A DNA stretch of 64,000 nucleotides from Pyropia yezoensis (taxonomy: Eukaryota; Rhodophyta; Bangiophyceae; Bangiales; Bangiaceae), in contig CM020620.1 of assembly GCA_009829735.1 (NCBI GenBank), forward strand, positions 15,907,186 to 15,971,185. Direction: 5' to 3'. The notes beneath the pieces are model-generated. The model was not told the DNA's origin, ran no database searches, and saw only the letters and a list, made by a program, of their open reading frames with translations. This document shows positions 1-64,000 of this stretch, piece after piece. Both the position numbers and the translations under genes were made by a program. Numbering within the stretch: the stretch's first letter is position 1; the number at the start of each line of letters is the position of its first letter.

Positions 1-2420
1 CAGAGGGCAAGCTACCGATGTCATTGGTGGGGCCCGGCCCGATGATGTCTTCTCCGCTGGCGGGGCGGTCACCCCGCCCTCCATCGTCGCGCCTTCCACC
101 GGTACTGCCACCGCTGGCAATCGGGGAGGCATCCTCAACGCTGGCGTCACCGCATGTGCGTTTGGCAACAGATGCAGCAGCGTCGATGCTTCGCGCAGGG
201 CGTACGCCGGTACCATTTACCCCACCGCCACCACCACCGCCACAGTCACCGCCACCGCTACCGGTGAGGGGGGTAGCGACGTCGCCACGCACGCCGTTGA
301 ACCGAGCAGCGAGGTTGGTGCCGTCGCCGCAGACGCCTCCGCCGCAGGCGACCGAATCGGCCGCAATACCGCTGCGGGTAGACCGCCAGCTGCCAGAGTC
401 TCCCGTGCCGCCACTACCCACCGAGACACGTTTGACGGTATCGCCGACGACACATCGGCAACAGGTGACGGGGGCGCCAGCGTCTGCGCTGCGGGAGGAG
501 AGCCCGCTGCCATTGACTCGGTCTGCACGAGCGCTGCCGTCATTTTCACCCCCACGGGCACAAACGATGGAGATGGCGGCATCGCCGCGACCGCCTCCGT
601 ACCAAGGGGAAGCGGTGGCGGTCAAGTCATTGACGCCTCCGCCACCGCCAACGGGGGCGGCAGCGACATCGCCAAGGTTGCAACACCTGGTGCCAATGAA
701 TCTGACCCCATCACCGCCGCCGCCACCGCCGCCGCCACCGCCACCGCCACCGCCACCGCCACCGCCACCGCCGCCGCCACCGCGACAGGACCATGAGGTT
801 ACGGCGGCGAGGGTGACCTCCAGAGTTCAGGGGTCGGGTGCAGTGTCATTGCAGCCAACGCATGTGCCACAGGCGATGGGAGTGGAAGCGTCATCGCCGC
901 GGGCGGAGATCCCACTGCCGTCGTCTTCTTCCCCACGACCGACGCCGCCATTGCCGTCCCCACAGGCACCATCGACAGAGGTGGCAGTGTCGCCGCCGCC
1001 ATCGGCTCTGCCTGAAAGGGAGGGGGTGCCGCCGCCGCCGCCGACGCCTCTGCGACAGGCGGCGGGCGCTGCAGCGTCATCGCTGCGGACGGAGCGGCGG
1101 CCGCCGCCGACCTCCCCTCCACCGACGGCGACGGTACCTGCAGTGTCACCGCTGTGGGCAGAGCGCCCGCCGCCGCCGTCTTCCCCTCTACCGAGGGCAC
1201 CGGGTGCTACGGCATCACCGCTGCGGGCGACGCCCCCGGCGGAGCGGCCACCGACCGCCACCCCACCACCGCCACCGGCACGGTTACCCCCACCGCCACA
1301 GGCGATGGGGGCAGCGGCGTCGCGGCCACAGTCATCGCCAATCGAGGAGGAAGAGGGGTCATCGCCGCCGCCACCGCCACAGCCACCGGGTCAAGGGACG
1401 GGAGTCACGCCATCGCAGCCGATGCCTCCGCCATCGACGACCGAGACGGCTGCGTCAGCACCGGAGGAGGCCCATCCGTCACGGGAGGACCAGCCACCAC
1501 CGGAGGACCGGCCGCCGCGGGAGGATCGGCCGCCGCGGGAGGACCGGCCGCCGCGGGAGGTCCGGCCGCCACGGGAGGACCGCCCGCGACGGATGGACCG
1601 CACGCTGCCGCCGCTGCCCCCCCTGCCACCACAACCACCGCGGCCGTCATCGCCTCTGCCGCCGCAGGCGACAACGGTGGCCCCGTCACCCCTTCCGCCG
1701 CCGCCGCGGCACACGAGCGCTGCCGCGCCACCGTCGCGGGCGACGCGCCCGCCGCGGGGGCCCCCGTCCCCACGCCCCCCGCCACCGCCATCACCACGGC
1801 CACGGTCATCCCGCCCACCACAGGTGACCCAGGTGGCGGCTTTGGCGTCGCCGCTGCCACACCCGCCCCACGACCCGAGCGTAGCGCCGTCGCTGTCGCC
1901 GCCGCCGCCGCCGCCGCCGCCGCGTCACGGGGCAGAGCCGGCTGTGGCTGGGGCAACGGTGCGGGCGGCGCGGCCGCCGCGGCTACCGCGGTCGTCGCCG
2001 CTCCCCCCCGTGCGGCCACCACCGCCGCGGTCCCCCCCACCGCCTCTGGCGACAGAGGCGGCCGCGGCGTCGCCGCGGGGGTCATCGCTACAGGCGACAG
2101 AGGGGACGGCGTCACCGCTGCCGCGGCTGCCGCCGCCGCCGCTGCCGCCGCTGCCGCCGCCGCCTCCACAGCCACGGGACGTGTCATCGCAGCGGATGCT
2201 GCCGCCGCGGGAGGCGTCGTCGCAGCGGATGCTGCCGACGCGGGAGGCGGGTATGGCAGCGTCACTGGTGCGGGCAGAGCGGTCGCCGCTGCCGCCGCCG
2301 ATGCTGCCGCCGCCGCAGGGAGCGACGACGCCGCCGCGGCGGGTGGCCCGCATCCCTTGGTCGTCCTTGATCCACGGCCGGACGTGGTCACCCAACTTTC
2401 TGAGGAGAGACTTGAGGTGA
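1..2420 (+). CDS. Pro-rich C-terminal part of phytochelatin-synthase-like protein (left copy, 5' end outside window)
   Basis: The frame is open from the first base to a TGA at 2418-2420. It matches residue for residue the C-terminal half of the minus-strand ORF at 13104-18371, apart from a few substitutions (Val/Ala, Arg/Trp, and Pro-Pro against Gln-Ala) and a longer proline run. It is almost entirely proline, alanine, serine, arginine and threonine. Visible features are a run of about 28 prolines, a block of PPRED repeats near 1495-1590, a SSQRMLP.RE repeat near 2180-2250, and a more ordinary end, [23 protein letters not shown]. No catalytic motif lies in this part. Whether the left copy also has the phytochelatin synthase domain cannot be seen here. 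Several other frames are open because the DNA is stop-poor; this frame is preferred because it continues the recognisable domain in the right copy. Confidence 0.6.
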   Translation, partial: EGKLPMSLVGPGPMMSSPLAGRSPRPPSSRLPPVLPPLAIGEASSTLASPHVRLATDAAASMLRAGRTPVPFTPPPPPPPQSPPPLPVRGVATSPRTPLNRAARLVPSPQTPPPQATESAAIPLRVDRQLPESPVPPLPTETRLTVSPTTHRQQVTGAPASALREESPLPLTRSARALPSFSPPRAQTMEMAASPRPPPYQGEAVAVKSLTPPPPPTGAAATSPRLQHLVPMNLTPSPPPPPPPPPPPPPPPPPPPPPPPRQDHEVTAARVTSRVQGSGAVSLQPTHVPQAMGVEASSPRAEIPLPSSSSPRPTPPLPSPQAPSTEVAVSPPPSALPEREGVPPPPPTPLRQAAGAAASSLRTERRPPPTSPPPTATVPAVSPLWAERPPPPSSPLPRAPGATASPLRATPPAERPPTATPPPPPARLPPPPQAMGAAASRPQSSPIEEEEGSSPPPPPQPPGQGTGVTPSQPMPPPSTTETAASAPEEAHPSREDQPPPEDRPPREDRPPREDRPPREVRPPREDRPRRMDRTLPPLPPLPPQPPRPSSPLPPQATTVAPSPLPPPPRHTSAAAPPSRATRPPRGPPSPRPPPPPSPRPRSSRPPQVTQVAALASPLPHPPHDPSVAPSLSPPPPPPPPRHGAEPAVAGATVRAARPPRLPRSSPLPPVRPPPPRSPPPPLATEAAAASPRGSSLQATEGTASPLPRLPPPPLPPLPPPPPQPRDVSSQRMLPPREASSQRMLPTREAGMAASLVRAERSPLPPPMLPPPQGATTPPRRVARIPWSSLIHGRTWSPNFLRRDLR

Positions 2421-3444
2421 GCCCCCCCGACGGCCTCTTTTACACGCTTCCCATCCATGTGAGTCTGATTGGTTTTGCCGCGTTTTTCATACGAACAAGT
2501 TATCCTGGTGGGGAAAGGACAGTTGAGCCCCCGGGAAACACTATATCATTCCATGCGTGTATTGGGCACAAGTCTTTCCATAAGCATGACGTTTAAGTCA
2601 GCTCCCGCCCAAGTCCATAGCAGTTAGAGCCGTCCTATTCGTGGTTATACTGGCCAGGAAAGGTAGTTGAAATCTCTGGAAACGCTTTCTCAATACTACA
2701 CGTCCTAAGATGAAGTCCAACCGTATTAGTCTCATCTAAGTCAAGTCCATGACGAAGAGAGGTGCTTACAAGTCATCCTGTCCATTGAACTATTTACTCT
2801 CAACCAGACGCATTCTGGATGCTCCTACCGCTTCGCCTGCAGCATCTCGCCGGATCTGAACCTGACGAAAGCCCGAGCCCGGAACGCCTGGGTGTCTGCT
2901 CGACATATGCGCGTCCCGCCGCGTTCGGACAGCCCGGCGTCGAGTCGGGGCGTTTCTCGGGAGCGCGTTCGAGACGTTCTGTGCAACCGAACCGTCAGTG
3001 CTGGGTTGTGGCGTCACTGCCGCGTTCTTACATCAGAGATGCTCCCGAGGACAGCATACGTCATGTTCTCTGCTCTGGTGCACTCTCTACGGCGTTCCGT
3101 ATCGATTCGTTGTCTCATTGAGAGGGTTTCCTGGGCGTTTCCTGGCCTGCAATGTGTATTTCCTGGGCCAAATAACCAGCATAAAAACCGGGTTATTGTC
3201 CACAGGAAACGGTCCGCGGCCGACGCCGCCGACGCGGTGCCGACCGCGGTCGCCAGCTCAGGCTGAAAAGTCGCGCACAAGCTGGCACCGCGTGACGGCG
3301 TGGCGGCGTGGCGGCGTGGCGGCAGCGGTGGCTGTGGAGGCGGCAACGGAGTCGGCCGGCCTCCGCCCCCACCCATCAGCAGCAGCACCACCCCCACCGC
3401 CACCACCGCCACCACCAACCCCATCACCGACCACTGCCGACGGC

Positions 3445-3487
<43 letters not shown>

Positions 3488-3546
3488 TGCCGCCGCACGC
3501 GGCAGAGGCGCCGGAACAGCGCCTCAACCGCCGCCGCCGCCGCCGC
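2421..3546. other. Intergenic DNA downstream of the left gene tail, no gene recognised
   Basis: The first 900 bases have clearly lower GC than the neighbours. I see no ORF with recognisable similarity. From about 3220 the DNA becomes GCC/CCG-rich and runs into the LTR at 3547. The whole stretch is mirrored at 11978-13103. Confidence 0.6.
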
Positions 3547-4016
3547 TGTGGCAAGAACCTCTCGCACACGCGACACCCAAGTTGGAGCAGTGCACAAGGG
3601 CTGCCTCCCGTGTCGGGGGAACCGGAAGAAGTGCAAGTCGCACACACTCTATCCCTGTTGTGGAGCAATCCCCCCACTGACAAACAAGAAGATGGTGTGT
3701 GGTCCAACAGTTTCTTGGTCGGGACGGGTAAGCAAGGCCAAGCCCCGCTGTCCCTCCCCTTATCCCCCCAGGGTCCCCTCAGAATCTCGCCACTCAGAAT
3801 CTCCCACCCCAGCACCTGCCCACCGGGCCACACGAAAATTCAAGACGATAAAATGCAGAAAACCCTCAAATCCACGTTGGATTTACTACTAAGCTAACTA
3901 TCCCAAACTTAGGGAATATGGGCCCACATGCAGGGGGAGGAACGGGTCAGGCTAGTGGCCTGCCGCCCCTTGCATGGCACGTGTTGCCCCCCTACCTGGG
4001 GGTCAATACTGCCACA
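3547..4016 (-). repeat. 3' LTR of element A (470 bp)
   Basis: It begins TGTGGCA and ends TGCCACA, the short inverted ends typical of an LTR. It is a diverged relative of the LTRs at 40079, 44628, 47995, 51362 and 54727. The element purine tract follows directly at 4017-4031 when read on minus. Confidence 0.9.
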
Positions 4017-4031
4017 CTCCCCTCTCCTCAG
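4017..4031 (-). promoter_or_regulatory. Polypurine tract of element A
   Basis: Read on minus it is CTGAGGAGAGGGGAG, abutting the LTR start TGTGGCAG. The same 15 bases abut the LTRs at 40548-40562 and 55196-55210. Its position sets the sense strand of the element as minus, the strand of pol. Confidence 0.8.
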
Positions 4032-4992
4032 TTCCGACCGACCCGGTCGGACCTGCGAGGGGGCGTGTAAACGCACGTCCGGCGTTGGGGGCGCGACTTG
4101 CTGTCTCCCGGGTACGTAACGTGGGCGTGGAGGCGGTCACGTTGACCGCCCCTCTCCTCAAGCTTGCCCACTCGGCAGCTTGCTCTCCTCGGTTCTCACA
4201 TCACCACCACCAACACATCCCCTTCACCTTCCCCTGGGCCGCCCCACGCTGGGGAGGCCACCCATCTACCCACGATCCGAGCCTCCCTCAACTCGAGGCG
4301 GGTCTCGTGCAGCTGCAACCGCGCGGCCTCTCCCTAACTTGGGGAGAGCCATGGTGACCCCGGGGGTGGAGACTGAATCCTTGGACGAACGTATGGAGGA
4401 TACGTCCTACGATGCAGCGCCCGCCAGGACTTTCGGCGGGGGCTCCGCGGTTGCTCCGAGGGATGGGATGCCCGCGTCACCCGGCTTCGAGTTGGCGGCG
4501 GGATCTCCCCCGGAGGTGGGCCGCGTCATCCCACGTGAGGCCTTGGGGCGGTGGTTTTACCCCGCTTGGCCTCTATATGAGGAGGGGTTGACTGTTCTCC
4601 GCTGTGGCCGACTTGGCACAGCGATGAGTCGGGTATGGGACCGCCTACGGGAGAAGTATCCCCGTAGGGTCGGGTTCCCTGCCGGCTTCAGGACGGACCA
4701 GTTTGCCTTCCTGGACGAGGACAAAGTCGAAGACGTGCAGCGGGCCAAGGCCATGGTGGACCGCGGGGGAACTACCCCGGGCCCCGGCGACGTGCCAACC
4801 TTTACTGGGGACGCGGTGACAACTCGTCCCCCGTACCTTCACGAGGTCGATCCGCACACTCATCACTTTGATGTGCGGATGGAGAAGGACTTCCGGCGAG
4901 GTCCCTACTTGGTGACCTCGGCTCAACTTGAGTTTCCGCAGCAGTCCGCTGCAAGCAAGGAGCAGTACTACCCCAAGAAGCCCGAATGGTGG

Positions 4993-5005
4993 CCTCAAGT
5001 TGAGG
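4993..5005. repeat. 13-bp palindrome centred on CAAGTTG
   Basis: CCTCAA-G-TTGAGG, arms of 6. The same palindrome is at 56176-56188. Confidence 0.85.
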
Positions 5006-5670
5006 TCCCCTACGGGTTTCCGGCGTTGCTACCCCGGTTGCTCGACCACTTCGGCTCCACCATGTTGGTGGCTAGCCCGGACCACGTGGTGTTCGCCATG
5101 TTGGCAACCCAGTGGCTCCTCGAGGTCATGTCGACCTGGGTGTCTTGTGTCCAGCGGCGGGGGATGTTCTGGCATCTCCCCCCTCGACTTATCCAAGGTT
5201 TGGAACAGCTCACCCCTCAGCTAGTTGCTGAGGGGTGCTCATCAGGACAACTCACTCTACTCGAGGAGATGCTCCGTCTCCATAAGTTCATTGAGTGGGA
5301 GAGCATTGAGCACAAGTTGCGCCGCTCCACCCGCGGGCCCAAGGACGATGGCGCACTTCGCCAGTTCGTCTGGGTCGGTCGTGAACTTCACGACGGCCGT
5401 GTGGTACTTCGAGAGGGGTTGGGCATAGGGACTACCCGTATGCCCCGGGGGTGGATCGCCACACTGCGCCGCCCCCGGACAAGGCCATCGTGATGGCCGT
5501 GCCTGCTCACGAGGACTACCTGCCTCAACCCACTGCGGGGGCCCCGAGTAGGGGTCGCAGTGACACTCGGGCACCGCCAACTCGGCGTGCCCCTCCGCTT
5601 CCTCCTGTCCCTGACCAGCCGCACGGGGATATCCCGATAAGCGTGGCCGTTGAGTCGTCCACCCCGGTGT

Positions 5671-5685
5671 CCCCCAACTTGGGGG
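5671..5685. repeat. 15-bp palindrome centred on CAACTTG
   Basis: CCCCCAA-C-TTGGGGG, arms of 7. Also at 56855-56869. Confidence 0.85.
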
Positions 5686-5817
5686 CCACCCTCCTGACGG
5701 TTTATCCCAAGTTGGTGTTGCCGGCCACGCCTTTGACCTCAGAGATGATGATCACCACGTTGGTGCGCACCATTTCTTGGTTGGCCGCGTCGACCGCAAC
5801 CCTTCAAGCTTCCGAGA

Positions 5818-5834
5818 CTCCTCAACTTGAGGAG
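5818..5834. repeat. 17-bp palindrome centred on CAACTTG
   Basis: CTCCTCAA-C-TTGAGGAG, arms of 8. Copy D has one change in the core (cctcaacctgagg). Confidence 0.85.
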
Positions 5835-6403
5835 CGCGTCCGTACGGCGTTGGCGACCGCAAGTTGCGAGTCGGTGGCGGGGTTTATGACGGCCGAGTTG
5901 GCTCGCATCGGGTCTATTGTGCCCCAGCCAGCCCCACTTGGGCGTGGCAAACGGCGGGCGAGCCGGGCATACTCGCCTCCTCGCCGTCGTCGCCGTCACT
6001 CGCGGCGATCTCCCTCCGTGTCGGAAGACGAGTTGTCTTATTCCGTCTCGGAGTCCTCTACCCCGTCGGAGTCGGAGTCGGTCCTGCGTCTGCGTCGCCA
6101 ACTTGCGCGCAAGACCAAGCAGAATGGTAGCCGCGGTCGTCGCCACTTGCGCGACGGCGAGGGGCGCGACGGTTCCGACTTGGAGCCGCCGGCCCCGCCG
6201 ACTGGTGGGGAACGTTATCGGCGTGGGTCTCGCCGCTCGCCTCACGTGAGGGCGAGGGTCGTGCGGTTGGTGAGTCTAGCATGCGTGCCTTGTTGGCAGC
6301 TGCCTTTGTTGTGAGAGTGTGAGGGTTAGGGCTGTAGTTAAAAGCCACTCTGCGTACCACTTCGACTTGAAGCACTCTCTTGGCACTGTGACTCGGCCTT
6401 CCC

Positions 6404-9400
6404 TCACGCTGAGGGGGGGCTGATAGGGTCCATATCATTCCGGGCACAGTATGCCCGGACGTTCTCAGCGGGAAGGTCCTCCACGTATTCCCACGTATCA
6501 TTCTTGGCCTTATAGCCGAACCAACGCACCCTCAACATGAGGCGGTTAGTGTCCTCATCCCATCCGTGGTCGATGAACTTATCTAACACGTACTCCTGCG
6601 GGCCCTGTTTGGCCGCAGGCAGCGAGGGCAGGCGCCACGCTTTCAGCGCACGCGCCCAAGCTGGGTCGCCTGCAGGCGGTGGTGCAACTTTGACCACGTC
6701 CTGTCCGTTTACTGTGCGGACCCCATCGTCACTTTCGATGGTGAACCGCCGCCCATTAGTACGAAGGACCTGGTACGGCCCCTTCGTCTGGAATACCAAC
6801 TTACCCCCAGTTGGGGTGTGTGAGTGCGCCAGTACCCAGTCACCCTGCTCGGGGACATGCTTAGCATTGCGCACCTTTTTGTCAAAAGTACGCTTGTAGC
6901 GCTGTTGCGCTTTGTCCATCTCAGCCCTGACTTTAGGGATGAGTTTTTCAAGCCTAGCAGCGAACTCCACCTTACTCTCAGTGGGAGTAGGCGTACTGCC
7001 ACCATCCTCCCTAGTTGGGAGCGGCCGCCGCACGGCAATAGACCGCACGCGACGGGGGGTCACAAAAGCGAGGGGTACTTCCCCGGTAGATGAGTGAATC
7101 TGCGAATTGTAGGCCGTCGTAAGAAAAGAAAGGTATTGGTCCCACGTTTTCACGTGCCCACATAGTGGCCCAGCTGCCGAACAATAGTTTTGTTGAAGCG
7201 CTCCACCTGCCCATTAGTTTGTGGGTGGTAGGGGGTGGCATAGTTTGCCTGAACCCCCAACATATCCAGCACTCCCTGAAACAGTACGGACGCAAATTGC
7301 GGTCCATTGTCCGATAGTGTACTGTCCGGGATGCCATACGCGGCAACCCAGTGATCTAGGAAGGCTGACACGACCGACATGGCCGTGATCTCTGCCAGAG
7401 GGATCGCTCGCGTAAGTTTCGTGAAGCGATCGCAGATGACCAGGAGGTACTGGTTGCCCTCCTCGGTCACTGGCAGGGGCCCAAGGATGTCCATTGCCAA
7501 CGCGGCAAAGGGCTCCTTGGCCGGGAACAGTAACATAGCCGTAGAAGGCCTCCGTTCCATCAGATGGTTCTGCGCACAACTTGTGCAGGCAGCCACCCAA
7601 CTGCAGATGTCCACCACCATGAACGGCCAGTAGTACCTGGTCCTCAGGGTCTGGTACAGTTTACTAGACCCCACGTGTCCACCTGTGGGAGCGTTATGCT
7701 CCCTCTCAAGAATACTGTCCTTGAGGGATGCGGGGACGACAAGTTGTTCGGTCCCCTGAATTACCCCCCTCCTCAAGAGGAGGCCATCGTCTCCGATGAA
7801 GAACCGTGTCTCCGCCACCGTATCCAGCGTATCCCTCTGCGACTTGCAGAAGGGGTCCTCGGCCTGGGCCTTCACCACCTCGTCCAGGGACAGGGGCAAG
7901 TACTTCTTGTTCCCTGGCGCCTCGGGGTTTAACGCCTGGCCCGAGCGCGTGACTACACCCACGATGGGGATGTCATCATCGACTGAGTTAGTGTCCAGCC
8001 CCTCGGTAGGTACCCGAGAAAGGCCGTCGGCAAGGGCATGTTGCCTGCCAGGTCGGTACTCAATATCAAAGTTGAAGGGTGCCAGTCGGACCCTCCACCT
8101 GTTGAGACGGGTGTTCGTGCAATCCGTCTTGAAGATGAACTGCAACGCGCGGTGGTCACAGCGGATAAGGAACTTCTCACCCTTTTGGTAGTGACGAAGT
8201 GACGTCACCGCCCACACCACTGCGAGTCCTTCCAACTTGGTGACTCCATAGTTCTTCTCAGCCGAGTTCAGCCCCTTGCTGAAGTATCCCACCGGCAAGT
8301 ACTCCTTGTCCGGCTGCTGCTGAAGCAACACACAACCAAGTTGTTCGTAGCTAGCGTCCACGTCCAGGATGGAGTGGCCTCCCAACCTGGGAATAGCCAA
8401 GATAGGGGGCTTCAGCAGAAGGTCCCGAAGAATCTCAAAGGATTCCTGCTCCACCCGACTTGGGGGAGGCAGGTGCTTCGGTAGCGTGGAACTAACTAGC
8501 TCATTCAGCGGCTTCGCCACCTTGGCGAAACCCTTGGTGAAACGTCGGTACACGTTACACATCCCGAGGAAGCTCCTCATCTGGGTCTGGGTCCGGGGGT
8601 ACTGAGCCTTACGGATGGCCCTCAAGTTCTTCTCGTTGACACTGAGGCGCCCCGGACGGACAACATGTCCCAAGTATTCCACCTCCTGAGTGAAGAGGTG
8701 GCACTTACTCGCCTTCAGTGACACACCGGCGTCAGCAAGTAGCTTGAACACCTGGCCAAGATGGCCAATGTGCTCCTCCGGACTTCGGGAGAACACAATG
8801 ATATCGTCTAGGTACACAAGACAGATCTGCCACAGTACTCTGGCCAGAATCATGTCCATAGCGCGCTGGAAAGTTGCCGGCGCGTTGCATAGTCCAAACG
8901 GTAGTCGTTTGCACTGGTAGGTACCACAGTGACAGGTAAAGGTAGTTCTATGCCTATGTTCTGGGGCAATGGGAATTTGCCAGTACCCCGCGTTACAGTC
9001 TAGGGTAGAGAACACGTTTGCCTCCCCCAGAGAGTCCAGACAGTCGTCCATCCTAAGTAGGGGATAACTGTCCTTCACCGTGCTCTCGTTCAGCTTACGG
9101 TAGTCCATGCAGAACCGTGGAGTCCCATCAACTTTGGGGACAATGACCACTGGACTCGTCCACTCGGCGTTGCTGGCCTCAATCGCGTCGAGGGCTTCCA
9201 TGCGAGCGACTTGCTCCTTGACGAGGGCCCTTGAACGGGATCCTCCCCTCTATGGTTGTTGACGTATAGGGGGTGCACCGGGCTTCAACTCGGTCCGTTG
9301 CTCGGCAGCTATCACGAGTCCCAACTGACCATCTTACAACTTCTGATATTGGTCCAAGAGGCGCTCAACTCGAACCCTCAACCTGGGTGGAACACTCTCC

Positions 9401-9405
9401 ATGTT
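6404..9405 (-). pseudogene. pol of element A: reverse transcriptase, RNase H, integrase, chromodomain
   Basis: Read on minus from about 9405: a spacer (MESVPPRLRVRVERLLDQ), then reverse transcriptase with SPVVIVPKVDG, FCMDYRKLNE and the catalytic VYLDDIIVFS, then RNase H beginning ILDVDASYEQLGCVL, then integrase with the H-H-C-C zinc-binding region (HNAPTGGH to ACTSC) and the acidic triad in MDILGPLP, SDNGPQFAS and NGQVERFNK. The C-terminus has a chromodomain (LRVRWFGYKAKNDTWEYVEDLP), which places it among the chromodomain Ty3/gypsy elements. It is interrupted by a TAG at 9250-9252, where D has Tyr, and by a 4-base loss near 7153-7160 that splits integrase from its C-terminal part (6404-7153). 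The main open frame is 7150-9201. Confidence 0.93.
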
Positions 9406-9581
9406 CACATCGTCGGCGACCGGAACCACATGCAACTCAATCACACAAACTGCATGGCGTTGTATTTCACAATTTTCCACTGCAACGTACTGCAACATCA
9501 CGCGAAGACCGTCCACTGATGAAAAAAGAGCACCACTGCAATACATGTCATGACTTGTGTACCGCCGCATCTTCTTGTATT
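9406..9581. other. Junction sequence between pol of element A and the right palindrome arm
   Basis: These bases match neither element D nor B at this position and are AT-richer than the surroundings. On minus the frame is open from the arm, through this stretch, into the pol spacer (VENCEIQRHAV then ELHVVPVADDVNMES). It could therefore be a diverged 5' pol segment rather than filler DNA. It cannot be assigned from this window. Confidence 0.5.
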
Positions 9582-11173
9582 CCCAAGTGGGGCTGGCTGA
9601 GGCACAATAGCCCCGATGCGAGCCAACTCGGCCGTCATTACCTCCGCCACCGACTCGCAACTCGCGGTCGCCACCGCAGTACGAACGCGCTCCTCAAGTT
9701 GAGGAGTCTCGGAAGCTTGAAGGGTTGCGGTCGACGCGGCCAACCAAGAAATGGTGCGCACCAACGTGGTGATCATCATCTCTGAGGTCAAAGGCGTGGC
9801 CGGCAACACCAACTTGGGATAAACCGTCAGGAGGGTGGCCCCCAAGTTGGGGGACACCGGGGTGGACGACTCAACGGCCACGCTTATCGGGATATCCCCG
9901 TGCGGCTGGTCAGGGACAGGAGGAAGCGGAGGGGCACGCCGAGTTGGCGGTGCCCGAGTGTCACTGCGACCCCTACTCGGGGCCCCCGCAGTGGGTTGAG
10001 GCAGGTAGTCCTCGTGAGCAGGCACGGCCATCACGATGGCCTTGTCCGGGGGCGGCGCAGTGTGGCGATCCACCCCCGGGGCATACGGGTAGTCCCTATG
10101 CCCAACCCCTCTCGAAGTACCACACGGCCGTCGTGAAGTTCACGACCGACCCAGACGAACTGGCGAAGTGCGCCATCGTCCTTGGGCCCGCGGGTGGAGC
10201 GGCGCAACTTGTGCTCAATGCTCTCCCACTCAATGAACTTATGGAGACGGAGCATCTCCTCGAGTAGAGTGAGTTGTCCTGATGAGCACCCCTCAGCAAC
10301 TAGCTGAGGGGTGAGCTGTTCCAAACCTTGGATAAGTCGAGGGGGGAGATGCCAGAACATCCCCCGCCGCTGGACACAAGACACCCAGGTCGACATGACC
10401 TCGAGGAGCCACTGGGTTGCCAACATGGCGAACACCACGTGGTCCGGGCTAGCCACCAACATGGTGGAGCCGAAGTGGTCGAGCAACCGGGGTAGCAACG
10501 CCGGAAACCCGTAGGGGACCTCAACTTGAGGCCACCATTCGGGCTTCTTGGGGTAGTACTGCTCCTTGCTTGCAGCGGACTGCTGCGGAAACTCAAGTTG
10601 AGCCGAGGTCACCAAGTAGGGACCTCGCCGGAAGTCCTTCTCCATCCGCACATCAAAGTGATGAGTGTGCGGATCGACCTCGTGAAGGTACGGGGGACGA
10701 GTTGTCACCGCGTCCCCAGTAAAGGTTGGCACGTCGCCGGGGCCCGGGGTAGTTCCCCCGCGGTCCACCATGGCCTTGGCCCGCTGCACGTCTTCGACTT
10801 TGTCCTCGTCCAGGAAGGCAAACTGGTCCGTCCTGAAGCCGGCAGGGAACCCGACCCTACGGGGATACTTCTCCCGTAGGCGGTCCCATACCCGACTCAT
10901 CGCTGTGCCAAGTCGGCCACAGCGGAGAACAGTCAACCCCTCCTCATATAGAGGCCAAGCGGGGTAAAACCACCGCCCCAAGGCCTCACGTGGGATGACG
11001 CGGCCCACCTCCGGGGGAGATCCCGCCGCCAACTCGAAGCCGGGTGACGCGGGCATCCCATCCCTCGGAGCAACCGCGGAGCCCCCGCCGAAAGTCCTGG
11101 CGGGCGCTGCATCGTAGGACGTATCCTCCATACGTTCGTCCAAGGATTCAGTCTCCACCCCCGGGGTCACCAT
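9582..11173 (-). pseudogene. Truncated mirror copy of the element antisense ORF
   Basis: Mirror image of 4351-5942. It starts at the ATG whose complement ends at 11173 and is cut off at 9582, the palindrome breakpoint, before the Arg/Ser-rich C-terminus. It carries the same one-base frameshift as the left copy, so the frameshift is older than the inverted duplication. Confidence 0.85.
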
Positions 11174-11507
11174 GGCTCTCCCCAAGTTAGGGAGAGGCCG
11201 CGCGGTTGCAGCTGCACGAGACCCGCCTCGAGTTGAGGGAGGCTCGGATCGTGGGTAGATGGGTGGCCTCCCCAGCGTGGGGCGGCCCAGGGGAAGGTGA
11301 AGGGGATGTGTTGGTGGTGGTGATGTGAGAACCGAGGAGAGCAAGCTGCCGAGTGGGCAAGCTTGAGGAGAGGGGCGGTCAACGTGACCGCCTCCACGCC
11401 CACGTTACGTACCCGGGAGACAGCAAGTCGCGCCCCCAACGCCGGACGTGCGTTTACACGCCCCCTCGCAGGTCCGACCGGGTCGGTCGGAACTGAGGAG
11501 AGGGGAG

Positions 11508-11977
11508 TGTGGCAGTATTGACCCCCAGGTAGGGGGGCAACACGTGCCATGCAAGGGGCGGCAGGCCACTAGCCTGACCCGTTCCTCCCCCTGCATGTGG
11601 GCCCATATTCCCTAAGTTTGGGATAGTTAGCTTAGTAGTAAATCCAACGTGGATTTGAGGGTTTTCTGCATTTTATCGTCTTGAATTTTCGTGTGGCCCG
11701 GTGGGCAGGTGCTGGGGTGGGAGATTCTGAGTGGCGAGATTCTGAGGGGACCCTGGGGGGATAAGGGGAGGGACAGCGGGGCTTGGCCTTGCTTACCCGT
11801 CCCGACCAAGAAACTGTTGGACCACACACCATCTTCTTGTTTGTCAGTGGGGGGATTGCTCCACAACAGGGATAGAGTGTGTGCGACTTGCACTTCTTCC
11901 GGTTCCCCCGACACGGGAGGCAGCCCTTGTGCACTGCTCCAACTTGGGTGTCGCGTGTGCGAGAGGTTCTTGCCACA
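11508..11977 (+). repeat. Mirror copy of the element A LTR
   Basis: Exact mirror position of 3547-4016. It is in the opposite orientation, with the purine tract on plus just upstream of 11508. No pol follows in this orientation, so it is a by-product of the inverted duplication, not a separate insertion. Confidence 0.9.
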
Positions 11978-12036
11978 GCGGCGGCGGCGGCGGCGGTTGA
12001 GGCGCTGTTCCGGCGCCTCTGCCGCGTGCGGCGGCA

Positions 12037-12079
<43 letters not shown>

Positions 12080-13103
12080 GCCGTCGGCAGTGGTCGGTGA
12101 TGGGGTTGGTGGTGGCGGTGGTGGCGGTGGGGGTGGTGCTGCTGCTGATGGGTGGGGGCGGAGGCCGGCCGACTCCGTTGCCGCCTCCACAGCCACCGCT
12201 GCCGCCACGCCGCCACGCCGCCACGCCGTCACGCGGTGCCAGCTTGTGCGCGACTTTTCAGCCTGAGCTGGCGACCGCGGTCGGCACCGCGTCGGCGGCG
12301 TCGGCCGCGGACCGTTTCCTGTGGACAATAACCCGGTTTTTATGCTGGTTATTTGGCCCAGGAAATACACATTGCAGGCCAGGAAACGCCCAGGAAACCC
12401 TCTCAATGAGACAACGAATCGATACGGAACGCCGTAGAGAGTGCACCAGAGCAGAGAACATGACGTATGCTGTCCTCGGGAGCATCTCTGATGTAAGAAC
12501 GCGGCAGTGACGCCACAACCCAGCACTGACGGTTCGGTTGCACAGAACGTCTCGAACGCGCTCCCGAGAAACGCCCCGACTCGACGCCGGGCTGTCCGAA
12601 CGCGGCGGGACGCGCATATGTCGAGCAGACACCCAGGCGTTCCGGGCTCGGGCTTTCGTCAGGTTCAGATCCGGCGAGATGCTGCAGGCGAAGCGGTAGG
12701 AGCATCCAGAATGCGTCTGGTTGAGAGTAAATAGTTCAATGGACAGGATGACTTGTAAGCACCTCTCTTCGTCATGGACTTGACTTAGATGAGACTAATA
12801 CGGTTGGACTTCATCTTAGGACGTGTAGTATTGAGAAAGCGTTTCCAGAGATTTCAACTACCTTTCCTGGCCAGTATAACCACGAATAGGACGGCTCTAA
12901 CTGCTATGGACTTGGGCGGGAGCTGACTTAAACGTCATGCTTATGGAAAGACTTGTGCCCAATACACGCATGGAATGATATAGTGTTTCCCGGGGGCTCA
13001 ACTGTCCTTTCCCCACCAGGATAACTTGTTCGTATGAAAAACGCGGCAAAACCAATCAGACTCACATGGATGGGAAGCGTGTAAAAGAGGCCGTCGGGGG
13101 GGC
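11978..13103. other. Mirror copy of intergenic DNA, no gene recognised
   Basis: Reverse complement of 2421-3546. It lies between the LTR and the stop codon of the phytochelatin-synthase-like gene and holds no recognisable ORF. Confidence 0.6.
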
Positions 13104-16100
13104 TCACCTCAAGTCTCTCCTCAGAAAGTTGGGTGACCACGTCCGGCCGTGGATCAAGGACGACCAAGGGATGCGGGCCACCCGCCGCGGCGGCGTCGTC
13201 GCTCCCTGCGGCGGCGGCAGCATCGGCGGCGGCAGCGGCGACCGCTCTGCCCGCACCAGTGACGCTGCCATACCCGCCTCCCGCGTCGGCAGCATCCGCT
13301 GCGACGACGCCTCCCGCGGCGGCAGCATCCGCTGCGATGACACGTCCCGTGGCTGTGGAGGCGGCGGCGGCAGCGGCGGCAGCGGCGGCGGCGGCAGCCG
13401 CGGCAGCGGTGACGCCGTCCCCTCTGTCGCCTGTAGCGATGACCCCCGCGGCGACGCCGCGGCCGCCTCTGTCGCCAGAGGCGGTGGGGGGGACCGCGGC
13501 GGTGGTGGCCGCACGGGGGGGAGCGGCGACGACCGCGGTAGCCGCGGCGGCCGCGCCGCCCGCACCGTTGCCCCAGCCACAGCCGGCTCTGCCCCGTGAC
13601 GCGGCGGCGGCGGCGGCGGCGGCGGCGACAGCGACGGCGCTACGCTCGGGTCGTGGGGCGGGTGTGGCAGCGGCGACGCCAAAGCCGCCACCTGGGTCAC
13701 CTGTGGTGGGCGGGATGACCGTGGCCGTGGTGATGGCGGTGGCGGGGGGCGTGGGGACGGGGGCCCCCGCGGCGGGCGCGTCGCCCGCGACGGTGGCGCG
13801 GCAGCGCTCGTGTGCCGCGGCGGCGGCGGAAGGGGTGACGGGGCCACCGTTGTCGCCTGCGGCGGCAGAGGCGATGACGGCCGCGGTGGTTGTGGTGGCA
13901 GGGGGGGCAGCGGCGGCAGCGTGCGGTCCATCCGTCGCGGGCGGTCCTCCCGTGGCGGCCGGACCTCCCGCGGCGGCCGGTCCTCCCGCGGCGGCCGATC
14001 CTCCCGCGGCGGCCGGTCCTCCGGTGGTGGCTGGTCCTCCCGTGACGGATGGGCCTCCTCCGGTGCTGACGCAGCCGTCTCGGTCGTCGATGGCGGAGGC
14101 ATCGGCTGCGATGGCGTGACTCCCGTCCCTTGACCCGGTGGCTGTGGCGGTGGCGGCGGCGATGACCCCTCTTCCTCCTCGATTGGCGATGACTGTGGCC
14201 GCGACGCCGCTGCCCCCATCGCCTGTGGCGGTGGGGGTAACCGTGCCGGTGGCGGTGGTGGGGTGGCGGTCGGTGGCCGCTCCGCCGGGGGCGTCGCCCG
14301 CAGCGGTGATGCCGTAGCACCCGGTGCCCTCGGTAGAGGGGAAGACGGCGGCGGCGGGCGCTCTGCCCACAGCGGTGACACTGCAGGTACCGTCGCCGTC
14401 GGTGGAGGGGAGGTCGGCGGCGGCCACCGCTCCGTCCGCAGCGATGACGCTGCAGCGCCCGCCGCCTGTCGCAGAGGCGTCGGCGGCGGCGGCGGCACCC
14501 CCTCCCTTTCAGGCAAAGCCGATGGCGGCGGCGACGCTGCCACCTCTGTCGATGGTGCCTGTGGGGACGGCAATGGCGGCGTCGGTCGTGGGGAAGAAGA
14601 CGACGGCAGTGGGATCTCCGCCCGCGGCGATGACGCTTCCACTCCCATCGCCTGTGGCACATGCGTTGGCTGCAATGACACTGCACCCGACCCCTGAACT
14701 CTGGAGGTCACCCTCGCCGCCGTAACCTCATGGTCCTGTCGCGGTGGCGGTGGCGGTGGCGGTGGCGGTGGCGGTGGCGGTGGCGGCGGTGGTGGCGGCG
14801 GCGGTGATGGGGTCAGATTCATTGGCACCAGGTGTTGCAACCTTGGCGATGTCGCTGCCGCCCCCGTTGCCTGTGGCGGAGGCGTCAATGACTTGACCGC
14901 CACCGCTTCCCCTTGGTACGGAGGCGGTCGCGGCGATGCCGCCATCTCCATCGTTTGTGCCCGTGGGGGTGAAAATGACGGCAGCGCTCGTGCAGACCGA
15001 GTCAATGGCAGCGGGCTCTCCTCCCGCAGCGCAGACGCTGGCGCCCCCGTCACCTGTTGCCGATGTGTCGTCGGCGATACCGTCAAACGTGTCTCGGTGG
15101 GTAGTGGCGGCACGGGAGACTCTGGCAGCTGGCGGTCTACCCGCAGCGGTATTGCGGCCGATTCGGTCGCCTGCGGCGGAGGCGTCTGCGGCGACGGCAC
15201 CAACCTCGCTGCTCGGTTCAACGGCGTGCGTGGCGACGTCGCTACCCCCCTCACCGGTAGCGGTGGCGGTGACTGTGGCGGTGGTGGTGGCGGTGGGGTA
15301 AATGGTACCGGCGTACGCCCTGCGCGAAGCATCGACGCTGCTGCATCTGTTGCCAAACGCACATGCGGTGACGCCAGCGTTGAGGATGCCTCCCCGATTG
15401 CCAGCGGTGGCAGTACCGGTGGAAGGCGCGACGATGGAGGGCGGGGTGACCGCCCCGCCAGCGGAGAAGACATCATCGGGCCGGGCCCCACCAATGACAT
15501 CGGTAGCTTGCCCTCTGCCACTGCCGCCGCCGCCGTCGGGGGCCAATAAGTCCCGCCGGCCGGCCAAAGCCTCCACATCTTGGGGCTCCCCACTGCTGCT
15601 GTCGTGTCCTCTGAGCTGTCGGCGTCTCGCCCTTGAGTACTGACCCTGTCGCCGCAGCCGCTGCTACTGCTGTTGCCGTTGCCACTACCTCCATCGCCAC
15701 CACTACCGCTGCCGCCTCCGCCACTGCCTTCAAAGCCACTGCCTGGCGGCCGCGTTGCCCACCGAGGCGGTGGCGGCGGCGGCGGCGGCGGCGTCGGGGG
15801 GGGGTGCGTCGGTAGGCTCATCGTCGATGGCTCCCCGGGGGTCTGTGCCCGCGGCGACGGCGGTGGCGGGGCTGGCCGCGGCAGGAGAGGCTCCGCTGCG
15901 GGCGACGGCGACGGCGCTTCTGCCCCTCCCCGCCTCGACGTGAATGGCGTGACGGGGCTGAACAGGAAGAGCGCCGATGGGGGGGCCGGTGACCCGTCGC
16001 ACCCCAGCGGCGGCGGCGCAGTCGGCTGCGCCGGTAGCGGCGGCGGCGTGGCGGGCACGCGGTTGTACAATGGAGCAGCCCTCGCCGATTGGGCGGCGGC

Positions 16101-18371
16101 GGCGGCAGCGGCGGGCGCGGTGCCGGGCGACCCTTTGAGGCGCCCCGCCGGCAGTGGCGGCGGCGGCGGCGGCGTGGCGGGCACGGGGTCGGGCAGTGCA
16201 CCCGCCCTCGCAGAGCGCCTCGCGAGCCTTCTTGCTTCGGCCACCGGCGCAACGACTGGGGAAGGGCATTCCGCGGCAGTCGACGCGGTTCCAACCGCGG
16301 CATGGTGGCCACGATCCCCCCGCGGGGGGGCGCCCGCGTTGCCGCCCGGCGGGGCGGTGTGCCGCGCTGGACGGCCCTCCCCCGGCGCGTCCGCGCTCCC
16401 CGTGACCGCCGCCGAGGCGGCGGGGGCGGCGGCGCCAGCAGGCGCCGGCGCCGGCGGGGGCGTCCCCGGCGAGTGATCCGCGGCCGCCACGTCGACACCC
16501 CGTCCCGACGACCGCGGCGAGGCGTCGACACCCCGTCCCGACGACCGCGGCGAGGCGTGGTTGGCCGCGTTTGCATTTCGCCCCGCCAGGTACGGGACGT
16601 AGGGCATGGGTAGAAGCGCCTGCGAGCCCCCCGCCGGGGCCGCAGGGGGCGAAGACCGCCACGCGCCCCTATCCACCGTCCCTGCCGTCAGGGGGGAGAC
16701 CTTGTGCTCCGCGGCAGCAGCGGCGGGGCTGCCCGCGGCCGCTGCGGTGACGGTCACGGCCGACGCTGCGGCAGCGGGCGCCACAGCTCTTTCTTCTGCT
16801 GCGGTGACCGCGTCGGCGGACGTCGCGCCAACGTTGCCGGTGCTGACCGGCGACCGCGGGGTGCCCCCGTCGGCGGGGACGGCGTGGTTGGCGCAGTCCT
16901 CCACCGCCACGATTGTGAAAGGCGGCCAGGCGGGTGCCCCGGCCACCGTCGACTCCCCTGGCGGGCCCACGTCGGCCGAGGCGGGGCTGTTCGTGGCAAC
17001 AGCGACGGCCTTGGCGTCGGCAGCTGACGCGGCGGCGGCCACCGCTTGCGGGGCAGCGGCCACCGTCCACCCGTTTGCATCTTCGGGGGGGGGTGGCCAG
17101 CCACCGGCGCCGGGACGGGCGGCTGGCGCCGCCGCACCGGCGGCCGCGTCGCCCCGTTGGGGATGGGTGGCGGTCGCGGCGCTGGGCCACTCGCCGCCCT
17201 GTGCGCCCGCCCCGTCGCCGCCAGCAGCCACGGTGGCGGGGGAACTCACGACGGCGGCCGCGGCGGCGGCGTCGCTCGCCGCGGCGGTGGGCGGCTGTGC
17301 CGTTGGGGCGGGTTCGATCCACGCGGCAGAGGCGGCGGCGGCAGAGGGCGCCGCAACCACAGGGCTGCCCTGCTGGACCACCGCGGATGCCGGTGGCGAC
17401 GCCACGGCGGCGGCGGAGCTTGCGGGGGGGGTGCCCCACGGGACGACACCTGCCGCCGCCGCGGGGTGCAGCCGACCATCGGGAGCGACCCCGCCCACCA
17501 CGACGACGGGGTCGGGCGCTGCCGTCGCGGCCGGCGGCAGCGGTACGGCGGTGGCGGCGGCGGCGGCGGCGGTCGGGGGGATGGCGGGTGCGGTTGGGGT
17601 GGCCGCACAGCACCCCCCGGCCCCCCCCCCGGTCCCGCCCCCGCCCCCCCCGCAGCCGCGGCCGGTGAAGGGCACGACCAGCGGCGGCACGCCGCCGCCG
17701 CCAAAGGCGCCCGACGGCACCACCGCGGCAACGAGGGCGGCGGCGGCGGCGGCGGCGGCGTCGGCATCGTCGGCAGCCGCAGCGGGGGCCGCCCGCAGCC
17801 GCCGCACCGCCCTGAAGGCCGCGTCGGGCCGCGCACACACCCCCCCCGCGCACGCGAGCGTCACCGTCGCCGGCCCGCCGCGCATGCCACACGCCGCCCA
17901 CCCCGCGGCGGCGGCGGCGGCGGCGCCCCCCCCCGGCCCGCCGCCGGCGGTGCGGAGGAGGAGGAGGTACCCCCGCGGGGCGCCCGTCGCCGCGTCGACG
18001 GGCGCCATAGCGGCAGCGAGGGCGGCCAGCGGCACCCAGTGGGGGGGATACTTGAAGCGCGCCACATCCAGCACAAGCACGGCGTCGGTGGGCGCGTCGT
18101 ACGCGCCGAGCGGGCTAAAGTGGCCCGAGCCGGTCTGGCCCAGCGCCCGCCGGTCATAGGCGGCGACGAGCACCGCCGAGGCGACCGCAGAGCCGCTTGC
18201 GGGGGAGGGCGGCGGTGGCGGCGGCGGCGGCAGGGGCGACGCATCGCCAGGGGGGTCATCCGCCAAGCCAGCACCGCCGCCGCCGCCGCCGTCCCCACCC
18301 GCCCCTCCCACCACCAGAAATGCAGCCGCTGCCGCCCCCTCTATGCCCCTTCCCCTCCAGCCTTCGTACAG
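13104..18371 (-). CDS. Phytochelatin-synthase-like domain fused to a very long Pro-rich tail (5' end unresolved)
   Basis: Phytochelatin synthases are papain-like enzymes that join gamma-Glu-Cys units from glutathione to make metal-binding peptides. Near the start of this frame is [13 protein letters not shown], followed by [17 protein letters not shown] and GAPRGYLLL, which are hallmark phytochelatin synthase segments. They carry the catalytic His (codon near 18120) and Asp (near 18067). After about 120 residues comes a weakly similar Cys-containing part, then about 1500 residues of Pro/Ala/Ser/Thr-rich sequence ending [23 protein letters not shown]. The frame is open between an upstream TGA at 18372-18374 and the TGA at 13104-13106. 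There is no ATG before the conserved block, and the usual N-terminal part with the catalytic Cys (CGLAS-type motif) was not found upstream. Either a 5' exon was missed or the gene is 5'-truncated. The length is several times the roughly 500 residues of plant enzymes. Confidence 0.7.
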
Positions 18372-21041
18372 TCACCGCTGTCGCCGCGCACCCCCCTCAC
18401 CACCACCGCAGCCACCGCCGGCAAATCATCCCCTCACCACAGCCACAGCCACCGCTGCCTCTCACCCCCCTTACCTCCCCCCCCCTCACCTCCCCACCTC
18501 CACCCCCAGCGACACCGCCGCCGTCGCCCCTTTGATGTCTCCCAAAGAAACCCACCCCTCCCGCGCCACCTCCCACACAAACGCAGTGACCTACCCCGCC
18601 ACCTCCCCCCCAGCGCCATCCACCGGGCGCACCGCATGCACAAGGGCCCTGCTCCCCAACCCCCCCACCGTACCCCCCAGGCAGGCCGCCTCCGCCCCCC
18701 CCCCCACCACAAACACCTCCACGGCAGACGTGAGGAAACAACTAGAAAATGTCAATCCCACCTTGCGCACCCGCAGGCCACCGGCGGCGAGCCGAGAGTC
18801 AGGCGGACGCGCTGGGCGGCGCTGCTGCCGGCGGTGCCGCCGGCGGTGCCGCCGACGCCTGCCACCTCCACGACCGCCGTGTCCACCGCCGCGGAGGCGG
18901 CGGCGGACGTGGAGGCGGCGGTACCAGGTCGCGTCGACTGGTGGCCGCGGCCGCCGCCGCTGCGGTCCTTGCAGCGGCCGTCCCCGCCTGTGCCGGCACC
19001 GCCGGCAGCCAGCGCCACGACCGCCGGCGCCCCCTCCCCCCCCCCCGGCGTGCGGGCGCCCGCCCCCCTCCCCTCCCACCGACGCTGCCGCCACGCCGGC
19101 TGCCGCCATCACCAACACCTCCACCCGCAACTGCCACCCCCCCAATCCCACCCCCCCCCCCCCCGCGCTGGTGGGGGGGCCGCAATGGGTAGCGAGAGGG
19201 GGGGCGGAGACGCCGCCGCCGCCGCACCGACGCCGCCGCCGTCGCCCCCGCCGCCGCCGCCCCTGACAGGGACCGGGGGGGGGGGGGGGGCATGCATACG
19301 GGCGTATGGCAGCATGGCCGCTACGGCCGCCGCTGCCCGGCGGCCACAGCGTTCACCCTTCCAGATGGGGCGTCGGCGGCGGCAGAGGCAGCGGCGGGGG
19401 CTTCGGCGACGGGGGAGGCGGCGTCGACGGCCGGCGCCGCAGCGTCGGCGTCGGGGTTAAGCCGCCGACGCGCGCGCAGCGGCGCCGTCTGCGGGTCGAG
19501 GCTGCTGCCGCGGAGACTGTTGCGGCTGCCGCCGTCGCCGTCGCCGCCGGCAGCGCCGCGGCCCCCCGCCCCCCCCCCGCCAATGCCGTGCCGCCCCTCA
19601 CCGACTGGGGACCGCCGTCGCCGCCGCCGTCTGGCAGCGGAGACGGCAACGACGACCACCGCCGGCCGCTGTGCCCGTGGCGGGGGTGCTCGCCGCCGCC
19701 GCCGCCGCCGCCGCCAGCAGCCGCAAAGGCAGGTTCGTGGCCACCCCTGGCGAGGCGCTGCGGGCCGGCGCTGGCGCCGTCTCCGCTGCCGCTATCGCTG
19801 CCGCTGCCGCCGCCCTCTGACACCAACGTGGCAGCGCAGGCACCACTGCCGCTGCTGCCCCCCTCGGTCATCGACGGCGCGTCGAGGGTGACCACGGCGG
19901 CGGTCGGCGGGGGTTCCCCTCCCACCTCCCACGTCTGGGGGGGCTGTCCACCCCGCCCAAACTGCTACTCCCTCAGCACGTGCCCGCCTCCCCACCACGC
20001 TTGCCGCTGCCGCTGCCGCTCACTGCCCCCACACTCCCACGGTCGCCGCCACCGCCACAGTGGCGCCACTCACTCCACCATGGCCGCCGATAACGTGCCG
20101 CCCCTCCCTCTCATAACCACCGCAACGACCACGACGACCCCCACAGTCCCGCCCCTATTCCCCCACCGTCGACGCAAACCCCGCCACAGGCCACTCCTCC
20201 CCCTCAAGAGTACGCCGCAGCCCCCCCTCCCCCCCCCCCCCCCAAACGCTGTTCCCGCCCCCGCCACCGTGCCGCCCCCCCCCCCGCAAAAACCGTCCCC
20301 GCGGCCGCCATCGTCGTGCCCGCCCCCCCCCCCAGCATGGTAGCCGCCCCTGCCGTGTAGTCGTCGTCGTCGCCGTCATCGTTGACGCCGTCGCCACTGA
20401 CGGTCGCCGTCGCCATCGCCGTCGCCACCGCTGTCGTCGCCGTCGCCGCCACCGTCGCTACCGTCGCCACCGTCGCCACCGCCGACGCCGTCGCCGTCGT
20501 TACTGTCGTCGTCCGCGCCGCCGCCACCAATCCAACCCCACCCAAGCACCACCACCCCGCCGCCGCCACCGACCCGATACCCCGCCAGCCGAACAAGCCG
20601 CCGTTGTCCTCCCCCCCCCCCCCTCCCCCCCCCCCTGGTAATCCGTCGCTGCCTGGTGGGCAGGCGGGGAGGTGGGTAGGCGGGGAGGAGGGCGGGGGGG
20701 TGGGCGGTCGGACGGGGTGGTGGACGGGCGAGCGGGGTGAGGCGGGCCAAGAAAGGCGGGGGCATGGAGGCGTGCGTTGAGCGCTTGCGTTCCAACGACC
20801 CTGCGTGGATGGGCCACTTGATAGGACCAGGGTGGTCAGGATTGGGTAGGGGGCTTACGCCCCGTTGGCACCCATAAGAGGGGGCGCCGTGTACGGCGTG
20901 GACGTTGATAAACGGGCAACGTGCCTACTCCTTCATCAACAGGCGGCGCGTCGCCCCAGCCCGCCTTCCCGCCCATCTCGTTTGCCCTTCACGGCCTCCC
21001 TCCCCCCCTCCCCACCTCCCCTTCCCACACGACTCGTGGCC
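18372..21041. other. Low-complexity DNA between two divergent genes
   Basis: GCC/CCG triplet runs up to about 19900, then CCCC-rich tracts (20225-20340) and a GTCGCCGTC-type repeat at 20360-20520. Long ORFs in several frames on both strands are explained by stop-poor composition. Missing 5' exons of the gene on its left could lie here. Confidence 0.5.
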
Positions 21042-22877
21042 ATGGCGACTGCTGCGGCTCAATTCCGTTTGCTGCAAGGCAGCTTGCGACGGGGGGTGGT
21101 GGACCCACGCCACCCCTCCTGGGACTGGCATGCGCTGTGGACGCGCACGGACGTGGTGGCGACGCTGGGCGCCGCGGCGGCCGCCGCATTCGCTGACGCG
21201 ACGGCCGCGACCGGCCAGCGGGTGCGGCCGTACCCCGCCAGCGCGCCGGCCGGCCGCATCGATGCGGTGGGGGCGTTCCTCGACGCCGGCCTCGGCGCCT
21301 GCACCTGCCGCGACGAGGCGGTGGTGCGGGCGGTGCTCGACGCGTGCCGGCCAGTGGTGCGAGTCGGCTGGCTGGACCCATCGGTTGGGCGGGACTACCT
21401 CATGGCGGGGGTGGAGGTGCTCGAGACGGTCCTCCACCGGGTGGGCATGCCCGACTTTGCGGGCGACCGCCACCCGTCCCGGGCGTGCGCGGCGTCCCCG
21501 TCAGACGGCCGCCGCCGGGCGCGGTCCCGTACGCTGGCTGCCGATCCGCTGCTGTGCCGCATCTTGATGGACTACCTCGACGTGCGCGTCGGGCGGGTGG
21601 TGGCGGGGCGCGCCGTCGACGACGGCCACTATGGGGTGTGGCTGCTGGCGTGCCACACGCCGCGGTAGCTGCTGACAGCCGAGCGGGCGGCGGCGCGTCG
21701 CTTTGCAGACCACGTGGTGACCCCGTGCGGCGCCGTGTCGCCAGCGACGGCCGCGCCGCATGTGCACATGCTCTGCTGCTTCCTCGATGAGCTGACCAAG
21801 GTCGACGTGCCGGGCGTGGCCGCCGCCGCCCCGTCTGTGCCAAGCGCCCTCGCTGCCGCCTACCCGCTGATGATTCGGCACCCGTCGGCCAAGGAGTCGC
21901 CCCTCGTCGGCGCCATGCGTCCGTTCCGCATCGTCGCGGCGGTTGGGGCGGTCAACCCGGCGGCGCTCAACGGGTCACCGGCGGCCCTCAACTTTCTCCT
22001 CACCGCTATGGACGAGGAGCGGGTGCACCTGCGGGAGGGCTGGCCCATCTGCATCCCAAGCCTGTGTCTCCATCTCTGCCGCGCCGCGTACTCGGCGGCA
22101 GGCATTGACGTAGCGGGCCTGCCGCGGACGCTCGTCAACGGGTCGACCCGTTTTGGGCGGATTTTCACGTCGCACGACCCCCGCCGGGCGCCCGTCGCCT
22201 TTCAGGTTGTCAACATCCTCCGCTCTTCCGACGGCGAGGAGGGCGCGCCCATGTTTCGGCAGATTGCCGGGCCATTCCTCGAGGGCGCCCCCTACCCTCG
22301 CGCCGCCGTGCCGTCGCTGCGCTCCCGCTTGCAGTGCTGGGGGTGTGGCAGCTACTGGCGTCCCGGCAAGGCATTTGCCGAGCTCTCCCGCTGCCAGCGC
22401 TGCCGTGTCGCTCGCTACTGCTCCCGCGGCTGCCAAGTCGGGGACTGGCTGGCGGGGGGCGTCCACAGGGAGGCCTGCCCCGGCTGGAAGACGCTCGCCG
22501 CAACCTCCCCGTGCGGCCACGTGGACAGTGGGTTGGGCGACGAGAGCGACTACTTTCACTCGTCCCTCCTCAAGAGCGAGTTTTTCGACGACTACCCCCG
22601 GGCGCCCGCGCTGGCGGCGCGCCCGTGGGTCCGCCGCCTCGCCGAGACGGTGGAGGGGGCGGGCCTGGCGCTCGCCGACGTGGTGCTCCTGGTGCAGCCC
22701 TAGTGGCGCGTCGTGCAGCTGCTGCCAGAGCCGGTGGCCCTGTACGCCAACGACGCGCCGGTGGAGACGTTGCATGGGGCGCTCGACGGCCACGCCCGGG
22801 GGGCGCTGCGCGTCGCGCACCGCGTGCACCCGCCGGTGGTGGAGGCGATGAGTCGGGGGGAGCTCGGCCTCGGGTGA
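21042..22877 (+). pseudogene. MYND zinc-finger protein with two in-frame TAG codons
   Basis: One frame runs from ATG 21042 (context tcgtggccATGG) to TGA 22875-22877, about 611 codons, broken by TAG at 21666-21668 (codon 209) and 22701-22703 (codon 554). The sequence after each TAG is the natural continuation (LLTAERAAARRFADHVV and WRVVQLLPEPVALYAND). Residues about 432-479 form a MYND finger: CWGCGS, then CQRCRVARYCSRGCQVGDW, ending HREAC. MYND fingers usually mediate protein-protein contacts, for instance in SMYD-type methyltransferases and adaptors. No SET domain or ankyrin repeat is seen. Both stops are one transition from CAG. TAG serves as a normal stop in leuD and in the transposase gene here, so recoding is unlikely; a decaying gene or sequencing errors fit better. 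Confidence 0.75.
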
Positions 22878-24825
22878 CCGCGTTTGTGCGCTGCCTCCCC
22901 GGTACCGTGCGTATGCCTGGGGCGCCGTGACACCGTAGGGGTATGGATGGAAGCAGCAAATGAATTCAATGGCTGCAGCGGGGACGCAACGGTCGTCGCC
23001 ACGCATCGACGTCTGCGGCGTGGTAATCACCGACGTCTCCCCCTCCCCCCCCTCCTCCGCTGGCTCAACCCCGCCACCACCCAGGCACCGCTACGGCGCT
23101 CCCCGCCGCCGCTGCCCCCGTCGCGGCAAAGGAGCAGAGGATGCACGTGGACCGGGAGCAGCAGCAGCGGCGCTGGAGCGGCGGCACCGCGGGCCACACC
23201 CCCCTGAGTTGGCTGCCCCCCCGTTGCCGCCGCCCCTTCCGCCACCGCCACCGCCGTCGAGAGCGCATGGCCCTCTCGCTGCCGGCCGTCTGCCGGCACG
23301 CCGTCGGCGGGTCAAGCACCCGCCCAGCGCCGCCGCCGCCACGGCAGGCACGGTCAGGGAGGCCACCCCGCCCGCCCCCCCCCCCACCACCCACTCCGCT
23401 CTCCTCCTCCCCCCCCGCTCCCCGTCCCTCCCCCAGCACAGCCGGTGCGAATGGCACGCAAGCAGGCGTCGGTCCCCGCTCTCCCCCCCCCCCCCCCCCC
23501 CACCCCTCCCCCTACCCACCGTCGTCAGCACCAGCAAGCGCGCTGGGAGCGCAGCCTCGGTGGCGTCGTCGGTGGAGGTGGTGGTGGCGCTTTCGGCACG
23601 TGCACGGCACAGCCCCTGCAGGGGTAGGCACGGCATGTAGTGCCTCCCAGAGCTCGTGGCAACCAATGTTCCGGGAGGCGTCTTCTGCTCCCCCCCCCCC
23701 CCCCCCCCCTCCCCCCCCCCTCCCCCCCCCCACCACCGGCAGCTGTCGCAAGTGTGTGACGGACCGCCCCCCCCCCCACCCCCACGCGAGTCCCGCACAG
23801 CGTCCCCGACGGTGGGGAGTGCTTACGGGCGGCCCGACCCGTCATCCTGGCGGCGGGGTGATGCGCGGCCAGATTTTCAAGCATCGTTGGCCGTCTGCGT
23901 TCCAAGATGGCCGCCACCCAGCGGGGGGAAAAACACGGCATCCCCCCCCCACCACCAGTCAGTCATCCATGGGGATAATCGACACACCCCCGTCGAGGGG
24001 GGGAGGGAGACGAGCCCCGGAAGCGCTGGCCGGCCCGTCTGACGCCGATCCCCGCGCGAGATCCACCCAACCCCCCTCCCCTCCCCTCGCCAGCCACGCG
24101 ACCCACCCCCACCATACCACCGCGGTGGCGAGGCCGCCAGCGCACCGCCGCCGTCGCCGCCAGCGCACAAGACGCGCGCACAAGCGGCCCAGCCCCCCCT
24201 CCCCGAGCCCACCCCCCCCCGCCGCCCCCCCCACCACCCACCCCCCTCCCCCCTCCCGCCTCCCCCCTACCCAGCAGTGCGCGCTCACCGGTGCACTACG
24301 GCCAATCATTGACCCTTGATGGGTTTGTGCTGTGGACGAGGTGGCGGCGAGGGGTGGTGGTGCCACCGACACCGCGTTGATGGGGCCACCCCCTGCCGTG
24401 CGTCTAAGGCGAGAAGGGGTAGGGGGGGGGGAGGTGCGTTGGCATTCTGGCCACGCAAGCATCAAGTGGGGGTGGGGGCGGGGGCACACGCCATGGGCGC
24501 CCTGACGTGGGGAGGCGGGCCCCTCCTCTGGGGTGGGGGCCCCAGCGCACCCTCTTTGGGGGTGTGGGGTCGGGGGCGGGCGGGCGCGGGTCTGCGCGCC
24601 CTCTTGAGGGCGCGCGGGCGTGGCGGTTCAAGAGGCGGCGGCGGCACCGGCACCCCCCCCCCCCCCCCCCCCCGACCTCATCCCGACGCGCGTCGACGCC
24701 CCACCCCCGCGACGTCCGCGGCGGTGCGGTATCCACCCCCCCTGCTCGCCACCCCGTCGACGCGCCACGTCTGACTGGTTGAGCGCCCCCACCCCCCCGC
24801 CCTATCCGCCCCCAGCGGTGTCCCA
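22878..24825. other. Pyrimidine-rich intergenic DNA with long poly-C tracts
   Basis: Plus-strand C runs interrupted by single T or A occur at about 23480-23500, 23690-23735 and 24650-24672. The stretch 24400-24620 is G-rich on plus. No recognisable gene. The poly-C tracts could form G-quadruplexes on minus. Confidence 0.55.
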
Positions 24826-27593
24826 ATGGCCCCCCCGCCGCCGGTCCCCCCCACCGGGGACCCCCCCCCCGAGGAGGACCACCCCACGGCACAGCTGAGC
24901 CGCCGGTACACGGGCAACAGCCACAGCTCCTCGGGGAGCTCCTCGTCTTCGGGCAGCAGCAGCAGCTCGTCGTCGTCGTCCTCCTCCTCCTCTGAGGGGG
25001 AAGGGGAGAAGCGGTTCCGCCGCGTCGACAGCGACGATGACATTGAGGTGACGGGCCGCCGCCGCCGCTCCACCACCGCCTCTGCGGTCGGCGGTGGCGG
25101 CGGCGGCGGCGGCGGCGGTGACCGCCGGACGAGCCTCGGCGGCTGGTGGCGCCGCACGTCGGTCACATCCGACGGCGGGCGGCGGGAGAGCATCGGCGGC
25201 GCCGCGGCCAGCCGCCGTGAGGCGCGGGCGCTGGCGGCGAGCCGCGGGCGCCTGCGGGCGGCGCTGCTGGCGCGGGACCCCGGCGGGTACAAGCGGGCGC
25301 TGGCGGAGAAGCACGACCTGGAGGCCCTCTTCACGGGCCTTGCCAAGCTGGGCGACGCGGTCACCGCGGCCAAGGCTCGGGGCCTCACCGACCTGTCCCG
25401 GATGCTCGACGATGAGCGGGCGGGCGTGCGGCAGGCGCTCGACACGGCGCTGGCCGAGGAGGATGAGGACGCGGCGCTGGCGGGCCTCGCCGCGGCGGGC
25501 CGCAAGATGGAGGAGGCGCTCTCCATGTGGTCGGCCTCTGCCGAGGAGGCGGCCGCCGAGGCGGCCGCCGCCCACGCGGCGCTCCCCTGGTACGCCCGCT
25601 GGGCAGACCGGGACAAGGACGGGGTAGTCAGCTACCGCGAGAAGAGGCTGTGGGTGACGCTGGGCCTCCTCTTCCTCACCACCGCCACGTGCATTGTGCT
25701 CGTCGCTCTGCTCATCCGGGATTTTGTGATTGATCAAAAGCACCCCATCACGCACGCCCGCTTTGAGGACGTGGAGGAGCTGACCGTGCCGCGGCTGAGC
25801 TTTTGTGTCGAGGGGCCCGCCTTTTCCACAAGGCTGCGCACACGCAACTTTACGGGGCCGTCGCTCTTTGAGGTTACCTACATGCGGCTACCGCCGGGCG
25901 TCGACGCCACCGCGCCGCGCGCCATCGAGGGGGACCCCATTGGAGCGGAGCTTCTGCGAGAACTTCCCAGAGGCCCTGTCAACTGCAGCGACGCTGAGGG
26001 CGTCCTGTCAACGCAGCACCAGGGGGATACCGGCATTGACTGCGTCTACTGCTACGAGAAGGTGGCGGACAAGCTGGTCCTCCACCGCGGGGAGACGGCC
26101 GAGGAAAACAAGCTGCACAACGTCGAGTTGCATTTCGAGTCGTACGCGCCCTTTGCAGGGTGCATGGTCACCCCCAGAGACATCGAGGAAGAGGCCGCGG
26201 TGCAGCTGCGCCAGCTGCTCAGCAACACCACGGACCTGGCAGAGCTGCAACGCATCGAGGCGCTGCGCGTTGCGCCGGGGGCGCCGGCCGGCACCACCAT
26301 CACGACTGCGGCGATAGCCAACCTGTCCTCCCAGCAGCTGTGCAACACGGCCTTCTTTAGCGGCCACTTTTACCCGACGCCCCGCGGGGAGGAGCCCCCC
26401 CGCTACGAATGGAGCGGCACCGGCTGGACGGCGGTCAACCCGGCCGCGGAGTTTACCGCGGCGCTCGTCAACTACGACCCGGGGGTGGACGTGCATGTGC
26501 TGGACCGCCTGTCTGCCGCGGACAACAGAAACGCCCACGACCACGAGTCCATCTCGGGCGTGCCGCTGGGCCGTATTGCCGCCAACAGCCTTACCCAGCT
26601 CTTCCTCTCCAAGCGCACCCTCGAGCACGAGGTGCGCCGGGGCGCCGATCGCGTCCGCTTCAATGAGGAGCAGTACGTCGCCAAGGCGGACGTGTACCCG
26701 CGACTGCAGGGGCGGGAGCCCGGGAAGAACTTTTTTCATGTGTCGATCGCCTTCTTCTCGTACACCGTCGAGCATTACAGCACACGGTCTACGTACACGG
26801 TACCAATGTTCCTCGAGCAGGTACGTAGCGGGAGGTGGAGGGGTGCTGCAGTGGTGGGGGCGGGGGGATGCAACCCTGGCTGGGTGTTCTTGACAGGGCT
26901 GCCGGGATGGCTGTCTGACTCTTTTGCGCTCCTTTGTTTTTTCCTTGGTCTCTTTGTTTGCCCGTGTCTGTTCCCTGCCCCCGCTCCATGTACCTTTTTC
27001 TTTGCCCCTTCTTCCTCCTCCATCCACAGGTGATTGGGTACGGCGGCAATTTCCTTGGCCTATCCGTGTTCACGTTTGTGGTCGCGCCGCTGCTGTTCAT
27101 GCTCGGCCGGCAAGACGCGTCGCGTGCGGCGGCGGCGGCCAAGGAAGCCGCGGTGCTAGCTGAGGAGGGCGGCGGTGGCGGCGGTGTCGGCGGCGGCCGC
27201 GTTGGCGGCGGCGGCGGTGGCGGCGACGACAGCGACCTGGAGGCCGCCGCCGACGGCGGGGCGGGGGCGGGCGGCGGCGGCGGCCGGCCGTCCACGTCGA
27301 GCACCCTGGAGATGCTCGGGCGGGTGTCCCCCCGCACCAGCGCCTTTGGGGTGCTGTCACGGGAGCGGGTGACCCGGCGAGGCGACCGAGGGGCGGCCGG
27401 TGCGGGGGGGGTGGGGGGGGCGGCCGGCACCATCCGGTCGCGGGAGATTAGCTCGTGGTCCATGCCCGCCTTTCTCCGGGGGGGGGGGGCGGGGGGGGGC
27501 GGCGGCGGCGGCGGCGGAGATGCCAACGGGGGGGGGGCGGCTGGCGGCTGGGCGGCCGCGGCGTCGGACCGGTCTGGCGAGGAGGGGGTGTAG
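24826..27593 (+). CDS. EF-hand, two-transmembrane protein with large extracellular loop (DEG/ENaC-like layout)
   Basis: Two exons, 24826-26820 and 27030-27593, give 852 residues. The N-terminal 270 residues are cytosolic-looking: a poly-Ser stretch, a Gly run and an alpha-helical Ala/Glu/Arg-rich segment. Residues 261-272, DRDKDGVVSYRE, fit a calcium-binding EF-hand loop and stand directly before the first membrane segment (about 275-298, LWVTLGLLFLTTATCIVLVALLI). A loop of about 365 residues follows, with six cysteines and four N-glycosylation sequons (NFT, NCS, NTT, NLS). The second membrane segment opens with GYGGNFLGLSVFTFVVAPLLF. The GG..LG.S pattern there recalls the pore helix of the DEG/ENaC/ASIC cation channels, which also have two membrane spans and a large Cys-rich outer loop. 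The C-terminus is Gly-rich. Family membership is inference; the topology and EF-hand are visible. Confidence 0.75.
26821..27029 (+). other. Intron of the EF-hand/two-TM gene
   Basis: Donor CAG|GTACGT at 26821 and acceptor ATCCACAG|GTGATT ending at 27029, preceded by a T/C-rich tract. It is a phase 0 intron of 209 bp. Removing it joins MFLEQ to VIGYGGNF, bringing the second membrane segment into the protein. The unspliced frame reads through to 27033 and would lack it. Confidence 0.85.
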
Positions 27594-28154
27594 CGCGGCA
27601 TGGGCCCAAGGGCAGGGGCGGCAGGGGTGGGGTGCTCGATGGGGAGGGGGGGGTCGTTGGTGGATCTCGACTGCGCGGAACGGGCGATAGTGGGGGGAAG
27701 GGGGGGGCACCCATGAGCGATGCGTGTCCCAGCGCATGGCAACCCGCCGCGGCGGTGCAGTCCATCCGCCGACGCTGCTCTCGTGGGTAGCCAGGCGAGG
27801 CGCGGGCGGCTTGACACGCCCCCCAGTTTTTCCCCTCGAGTGTATGCATGTGTACTGTACTCTACGTAAAAGCGCGACGTCACAAAGACTACACTGAACG
27901 AGCGAGGCTCGGTCTTTCAGAGGGGATGGGTCTTGCCCAGCCACCGCCCCTCAAGGGCTACGCGTTAGCTTACCCGGTAACATTGATTGTGAGTATGAGA
28001 CAAGCAAAGGACGAAGAGGTTGGACCCACCCGCCCGCCCACACCGAGCGGCGCCACCCAAACACCACAAACACCACACGCAACGGACGCCCGGGGCTTGC
28101 GCGTAGCCAGGCCATGGTGTCGGGCAACCGCACCCCTCGTCGCGGCCGCCGCCC
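27594..28154. other. Intergenic DNA between convergent genes, nothing recognised
   Basis: A G-rich first half, then a lower-GC stretch at about 27840-28000. It separates the 3' ends of the two-TM gene (plus) and the broken membrane-protein gene (minus). No ORF with recognisable content. Confidence 0.5.
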
Positions 28155-30408
28155 TCATCCCTCTGCCGCGGGTCGCGGCGGGTGCCGCCGCACCGACAGC
28201 GCGGCCGCCCGGCATAGGCGGGCCAGTGGCGTGCCAGTCAGCATTGGGGCGGGCGGCGGCGGCGGGTCTCCACCCGCTTCCGCCCCCCCCGCCCCCCCTG
28301 CCATCCCCTTCTCCTGCCCTTCCACCCGCGGCCACTGCTCGGCCGTCAGCTCTGACGGGCGGGGCGGGAAAAAGGCCTGCACCAGCGCCTGCGCAATGAC
28401 CAGCGCGGTGGGGGCGGCGTAGGCGGCGGCGCTGCCGACCACCAGCCGCCGCGTCTGCGCCGGCCAGAAGCCCGTGCGGGCGACGACGAACAGCGTCTCG
28501 CCGTACGTCACAACCCGCTCACGGTAGTCGTAGGCGTCGCGGGGAGTGAAGTCCTCCTCCGCTTGGTTGACGGGCAGCCGCGTTCCCAGGCGCACCGTCG
28601 CGGCGCGCCACGCGTCGCCCGCGTGCTCCTGCTTGTCCAGGTAGCTCACGCCCACCAGCGCGGCGGCACCCGCAATCAGCACCAGCGAGCAGGTGAGGCC
28701 CTCCCGCCCATACCAGTGGCGCGGCGGCGTGCGGCGGCCCCACAGCTGCAGGAGCAGCAGCAGCACGGCGGCGGCCTCGGGGAGCACCACCAGCGCGGCG
28801 AGGAGTAGCTCCACGTTGGAGATGGGCTCCGCAGGGGGGTCCTTGTGGAACAAATCCCGGCGGTAGCGCTGTGACAGCTCCTCCATCACGTCGCCGACGC
28901 CCCGCGCCATGCGCGCGCGGCCGAGCAGGTCGGGCCGCGTGCGTTTGTAGGCGCATGAGGAGAGGCGGGCGGCGAGGCGCGCCTCGACTGCCCCCGCCGG
29001 CGTGGAGCTCCCGAGAGCCGCGGCCGAGCAGCCAGATGAGCTGCCGCGCCGCCATGCCACCGTCCAGGTGGTCAAACGTGGCGGGGCAGGCGGGCGCCGT
29101 TAGTGGCCCGGGGGGGGGCTCGAGCATCCACCACGCCGCCGGCTGCGAAAACCCCGCAAAACGGCCCGCGCCAACGCCCAACAGGTCGGCAACGCGGCGG
29201 CCGCTGACGCGGGCGGCGTCCAGGCCAGACGGCCGCGGCGGCTCGACGCCATCACACAGGGCGGGGTCGAGCACAAACGACGAGGCGGGCGGGCCGCACA
29301 GGACGCTCGCGAGCCGCTGCAATCACTGGGACGAGTTGGTGGTGGCCGCGTGCGGGTCGCGCAGGGACCAGGACAGCTTGTCCTTTTGCGGCACCCGGTC
29401 GAGGACCACCCCCGTGGCGGGGCCGCCGGGAAAGGCGGCGCCCAGCCAGGATGGGTCCGCGAGGACCCCCCGCCCCAGTGACAGCAGCGCCGTTTCCCCC
29501 ACGAGGACCGGCCCGGTGACGCCGTGGCGGGAGGTGTAGGTCACGACGCCGATGCGGGTGCCCGTACGCGGCGCCGCCGCGGCGGACGGTGAGTCCAATG
29601 CGGCCACCAGGTGCGCCTTGCCGTCGAGGGCCACCCCCGACGTGACGTGCGTGACGGCAAGGACGTCGCACACGCCCCGCTCCCGACGCAGCAGGCTGTA
29701 CCAGTGGTTCCGTTGGAGGGTGAGCAGGCGCGTAAAGTTCGCCTCGCACACCAGGCCCGCACCCCCGGGGGGGTCCCCCGCCGACACCCCACACGGCTGC
29801 GGGCGGAACCACTCGGACCGGACCTCGGCGGCGCCCACGGGCCCCCGGCGGATGGCTATGGACGTTGCGTCTGCGTAGAGGGCGTTGCCCGCCCACCCGT
29901 ACTCGGCGTCCACGTCCGCGGCGGGCGGCAACGCCTCCGTGCCCACGGGGGGCAGCCACTCGCGCGCCAGCTCGGCGGGTGCACCGAGCGCCTCAAACTC
30001 CCGCGCATCCTCCACCGGCGACGCGCACGCGCCGGGTGCGTAGGGGATAAAGACGGGGTCGCTGATGTCGTTGGCCCGTAGCCACCACCCAGTGTCGGGG
30101 GCACCGCCCGGGGCGGCCACCGCATCAGGGTCAGGAAATGCCCCGCCCGCGGCGGCGGGGTGCAGCCGGCATTGCAGGGAGGGGAGGGCGTGGAAGCGAC
30201 CCACGCGAGGGGCACCCCGGGGCGGGGAGGGGAAGGGGATGACCGCCACCGTCGACAACGGCGCCGCCGTCGCCGTCGCTGCCGTGGCCGCCGCAGCCGT
30301 GGCCGCCGCTGCCGCCGCCGCCACCTGAGCGCCGTCGGGGACAGCGTCGGCGCCTATGTTGTGGAGGCCGGTGGGGACGCCCGTCACCCCCGTCGGCGTG
30401 GCGGCCAT
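28155..30408 (-). pseudogene. Multi-pass membrane protein of unknown family, broken by one TGA and one frameshift
   Basis: Start ATG at 30408 (tgaccgccATGG on minus). The first frame runs to a TGA at 29323-29325 and continues in the same frame with LQRLASVLCGPPASSFVLDPALCDG. Near 28990, in a run of five C, the frame shifts by one and continues as ARLSSCAYKRTRPDLLGRAR to TGA 28155-28157. An Ala/Thr-rich N-terminus is followed by about 350 residues of soluble-looking sequence with paired cysteines (QPCGVS, LVCEANF, GVCDVL). Near the C-terminus are three hydrophobic spans: VELLLAALVVLPEAAAVLLLL, GLTCSLVLIAGAAALVGVSYL and VVGSAAAYAAPTALVIAQAL. I recognise no family. Both lesions could be sequencing errors, since the second sits in a homopolymer. 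Confidence 0.6.
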
Positions 30409-32157
30409 GGCGGTCACAGCGGCCGCGCAGCGGCCGCCGGCCACAGAAGGAACCACCGGCTGCCAGCCATAGCAGAGGCGGGGAGGGGGTAAGGGGGCCC
30501 GCCTTGGATCCGGCGGAGGGGTTGGAGGCGGGGTTGGGACGAGCAGAGGCGCTTCACTGGGGCAGGGGTGCCCGCCGTGGCCCAAAAAGTGCGGCGGAGG
30601 AAGGAGCCAGCGACAAGGCCGGCACGCGGCGCGCCCGGCGGGTGGGCGGAAGGAGACGGTCTGAGTGACTTGGTGCGCCCACCGCCCCCCCTGTCAGCCG
30701 CCCCCACCGTACGGACGGCTAGTTCACGGGGCCAACCCCGCAGCGACAGCACTCTGCCGCGCGTCCTCCCCCACACCGGCTGGCCGGCAGCGGCCACCGG
30801 CTGGCCGGCAGCAGCCACCCGCCGCTGCCATGGCTAGCTACCGGCTGCCGCCGCCGATGCCACCGCCGCTGCCGCCGCTGCCGCCGCTTCCCGCGAGACA
30901 CACGAGCCCGCGACGCCCCCCCGCCACCGCCGCCCCGTCCAGCCGGCGGGTGCGGTGACGGCCGCGACGCGCCCCGGCAGACACCGCTGGCGGGCGCGCC
31001 AACTGGACATTTGGGGACGTGTCCTGAAAGACGGGGGATGGGGGGGCGCGGCAGGGGGGGGGGAGTGCACGCACCGACGTGGGCAACAAGCCTGGGCCGC
31101 TGCTGGATGCCCCCCCACCGCCGACCAGCTCTAGCCGAGATCGTCCCCCCTACCTCCCCTCCCCACCAGCACCCCATCACGATGGTGGCCTCGCGGCGGC
31201 GTTGTATGTACATACAGTGGTACTGCTGGGGGTGACCTCCTGGCGGCACCACCCGGGGCTGCAAGTGGGGCCAATGGGATCCCCTCCGCCGCACTCCCTG
31301 GCGGCGGAGGCCAATGGGACACCGCTTCACCTTCACTCCTGCGGCGGGGTGCCGCGCCCACGCCGGTGGCAGCTTGGCAGCCGGTCGCACCCCCCTCCCC
31401 GCGCAGACCCCCCGCGCGCGAGGCCCCGGCGGGGAGGGGACCGGGCCACGGCACCAGCGCTGAGGCGCGTGCCGCCGCGCCCCAGCCGGGACGCTGTCCT
31501 CCGGCTGGCGCCCCGTCACAGTGCGCTTGTGCCGCGACGCCGCGGCACGGCGCGCGCCGCCGGCGGGCCCGCCGCGTCGACAGTGCCGCCGTCGACAGTG
31601 CCGCCGTCGACACGCGGACGGTAGGATGGGGAGGTGGGGGGCGAGGGGGGCCGCTGCCCCACCGCGGCGACAGCCGGCCGTGGGCCATACGGCCAGGCTC
31701 GGGGGGGGGTAGGCCCTTCCCAGACGTCCCCCGCCGCCGCTTGCCGCGGCGGCTGCCCACCACCGGCGCGACGGAGGCGGGGTGCGCGGCGCGTGCCCAC
31801 CTCTGGGTCCCCCGCTCCGCTGAGTGGGGCGGTCAAAAGGCGCCCCGCCACCCTCCCGAGCTGCCCGCCCAGCACCCGCCTTGCAAACGAGCGCCGCGAC
31901 GGTGGGGGCTGGGTGGGGGGGGGTGAGGGGAGCGTACGGTACCGCCGCCGACCGCCGGCGCCACGCTGTCCCTCGCCAGCTTGGCCCCAGAGCAGCAGCC
32001 ACCCTGCAGCAAAGGCTTGGACAGGGACACTCAGGCAGAGGGCCCGTCCAGAGTTCTTCCTGTGGGGAAAACAGTGCACGTGCCCGCGACCCGCGACATG
32101 ACCAGCCGGTTGGCTGCCTCCCGCGCGGCCGGCGACACGACTGCGTCGCCACCGACG
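30409..32157. other. GC-rich intergenic DNA, no gene recognised
   Basis: Contains a 15-bp tandem (GTCGACAGTGCCGCC, about 2.5 copies, 31577-31616) and two GGCCAATGGGA boxes near 31270 and 31310 that might belong to a promoter. The long minus-strand ORF here is Arg/Gly/Pro-rich, lacks conserved motifs and looks compositional. Confidence 0.5.
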
Positions 32158-32550
32158 CAGTGGTGTCAAACCCCAAGACGTCGGGGGACCGAATTTAGGC
32201 CCACACAGCGCGTGCGAACCCGTGCACACCTCGAAAAACCCGGCTCAGAGGGTGCGTGAAGGGCGTTTTTTTTCTTGCACTGGAGCGCACAGCTCGTGCA
32301 AGCGCACATTGCTCTGGCTCCGGTGCGTTCTTTCACCTTCATTGTCCAAGGCGTCGATGTCCTCACCAACGACGAAGAGAGGGAGCTACGGAGACCGGGC
32401 AAAGTGTGCTTGCACGGGCTGTGTGCTCCAGTGAAAAAAAAACGCCCTTTACGCACCCTCTGAGCCGGGCTCTTCGAGGTCCGCACGGGTTCGCACGCGC
32501 TGTGTGGGCCAAAATTCAGTCCCCCGACGTCTTGGGGTTTGACACCACTG
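32158..32550. mobile_element. 393-bp MITE with long terminal inverted repeats
   Basis: The left end CAGTGGTGTCAAACCCCAAG is repeated inverted at the right end (GGGGTTTGACACCACTG). Similarity between the two arms extends for about 150 bases with scattered mismatches, leaving a short unique centre. It has no coding capacity. The start CAGTGGTGTCAAA resembles hAT-type ends; CAGTG also occurs in pogo/Tc1 ends. No clear target duplication is seen: the flanks CACCGACG and CGCGGGTG differ. Family assignment is left open. Confidence 0.85.
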
Positions 32551-33356
32551 CGCGGGTGAGGGTTCCGCACCACACCGTTTTCCCCCGAATACCGAACGCT
32601 CAAACGCCTGGCAATCGGGGGATAACGCTCAATGTTTTTCCAAACGCATAGTTCAGTGAGCACCTGGAAGTCCTCGCTGAGCGGCCCAGATCTCTGCAAG
32701 TCGCGTACTCTGCTACAAAGTATCGCATCGCAGCAGAGAAGTGGGTTCCACAATACAATATATAGCTAGGCCGATCGGCCTCGTCTCGTCGCTAGTGAGC
32801 TGAAACTTTTCCACGGTACTCCTTGGTGTTGCTGAGTGCCAATTTTTAGCCAATCCAAAATGAACACAAGCGCATTGACAAGAGCACAAGTCAATCACGT
32901 AGCAGTATCTAGCGGACAATAACGAACTTACTGCTGATAAATACCGTATGCAAGGGTTGGTCCCGGGGTGTGATTAATGCATGCCTTGATCGATTCGTTA
33001 GTTAAACTTTAAACGTATGCATGAAACCCCTGACGACCATGCGCTGGTCCAGCACGGCTGACCTCAGGGGATGTCTAAAATTGCCGAGGTTACTGTTGAG
33101 CTCTGGAAATTACTTTTGAGCTCTGGAAACCGGTGGGGCGTGGCAGAGCTCGAGGCCGCGGCCGCCGGCGCGAACACGCCCTGGGGTGGCCGACGCCCGG
33201 ACAAGAGCATTCCCCCTGTTCCATCTCTTTCTACCGCGAAGCTGTTCTTGGCACCCGCGGTCGCCCAACCCCACGTACCACCCCCTCGCCATCCCTGCCT
33301 GCTTATTCTTATTTCTTCTATTGTTCGTGCAGAGCCCCCCATCTGCCTCTTTCTCC
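32551..33356 (+). promoter_or_regulatory. AT-richer leader region upstream of leuD
   Basis: GC drops sharply from about 32600 to 33060 compared with both sides, as in promoter regions. TATA-like sequences are at 32755-32765 (caatatatag). Just before the start codon is a pyrimidine tract ending ttgttcgtgcag|ag at about 33331, which looks like a 3' splice site of an intron in the 5' leader; no donor could be fixed. This is suggestive only. Confidence 0.35.
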
Positions 33357-34091
33357 ATGGCGGCCTTTGCTGCTACCTGCACCTGGGCGACCGGCAGCCA
33401 GCTGACGCTGCGGGGCTCCGCCACCTGCGGCACCCCCGCCCCCGCGCAGACCGCGGCAGCGGTTCATCGTCGTCCCCGCAAGGATGGTCCATTCATGAAG
33501 ACTATGGAGGAGGTCTCATCCGTTGGCCGCAAGCGGGATGGCGACATTATTCGCGGCCCCGTCTACGTCGTTGGCGACAACATTGATACGGACCAGATTA
33601 TCCGCGCTGAGTACCTGACGCTGGTCCCGTCTGTGCCCGAAGAGTACCAGAAGCTGGGCTCGTACGCCATGATTGGGCTGCCGAAGGACAAGTACACCGT
33701 CCCGTTTATCGAGGCGGGCACCATGTCTACCCCCTATGCTATCATGATTGCGGGGGACAACTTTGGGTGTGGGTCTAGCCGGGAGCATGCGCCTATTGCC
33801 ATGGGCGCCTGTGGCGTCAAGGCGGTGGTCGCCTCGGGCTACGCGCGCATTTACTACCGCAACTGCTCGGCGACTGGCGAAATTTACCCTTGGGAGACCC
33901 CCGCCCGTCTCGTTGAGGAGTTCTCCATTGGCGACGTGGCGGAGATCAACTTTGTCAAGGAGACCATCACCAATGAGACGACAGGTAAGACGTACCCGCT
34001 CAACCCGCTGGGCGACGTCCTGCCCGTGGTGGACTGTGGCGGAATCTTCGAGTTCGCCCGCAAGTCGGGGATGATTGCCAAGAGGGCGTAG
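33357..34091 (+). CDS. leuD: 3-isopropylmalate dehydratase small subunit, plastid-targeted
   Basis: The 244-residue protein is the small subunit of isopropylmalate isomerase, which converts 2- to 3-isopropylmalate in leucine synthesis together with the Fe-S-bearing large subunit. Residues 73-80 (GDNIDTDQ), the segment AEYLTLVPSVPEEYQKLGSYAMIGLP, and 133-144 (GDNFGCGSSREH) are the family signatures and agree closely with the plant plastid proteins. About 45 N-terminal residues rich in Ala, Thr, Ser and Arg, without acidic residues up to Arg41, look like a plastid transit peptide. The start at 33357 (ttctccATGG) gives that leader. TAG stop. A poly(A) signal follows 59 bases later. It converges with clpR. 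Confidence 0.95.
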   Translation: MAAFAATCTWATGSQLTLRGSATCGTPAPAQTAAAVHRRPRKDGPFMKTMEEVSSVGRKRDGDIIRGPVYVVGDNIDTDQIIRAEYLTLVPSVPEEYQKLGSYAMIGLPKDKYTVPFIEAGTMSTPYAIMIAGDNFGCGSSREHAPIAMGACGVKAVVASGYARIYYRNCSATGEIYPWETPARLVEEFSIGDVAEINFVKETITNETTGKTYPLNPLGDVLPVVDCGGIFEFARKSGMIAKRA

Positions 34092-34149
34092 AAGGGGGGT
34101 AGAAGGATGGGGGAGGCGGCAGCCGCTACAGGGCACCGCTGCGCACACA

Positions 34150-34155
34150 AATAAA
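34150..34155 (+). terminator. AATAAA poly(A) signal of leuD
   Basis: Within acacaAATAAAcaag, 59 bases after the leuD stop codon. Confidence 0.55.
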
Positions 34156-34393
34156 CAAGCATGAACACTCCCGCCCGCAACGGCACCCTTGAACTCCCAT
34201 ATCGTCTCGCAGCGGCACCCAAGCGAACAGAGAGCATGTCCTCCCAAACCCGTCTACCACAGCAGGGGGTATCTCAACCTGCGACACGCAGTTCAACCTC
34301 CTCACCGCCACCCCCGACCTCCACACCGCCACGGTCCACCCCCCCCTTCCCCCCGACCCCCACCCCTCACCCCCGCTGGCTGCCAGGCCACAG

Positions 34394-35218
34394 TCAGCGG
34401 TACTTATTATCCGATGGTGCGCCAATCCCCGCCGTATACTTCGCCGCCTTGGACGGCTTGGGCGGTGCAGGGCTGAGGACCTTATCGATCAGCCCAAACT
34501 GGACCGCCTCAGGGGCAGAGAGGTAAAAGTCACGCTGCATCACCTCCTTGATCTTCTCCTCAGTCTGGCCAGTGAGCTTGTTGAGCGCGGCCGCAAAGCG
34601 GTCCCGCTGCCGCAGCACCTCCTTCACCTCCACCGCAATGTCCGACGCCTGCCCACGGACACCCTCGGGCAGGTTGGGCGCCTGGAGGAGGAAGCGCGCA
34701 TTGGGCAGCGCTGACCGCTTGCCAGGCGTGCCCGCAGCCACCAGCAGCGCGCTGATTGAGGCGGCGAGCCCCAGGTTCAGCGTCGCAATGGGGTACTTGA
34801 CGCTCCGCATGCAGTCCCACACCGCCAGCCCCGCGGCGGTGGTGCCGCCCGCGCAGTTGAAGTACATCTGAACGGGGGCAACCGCGTCCTCCTGCTCCAG
34901 GTAGAGCAGCACCGCGATCGTCTGGTTGGCCGTCTCGTCATCCATGTCCTGGTTGATGTACACAATGCGCTCCCGGTAGAGCCGGTTAAAGACGTCGATA
35001 AACTCGTACGTTTGCTGACCAGGTGCCTTGTAGGGTACCTTGGGCACACCCCCGGCCATGGTAGGGGGGGTCAGCCGCGACCGGCACGCGGAGGGGGAGG
35101 AGCGGAGGGGGACAACCCCGCCATGCGGCCTCGCCGTCGTCCACGAGCCCCTCGCCGCCACGCAAGGGTGGCCCGGCGAGGCCACGGGCGCCGCGACAAA
35201 AGCGGGCCTCGGCGCCAT
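34394..35218 (-). CDS. clpR: ClpP-like protease subunit lacking the catalytic His (ClpR type), plastid-targeted
   Basis: The 274-residue protein is a subunit of the Clp serine protease ring. Conserved blocks in order: QTYEFIDVFNRLYRERIVYI, MYFNCAGGTTAAGLAVWD, LNLGLAASISALLVAAGTPGKRSALPNARF, GQASDIAVEVKEVL, and QRDFYLSAPEAVQFGLIDKVL. In ClpP the catalytic residues are the Ser of AASM, the His of MIHQP and an Asp before LSAPEA. Here Ser154 and Asp230 are present, but the His position reads RFLLQAP, with Gln179. Loss of a triad residue defines ClpR subunits, structural partners of ClpP in plastids and cyanobacteria. The first about 50 residues (MAPRPAFVAAPVASPGHPCV) look like a transit peptide. 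The ATG at 35218 is the first in frame. The C-terminus is 302 bases from the leuD stop. Confidence 0.9.
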   Translation of the reverse strand: MAPRPAFVAAPVASPGHPCVAARGSWTTARPHGGVVPLRSSPSACRSRLTPPTMAGGVPKVPYKAPGQQTYEFIDVFNRLYRERIVYINQDMDDETANQTIAVLLYLEQEDAVAPVQMYFNCAGGTTAAGLAVWDCMRSVKYPIATLNLGLAASISALLVAAGTPGKRSALPNARFLLQAPNLPEGVRGQASDIAVEVKEVLRQRDRFAAALNKLTGQTEEKIKEVMQRDFYLSAPEAVQFGLIDKVLSPAPPKPSKAAKYTAGIGAPSDNKYR

Positions 35219-37774
35219 CAGAGGGGATGATGCGGAGGGGGCCGCAGGCGCGGGGGAAAAAGTACAGGAGCCGCGGGGAGGGATACGATGGAAGAAGCGT
35301 GGATCCGCCGGCCAGTCCAGGGGCGGCAAAGCGCCAGCTGCTCTACCCACGTGCCTGTACAGGGTCAAGGGATGGTCGCGGGCGCGCGGGGCCGGGGTCG
35401 GTAGGGCTCAACGCGAAGATGTGGAAGGTGGGCGTGACGGGCTGGCGGATTGGAAGGGGGCGTCGAGCGCGGGCTCGGCGAGCCCGAGCCCGTCAATGTC
35501 AACAATAATTTGATCTAAATGCAGCTGCGCTCATACGCGATTTTTTGAAACCTCTTGCCTTGTGATCTCCCACACGAGCCATGACCATTGTCATTGTTGG
35601 GGGACGACCGTGAAAGTTCGTCTTTAACCATCCGGGAGGTACAGTACACGCCCCCCCCCCGGAACCGGCTGGTGCCGACGCCGTCGCCGTTGCGTCGGCG
35701 CCACGCGCGGCAATCGCCCCCGTCACCCACACAGCAAAGCAGAGCGGGACTGGGCGGTGGGGAGCGGCAGTACCGATGGGCCGCCCGCGACCGGCTGCTC
35801 TTGTCAGTAGCGGCCTAGGCCAGGGGCCGGTGTGCGTCAGTGCCTCGCCGCGCGCCCCCCCCCCGCCCCCCCCCCGCCCCTCCTCTGCACCGTCGCCGCG
35901 CCCCCCCGGCCCCGCACCCCGATCGGCACCGCCCGCCGCGCAGGCGCCTATAAACAACAGACACCAGAGCATGGGCAGGGCGCGCACGACATTCCCCAGG
36001 CCCCTCCCAGCAGGCCCCCCCCCCCCCCCCCCCCTCGGGCGCGTGCGCGTGGCACTGTGTGGGTGGGAGCCGCAAGGCGCCACCGGCTACCCCCCCGCGG
36101 TGCGGCCGGGCGCGGTGAGCCTCCCGCACGGTCGTCCACCCCGGCCCCCCACAGCCCGACGGTCCTGTGCGTTCACCGCGGCGGGAGACGGTGATGGCGG
36201 GGTGTGACGCCGCCTCTGCAGTGCGGGCGGGCGCGGGCGCTGCCTGTGGGGTGGGCGGTGGCGTGTGGGGGTGGGGGGGGGGGGGGGGGAAGGGGGGATT
36301 TCCAACGCGCCGTCGCGGTCTGCTGCCTGAGAGAGGCTGTGAGCGCCACGCCGTGGCTGGGGGACCCGCCCACCGGCGGCCGCCTCCGCCGCCACGGCCA
36401 TCACCCCCGCCGCCGCCGCCGCCGCGGCCGCCGCCTTGCACCCGCGGCCACACACCGCTCTCGTAGCGGACGGGCGGGGTCGGTGGAGCAGAGACGGCCG
36501 CGGCTGTGGCGGGCGCCGCTGCGGCGGCGGTTGCGGCGGCTGCGTGGATGGGCCGGTCGTGGCGGGGAGGGTGGTGGGTTTGAGGGGGGGTCGCCGCCGC
36601 CGGGACAGGGCGCGGCGGTAGGCGGGCACCGGCAGGAAAGGCCGAGCGGCGTTGGGCAGAGACAGAGGGGAGGCGGGCGACGACGCCGGGGTGGGGTGGT
36701 CGTGGGGGCCGTGCGGCGGCCGGCGTGGCTGGCGACCGGCAGGAGTCGGGCGGCGCACGGCCCTCGCCGCTGCCGCTGGTGCACCTGCGCCATGGCGAGC
36801 TTCCGCTCTGGTCCAACGGTGCCACAGGTCCCCCACCTCCCCCTCGCCCCCGGTGACCGCAGCCGCCGCCGCTTCTCCCACCACTGCCGCTGCCCTTGCG
36901 GGATCGTGGCCCGACGGGCAGGGGGGGGCGCCGCCGGTGAGGACGCACGCGGATCCATTGTCCAAGCGCGGGTGTCATGGGAGGAGGACCCCCACATGAA
37001 GGGGATGGGTTGGCGGGCCGACGAAAGGGGAGCCCCCCACTCCACGCAGCGTCGATGACCGTGCTGGAGCGCGCTCTGACCGGCCGACCGTCCGCAGCGT
37101 CGGACGCGGCCCCCCGCGAAGAGGGCGGGGGGGGCCTGCCAGGGAAGGGGAGAGCACACACGACGGGGGGAGCGCACGCCCTCCCAGCATCGAAATCTCT
37201 CCTCTCGTGTTCTTGGGGCGGGGGGCAACCGCGGGAGCCAGTCCCCGCGGCGCCCGTTGTCAAGGTAAGGCGGCTTGCGGTTTGGCACGCGCGCCGACCA
37301 CGCGCCATGCAACGCCAATCGGCCCGGGGGGGGGGGTGGGTGGGCGCACCACGGGCGCGTACCGGGCACCTGCGCAATGTTCACTACGAAATGGTCGGTG
37401 GGGGGGGGGGGAGGCGCGAGGGGAGGAGGCACTTTCCAAAGGTGGATGGCGGGGCGGCGGGGAGTCCATCGCGGCCGCCCGAGACCGGTCTGCCACGGTG
37501 GCAACGGGGGTGACAGGGAGGGGCGCCAGCCTCCCTTTCCCCGCCCCAGCCCCCCGCGTCGTTGCCTCTTCCCGCCCCGCAGGTCTGCCAGACGCGCCCG
37601 ATGGTGCGTACCTGCTGTCCCGGCAAGGAGGCCACGGGCCACCCCCGGGGGTCCACCCCAGTGGCAGCGCCACCCCGTCGCGTCGAGCAGACCCCGTTCC
37701 CTGCCCTCACGCTTGTGAGGTGTGGCGTCTTGCTATCTAAAGAAGCCTAATTTCTTTTCAGGACTGTAGAGCCG
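35219..37774. other. GC-rich low-complexity DNA, no gene recognised
   Basis: Poly-C (about 36015-36036) and poly-G (36266-36294, 37328-37400) runs and Arg/Pro/Gly-rich open frames on both strands. None shows a conserved motif. The end, at 37735-37765 (tctaaagaagcctaatttcttttcag), looks like a polypyrimidine tract with AG but has no coding context. Confidence 0.5.
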
Positions 37775-37858
37775 ATAGGGCCACGCGTAGGGCTACTCGC
37801 AGGGCTATTCGTAGGGCTATTCGTAGGGCTACGCGTAGGGCTACGCGTCGGGCTACGA
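37775..37858. repeat. 12-bp minisatellite, seven units
   Basis: Unit GTAGGGCTAYKC repeated seven times with point variation, for example gtagggctattc and gtagggctacgc. Confidence 0.9.
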
Positions 37859-38106
37859 GCCAGATGCGGCCTGAGCGCCGACGAGCTGACCGACCGAGCA
37901 GGTGCGACCCTCCGAGCCGTGCTGCCCGGAGACACCAGTGCGCGCATGAGCGACGACACAAACCCACGATGGGGACCGCATGGTGCACCAGGCCGCGACC
38001 GTCCATGCCCCACTGCGTGAATGGTTGGGGGGGGGGGGGGGGGGAAGCGGCCGCTCCAGCCGGATTCTCACCGCGGCTGGCGCGGCAGCTATGCAATTCT
38101 CTGCAT

Positions 38107-38188
38107 GAGGCACTTCCACAAAATCACATCCTGTCACGCAAAGTCACAGAGGCACTTCCACAAAATCACATCCTGTCACGCAAAGTCA
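38107..38188. repeat. 42-bp direct repeat, two copies, upstream of the transposase gene
   Basis: Each copy reads gaggcacttccacaaaatca followed by catcctgtcacgcaaagtca. The copies are adjacent and 160 bases upstream of the transposase ATG, so they could be promoter elements or transposase binding sites near an element end. Confidence 0.85.
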
Positions 38189-38346
38189 TATCCGAGGTTC
38201 CCGCCAAATGGCCGCGCGCCACGGTTGGGGCGGGCAATCAATCACTGCAACCGCCTCTGCAGTGTTTATTTGGGCGGGCTCCCCCTGGTCCCGTGCGCCA
38301 CCGACCCCAACCGCCTTGCCCTCCCCCCACCCCCTACCTGGCCACC

Positions 38347-40053
38347 ATGGCGGGCTCGATGGACACCGCTGGGGCGCTGAGCCTCCTTCAGGACGTCAGG
38401 GGTAGCTACTCGAAGCTGGCCGACGCGCTTGAGTACGTTGCGGCCCAGAGCGGCAAGACGGTGCATGCCGTGCGGGTCGCCTACTACCGCTCTCGGGGCA
38501 CAGGCCCGCGCCACCACGCCAGAAACAAGCTCAACCTCGACCAAGAGACCATCTTGGTGTCCGTGGCGCAGGCCTTCAGCGTCAACAACGTGGCGCTGAG
38601 TTTGGTGCAGTTGCGGCAGCTGGTGCAGCGGAAGTTTGGGGTGCACGTGTCTCCCCAGTGGGTGGCCCGCTTCATCGCCCGGCACAAGAAGGAGCTTAGC
38701 AAGAGGGCCTGCAAGGCTCTGGCGGACAAGCGGGCGGGGGCAGAGGTGTTCAATGGCGTCGTTGGCTTTTGTGAGGAGCTCCAGCACTTCCTCGAACGCT
38801 ACCATTTCCGCGACTACGCCGTCTTCAACTACGATGAGACGCGGGTGGTCCAGCACGCGGGCAACATGACCCTGACGCGTGTGGAGATGGCCGGGAAGGA
38901 GCGGGCCAATGTGAGGTCCACGCGGCACAACACTGTGGCCACCTTGCTACCCTTTGTCAGCGCTGACGGGGGGGTGCTGCTGAGTGTCTACATCCTCAAG
39001 GGGCAGTTTGGCGAGGGGTCGGCGGCACCCATCAGGTACGTGATGGAGCAGGCGCCGAGCATCACCCGGGGGACGTGGCCGCGCTACTACTGCTGGAACG
39101 ACACGGGCTTTTTGGACGCGGACACCTTCAAGGCGGTGCTGGACAAGGTGGCGGACGAGTGGCACACCCGCCATCCGGGCATCCCGGCTTTGCTGTTTGG
39201 GGACCAGCTGGCCTCGCACCGCCGGGCCGACATCGTGGAGCATGCGCTGGGGCGAGGGCTGTACCTCTTCTCGCTCCCCAAGAACGCCTCCCACTTCAAC
39301 CAGCCGCTGGACGCGTCCCCATTTGGCACCCTCCAAGCGGACAAGACCCACCGCAACGAGGGGACGATGATGGACGCCATTTTGACCAACACCAGCACCC
39401 GGGACACGTTGCTCATGGCTGCGTACCGGGCCGAGCGTCATGCCTTCACTCGCCCCGTCATCAAGGGGGCTTTTGTGCGTTGCGGCGTGTGGCAGTTTGA
39501 TGCCAAGCGGATGCTGGCAAACGCTCGCGCCAACCTGGGCATGTGTGACCAGGAGGAGACCATTGTGGAAGCTGCCCGCAGCGCAGCGGCCCTCGTCATC
39601 CAAGATGCCCAAACCAGGGTGGACAGCAGCGTGCGGGGGACGGTCAGTGGCAAGGCAGTGGTCCAGAAAGGCGTGGTCCACTCGCCCTTCTACCTCATCG
39701 AGAGCCAGCGCAAGGCGGAGGCAGAGGAGGCCAAGACGCAGCAGGAAAGGGAGGCCCGCCGCGACGAACGCGCCAAGAAGAAGGCGGACAGGGAGGCCAA
39801 GGAAGCGGAGAAGGTGGCGACTCGGGAGAACCATCGCTGTCGCGTGTGCGCCGACAAGGTGCACCGCGGGGGCAAGACGTGGACGGGGTGCCCATGTGAC
39901 GCGTTCTGGGTGTGCCCCCCCTGCGCCAAGACCCTGCCGGCGGGTGTGGCAATGGCGGAGCACATCAAGGTGTGCCCTGGGCCCGCGGCTGTGGGGAGTG
40001 AAAGCGATAGTGAGGACGGGGGGGGGAGTAGCAGCTCCGTAGCGACCGAGTAG
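38347..40053 (+). CDS. pogo/Tigger-like DDE transposase with C-terminal zinc finger, intact
   Basis: 568 residues in a single exon from ATG 38347 (gccaccATGG) to TAG. The N-terminal helix-turn-helix region (about residues 5-120) includes LDQETILVSVAQAF and SPQWVARFIARHKKELSKR, as in CENP-B/pogo-type DNA-binding domains. The DDE catalytic core follows: Asp163 in VFNYDETR, Asp286 in LLFGDQLASHRR, and Asp322 in HFNQPLDASPFGTLQ. All three acidic residues are present. A charged probable coiled coil (KAEAEEAKTQQEREARRDER) precedes a Cys/His finger (CRVCADK, CPCDAFWVCPPC, HIKVC). pogo-like transposases cut and paste elements with short inverted ends at TA. No inverted ends were found around the gene, so it may be a host-retained gene or an element with undetected ends. 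LTR1 begins 26 bases after its stop. Confidence 0.9.
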   Translation: MAGSMDTAGALSLLQDVRGSYSKLADALEYVAAQSGKTVHAVRVAYYRSRGTGPRHHARNKLNLDQETILVSVAQAFSVNNVALSLVQLRQLVQRKFGVHVSPQWVARFIARHKKELSKRACKALADKRAGAEVFNGVVGFCEELQHFLERYHFRDYAVFNYDETRVVQHAGNMTLTRVEMAGKERANVRSTRHNTVATLLPFVSADGGVLLSVYILKGQFGEGSAAPIRYVMEQAPSITRGTWPRYYCWNDTGFLDADTFKAVLDKVADEWHTRHPGIPALLFGDQLASHRRADIVEHALGRGLYLFSLPKNASHFNQPLDASPFGTLQADKTHRNEGTMMDAILTNTSTRDTLLMAAYRAERHAFTRPVIKGAFVRCGVWQFDAKRMLANARANLGMCDQEETIVEAARSAAALVIQDAQTRVDSSVRGTVSGKAVVQKGVVHSPFYLIESQRKAEAEEAKTQQEREARRDERAKKKADREAKEAEKVATRENHRCRVCADKVHRGGKTWTGCPCDAFWVCPPCAKTLPAGVAMAEHIKVCPGPAAVGSESDSEDGGGSSSSVATE

Positions 40054-40078
40054 GGCGAGAAATACGAGGTGTCATCCT

Positions 40079-40547
40079 TGTGGCAAAAAGCACTTACACA
40101 CACGACACCCAAGTTGGGGCGGTGTACAAGGGCTGCCTCCCGTGTCGGGGGAACCGGAAGAAGTGCAAGTCGCACACACTCTGTCCCTGTTGTGGGGCAA
40201 CCCCCCCACTGACAAACAAGAGGATGGTGTGTGGTCCAACAGTTTCTTGGTCGGGACGGGGACGCAGGGCCAAGCCCCGCTGTCCCTCCCCTTATCCCCC
40301 CAGGGTCCCCTCAGAATCCCGCCACTCAGAATCTCCCACCCCAGCACCTGCCCACCGGGCCACACGAAAATTCAAGACGATAAATGCAGAAAACCCTCAA
40401 ATCCAAGTTGGATTTACTACTAAGCTAACTATCCCAAACTTAGGGAATATGGACCCAAATGCAGGGGGAGGAACGGATCAGGCTAGTGGCCTGCCGCCCC
40501 TTGCATGGCACGTGTTGCCCCCCTACCTGGGGGTCAATACTGCCACA
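40079..40547 (-). repeat. LTR1 (469 bp)
   Basis: TGTGGCA ... TGCCACA. It is slightly different from LTR2-LTR5 (for example gggtcccctcagaatccc against gggtccactcagaatctc). It carries both the CCCAAGTTGGG and the AAATCCAA-G-TTGGATTT palindromes. Confidence 0.95.
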
Positions 40548-40562
40548 CTCCCCTCTCCTCAG
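40548..40562 (-). promoter_or_regulatory. Polypurine tract of element B
   Basis: CTGAGGAGAGGGGAG on minus, abutting LTR1. Identical to the tracts of A and D. Confidence 0.8.
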
Positions 40563-40885
40563 TTCCGACCGACCCGGTCGGCCCTGTGAGGGGGTGCGTA
40601 AACGCACGTCTCGGCGTTGGGGGCGCGACTTGCTGTCCCCCCTTGAGTACGTAACGCGGATGTGGAGGCGGTCACGTTGACCGCCCCTCTCCTCGAGCTT
40701 GCCCACCCGGCAGCTTGCTCTCTCCGGTTCACACTTCACCTTCACCACCACCTCATCTTCACTTTCCACGGGGCCGCCCCACGCTGGGGAGGCCACCCGT
40801 CTACCCACGATCCGAGTCCCCCTCAACTAGAGGCGGGTCTCGTGCCGCCGTAGCCAGGGCGTCTCTCCCCAATTTGGGGAGAGCC

Positions 40886-42829
40886 ATGGCGACCCCGGGA
40901 GTGGAGACGGACTCTCTCGACGAACGTATGGAGGACACCTCCTACGGTGCAGCGCCCGCCGGGACTTCCGGCGGGGGCTCCGCGATCGCTCCGGGGGACG
41001 GGACTCCCGCGTCACCCGGCTTTGGGTTGACGGCGGGGTCTCCCCCGGAGGCGGGACAAGTTGTCCCGCGTGAGGCCTTGGGGCGGTGGTTTTACCCCGC
41101 TTGGCCTCTATATGAGGAGGGGTTGACTGTTCTTCGCTGTGGCCGACTTGGCGCAGCGATGGGTCGGGTATGGGACCGCCTATGGGAGAAGTATCCCCGT
41201 AGGGTCGGGTTCCCTGCCGGCTTCAGGACGGACCAGTTTGCCTTCCTGGACGACGAGGAGGTCGAAGACATACAGCGTGCCAAGGCCATGGTGGACCGCG
41301 GGGGAACTATCCCGGGTCCCGGCGACTTGCCGACCTTTGCTTGGGACGCGGTGGCAACTCGCCCCCCGTACCTTCACGAGGCCGATCCGCACACTCATCA
41401 CTTTGATGTGCGGATGGAGAAGGACTTCCGGCGAGGTCCCTACTTGGTGACCTCGGCTCAACTTGAGTTCCCTCAGCAGTCTGCTGCCAGTAAGGAGCAG
41501 TACTATCCGAAGAAGCCCGAGTGGTGGCCTCAAGTTGAGGTCCCCTACGGGTTCCCGGCGTTGCTACCACGGTTGCTTGACCACTTCGGCGCCGCCATGT
41601 TGACGGCTGGCCCTGATCACCTGGTGTGGGCCATGTTGGCCACCCAGTGGCTCCTCGAGGTCATGTCGACCTGGGTGTCTTGTGTTTAGCGGCGGGGGAT
41701 GCTCTGGCATCTCCCCCTCCGGCTTATCCAAGGTTTGGAACAGCTCACCCCTCAGCTAGTTGCTGAGGGGTGCTCATCAGGACAACTCACTCTACTTGAG
41801 GAGATGCTCCGGCTCCATAAGTTTATCGAGTGGGAGAGCATTGAGCACAAGTTGCGCCGCCCCACTCGTGGGCCCAAGGACGATGGCGCACTTCGCCAGT
41901 TCGTGTGGGTCGCTCGTGAACTTTACGACGGCCGTGTGGTCCTACGAGAGGGGTTGTGCATCGGGGACTACCCGTATGCCCCGGGGGTGGATCGCCACAC
42001 TGCGCCACCCCCGGACAAGGCCATAGTTATGGCCGTGCCCTCATATGATGACCATATGACTCAACCCACTGCGGGGGCCCCAAGTCGGGGTCGTAGTTAC
42101 TCCCGGGTCCCGCCACCTCGGCGTGCCCCTCCGCTTCCTCCTGTCCCCTACCAGCCGCACGGGGACATCCCGATTAGCGTGGCCGTTGAGTCGTCCACCC
42201 CGGTGTCCCCCAACTTGGGGGCCACCCTCCTGACGGTATACCCCAGGTTCGTGTTACCGCCCACGCCTCTAACCTCAGAGATGATGATCACCACGTTGGT
42301 GCGCACCATTTCCTGGTTGGCCGCGTCGACCGCAACCCTACAGAGTTCCGAGACTCCTCAACTTGAGGAGCGCGTTCGTACTGCAGTGGCGACCGCGAGT
42401 TGCGAGTCGTTGGCGGAGTTTATGACGGCCGAGTTGGCTCGCATCGGGGCCATTATGCCCCGGCCAGCCCCACTTGGGCGTGGTAAACGTCACGCGAGCC
42501 GGGCATACTCGCCTCCTCGCCGTCGTCGCCGACACTCGCGGCGCTCTCTCTCCGTGTCGGAAGACGAGTTGTCTTACTCCGTCTCGGAGTCCTCGACTCC
42601 GTCAGATTCGGAGTCGGTCCGGCGTGTGCGTCGCCAACTTGCGCGCAAGACTAAACAGAAGGGCAGCCGCGGTCGTCGCCACTTGCGCGACCGTGAGGGG
42701 CGCGGCGGTTCCGACTTGGAGCCGCCGGCCCCGCCGACTGGTGGGGAGCGTTATCGCCGTGGGTCTCGCCGCTCGCCTCCACGTGAGGGCGAGGGCCGTG
42801 GGGTTGGAGAGTCTAGCATGCATGCCTAG
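40886..42829 (+). pseudogene. Antisense ORF of element B, one TAG
   Basis: Same length and frame as the intact copy in D (648 codons including stop), broken only by TAG at 41687-41689 (tgtgttTAGcgg), where A and D have CAG. Otherwise it is open from ATG 40886 (gagccATGG) to TAG 42827-42829. The Arg/Ser-rich C-terminal region is intact. Confidence 0.8.
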
Positions 42830-42940
42830 TTGGCAGCTGCCTTTGTTGTGAGAGTGTGAGGGTTAGGGCTGTAGTTAAAAGCCACTCTGCGTACCACTTC
42901 GACTTGAAGCACTCTCTTGGCACTGTTGTTCGGCCTTCCC

Positions 42941-43936
42941 TCACGTTGAGGGAGGGCTGTTAGGGTCTATCTCATTCCGGGCACAGTAAGCCCGGACCTT
43001 CTCAGCGGGAAGGTCCTCCACATACTCCCACGTATCATCCTTGGCTTTGTAGCCAAACCAGCGGACCCTCAACATGAGGCGGTCAGTGTCCTCATCCCAG
43101 CCGTGGTCGATGAACTTATCGAACACGTACTCCTGCGGGCCCTGTTTGGCCGCAGGCAGTGAGGGGAGGCGCCACGCTTCCAAAGCACGCGCCCAAGCTG
43201 GGTCGCCTGCAGGCGGTGGTGCAACTTTGACCACGTCCTGTCCGTTCACTGTGCGGACCCCATCGTCACTTTCGATGGCGAAGCGCCGCCCATCAGTACG
43301 AAGGACCTGGTACGGCCCCTTCGTCTGGAATACCAACTTACCCCCAGTTGGGGTGTGTGAGTGTACCAGCACCCAGTCACCCTGCTCGGGGACATGCTTA
43401 GCATTGCGCACCTTTTTGTCAAAGGTACGCTTGTAGCACTTTTGTGCTTTGTCCATCTCAGCCCTGACTTTAGGGATGAGGTTTTCAAGCCTAGCGGCGA
43501 ACTCCGCCTTACTCTCAGTAGAAGTAGGCGTACTGCCACCATCCTCTCTAGCTGGGAGCGGCCGCCGCACGGCAATAGACCGCACGCGTCGGAGGGTCAC
43601 AAAAGCGCGGGGTACTTCCCCGGTAGATGAGTGAACCTGCGAATTGTAGGCAGTGGTAAGAATAGAAATGTATTGGTCCCACGTTTTCACATGCTCACTC
43701 ACATAGTGGCGCAGCTGCCGAACAATAGTTTTGTTGAAGCGCTCCTGAACGAGGGCCCTTGAACGGGGCCCTCCCCTATTCGGTTGTTGGCGTATTGGGG
43801 GTACACCGGGTTTCAACTCGATCCGGTGTTGGGTGGCTCTCATGAGTCCCAACTGACCATCCCACAACTTGTGATATTGGTCCAAGAGGCGTTCAACTTG
43901 AACCCTCAACCTGGGGGGGACACCCTCCATGTTCAC
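42941..43936 (-). pseudogene. Internally deleted pol of element B: spacer fused in frame to integrase C-terminus and chromodomain
   Basis: The 331-codon frame starts MNMEGVPPRLRVQVERLLDQ and jumps at about 43742 from the start of reverse transcriptase (GGPRSRALVQ) directly to the end of integrase (ERFNKTIVRQLRHYV). It then runs through the integrase C-terminus to the chromodomain (LRVRWFGYKAKDDTWEYVEDLP). Reverse transcriptase, RNase H and the integrase core are missing. The join sits on the shared bases GCTCC and keeps the frame. Such a product could still bind integrase partners or chromatin, but B depends on other copies for movement. Confidence 0.85.
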
Positions 43937-44104
43937 ATGGGGACGAGGAGAGGCGGCCGACTTGGCTTGGTGCTTCTCCTTTCCGGACTTCGGGTCGCTA
44001 CTCGCGCCCGCGTTGAGGGTGACCGCTACTACCGGTCCCTCATGTTGGTCAATATAGCCGAACTTGGCTCCCGATCAAAGATACTTTCTTTGAGGGTGGC
44101 GGGG

Positions 44105-44119
44105 GTAGCAACTTGCTAC
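44105..44119. repeat. 15-bp palindrome centred on CAACTTG
   Basis: GTAGCAA-C-TTGCTAC, arms of 7, in the element leader. Confidence 0.85.
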
Positions 44120-44608
44120 GACCCCTGTCACAGGCTCGAGCCCATCACCGACGAGTGAAGGTCCGCCGTCCTCCACCCGCCTAGTTGGCGACGGCTCTAT
44201 GCCGAAGTTGAGTCCGAACTCGAGTGGATCTCGCGGGGACAGTCCTCTCACCTCGGGACGTTCCCTTTGAGTGTACCACCCGGTGGCCGAGGTGCGAACC
44301 ACCGGTCCGAGGAAGACCCTTAGAGTGAACACTCGACTGGGTCGGGGAGGCATACCGCCCGCACCGATACCCACGGCCCTGCTGGCTGGAGTGCCTCTAG
44401 CACCTCCGCGACCCCAGGTACACCCTGTGTCTGACCAGTATTCAAAGGCGCCGGAGTAAAGTCGTCACCGGAGAGTTTCCCGAACGTCGGGAGGTCCCAT
44501 CCAGCCGTGTTGGCTAACGATCCACACGACACAGTCCAAGACCACCGTTCCTCTGAGACAGAGGGCCCCCTACACCCGGGTGCACCCGGAGGTAGAGTTC
44601 ACCTCTGT

Positions 44609-44625
44609 CCCCTGCTGCTCCACCA
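44609..44625 (-). promoter_or_regulatory. Candidate tRNA primer-binding site of element B
   Basis: On minus, TGGTGGAGCAGCAGGGG begins two bases after the LTR2 end (GCCACA-TT-TGG...). Starting with TGG, it would pair with the CCA end of a tRNA whose 3' strand reads CCCCTGCTGCTCCACCA. The tRNA was not identified. Confidence 0.5.
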
Positions 44626-44627
44626 AA

Positions 44628-45096
44628 TGTGGCAAAAACCACTTGCACACACGACACCCAAGTTGGGGCGGTGTACAAGGGCTGCCTCCCGTGTCGGGGG
44701 AACCGGAAGAAGTGCAAGTCGCACACACTCTGTCCCTGTTGTGGGGCAACCCCCCCACTGACAAACAAGAGGATGGTGTGTGGTCCAACAGTTTCTTGGT
44801 CGGGACGGGGACGCAGGGCCAAGCCCCGCTGTCCCTCCCCTTATCCCCCCAGGGTCCACTCAGAATCTCGCCACTCAGAATCTCCCACCCCAGCACCTGC
44901 CCACCGGGCCACACGAAAATTCAAGACGATAAATGCAGAAAACCCTCAAATCCAAGTTGGATTTACTACTAAGCTAACTATCCCAAACTTAGGGAATATG
45001 GACCCAAATGCAGGGGGAGGAACGGATCAGGCTAGTGGCCTGCCGCCCCTTGCATGGCACGTGTTGCCCCCCTACCTGGGGGTCAATACTGCCACA
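44628..45096 (-). repeat. LTR2 (469 bp), shared by B and C1
   Basis: TGTGGCA ... TGCCACA. It differs from LTR3-LTR5 around 44642-44679 (cttgcacac ... gtgtacaag) and at ccccactgacaaac. It is the 5' LTR for B and the 3' LTR for the copia-derived interior C1. Confidence 0.95.
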
Positions 45097-46565
45097 CCTT
45101 TCACCATCTTGGATGCCCGTGATAGATTGTCATGTCCCAAATGGCAGTACCGACGGTGCCACACGTGGGCCGTGCCCTGTACGGGCGCCGCCGCCATCAT
45201 CACTTTCCGCGTCCTTCCTTCAATGGCGTACTGGCCGTTCGTCTTCTTACTGACGGCGTGGGCCTTTGCCAGCACGTCTGGCACGGCAGGGACGTCCGCA
45301 TCTCCATACACGTAAAACGCCCCCTTGGCGAAGAGCACCGCGCCTCCCGCGTCGTCCACCATCCCCACGGACACCAAGTTCTCCTTCATTCCGGGGACAT
45401 GGAACGCGTCGTTCAGCGTCATGTTCACAGGGACCTTGGCTCCATCAGCAAAGAGGGTGGCCGTTCCCAAGCCGTCGGCGGCAACTGTCTCGCCGGCTGC
45501 TAAAGTGACAGGGTCATCTCGCCCCGCATCCGTGACATTGAAATTGCCCTTACCAGCTGCCTTGTGATGCGTGCAGGCCGAGTCAACGACCCACACGTCC
45601 TCCTGCGGGTTGCGGATTCCACTGGGGGACCCAGGCGGCACCATCCGCGCCGCAAAGGCGAGCTTGTTGCCGCCCTTGGCGTCGTCCCCGTGGTCCGGGT
45701 ACCGCTTCCCACCACCCGGCTTTTTACCATCCTTGGCCTTGCGCTTGAGGCAATCCGCTATCTTATGGCCTGGCCGCTTGCAGTAGAAGCATGTCCCCTT
45801 CTTGTCAACGTCCTCATTGTTCTCTTCCTTCTTCATACCCTAACGGCTCATATACGCCAAGACCGCCGAAAGAATGTCGGCGTCGTCGGCGGATACAAGC
45901 TCCTTTTCGGTAGCCAGGAGGTTGGACGTTACCATGGCTATCTGGAGCTCCTTCTTTTTGCTTTTCAGTACCTTCTTGATCATGGCATAACCGGTGGGCA
46001 GCCCCCACAGGATGTTCAGCTACAAGGAGTGTTCGTCGATCGTCATGCCGGCCGTAGCTAGCTCATTCCGCAGGGTCTTGGCTCGACCCACGTACTTGAT
46101 CATGGCCTCCCCTGGCTGTGACTCGAGGGCGTTCATCGCGTCCTCTAGGTTCGCCCGCCGAGAGGTTGTGTCGTCCTCAAAGAGGGCGCGGAGCGTATCC
46201 CAAGCTTCCGCCGCCGTCTCGCAGTCCTCCAGCATGCCGAGTAGGTGCTTTTTGACCGACATCTTGATGTTGGAGAGCGCGATCTCCTCCTTTCGCTGCC
46301 ACACGGCCAACTCCTTAACCTGCTTCTCATGGGCGGACACCGCCGGACAGGCCGCAGCATGTGCCGCGGACCATGCGTCTGGGTCAGCACCTTCCGGGGG
46401 CTGTGCCGTAACATGCACGGGCCCAACTACCGGTCGGGGTGTCTCGACCATGTGCAACACCCCCCGGTCTTGAAGGTAGGCCTTGCAGTAAACAGACCAC
46501 GTGCGGTAGTCATCATTCAACTTCTCAAAACGGGGCGGTCCCCCGCGCGATCCCTCGCCGTCCAT
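45072..46565 (-). pseudogene. Ty1/copia Gag-protease fragment, unit C1
   Basis: One minus frame from ATG 46565 (MDGEGSRGGPPRFEKLNDDY) carries a copia-type Gag with DYRTWSVYCKAYLQDRGVLH and EDCETAAEAWDTLRALFED. It is interrupted by TAG at 46020-46022 and TAG at 45840-45842. It then shows a CCHC zinc knuckle (CFYCKRPGHKIADC), the aspartic protease site (VWVVDSACTHH) and the GAG-pre-integrase motif (HVWHRRYCHLGHDNL). Just after that motif the frame enters the LTR, which supplies VAVLTPR and a TAG. Ty1/copia proteins normally continue for about 900 more residues, so integrase, reverse transcriptase and RNase H are gone. Both TAGs are shared by C1-C3. Confidence 0.85.
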
Positions 46566-47994
46566 GCCGCTCGGCGTCCTGCTCGAGGGGCTGTCACACT
46601 TCGGTCCTTGCACTGGCTCCCCCGGCTAAGGGGGGAACGTGCCCAACGATCCAGCCCGTGGGGTTTTCACACACCCACGGCTGGCAGAGACATATGACTT
46701 CCAGTCCAGCGTCGAGCTGAACCCGTCACCTGTTGTGCAAAGACAAAGGCACCTTGCCTTACTTCGTCCGAACAGGTCCGATCGGGTGAGCACACAAATC
46801 TCCCCCACAATGGACACCCTGTTCCTATGGGGAGACACGGGACCGCCAAGTACCTCCCACTCCAACAGCACTGTGGGATGCAAAGCACATGAAGATGGGT
46901 CTTCTCGGGTGACTAGGTGTACGTAATAGACCTTTACATAGATATCGAGGGCGACTCAGCGTCGGGGAGTAACTGTATGTGCCGTACCGGAGGTCCCATT
47001 AACTGAAGCGCAGTCCGTCGCTGAGGTCCTTCGCAGTCGGACTTTCACAGATTGCCATTGTTGTAGGTTACTTTCAGACTCATTGGCCGCCTTTTTCTCC
47101 TCCGTGATCCTGCCTGTCAAAGCCGGACCTGTTACCAGGTTGCGCCGAACGCCACAACAGCACTGTAGCGTTCTGGCCACCCGGACCCTGCAACCGCACA
47201 CACACAGGGAAGCACGAACAGACCAGGAAGAAGTAGGTAAGAGCTCTTGCGTGGTCTACTTGTCCGCCTCGTCAAAGGAAATAGTTTCAAGCACAAAACC
47301 CCGAGGGAACAAGAACCCTAGGCACTGCTGACGGTCTTCAAGGTGAGCCCGGAAATTCCCGGAAGAACCTCCCCGCGCACCTAGTTAAGACCCGCTCTGG
47401 GCGGACGTACGGCTTTTCAAACATTTTTCAGCTCTCCCGTCGACCGCGTTCATGATTCATTCGGATCTCCTGTTCTCTGGTCGGCTCGCGTGCTATTGAA
47501 GCCAAGCTTTTGCGAGATCAATCCCCCCGACCTAGATGGAGTCGCGCACGATGTGAACAGCGTGCACTGACCAGAGCAGAGCTGTTGTGTGAGCAGGTGT
47601 GGACTGCCTCGTTGGCGAACACTTGGTACGACTCGAGGACCAAATCAAGGTCTGAGTCCTAGAAAAGAGGAGCAATCCATCCAACCTGCTAGCCCGCGTC
47701 ACGCCTTCTGGCTGCTGTTCGCCCCGTCCGTCGCGTCGGGCGTTTCCGTCACCATCGCAAATGAGCACCCCCCTGCCCCTTCGCACGACGAACAAGTTCC
47801 TGTATATAATTCCCCTCGAAGAAGTCATCCGCTGCGACCGCGCATCCGTCACTCCCCCCTTCGATAGAGTCGCCTGATACCGCTGGCGACTTCGCCACAC
47901 CATCTCTTTGGGAGAGCTTCCCGCTGCCACCGGCGCCACCATTATCCCCCCCGTTAGCCGACCTTCCCGCTACCGCCCACGCCCTCGTCGCCTC
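46566..47994 (-). other. 5' leader of unit C1, no gene recognised
   Basis: 1.4 kb between LTR3 and the Gag start, lower in GC than the host DNA. A TATA-like tgtatataat lies near 47810. No primer-binding-site-like TGG directly follows the LTR. The original copia LTR may lie hidden here. The stretch is repeated at 49933-51361 and 53300-54726. Confidence 0.5.
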
Positions 47995-48463
47995 TGTGGC
48001 AAAAACCACTAGCACACACGGCACCCAAGTTGGGGCGGTGTGCTAGGGCTGCCTCCCGTGTCGGGGGAACCGGAAGAAGTGCAAGTCGCACACACTCTGT
48101 CCCTGTTGTGGGGCAAACCCCCCACGGACAAACAAGAGGATGGTGTGTGGTCCAACAGTTTCTTGGTCGGGACGGGGACGCAGGGCCAAGCCCCGCTGTC
48201 CCTCCCCTTATCCCCCCAGGGTCCACTCAGAATCTCGCCACTCAGAATCTCCCACCCCAGCACCTGCCCACCGGGCCACACGAAAATTCAAGACGATAAA
48301 TGCAGAAAACCCTCAAATCCAAGTTGGATTTACTACTAAGCTAACTATCCCAAACTTAGGGAATATGGACCCAAATGCAGGGGGAGGAACGGATCAGGCT
48401 AGTGGCCTGCCGCCCCTTGCATGGCACGTGTTGCCCCCCTACCTGGGGGTCAATACTGCCACA
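47995..48463 (-). repeat. LTR3 (469 bp)
   Basis: TGTGGCA ... TGCCACA. No difference from LTR4 and LTR5 seen by eye. Contains the stem CTAGCACAC / GTGTGCTAG. Confidence 0.95.
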
Positions 48464-49932
48464 CCTTTCACCATCTTGGATGCCCGTGATAGATTGTCAT
48501 GTCCCAAATGGCAGTACCGACGGTGCCACACGTGGGCCGTGCCCTGTACGGGCGCCGCCGCCATCATCACTTTCCGCGTCCTTCCTTCAATGGCGTACTG
48601 GCCGTTCGTCTTCTTACTGACGGCGTGGGCCTTTGCCAGCACGTCTGGCACGGCAGGGACGTCCGCATCTCCATACACGTAAAACGCCCCCTTGGCGAAG
48701 AGCACCGCGCCTCCCGCGTCGTCCACCATCCCCACGGACACCAAGTTCTCCTTCATTCCGGGGACATGGAACGCGTCGTTCAGCGTCATGTTCACAGGGA
48801 CCTTGGCTCCATCAGCAAAGAGGGTGGCCGTTCCCAAGCCGTCGGCGGCAACTGTCTCGCCGGCTGCTAAAGTGACAGGGTCATCTCGCCCCGCATCCGT
48901 GACATTGAAATTGCCCTTACCAGCTGCCTTGTGATGCGTGCAGGCCGAGTCCACGACCCACACGTCCTCCTGCGGGTTGCGGATTCCACTGGGGGACCCA
49001 GGCGGCACCATCCGCGCCGCAAAGGCGAGCTTGTTGCCGCCCTTGGCGTCGTCCCCGTGGTCCGGGTACCGCTTCCCACCACCCGGCTTTTTACCATCCT
49101 TGGCCTTGCGCTTGAGGCAATCCGCTATCTTATGGCCTGGCCGCTTGCAGTAGAAGCATGTCCCCTTCTTGTCAACGTCCTCATTGTTCTCTTCCTTCTT
49201 CATACCCTAACGGCTCATATACGCCAAGACCGCCGAAAGAATGTCGGCGTCGTCGGCGGATACAAGCTCCTTTTCGGTAGCCAGGAGGTTGGACGTTACC
49301 ATGGCTATCTGGAGCTCCTTCTTTTTGCTTTTCAGTACCTTCTTGATCATGGCATAACCGGTGGGCAGCCCCCACAGGATGTTCAGCTACAAGGAGTGTT
49401 CGTCGATCGTCATGCCGGCCGTAGCTAGCTCATTCCGCAGGGTCTTGGCTCGACCCACGTACTTGATCATGGCCTCCCCTGGCTGTGACTCGAGGGCGTT
49501 CATCGCGTCCTCTAGGTTCGCCCGCCGAGAGGTTGTGTCGTCCTCAAAGAGGGCGCGGAGCGTATCCCAAGCTTCCGCCGCCGTCTCGCAGTCCTCCAGC
49601 ATGCCGAGTAGGTGCTTTTTGACCGACATCTTGATGTTGGAGAGCGCGATCTCCTCCTTTCGCTGCCACACGGCCAACTCCTTAACCTGCTTCTCATGGG
49701 CGGACACCGCCGGACAGGCCGCAGCATGTGCCGCGGACCATGCGTCTGGGTCAGCACCTTCCGGGGGCTGTGCCGTAACATGCACGGGCCCAACTACCGG
49801 TCGGGGTGTCTCGACCATGTGCAACACCCCCCGGTCTTGAAGGTAGGCCTTGCAGTAAACAGACCACGTGCGGTAGTCATCATTCAACTTCTCAAAACGG
49901 GGCGGTCCCCCGCGCGATCCCTCGCCGTCCAT
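48439..49932 (-). pseudogene. Ty1/copia Gag-protease fragment, unit C2
   Basis: Copy of C1 displaced by 3367 bases. It has the same two TAGs (49387-49389 and 49207-49209) and the same truncation into the LTR. Confidence 0.85.
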
Positions 49933-51361
49933 GCCGCTCGGCGTCCTGCTCGAGGGGCTGTCACACTTCGGTCCTTGCACTGGCTCCCCCGGCTAAGGGG
50001 GGAACGTGCCCAACGATCCAGCCCGTGGGGTTTTCACACACCCACGGCTGGCAGAGACATATGACTTCCAGTCCAGCGTCGAGCTGAACCCGTCACCTGT
50101 TGTGCAAAGACAAAGGCACCTTGCCTTACTTCGTCCGAACAGGTCCGATCGGGTGAGCACACAAATCTCCCCCACAATGGACACCCTGTTCCTATGGGGA
50201 GACACGGGACCGCCAAGTACCTCCCACTCCAACAGCACTGTGGGATGCAAAGCACATGAAGATGGGTCTTCTCGGGTGACTAGGTGTACGTAATAGACCT
50301 TTACATAGATATCGAGGGCGACTCAGCGTCGGGGAGTAACTGTATGTGCCGTACCGGAGGTCCCATTAACTGAAGCGCAGTCCGTCGCTGAGGTCCTTCG
50401 CAGTCCGACTTTCACAGATTGCCATTGTTGTAGGTTACTTTCAGACTCATTGGCCGCCTTTTTCTCCTCCGTGATCCTGCCTGTCAAAGCCGGACCTGTT
50501 ACCAGGTTGCGCCGAACGCCACAACAGCACTGTAGCGTTCTGGCCACCCGGACCCTGCAACCGCACACACACAGGGAAGCACGAACAGACCAGGAAGAAG
50601 TAGGTAAGAGCTCTTGCGTGGTCTACTTGTCCGCCTCGTCAAAGGAAATAGTTTCAAGCACAAAACCCCGAGGGAACAAGAACCCTAGGCACTGCTGACG
50701 GTCTTCAAGGTGAGCCCGGAAATTCCCGGAAGAACCTCCCCGCGCACCTAGTTAAGACCCGCTCTGGGCGGACGTACGGCTTTTCAAACATTTTTCAGCT
50801 CTCCCGTCGACCGCGTTCATGATTCATTCGGATCTCCTGTTCTCTGGTCGGCTCGCGTGCTATTGAAGCCAAGCTTTTGCGAGATCAATCCCCCCGACCT
50901 AGATGGAGTCGCGCACGATGTGAACAGCGTGCACTGACCAGAGCAGAGCTGTTGTGTGAACAGGTGTGGACTGCCTCGTTGGCGAACACTTGGTACGACT
51001 CGAGGACCAAATCAAGGTCTGAGTCCTAGAAAAGAGGAGCAATCCATCCAACCTGCTAGCCCGCGTCACGCCTTCTGGCTGCTGTTCGCCCCGTCCGTCG
51101 CGTCGGGCGTTTCCGTCACCATCGCAAATGAGCACCCCCCTGCCCCTTCGCACGACGAACAAGTTCCTGTATATAATTCCCCTCGAAGAAGTCATCCGCT
51201 GCGACCGCGCATCCGTCACTCCCCCCTTCGATAGAGTCGCCTGATACCGCTGGCGACTTCGCCACACCATCTCTTTGGGAGAGCTTCCCGCTGCCACCGG
51301 CGCCACCATTATCCCCCCCGTTAGCCGACCTTCCCGCTACCGCCCACGCCCTCGTCGCCTC
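49933..51361 (-). other. 5' leader of unit C2
   Basis: Copy of 46566-47994 with few base changes. No gene recognised. Confidence 0.5.
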
Positions 51362-51830
51362 TGTGGCAAAAACCACTAGCACACACGGCACCCAAGTTGG
51401 GGCGGTGTGCTAGGGCTGCCTCCCGTGTCGGGGGAACCGGAAGAAGTGCAAGTCGCACACACTCTGTCCCTGTTGTGGGGCAAACCCCCCACGGACAAAC
51501 AAGAGGATGGTGTGTGGTCCAACAGTTTCTTGGTCGGGACGGGGACGCAGGGCCAAGCCCCGCTGTCCCTCCCCTTATCCCCCCAGGGTCCACTCAGAAT
51601 CTCGCCACTCAGAATCTCCCACCCCAGCACCTGCCCACCGGGCCACACGAAAATTCAAGACGATAAATGCAGAAAACCCTCAAATCCAAGTTGGATTTAC
51701 TACTAAGCTAACTATCCCAAACTTAGGGAATATGGACCCAAATGCAGGGGGAGGAACGGATCAGGCTAGTGGCCTGCCGCCCCTTGCATGGCACGTGTTG
51801 CCCCCCTACCTGGGGGTCAATACTGCCACA
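51362..51830 (-). repeat. LTR4 (469 bp)
   Basis: TGTGGCA ... TGCCACA. Same sequence as LTR3 as far as read. Confidence 0.95.
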
Positions 51831-53299
51831 CCTTTCACCATCTTGGATGCCCGTGATAGATTGTCATGTCCCAAATGGCAGTACCGACGGTGCCACACGT
51901 GGGCCGTGCCCTGTACGGGCGCCGCCGCCATCATCACTTTCCGCGTCCTTCCTTCAATGGCGTACTGGCCGTTCGTCTTCTTACTGACGGCGTGGGCCTT
52001 TGCCAGCACGTCTGGCACGGCAGGGACGTCCGCATCTCCATACACGTAAAACGCCCCCTTGGCGAAGAGCACCGCGCCTCCCGCGTCGTCCACCATCCCC
52101 ACGGACACCAAGTTCTCCTTCATTCCGGGGACATGGAACGCGTCGTTCAGCGTCATGTTCACAGGGACCTTGGCTCCATCAGCAAAGAGGGTGGCCGTTC
52201 CCAAGCCGTCGGCGGCAACTGTCTCGCCGGCTGCTAAAGTGACAGGGTCATCTCGCCCCGCATCCGTGACATTGAAATTGCCCTTACCAGCTGCCTTGTG
52301 ATGCGTGCAGGCCGAGTCCACGACCCACACGTCCTCCTGCGGGTTGCGGATTCCACTGGGGGACCCAGGCGGCACCATCCGCGCCGCAAAGGCGAGCTTG
52401 TTGCCGCCCTTGGCGTCGTCCCCGTGGTCCGGGTACCGCTTCCCACCACCCGGCTTTTTACCATCCTTGGCCTTGCGCTTGAGGCAATCCGCTATCTTAT
52501 GGCCTGGCCGCTTGCAGTAGAAGCATGTCCCCTTCTTGTCAACGTCCTCATTGTTCTCTTCCTTCTTCATACCCTAACGGCTCATATACGCCAAGACCGC
52601 CGAAAGAATGTCGGCGTCGTCGGCGGATACAAGCTCCTTTTCGGTAGCCAGGAGGTTGGACGTTACCATGGCTATCTGGAGCTCCTTCTTTTTGCTTTTC
52701 AGTACCTTCTTGATCATGGCATAACCGGTGGGCAGCCCCCACAGGATGTTCAGCTACAAGGAGTGTTCGTCGATCGTCATGCCGGCCGTAGCTAGCTCAT
52801 TCCGCAGGGTCTTGGCTCGACCCACGTACTTGATCATGGCCTCCCCTGGCTGTGACTCGAGGGCGTTCATCGCGTCCTCTAGGTTCGCCCGCCGAGAGGT
52901 TGTGTCGTCCTCAAAGAGGGCGCGGAGCGTATCCCAAGCTTCCGCCGCCGTCTCGCAGTCCTCCAGCATGCCGAGTAGGTGCTTTTTGACCGACATCTTG
53001 ATGTTGGAGAGCGCGATCTCCTCCTTTCGCTGCCACACGGCCAACTCCTTAACCTGCTTCTCATGGGCGGACACCGCCGGACAGGCCGCAGCATGTGCCG
53101 CGGACCATGCGTCTGGGTCAGCACCTTCCGGGGGCTGTGCCGTAACATGCACGGGCCCAACTACCGGTCGGGGTGTCTCGACCATGTGCAACACCCCCCG
53201 GTCTTGAAGGTAGGCCTTGCAGTAAACAGACCACGTGCGGTAGTCATCATTCAACTTCTCAAAACGGGGCGGTCCCCCGCGCGATCCCTCGCCGTCCAT
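51806..53299 (-). pseudogene. Ty1/copia Gag-protease fragment, unit C3
   Basis: Copy of C1 and C2 with TAGs at 52754-52756 and 52574-52576 and the same end in the LTR. One base is missing from a G run near 53365, upstream of the start. Confidence 0.85.
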
Positions 53300-54726
53300 G
53301 CCGCTCGGCGTCCTGCTCGAGGGGCTGTCACACTTCGGTCCTTGCACTGGCTCCCCCGGCTAAGGGGGAACGTGCCCAACGATCCAGCCCGTGGGGTTTT
53401 CACACACCCACGGCTGGCAGAGACATATGACTTCCAGTCCAGCGTCGAGCTGAACCCGTCACCTGTTGTGCAAAGACAAAGGCACCTTGCCTTACTTCGT
53501 CCGAACAGGTCCGATCGGGTGAGCACACAAATCTCCCCCACAATGGACACCCTGTTCCTATGGGGAGACACGGGACCGCCAAGTACCTCCCACTCCAACA
53601 GCACTGTGGGATGCAAAGCACATGAAGATGGGTCTTCTCGGGTGACTAGGTGTACGTAATAGACCTTTACATAGATATCGAGGGCGACTCAGCGTCGGGG
53701 AGTAACTGTATGTGCCGTACCGGAGGTCCCATTAACTGAAGCGCAGTCCGTCGCTGAGGTCCTTCGCAGTCGGACTTTCACAGATTGCCATTGTTGTAGG
53801 TTACTTTCAGACTCATTGGCCGCCTTTTTCTCCTCCGTGATCCTGCCTGTCAAAGCCGGACCTGTTACCAGGTTGCGCCGAACGCCACAACAGCACTGTA
53901 GCGTTCTGGCCACCCGGACCCTGCAACCGCACACACACAGGGAAGCACGAACAGACCAGGAAGAAGTAGGTAAGAGCTCTTGCGTGGTCTACTTGTCCGC
54001 CTCGTCAAAGGAAATAGTTTCAAGCACAAAACCCCGAGGGAACAAGAACCCTAGGCACTGCTGACGGTCTTCAAGGTGAGCCCGGAAATTCCCGGAAGAA
54101 CCTCCCCGCGCACCTAGTTAAGACCCGCTCTGGGCGGACGTACGGCTTTTCAAACATTTTTCAGCTCTCCCGTCGACCGCGTTCATGATTCATTCGGATC
54201 TCCTGTTCTCTGGTCGGCTCGCGTGCTATTGAAGCCAAGCTTTTGCGAGATCAATCCCCCCGACCTAGATGGAGTCGCGCACGATGTGAACAGCGTGCAC
54301 TGACCAGAGCAGAGCTGTTGTGTGAACAGGTGTGGACTGCCTCGTTGGCGAACACTTGGTACGACTCGAGGACCAAATCAAGGTCTGAGTCCTAGAAAAG
54401 AGGAGCAATCCATCCAACCTGCTAGCCCGCGTCACGCCTTCTGGCTGCTGTTCGCCCCGTCCGTCGCGTCGGGCGTTTCCGTCACCATCGCAAATGAGCA
54501 CCCCCCTGCCCCTTCGCACGACGAACAAGTTCCTGTATATAATTCCCCTCGAAGAAGTCATCCGCTGCGACCGCGCATCCGTCACTCCCCCTTCGATAGA
54601 GTCGCCTGATACCGCTGGCGACTTCGCCACACCATCTCTTTGGGAGAGCTTCCCGCTGCCACCGGCGCCACCATTATCCCCCCCGTTAGCCGACCTTCCC
54701 GCTACCGCCCACGCCCTCGTCGCCTC
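53300..54726 (-). other. 5' leader of unit C3
   Basis: Copy of the C1 leader, two bases shorter through losses in a G run (about 53365) and a C run (about 54588). No gene recognised. Confidence 0.5.
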
Positions 54727-54740
54727 TGTGGCAAAAACCA

Positions 54741-54778
54741 CTAGCACACACGGCACCCAAGTTGGGGCGGTGTGCTAG
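54741..54778. repeat. Nested stem-loop in the LTR
   Basis: CTAGCACAC (54741-54749) pairs with GTGTGCTAG (54770-54778). The loop holds a second palindrome, CCCAA-G-TTGGG (54756-54766). In LTR2 both outer arms differ in a partly compensating way (CTTGCACAC / GTGTACAAG). Confidence 0.75.
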
Positions 54779-55046
54779 GGCTGCCTCCCGTGTCGGGGGA
54801 ACCGGAAGAAGTGCAAGTCGCACACACTCTGTCCCTGTTGTGGGGCAAACCCCCCACGGACAAACAAGAGGATGGTGTGTGGTCCAACAGTTTCTTGGTC
54901 GGGACGGGGACGCAGGGCCAAGCCCCGCTGTCCCTCCCCTTATCCCCCCAGGGTCCACTCAGAATCTCGCCACTCAGAATCTCCCACCCCAGCACCTGCC
55001 CACCGGGCCACACGAAAATTCAAGACGATAAATGCAGAAAACCCTC

Positions 55047-55063
55047 AAATCCAAGTTGGATTT
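55047..55063. repeat. 17-bp palindrome in LTR5
   Basis: AAATCCAA-G-TTGGATTT, arms of 8. Also present in LTR1-LTR4; the older LTR of A has CAC for CAA. Confidence 0.85.
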
Positions 55064-55195
55064 ACTACTAAGCTAACTATCCCAAACTTAGGGAATATGG
55101 ACCCAAATGCAGGGGGAGGAACGGATCAGGCTAGTGGCCTGCCGCCCCTTGCATGGCACGTGTTGCCCCCCTACCTGGGGGTCAATACTGCCACA

Positions 55196-55210
55196 CTCCC
55201 CTCTCCTCAG
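55196..55210 (-). promoter_or_regulatory. Polypurine tract of element D
   Basis: CTGAGGAGAGGGGAG on minus, abutting LTR5. Confidence 0.8.
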
Positions 55211-55510
55211 TTCCGACCGACCCGGTCGGCCCTGTGAGGGGGTGCGTAAACGCACGTCTCGGCGTTGGGGGCGCGACTTGCTGTCCCCCATCGAGTACGT
55301 AACACGGATGTGGAGGCGGTCACGTTGACCGCCCCTCTCCTCAAGCTTGCCCACTCGGCAGCTTGCTCTCCTCAGTTCACACTTCACCATCACCACCACC
55401 TCCCCTTCACCTTCCACTGGGCCGCCCCACGCTGGGGAGGCCACCCGTCTACCCACGATCCGAGTCCCCCTCAACTCGAGGCGGGTCTCGTGCTGCGATA
55501 GCCAGAGCGT

Positions 55511-55531
55511 CTCTCCCCAACTTGGGGAGAG
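55511..55531. repeat. 21-bp palindrome just upstream of the antisense ORF start
   Basis: Arm CTCTCCCCAA on each side of a central C, two bases before the ATG at 55534. In B the arms are kept and the centre is T. In A one arm base differs. Confidence 0.85.
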
Positions 55532-55533
55532 CC

Positions 55534-57477
55534 ATGGCGACTCCGGGAGTGGAGACGGACTCTCTTGACGAGCGCATGGAGGACACCTCCTACGGTGCAG
55601 CGCCCGCCGGGACTTCCGGCGGGGGCTCTGCGATCGCTCCGGGGGACGGGACTCCCGCGTCACCCGGCTTTGGGTTGACGGCGGGGTCTCCCCCGGAGGC
55701 GGGACAAGTTGTCCCGCGTGAGGCCTTGGGGCGGTGGTTTTACCCCGCTTGGCCTCTCTATGAGGAGGGGCTGACTGTTCTTCGCTGTGGCCGACTTGGC
55801 GCAGCGATGGGCCGGGTATGGGACCGCCTACGGGAGAAGTATCCCCGTAGGGTCGGGTTCCCTGCCGGCTTCAGGACGGACCAGTTTGCCTTCCTGGACG
55901 ATGAGGAGGTTGAGGACGTTCAGCGTGCCAAGGCCATGGTGGACCGCGGGGGAACTATCCCGGGTCCCGGCGACTTGCCGACCTTCACGTGGGACGCTGT
56001 GGCAACTCGCCCACCGTACCTCCACGAGGCCGATCCGCACACTCATCACTTTGATGTGCGGATGGAGAAAGACTTCCGGCGAGGTCCCTACTTGGTGACC
56101 TCGGCTCAACTTGAGTTTCCTCAACAGTCTGCTGCCAGTAAGGAGCAGTACTATCCGAAGAAGCCCGAGTGGTGGCCTCAAGTTGAGGTCCCCTACGTGT
56201 TCCCGGCGTTGTTGCCACGGTTGCTTGACCACTTCGGCGCCGTCATGTTGACGGCTGGTCCTGATCACCTGGTGTGGGCCATGTTGGCCACCCAGTGGCT
56301 CCTCGAGGTCATGTCGACCTGGGTGTCCTGTGTTCAGCGGCGGTGGATGCTCTGGCATCTCCCCCTCCGGCTCCTCCAAGGTTTGGAACAGCTCACCCCT
56401 CAGCTAGTTGCTGAGGGGTGCTCATCAGGACAACTCACTCTACTTGAGGAGATGCTCCGGCTCCATAAGTTTATCGAGTGGGAGAGCATTGAGCACAAGT
56501 TGCGCCGCCCCACTCGTGGGCCCAAGGATGATGGCGCACTTCGCCAGTTCGTGTGGGTCGCTCGTGAACTTCACAACGGCCGTGTGGTCCTACGAGAGGG
56601 GTTGGGCATCGGGGACTACCCGTATGCCCCGGGGGTGGATCGCCACACTGCGCCACCCCCGGACAAGGCCATAGTTATGGCCGTGCCCTCATATGATGAC
56701 CATATGACTCAACCCACTGCGGGGGCCCCAAGTCGGGGTCGCAGTTACACCCGGGTACCGCTACCTCGGCGGGCCCCTCCGCTTCCTCCTGTTCCTTTCC
56801 AACCTCACGGGAACAACCCGATCAGCGTGGCCGTGGAGTCTTCCTCCCCGGTGTCCCCCAACTTGGGGGCCACCCTCCTGACGGTATACCCCAAGTTGGT
56901 GTTGCCGCCCACGCCTCTAACCTCAGAGATGATGATCACCACGTTGGTGCGCACCATTTCCTGGTTGGCCGCGTCGACCGCAACCCTACAGAGTTCCGAG
57001 ACTCCTCAACCTGAGGAGCGCATTCGTACTGCAGTGGCGACCGCGAGTTGCGAGTCGTTGGCGGAGTTTATGACAGCCGAGTTGGCTCGCATTGGGGCTA
57101 TTATGCCCCAGCCAGCCCCACTTGGGCGTGGCAAACGTCGCGCGAGCCGGGCATACTCGCCTCCTCGCCGTCGTCGCCGACACTCGCGGCGCTCTCCTTC
57201 CGTATCCGAAGACGAGTTGTCTTACTCCGTTTCGGAGTCCTCTACCCCGTCGGAGACGGAGTCTGTCCAGCGTCTGCGTCGCAAACTTGCGCGCAAGACC
57301 AGGCAGAAGAGTGGCCACGGTCGGTGCCACTTGCGCGACCGTGAGGGGCGCGACGGTTCCGACTTGGAGCCGCCGCCCCCTCCCACAAGTGGAGACCGTT
57401 ATCGGCGTGGGTCTCGCCGCTCGCCTCCACGTGAGGGCGAGGGCCGTGGAGTGGGAGAGTCTAGCATGCGTGCCTAG
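55534..57477 (+). CDS. Intact 647-aa ORF antisense and convergent to pol in gypsy element D, family unknown
   Basis: ATG 55534 (gagccATGG) to TAG 57475-57477. N-terminal third: acidic, Gly/Ser/Pro-rich start, then a compact part with REALGRWFYPAWPLYEEGL and LREKYPRRVGFPAGFRTDQF. Middle: PYLHEADPHTHHFDVRMEKD, hydrophobic LLEVMSTWVSCVQRRW, then helical LEEMLRLHKFIEWESIEHKL. C-terminal third: Pro-rich linker, helical SEMMITTLVRTISWLAASTA, then Arg/Ser-rich SPPRRRRRHSRRSPSVSEDE and more basic sequence. I recognise no domain. It lies between pol and the 3' LTR on the opposite strand, as do the antisense ORFs described in some plant gypsy elements. Because the elements leave little room for a sense-strand Gag, it might supply a Gag-like nucleic-acid-binding role; this is speculation. 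Copies A, B and E are broken by one to three lesions each. Confidence 0.75.
   Translation: MATPGVETDSLDERMEDTSYGAAPAGTSGGGSAIAPGDGTPASPGFGLTAGSPPEAGQVVPREALGRWFYPAWPLYEEGLTVLRCGRLGAAMGRVWDRLREKYPRRVGFPAGFRTDQFAFLDDEEVEDVQRAKAMVDRGGTIPGPGDLPTFTWDAVATRPPYLHEADPHTHHFDVRMEKDFRRGPYLVTSAQLEFPQQSAASKEQYYPKKPEWWPQVEVPYVFPALLPRLLDHFGAVMLTAGPDHLVWAMLATQWLLEVMSTWVSCVQRRWMLWHLPLRLLQGLEQLTPQLVAEGCSSGQLTLLEEMLRLHKFIEWESIEHKLRRPTRGPKDDGALRQFVWVARELHNGRVVLREGLGIGDYPYAPGVDRHTAPPPDKAIVMAVPSYDDHMTQPTAGAPSRGRSYTRVPLPRRAPPLPPVPFQPHGNNPISVAVESSSPVSPNLGATLLTVYPKLVLPPTPLTSEMMITTLVRTISWLAASTATLQSSETPQPEERIRTAVATASCESLAEFMTAELARIGAIMPQPAPLGRGKRRASRAYSPPRRRRRHSRRSPSVSEDELSYSVSESSTPSETESVQRLRRKLARKTRQKSGHGRCHLRDREGRDGSDLEPPPPPTSGDRYRRGSRRSPPREGEGRGVGESSMRA
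56176..56188. repeat. 13-bp palindrome centred on CAAGTTG
   Basis: CCTCAA-G-TTGAGG, inside the antisense ORF (codes Pro-Gln-Val-Glu-Val). Confidence 0.85.
56855..56869. repeat. 15-bp palindrome centred on CAACTTG
   Basis: CCCCCAA-C-TTGGGGG, inside the antisense ORF in another codon phase (Pro-Asn-Leu-Gly). Confidence 0.85.
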
Positions 57478-57588
57478 TTGGTAGCTGCCTTTGTTGTGAG
57501 AGTATGAGGGTTAGGGCTGTAGTTAAAAGCCACTCTGCGTACCACTTCGACTTGAAGCACTCTCTTGGCACTGTTGTTCGGCCTTCCC
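57478..57588. other. Spacer between convergent antisense ORF and pol in element D
   Basis: 111 bases between the two stop codons. It holds two near-perfect members of the palindrome family: CTTCGACTTGAAG (57545-57557) and, overlapping the pol end, TCCCTCACGTTGAGGGA (57586-57602). They could act as shared 3' hairpins for both transcripts. The layout is the same in A, B and E. Confidence 0.6.
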
Positions 57589-58762
57589 TCACGTTGAGGG
57601 AGGGCTGTTAGGGTCTATCTCATTCCGGGCACAGTAAGCCCGGACCTTCTCAGCGGGAAGGTCCTCCACATACTCCCACGTATCATCCTTGGCTTTGTAG
57701 CCAAACCATCGCACCCTCAACATGAGGCGGTCAGTGTCCTCATCCCATCCGTGGTCGATGAACTTATCGAACACGTACTCCTGCGGGCCCTGTTTGGCCG
57801 CAGGCAGTGAGGGGAGGCGCCACGCTTCCAAAGCACGCGCCCAAGCTGGGTCGCCTGCAGGCGGTGGTGCAACTTTGACCACGTCCTGTCCGTTCACTGT
57901 GCGGACCCCATCGTCACTTTCGATGGCGAAGCGCCGCCCATCAGTACGAAGGACCTGGTACGGCCCCTTCGTCTGGAATACCAACTTACCCCCAGTTGGG
58001 GTGTGTGAGTGTACCAGCACCCAGTCACCCTGCTCGGGGACATGCTTAGCATTGCGCACCTTTTTGTCAAAGGTACGCTTGTAGCACTTTTGTGCTTTGT
58101 CCATCTCAGCCCTGACTTTAGGGATGAGGTTTTCAAGCCTAGCGGCGAACTCCGCCTTACTCTCAGTAGAAGTAGGCGTACTGCCACCATCCTCTCTAGC
58201 TGGGAGCGACCGCCGCACGGCAATAGACCGCACGCGACGGGGGGTCACAAAAGCGAGGGGTACTTCCCCTGTAGATGAGTGAACCTGCGAATTGTAGGCA
58301 GTGGTAAGAATAGAAATGTATTGGTCCCACGTTTTCACATGCTCACTCACATAGTGGCGCAGCTGCCTAACAATAGTTTTTTTTGAAGCGCTCCACCTGC
58401 CCATTAGTTTGTGGGTGGTAGGGGGTGGCATAGTTTGCCTTAACCCCCAACATATCCAGCACTCCCTGAAACAGTACAGACGCAAATTGCGGTCCATTGT
58501 CCGATAGTGTACTATCTGGGATGCCATACGCGGCAACCCAGTGATCTAGGAAGGCTGACACGACCGACATGGCCGTGATCTCTGCCAGTGGGATCGCTCG
58601 CGTAAGTTTCGTGAAGCGGTCACAGATGACCAGGAGGTACTGGTTGCCCTCCTCGGTCACGGGCAGTGGCCCAAGGATGTCCATCGCCAACGCGGCGAAG
58701 GGCTCCTTGGCCGGGAACAATAGCATAGCCGTAGTAGGCCGCCGTTCCATCAGACGATTCTG

Positions 58763-58777
58763 TGCACAACTTGTGCA
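58763..58777. repeat. 15-bp palindrome in the integrase region
   Basis: TGCACAA-C-TTGTGCA. In A the outermost pair is broken, leaving 13 bp at 7574-7586. Confidence 0.85.
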
Positions 58778-59523
58778 GGCAGCCACCCAACTGTAGATGT
58801 CCACCACCATGGACGGCCAGTAGTACCTGGTCCTCAGGGTCTGGTACAGTTTACTAGACCCCAGGTGTCCACCCGTGGGAGCGTTGTGCTCCCTCTCAAG
58901 GATACTGTCCTTGAGGGATGCGGGGACGACAAGTTGTTCGGTCCCCTGGAATACCCCCCTCCTCATGAGGAGGCCATCGTCTCCCAGAAAGAAACGCGTC
59001 TCTACCACTGTATCCAGAATATCCCTCTGCGACTTGCAGAAGGGATCCTCGGCCTGGGCCTTCACCACCTCGTCCAGGGACAGGGGCAAGTACTTCTTGT
59101 TCCCTGGCGCCTCGGGGTTCAACGCCTGACCCGAGCGCGTGACTACCCCCACGATGGGGATGTCCTCATCGACTGGGTTAGTGTCCAGCCCCTCGGTAGG
59201 TACCCGAGAGAGGCCGTCGGCAAGGGCATGTTGCCTGCCAGGTCGGTATTCAATGTCAAAGTTGAAGGGTGCCAGTCGCACCCTCCACCGGTTGAGACGA
59301 GTGTTCGTACAGTCCGTCTTAAAGATGAACTGCAACGCGCGGTGGTCACAGCGGATGAGGAACTTCTCACCCTCCAGGTAGTGACGAAGTGACGTCACCG
59401 CCCACACCACTGCGAGTCCTTCCAACTCGGTGACTCCGTAGTTCTTCTCGGCCGAGTTCAGCCCTTACTAAAGTATCCCACCGGCAAGTACTCCTTGTCC
59501 GGCTGCTGCTGAAGCAACACACA

Positions 59524-59534
59524 ACCAAGTTGGT
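59524..59534. repeat. 11-bp palindrome in the RNase H region
   Basis: ACCAA-G-TTGGT. A has ACCAAGTTGTT. Confidence 0.75.
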
Positions 59535-60392
59535 CGTAGCTAGCGTCCACATCCAGGATGTAGTGGCCTCCCAACCTGGGAATAGCCAAGATGGGGGGCT
59601 TCAGCAGAAGGTCCCGAAGAGTCTCAAAGGATTCCTGCTCCACCCGACTTGGGGGAGGCAGGTTCTTCGCTAGCGTTGAGCTCACTAGCTCATTCAACGG
59701 CTTCGCCACCTTGGCGAAGCCCTTGGTGAAACGTCAGTACACGTTACACATCCCGAGGAAGCTCCTCATCTGGGTCTGGGTCCGGGGGTACTGAGCCCTA
59801 CGAATGGCCCTCAAGTTCTTCTCGTTAACACTGAGACGCCCCGGATGGACAACATGTCCCAAGTACTCCACCTCTTGAGTAAAGAGGTGGCACTTGCTCG
59901 CCTTCAGTGACACACCGGCGTCTGCAAGTAGCTTGAACACCTGGCCAAGATGGCCAATGTGTTCCTCCGGACTTCGGGAGAACACAATGATATCGTCTAG
60001 GTACACAAGACAGATCTGCCACCGTAATCCGGCCAGAATCATGTCCATAGCGCGCTGGAAAGTTGCCGGCACGTTACACAGACCAAACGGTAGACGCTTG
60101 CACTGGTAGGTACCACAGTGACAGGTAAAGGTAGTTTTATGCCTGTCCTCCGGGGCAATGAGAATTTGCCAGTACCCCGCGTTACAGTCCAGGGTGGAGA
60201 ACACGTTTGCCTCCCCCAGAGAGTCCAGACAGTCATCCATCCTAGGTAGGGGATAACTGTCCTTCACCGTGCTCTCGTTGAGCTTACGGTAGTCGATACA
60301 AAACCGGGGGGTCCCATCAACTTTGGGGACGATAACCACCGGACTCGCCCACTCGGCGTTGCTGGCCTCGATCACATCGAGGGCCTCCATGC

Positions 60393-60405
60393 GAGCAACT
60401 TGCTC
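60393..60405. repeat. 13-bp palindrome at the start of reverse transcriptase
   Basis: GAGCAA-C-TTGCTC. A has GAGCGACTTGCTC, one change. Confidence 0.85.
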
Positions 60406-60551
60406 CTTAACGAGGGCCCTTGAACGAGGTCCTCCCCTATACGGTTGTTGGCGTATAGGGGGTGCACCGGGTCTCAACTCGATCCGGTGTTGGGTGGCTC
60501 TCATGAGTCCCAATCGACCATCCCACAACTTGTGATATTGGTCCAAGAGGC

Positions 60552-60564
60552 GTTCAACTTGAAC
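60552..60564. repeat. 13-bp palindrome in the pol spacer
   Basis: GTTCAA-C-TTGAAC. An 11-bp one, CACAA-C-TTGTG, lies 17 bases upstream at 60524-60534. Confidence 0.85.
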
Positions 60565-60700
60565 CCTCAACCTGGGGGGGACACCCTCCATGTTCACATG
60601 GGGTCGAGGAGAGGCGGCCGATTTGGCTTGATGCTTCTCCTTTCCGGACTTCGGGTCGCTACTTGCGCCCGCGTTGAGGGTGACCGCTACTACCGGTCCC

Positions 60701-61200
60701 NNNNNNNNNNNNNNNNNNNNNNNNNNNNNNNNNNNNNNNNNNNNNNNNNNNNNNNNNNNNNNNNNNNNNNNNNNNNNNNNNNNNNNNNNNNNNNNNNNNN
60801 NNNNNNNNNNNNNNNNNNNNNNNNNNNNNNNNNNNNNNNNNNNNNNNNNNNNNNNNNNNNNNNNNNNNNNNNNNNNNNNNNNNNNNNNNNNNNNNNNNNN
60901 NNNNNNNNNNNNNNNNNNNNNNNNNNNNNNNNNNNNNNNNNNNNNNNNNNNNNNNNNNNNNNNNNNNNNNNNNNNNNNNNNNNNNNNNNNNNNNNNNNNN
61001 NNNNNNNNNNNNNNNNNNNNNNNNNNNNNNNNNNNNNNNNNNNNNNNNNNNNNNNNNNNNNNNNNNNNNNNNNNNNNNNNNNNNNNNNNNNNNNNNNNNN
61101 NNNNNNNNNNNNNNNNNNNNNNNNNNNNNNNNNNNNNNNNNNNNNNNNNNNNNNNNNNNNNNNNNNNNNNNNNNNNNNNNNNNNNNNNNNNNNNNNNNNN
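60701..61200. other. Assembly gap, 500 N
   Basis: Exactly 500 N, a conventional placeholder size. Alignment with B suggests the true missing piece is nearer 1.2 kb (rest of the element leader, an LTR and the start of the next interior). Confidence 0.95.
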
Positions 61201-61368
61201 CTCTCTCAGTTCACACTTCACCATTCACCACCACCTCCCCTTCACCTTCCACTGGGCCGCCCCACGCTGGGGAGGCCACCCGTCTACCCACGATCGAGTC
61301 CCCCTCAAACTCGAGGCGGGTCTCGTGCTGCGATAGCCAGAGCGTCTCTCCCCAACTTGGGGAGAGCC

Positions 61369-63312
61369 ATGGCGACTCCGGGAGTGGGAGACGGACTCTC
61401 TTGACGAGCGCATGGAGGACACCTCCTACGGTGCAGCGCCCGCCGGGACTTCCGGCGGGGGCTCTGCGATCGCTCCGGGGGACGGGACTCCCGCGTCACC
61501 CGGCTTTGGGTTGACGGCGGGGTCTCCCCCGGAGGCGGGACAAGTTGTCCCGCGTGAGGCCTTGGGGCGGTGGTTTTACCCCGCTTGGCCTCTCTATGAG
61601 GAGGGGCTGACTGTTCTTCGCTGTGGCCGACTTGGCGCAGCGATGGGCCGGGTATGGGACCGCCTACGGGAGAAGTATCCCCGTAGGGTCGGGTTCCCTG
61701 CCGGCTTCAGGACGGACCAGTTTGCCTTCCTGGACGATGAGGAGGTTGAGGACGTTCAGCGTGCCAAGGCCATGGTGGACCGCGGGGGAACTATCCCGGG
61801 TCCCGGCGACTTGCCGACCTTCACGTGGGACGCTGTGGCAACTCGCCCACCGTACCTCCACGAGGCCGATCCGCACACTCATCACTTTGATGTGCGGATG
61901 GAGAAAGACTTCCGGCGAGGTCCCTACTTGGTGACCTCGGCTCAACTTGAGTTTCCTCAACAGTCTGCTGCCAGTAAGGAGCAGTACTATCCGAAGAAGC
62001 CCGAGTGGTGGCCTCAAGTTGAGGTCCCCTACGTGTTCCCGGCGTTGTTGCCACGGTTGCTTGACCACTTCGGCGCCGTCATGTTGACGGCTGGTCCTGA
62101 TCACCTGGTGTGGGCCATGTTGGCCACCCAGTGGCTCCTCGAGGTCATGTCGACCTGGGTGTCCTGTGTTCAGCGGCGGTGGATGCTCTGGCATCTCCCC
62201 CTCCGGCTCCTCCAAGGTTTGGAACAGCTCACCCCTCAGCTAGTTGCTGAGGGGTGCTCATCAGGACAACTCACTCTACTTGAGGAGATGCTCCGGCTCC
62301 ATAAGTTTATCGAGTGGGAGAGCATTGAGCACAAGTTGCGCCGCCCCACTCGTGGGCCCAAGGATGATGGCGCACTTCGCCAGTTCGTGTGGGTCGCTCG
62401 TGAACTTCACAACGGCCGTGTGGTCCTACGAGAGGGGTTGGGCATCGGGGACTACCCGTATGCCCCGGGGGTGGATCGCCACACTGCGCCACCCCCGGAC
62501 AAGGCCATAGTTATGGCCGTGCCCTCATATGATGACCATATGACTCAACCCACTGCGGGGGCCCCAAGTCGGGGTCGCAGTTACACCCGGGTACCGCTAC
62601 CTCGGCGGGCCCCTCCGCTTCCTCCTGTTCCTTTCCAACCTCACGGGAACAACCCGATCAGCGTGGCCGTGGAGTCTTCCTCCCCGGTGTCCCCCAACTT
62701 GGGGCCACCCTCCTGACGGTATACCCCAAGTTGGTGTTGCCGCCCACGCCTCTAACCTCAGAGATGATGATCACCACGTTGGTGCGCACCATTTCCTGGT
62801 TGGCCGCGTCGACCGCAACCCTACAGAGTTCCGAGACTCCTCAACCTGAGGAGCGCATTCGTACTGCAGTGGCGACCGCGAGTTGCGAGTCGTTGGCGGA
62901 GTTTATGACAGCCGAGTTGGCTCGCATTGGGGCTATTATGCCCCAGCCAGCCCCACTTGGGCGTGGCAAACGTCGCGCGAGCCGGGCATACTCGCCTCCT
63001 CGCCGTCGTCGCCGACACTCGCGGCGCTCTCCTTCCGTATCCGAAGACGAGTTGTCTTACTCCGTTTCGGAGTCCTCTACCCCGTCGGAGACGGAGTCTG
63101 TCCAGCGTCTGCGTCGCAAACTTGCGCGCAAGACCAGGCAGAAGAGTGGCCACGGTCGGTGCCACTTGCGCGACCGTGAGGGGCGCGACGGTTCCGACTT
63201 GGAGCCGCCGCCCCCTCCCACAAGTGGAGACCGTTATCGGCGTGGGTCTCGCCGCTCGCCTCCACGTGAGGGCGAGGGCCGTGGAGTGGGAGAGTCTAGC
63301 ATGCGTGCCTAG
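61369..63312 (+). pseudogene. Antisense ORF of copy E, three one-base indels
   Basis: Near-identical to 55534-57477 but with an extra G soon after the ATG (ggagtggGagacgg), so the start frame ends early, and a lost G at about 62703 (cttggggccacc). Further indels occur just before the ATG (accattcaccacc, ccctcaaactcg). The open pieces are 61412-62716 and 62731-63312. The lesions cluster near the gap and in homopolymers, as expected of unpolished sequence. Confidence 0.75.
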
Positions 63313-63423
63313 TTGGTAGCTGCCTTTGTTGTGAGAGTATGAGGGTTAGGGCTGTAGTTAAAAGCCACTCTGCGTACCACTTCGACTTGAAGCACTCTCT
63401 TGGCACTGTTGTTCGGCCTTCCC

Positions 63424-64000
63424 TCACGTTGAGGGAGGGCTGTTAGGGTCTATCTCATTCCGGGCACAGTAAGCCCGGACCTTCTCAGCGGGAAGGTCCT
63501 CCACATACTCCCACGTATCATCCTTGGCTTTGTAGCCAAACCATCGCACCCTCAACATGAGGCGGTCAGTGTCCTCATCCCATCCGTGGTCGATGAACTT
63601 ATCGAACACGTACTCCTGCGGGCCCTGTTTGGCCGCAGGCAGTGAGGGGAGGCGCCACGCTTCCAAAGCACGCGCCCAAGCTGGGTCGCCTGCAGGCGGT
63701 GGTGCAACTTTGACCACGTCCTGTCCGTTCACTGTGCGGACCCCATCGTCACTTTCGATGGCGAAGCGCCGCCCATCAGTACGAAGGACCTGGTACGGCC
63801 CCTTCGTCTGGAATACCAACTTACCCCCAGTTGGGGTGTGTGAGTGTACCAGCACCCAGTCACCCTGCTCGGGGACATGCTTAGCATTGCGCACCTTTTT
63901 GTCAAAGGTACGCTTGTAGCACTTTTGTGCTTTGTCCATCTCAGCCCTGACTTTAGGGATGAGGTTTTCAAGCCTAGCGGCGAACTCCGCCTTACTCTCA
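63424..64000 (-). pseudogene. pol C-terminal part of copy E, cut by window end
   Basis: Integrase C-terminal region and chromodomain, matching 57589-58165 of D with an offset of 5835. It continues past the window, so the state of the rest is unknown. Confidence 0.85.

Follow-up and report, generated by a model that had tools for sequence, protein, structure and literature searches.

Arrays of short palindromes with a lineage-specific core in gypsy retrotransposons of Pyropia yezoensis

Organization of the locus

The 64-kb stretch of Pyropia yezoensis DNA that was analysed (hereafter the window) carries host DNA, copia-type interiors and several gypsy copies, among them the element termed D. 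Its sense strand is the minus strand, as judged from the reverse transcriptase and integrase being encoded there and, by eye, from a polypurine-like tract next to the LTR. The lineage of D displays the features of Ty3/gypsy elements, namely LTRs, a primer site, a gag with a zinc knuckle, the order RT-RNaseH-integrase and a 5-bp target-site duplication. A related copy, L040, has a Gag ORF with a CCHC zinc knuckle (Pfam PF00098, above the cut-off) and a weak match to an aspartic protease (E 0.089). The features of D are as follows, with palindromes and stems given without strand:

54727..55195, minus: LTR of D (TGTGGCA...TGCCACA), holding the palindromes 54756-54766 and 55047-55063
54756..54766: palindrome CCCAAGTTGGG, in LTR
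55047..55063: palindrome AAATCCAAGTTGGATTT, in LTR
55303..57474, plus: 724-aa open frame antisense to pol, with no Pfam family and many palindromes within
55315..55333: stem of 7, spacer ACGTT (relaxed core)
55511..55531: palindrome CTCTCCCCAACTTGGGGAGAG
55603..55623: stem of 8, spacer GACTT (relaxed core)
55699..55717: palindrome GCGGGACAAGTTGTCCCGC, arm 9, absent from the earlier list
56105..56115: palindrome CTCAACTTGAG
56176..56188: palindrome CCTCAAGTTGAGG
56394..56420: stem of 11, spacer TAGTT
56855..56869: palindrome CCCCCAACTTGGGGG
57209..57223: stem of 5, spacer GAGTT
57545..57557: stem of 4, spacer GACTT, the CTTCGACTTGAAG of the earlier list
57592..58545, minus: C-terminal part of integrase; its chromodomain match is weak and under the Pfam cut-off
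58370..59464, minus: RNase H, integrase zinc-binding domain and integrase core
58763..58777: palindrome TGCACAACTTGTGCA, within the integrase zinc-binding region
58895..58915: stem of 8, spacer TACTG
59266..59284: stem of 7, spacer CAGTC
59524..59534: palindrome ACCAAGTTGGT
59737..60599, minus: reverse transcriptase (the part within the listed range)
59868..59890: stem of 9, spacer GAGTA
60393..60405: palindrome GAGCAACTTGCTC
60524..60534: palindrome CACAACTTGTG
60552..60564: palindrome GTTCAACTTGAAC

A prior sequence-only reading of the window had listed 14 palindromes centred on CAASTTG. All are present where it placed them and are perfect apart from the central base; the list is correct in every entry and incomplete, having missed the one at 55699-55717. 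Arms of at least 5 flank 12 of the 15 CAASTTG cores of D (analysed span 54728-60600) and, across the window, 43 of 60 such cores have arms of at least 5 bp. The proposed confinement of the palindromes to gypsy elements and their LTRs holds within the window, where these contain 60/60 cores and the host region and copia interiors contain none; the bare core does occur elsewhere in the genome, and seven of the first eight genome-wide loci listed have CAASTTG without arms of 5. The palindromes occur in the LTR and leader, within gag and pol and in the antisense ORF, and the contention of that reading that coding does not explain them agrees with the centres of 17 tested pol-coding sites, of which 5, 7 and 5 fall in the three codon phases. 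Together these observations support the view that the palindromes are a feature of the gypsy elements at the nucleic-acid level; the interpretation given in that reading is, as a whole, partly supported.

Excess over shuffled and genomic controls

In a control against chance, D contains 31 perfect stems of at least 5 pairs around a 5-nt spacer, against 6.0 in 20 dinucleotide shuffles (maximum 10). The same count yields 60 versus 52.9 in host DNA and 4 versus 3.1 in one copia interior. Throughout the 107-Mb genome CAASTTG occurs 35,340 times and the reversed pattern 9,726 times, and the next base pair outward is complementary in 25,578 (72%) of the former and in 2,392 (25%) of the latter. CpG decay (CGASTCG to CAASTTG), which we considered as a source, accounts for some one-mismatch relatives and leaves the matching arms unexplained; no perfect palindrome with a CGASTCG core and an arm of at least 5 lies inside the gypsy copies, the sole case in the window, CACGACTCGTG, being in host DNA.

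A wider motif and a second lineage

The CAASTTG core is the perfect form of a wider motif, a stem of some 5-8 Watson-Crick pairs, free in sequence, around a 5-nt spacer N-A-S-T-N. This class takes in the one-mismatch relatives noticed earlier, such as those with the core CGACTTG; its best spacer form is AASTT, most often closed by C...G. Around ACT/AGT triplets, pairing at offsets 3-7 is 0.45, 0.40, 0.48, 0.39 and 0.33 versus about 0.26, a rise that clearly exceeds that at the other triplets among the top ones listed; at offset 2 it is raised less. Each of the four Watson-Crick pair types is enriched in the stems (1.37-1.70 times). D has 45 such sites against 4.7 expected, 27 of them C-centred and 18 G-centred, and A/T-centred NAWTN spacers bear stems of 4 in 0/51 cases. 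The spacer bases at -2 and +2 are independent (A in 41/66, T in 25/66, both in 15, about the product), as expected of a loop and not of a complete DNA dyad. Sites occur at around 8 per kilobase along the element; even spacing was looked for and not found, the spacings being broad (mean 128, s.d. 94). The folding energy z is -1.58 on both strands of D versus -0.28 and -0.22 in copia.

We sampled further gypsy copies (1,551 first-look candidates, of which 40 were scored and 30 retrieved). Within the window, element A (3548..9410, minus strand), 92% identical to D, has its own array of 39 sites (4.4 expected), and element B (40079..44627, minus strand), which is without part of the pol that D has, carries 38 (3.9 expected), including the palindrome 44105-44119. 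L040 has 29 sites (3.7 expected), and seven copies at 84-87% identity have 17-26 (2.2-3.2 expected), with individual sites common to copies at this identity. In the case of the stem 56394..56420 the central 23 bases are identical in 33/34 aligned rows, including element A. There is no excess of sites over expectation in copia, in host DNA or in a stretch with another gypsy RT, such that among the elements sampled the array is confined to certain lineages; the copia-type interiors are array-free, yet they are flanked by LTRs of the same family.

A second gypsy lineage, represented by the mutually homologous L001 family and L043, displays an equally dense array, with a 4-nt spacer, a closing G...C and often a central YR. 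In 6.3 kb of it there are 66 stems of at least 5 around a 4-nt spacer, 51 of them closed by G...C, and the centre is YR in 27 of these 51 versus 23% in the background; stems are also in excess at spacers of 7-9 nt. Homologous placement of hairpins between the two lineages was not detected in their main aligned part, which contains only 3 D sites, none closer than 16 nt. The sequence-only reading was made without this array of different spacer. The occurrence of a different core in such a distant relative suggests a signal system adapted per lineage.

Evolution of the arms

Of the comparisons bearing on arm conservation, only a three-branch test is clean, and for the D branch only. With sites found without using D, arm changes on this branch number 0/178 versus 21/541 in the flanks (two-sided p 0.0036) and 72/3,123 over all positions (one-sided p 0.014); a stricter 5-of-5 rule leaves 3 sites only, with 0/30 changes in arms versus 1/65. 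Hence, the arms are not simply drifting apart; on this one clean branch they are conserved, and selection may keep the stems. The A branch, consisting of one copy, has arms changed like the flanks (6/202 versus 25/596), with no protection, and the F branch has 5/193 versus 70/613, a difference partly biased by the choice of sites. Other comparisons of copies that had suggested strong selection on the arms do not prove it, as choosing intact sites alone halves the expected divergence. Private mutations hit arms and other positions at an equal rate (115 per 235 pairs versus 4,772 per 9,081), implying that the arms, if protected at all, are protected while the lineage replicates and before a copy inserts.

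The sequence-only reading had named a want of excess paired changes as evidence against itself, and to the letter this is what we observe. Double compensating changes are rarer than the background, at 3 of 1,149 site pairs versus 474 of 55,370 background pairs (0.86%), and between L001 and L043 they occur in 2/250 pairs. This weakens its suggestion that the palindromes are footprints of a palindrome-making process. Likewise, changes that restore arm matching, as a template-switch footprint would leave them, are not in excess in either copy pairs or L001-L043 pairs.

G.U pairs, which are usually tolerated in RNA stems, are not favored on the sense strand, either in D-lineage stems or in a set from both lineages. 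The 43 D-lineage stems with one mismatch have 7 sense G.U, 8 antisense G.U and 28 others, compared with 27, 27 and 117 among 171 at other centres; 33 stems chosen more strictly from the two lineages have 5, 9 and 19 versus 5.3, 5.7 and 22.1 expected. The earlier proposal of hairpins in genomic RNA is therefore only partly supported. An apparent sense-strand G.U signature (73/166 single changes versus 29% in the background) was withdrawn, as it disappears when each event is counted once (37 sense and 31 antisense G.U among 127). The one G.U excess observed is antisense and in the second lineage, which is at odds with a sense-RNA signal: it makes up 12/33 mismatches in L043 (17% expected, p 0.008) and 10/39 in the L001 family (p 0.13). 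Loop preferences are near strand-symmetric in both lineages. The first spacer base is A in 41/66 and the last T in 25/66 (p 0.009), and AASTV spacers outnumber their reverse-complement class 26 to 10 (p 0.011), but among available cores the rates are alike (p 0.41).

Possible explanations

The explanation that we favor, at a probability of about 0.4, is that the palindromes are selected stem-loop signals distributed across the element and read in single-stranded form, with the Gag of the element as the probable reader. The stems, perfect but free in sequence, would then only serve to present a small fixed loop, N-A-S-T-N, and selection on the replicating lineage would keep them. A loop-recognizing protein would read these structures in the single-stranded nucleic acid of the element, the likeliest candidate being the element's own Gag/nucleocapsid, given the CCHC zinc knuckle of the related copy, and the hairpins might act as dispersed packaging or condensation signals. 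The related lineage would work in the same way through a different loop, the 4-nt N-Y-R-N with its closing G...C, and each lineage would thereby mark its own nucleic acid. A bolder version, which we consider only tentatively, is that of a hairpin code specific to each lineage, serving as a mark of self by which its own Gag would package this nucleic acid rather than that of competitors, an assembly code working on both strands. Against the stem-loop signals stand the lack of a G.U preference, the strand-symmetric loops, arm protection that is clean on one of three branches, the lack of excess double compensating changes and the array-free copia interiors between LTRs of the same family.

Alternatively, the sites might act at the level of DNA, either as hairpins or small cruciforms in cDNA or integrated DNA or as dyads for a dimeric protein, on either strand. 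Such a role is possible, if less probable, as it accords with the strict Watson-Crick stems lacking sense-strand G.U preference, the nearly strand-symmetric core and the use of both C- and G-centred forms. However, we know of no dimeric DNA-binding protein that reads arbitrary matching arms, cruciform extrusion would call for arms longer than 5-8 bp, a simple DNA dyad would not be expected to show the weaker rise of pairing at offset 2, and there is the additional excess at 7-9 nt spacers in the second lineage.

A functionless, mutational origin, in which template switching by the element's reverse transcriptase at AST (or YR) makes one arm a copy of the other, appears somewhat doubtful. It would account for arms that match perfectly by Watson-Crick pairing yet vary in length and sequence, for mismatch types that match the background and, through a link to the elements' own enzymes, for the limitation to certain lineages. 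Ongoing copying should, however, yield many double changes, contrary to the counts above, and it is at odds with sites common to copies of 84-87% identity and with the unchanged arms of the D branch. It fares better as a single burst long ago, after which the arms decayed neutrally, as the apparent conservation of arms is largely expected from the choice of intact sites (about half the flank divergence) and the A branch is without arm protection.

It is also conceivable, though unlikely, that the structure itself matters on both transcripts, with hairpins hindering sense-antisense duplexes and so evading RNA silencing, or kissing through self-complementary cores. The D lineage does have the 724-aa antisense ORF; a need for both RNAs to fold would explain the strand symmetry and the missing G.U preference; C- and G-type A-S-T cores can pair mutually; NAWTN spacers lack stems of 4; and D has the lower folding energy on both strands. 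Nevertheless, we know of no mechanism of this sort.

Very improbable is the idea that the arrays are preferred integration targets with the spacer as the target-site duplication: the D-lineage spacer and duplication are each 5 bp and the YR centre resembles known target preferences of integrases, but for the sampled insertions this is refuted, as all 8 duplications resolved from 9 D-lineage insertions sought are 5 bp and A-S-T is in 0/8, and the second lineage duplicates 5 bp (4/4) with a spacer of 4. Finally, although high G+C raises palindromes in general, with many in host DNA, chance, base composition or coding constraint can be dismissed in view of the shuffles, the genome-wide reversed-pattern control, the use of all codon phases, the sites in LTRs and the other elements of similar composition without an excess.

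The effect is very strong under either the signal or the copying reading, as attested by the 25,578 of 35,340 cores with a complementary flanking pair. To our knowledge, the selection of its own RNA by retrotransposon Gag is poorly known outside a few models. With dozens of putative signals per element and a core that differs between co-resident lineages, short synthetic hairpins make Gag selectivity directly testable. Should the arrays reflect the way in which reverse transcriptase copies, they would constitute a visible signature of that enzyme.

Comparison with known systems

Genome-scale ordered RNA structure in RNA viruses consists of pairing in general, with no set loop; it shares with the array a folding energy below that of shuffles across coding sequence, and differs in that the array has a fixed spacer and core per lineage and no sense G.U preference. 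The kissing-loop hairpins by which retroviruses dimerize and package their RNA, for instance those with GACG tetraloops in murine leukaemia virus, similarly present on short stems a small loop that can pair with another, but they are few and lie in the leader, whereas here the array spans the whole element. Smaug recognition elements, i.e., CNGGN pentaloop hairpins with a variable stem, provide a precedent for a pentaloop read by a protein (here a putative reader) with free stem sequence; unlike the array they are single sites with a different loop, acting in the control of host mRNA.

Palindromes have also been tied to LTR retrotransposons as a preference for palindromic targets, reported in PMC6911290; there they mark the insertion site, whereas in the present case they lie within the element and the sampled insertions are elsewhere. 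Among titles and abstract openings we found no precedent for such a hairpin array in a retrotransposon. A close parallel is offered by the dispersed RNA packaging signals described for MS2, picornaviruses and the HBV pregenome, where stem-loops occur genome-wide, including in coding sequence (PMC6281560). As in the account given there, the array comprises many dispersed stem-loops with a shared motif and otherwise varied sequence, at the level of sequence able to form them. The two differ in that those systems are viruses with studied coat-protein recognition, and the present one is a retrotransposon known from its sequence, with strictly Watson-Crick stems and a nearly strand-symmetric core.

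Element D and its family

According to its genome description (PMC7423979), Pyropia yezoensis has a G+C content of 65% and LTR elements as its chief repeats. Element D, a gypsy copy read on the minus strand, codes for RT, RNase H and integrase domains, with a weak chromodomain match, and carries the following features:

54727-55195: LTR, bounded by TGTGGCA...TGCCACA
55303-57474, plus strand: open frame of 724 aa, antisense to pol, matching no Pfam family

The antisense frame, which has an arginine/serine-rich end, also occurs in the window copies A and B and in other copies, at 85-100% protein identity. The related copy L040 has the 5′ part, comprising a gag frame in which Pfam identifies a zinc knuckle and, weakly, a protease. 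Genome-wide (107.48 Mb, with three large contigs of 43.6, 34.3 and 29.4 Mb), there are 1,868 exact copies of the 15-base LTR end on both strands together, and probing with part of the antisense-frame region yields 1,551 first-look candidates; hence, the family is abundant. All but 3 of the 124 best RT matches scored lack an internal stop. Element B lacks a portion of pol, and the junction left there (43741-43745) recurs in two other copies (L011 and L025); on this basis a deleted form appears to be spreading as a subfamily.

The window further shows two large repeat structures. Positions 1-15517 form an inverted repeat (1-5942 matches 9582-15517 reversed at 99.6%), so that a portion of element A, together with the adjoining flank, is present twice, head to head; this could be real or an effect of assembly. 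At 44628-55196 lie three tandem units of ~3.37 kb each, 99.7-99.8% alike, with copia-type interiors (a Pol_BBD domain and a gag_pre-integrase match below the cut-off) flanked by gypsy-family LTRs.

Stems around a small fixed spacer in the D lineage

The sequence-only reading had listed 14 perfect palindromes centred on CAASTTG (S = C or G) and confined to gypsy elements. All 14 are present, and every one of the 60 such cores in the window lies within gypsy copies or their LTRs; arms of at least 5 accompany 43 of the 60, including 12 of the 15 in element D. Genome-wide, CAASTTG occurs 35,340 times, and the next base pair is complementary at 25,578 of these (10,347 + 3,809 + 5,455 + 5,967), against 2,392 (1,174 + 617 + 395 + 206) of the 9,726 occurrences of the same pattern read backward. 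The observation holds, but the motif is broader than this core: arms also surround other A-S-T cores.

Perfect stems of at least 5 in element D number 32, 31, 28 and 19 at spacers of 3, 5, 7 and 9 (6.0-7.7 expected from shuffles), with a much smaller excess at even spacers; within L040's gag part, stems with a 5-nt spacer are foremost (17 versus 3.4 in shuffles), and several other spacers, some of them even, likewise exceed shuffles. When centres are grouped by triplet, ACT/AGT is set apart by a raised flank pairing at offsets 3-7, with all four Watson-Crick pair types contributing and none of the mismatch types. Among 35 stems of at least 5 collected with no core required, the sense-strand spacer reads A (23), A (25), C/G (32), T (25), T (16). 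Over element D and the gag part of L040, arms accompany 15/39 AASTT, 26/83 AASTV, 10/42 BASTT and 15/153 BASTV cores, and 104/4,635 unrelated C/G-centred positions. There is no coupling between the spacer bases at -2 and +2, as would suit a 5-nt loop more than a complete DNA dyad. The closing pair is predominantly C...G, with C at -3 in 27/45.

AST-centred sites having 4/5 pairs or more, observed and expected
Element D: 45, 4.7
Element A: 39, 4.4
Element B: 38, 3.9
L040: 29, 3.7
Locus L008: 15, 2.0
Seven copies of 84-87% identity: 17-26, 2.2-3.2
Host DNA: 6, 7.0
Copia-type interior (the one tested from the tandem units): 1, 1.2
L003-L005 (another gypsy RT in the first part): 1, 1.9

The seven copies have their sites mostly at the same positions; host DNA and the copia-type interior show no excess.

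A second lineage with a different hairpin form

A second gypsy lineage (loci L045, L001, L046 and L043) equals the D lineage in hairpin density. The RT of L001 and its neighbours matches at 65% protein identity over 205 aa, and the LTR is followed by a putative primer-binding sequence identical to that of the D lineage. AST sites are not in excess here (4 versus 5.6 expected), yet the mean folding-energy z, -1.38, comes close to the -1.58 of D, as against -0.28 for copia and -0.32 for host DNA. Over 9 kb there are 68 perfect stems of at least 5 with a 4-nt spacer (12.6 in shuffles), and in L043 39 (7.3 in shuffles). G...C closes 51 of the 66 stems in the first 6.3 kb of the L001 region, 27 of these 51 having a central YR step (background 23%). 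Across the 9 kb an excess is likewise seen at spacers of 3 and 5-12, to which the repetitive end of this stretch contributes. In L046, a long repetitive stretch downstream of the L001 element has frames of proline/threonine/glycine-rich repeats.

Stems with a 4-nt spacer are not in excess in L002 (1 versus 4.1), L003-L005 (4 versus 9.1) or L006-L007 (0 versus 5.6). Dense hairpins are thus a trait of some gypsy lineages in this genome, and their spacer and closing pair are lineage-specific.

Conservation of the arms

Private mutations strike arms and other positions alike (0.489 and 0.525 per pair), and variants common to at least three copies are fewer at arm pairs (12/235 versus 1,167/9,081). 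The double changes expected from compensation between arms are not in excess. Between families, 9/224 paired arm positions differ, against 5/36 unpaired arm positions and 68/519 flank positions at 11-20; between L001 and L043, arms differ at 29/497 or 13/432 and flanks at 85/768 or 83/673, depending on the copy that defines the sites. These arm figures carry a bias: when only intact sites are chosen, the changes of one branch drop out, and from this effect by itself roughly half the flank rate would be expected. An unbiased test took 22 sites identified in A and F and counted changes on the D branch: the arms show 0/178 against 21/541 in the flanks (two-sided p 0.0036, although overlapping flanks may count positions twice) and 72/3,123 overall (one-sided p 0.014), with the spacer likewise conserved (1/100). 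On the A branch, represented by one copy whose private mutations are included, arms and flanks do not differ (6/202 versus 25/596, p 0.53), and the partly biased F branch has 5/193 versus 70/613. Under a stricter 5-of-5 rule, which leaves too few sites to discriminate, the arms changed at 0/30 (D), 3/60 (A) and 2/49 (F). Selection on the arms is likely, though not proven.

What might read the arrays

Stems that vary around a fixed small loop, repeated at dozens of sites across the LTR, gag, pol and the antisense frame and in a form that differs between lineages, are explained most cheaply if a protein would recognise the loop in single-stranded nucleic acid of the element. Selected RNA stems would be expected to tolerate G.U on the functional strand. 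Such tolerance is seen neither in D-lineage stems nor in a strict stem set from both lineages. In the second lineage, the longer stems show antisense G.U in excess of background for L043 (12/33, p 0.008) and a weak rise for the homologous L001 family (10/39, p 0.13), with no such rise in sense G.U. Together with the lack of compensating excess, this pattern fits strict DNA stems, stems required of both strands or copying that took place long ago, and it is what counts most against a reading based on sense RNA only. The arrays may instead be hairpins of a DNA strand, or may reflect a copying habit of the reverse transcriptase. That the palindromes are integration sites was rejected: the target duplication is 5 bp in all eight D-lineage insertions resolved of nine sought, with AST in 0/8, and 5 bp in 4/4 second-lineage insertions, whose hairpin spacer is 4.

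Searches of open-licence papers, as far as these were covered, turned up no retrotransposon described as carrying arrays of this kind. If a protein does recognise the loop, Gag would be the natural candidate, and the arrays could then be likened to the dispersed packaging signals of RNA viruses, as reviewed in PMC6281560.
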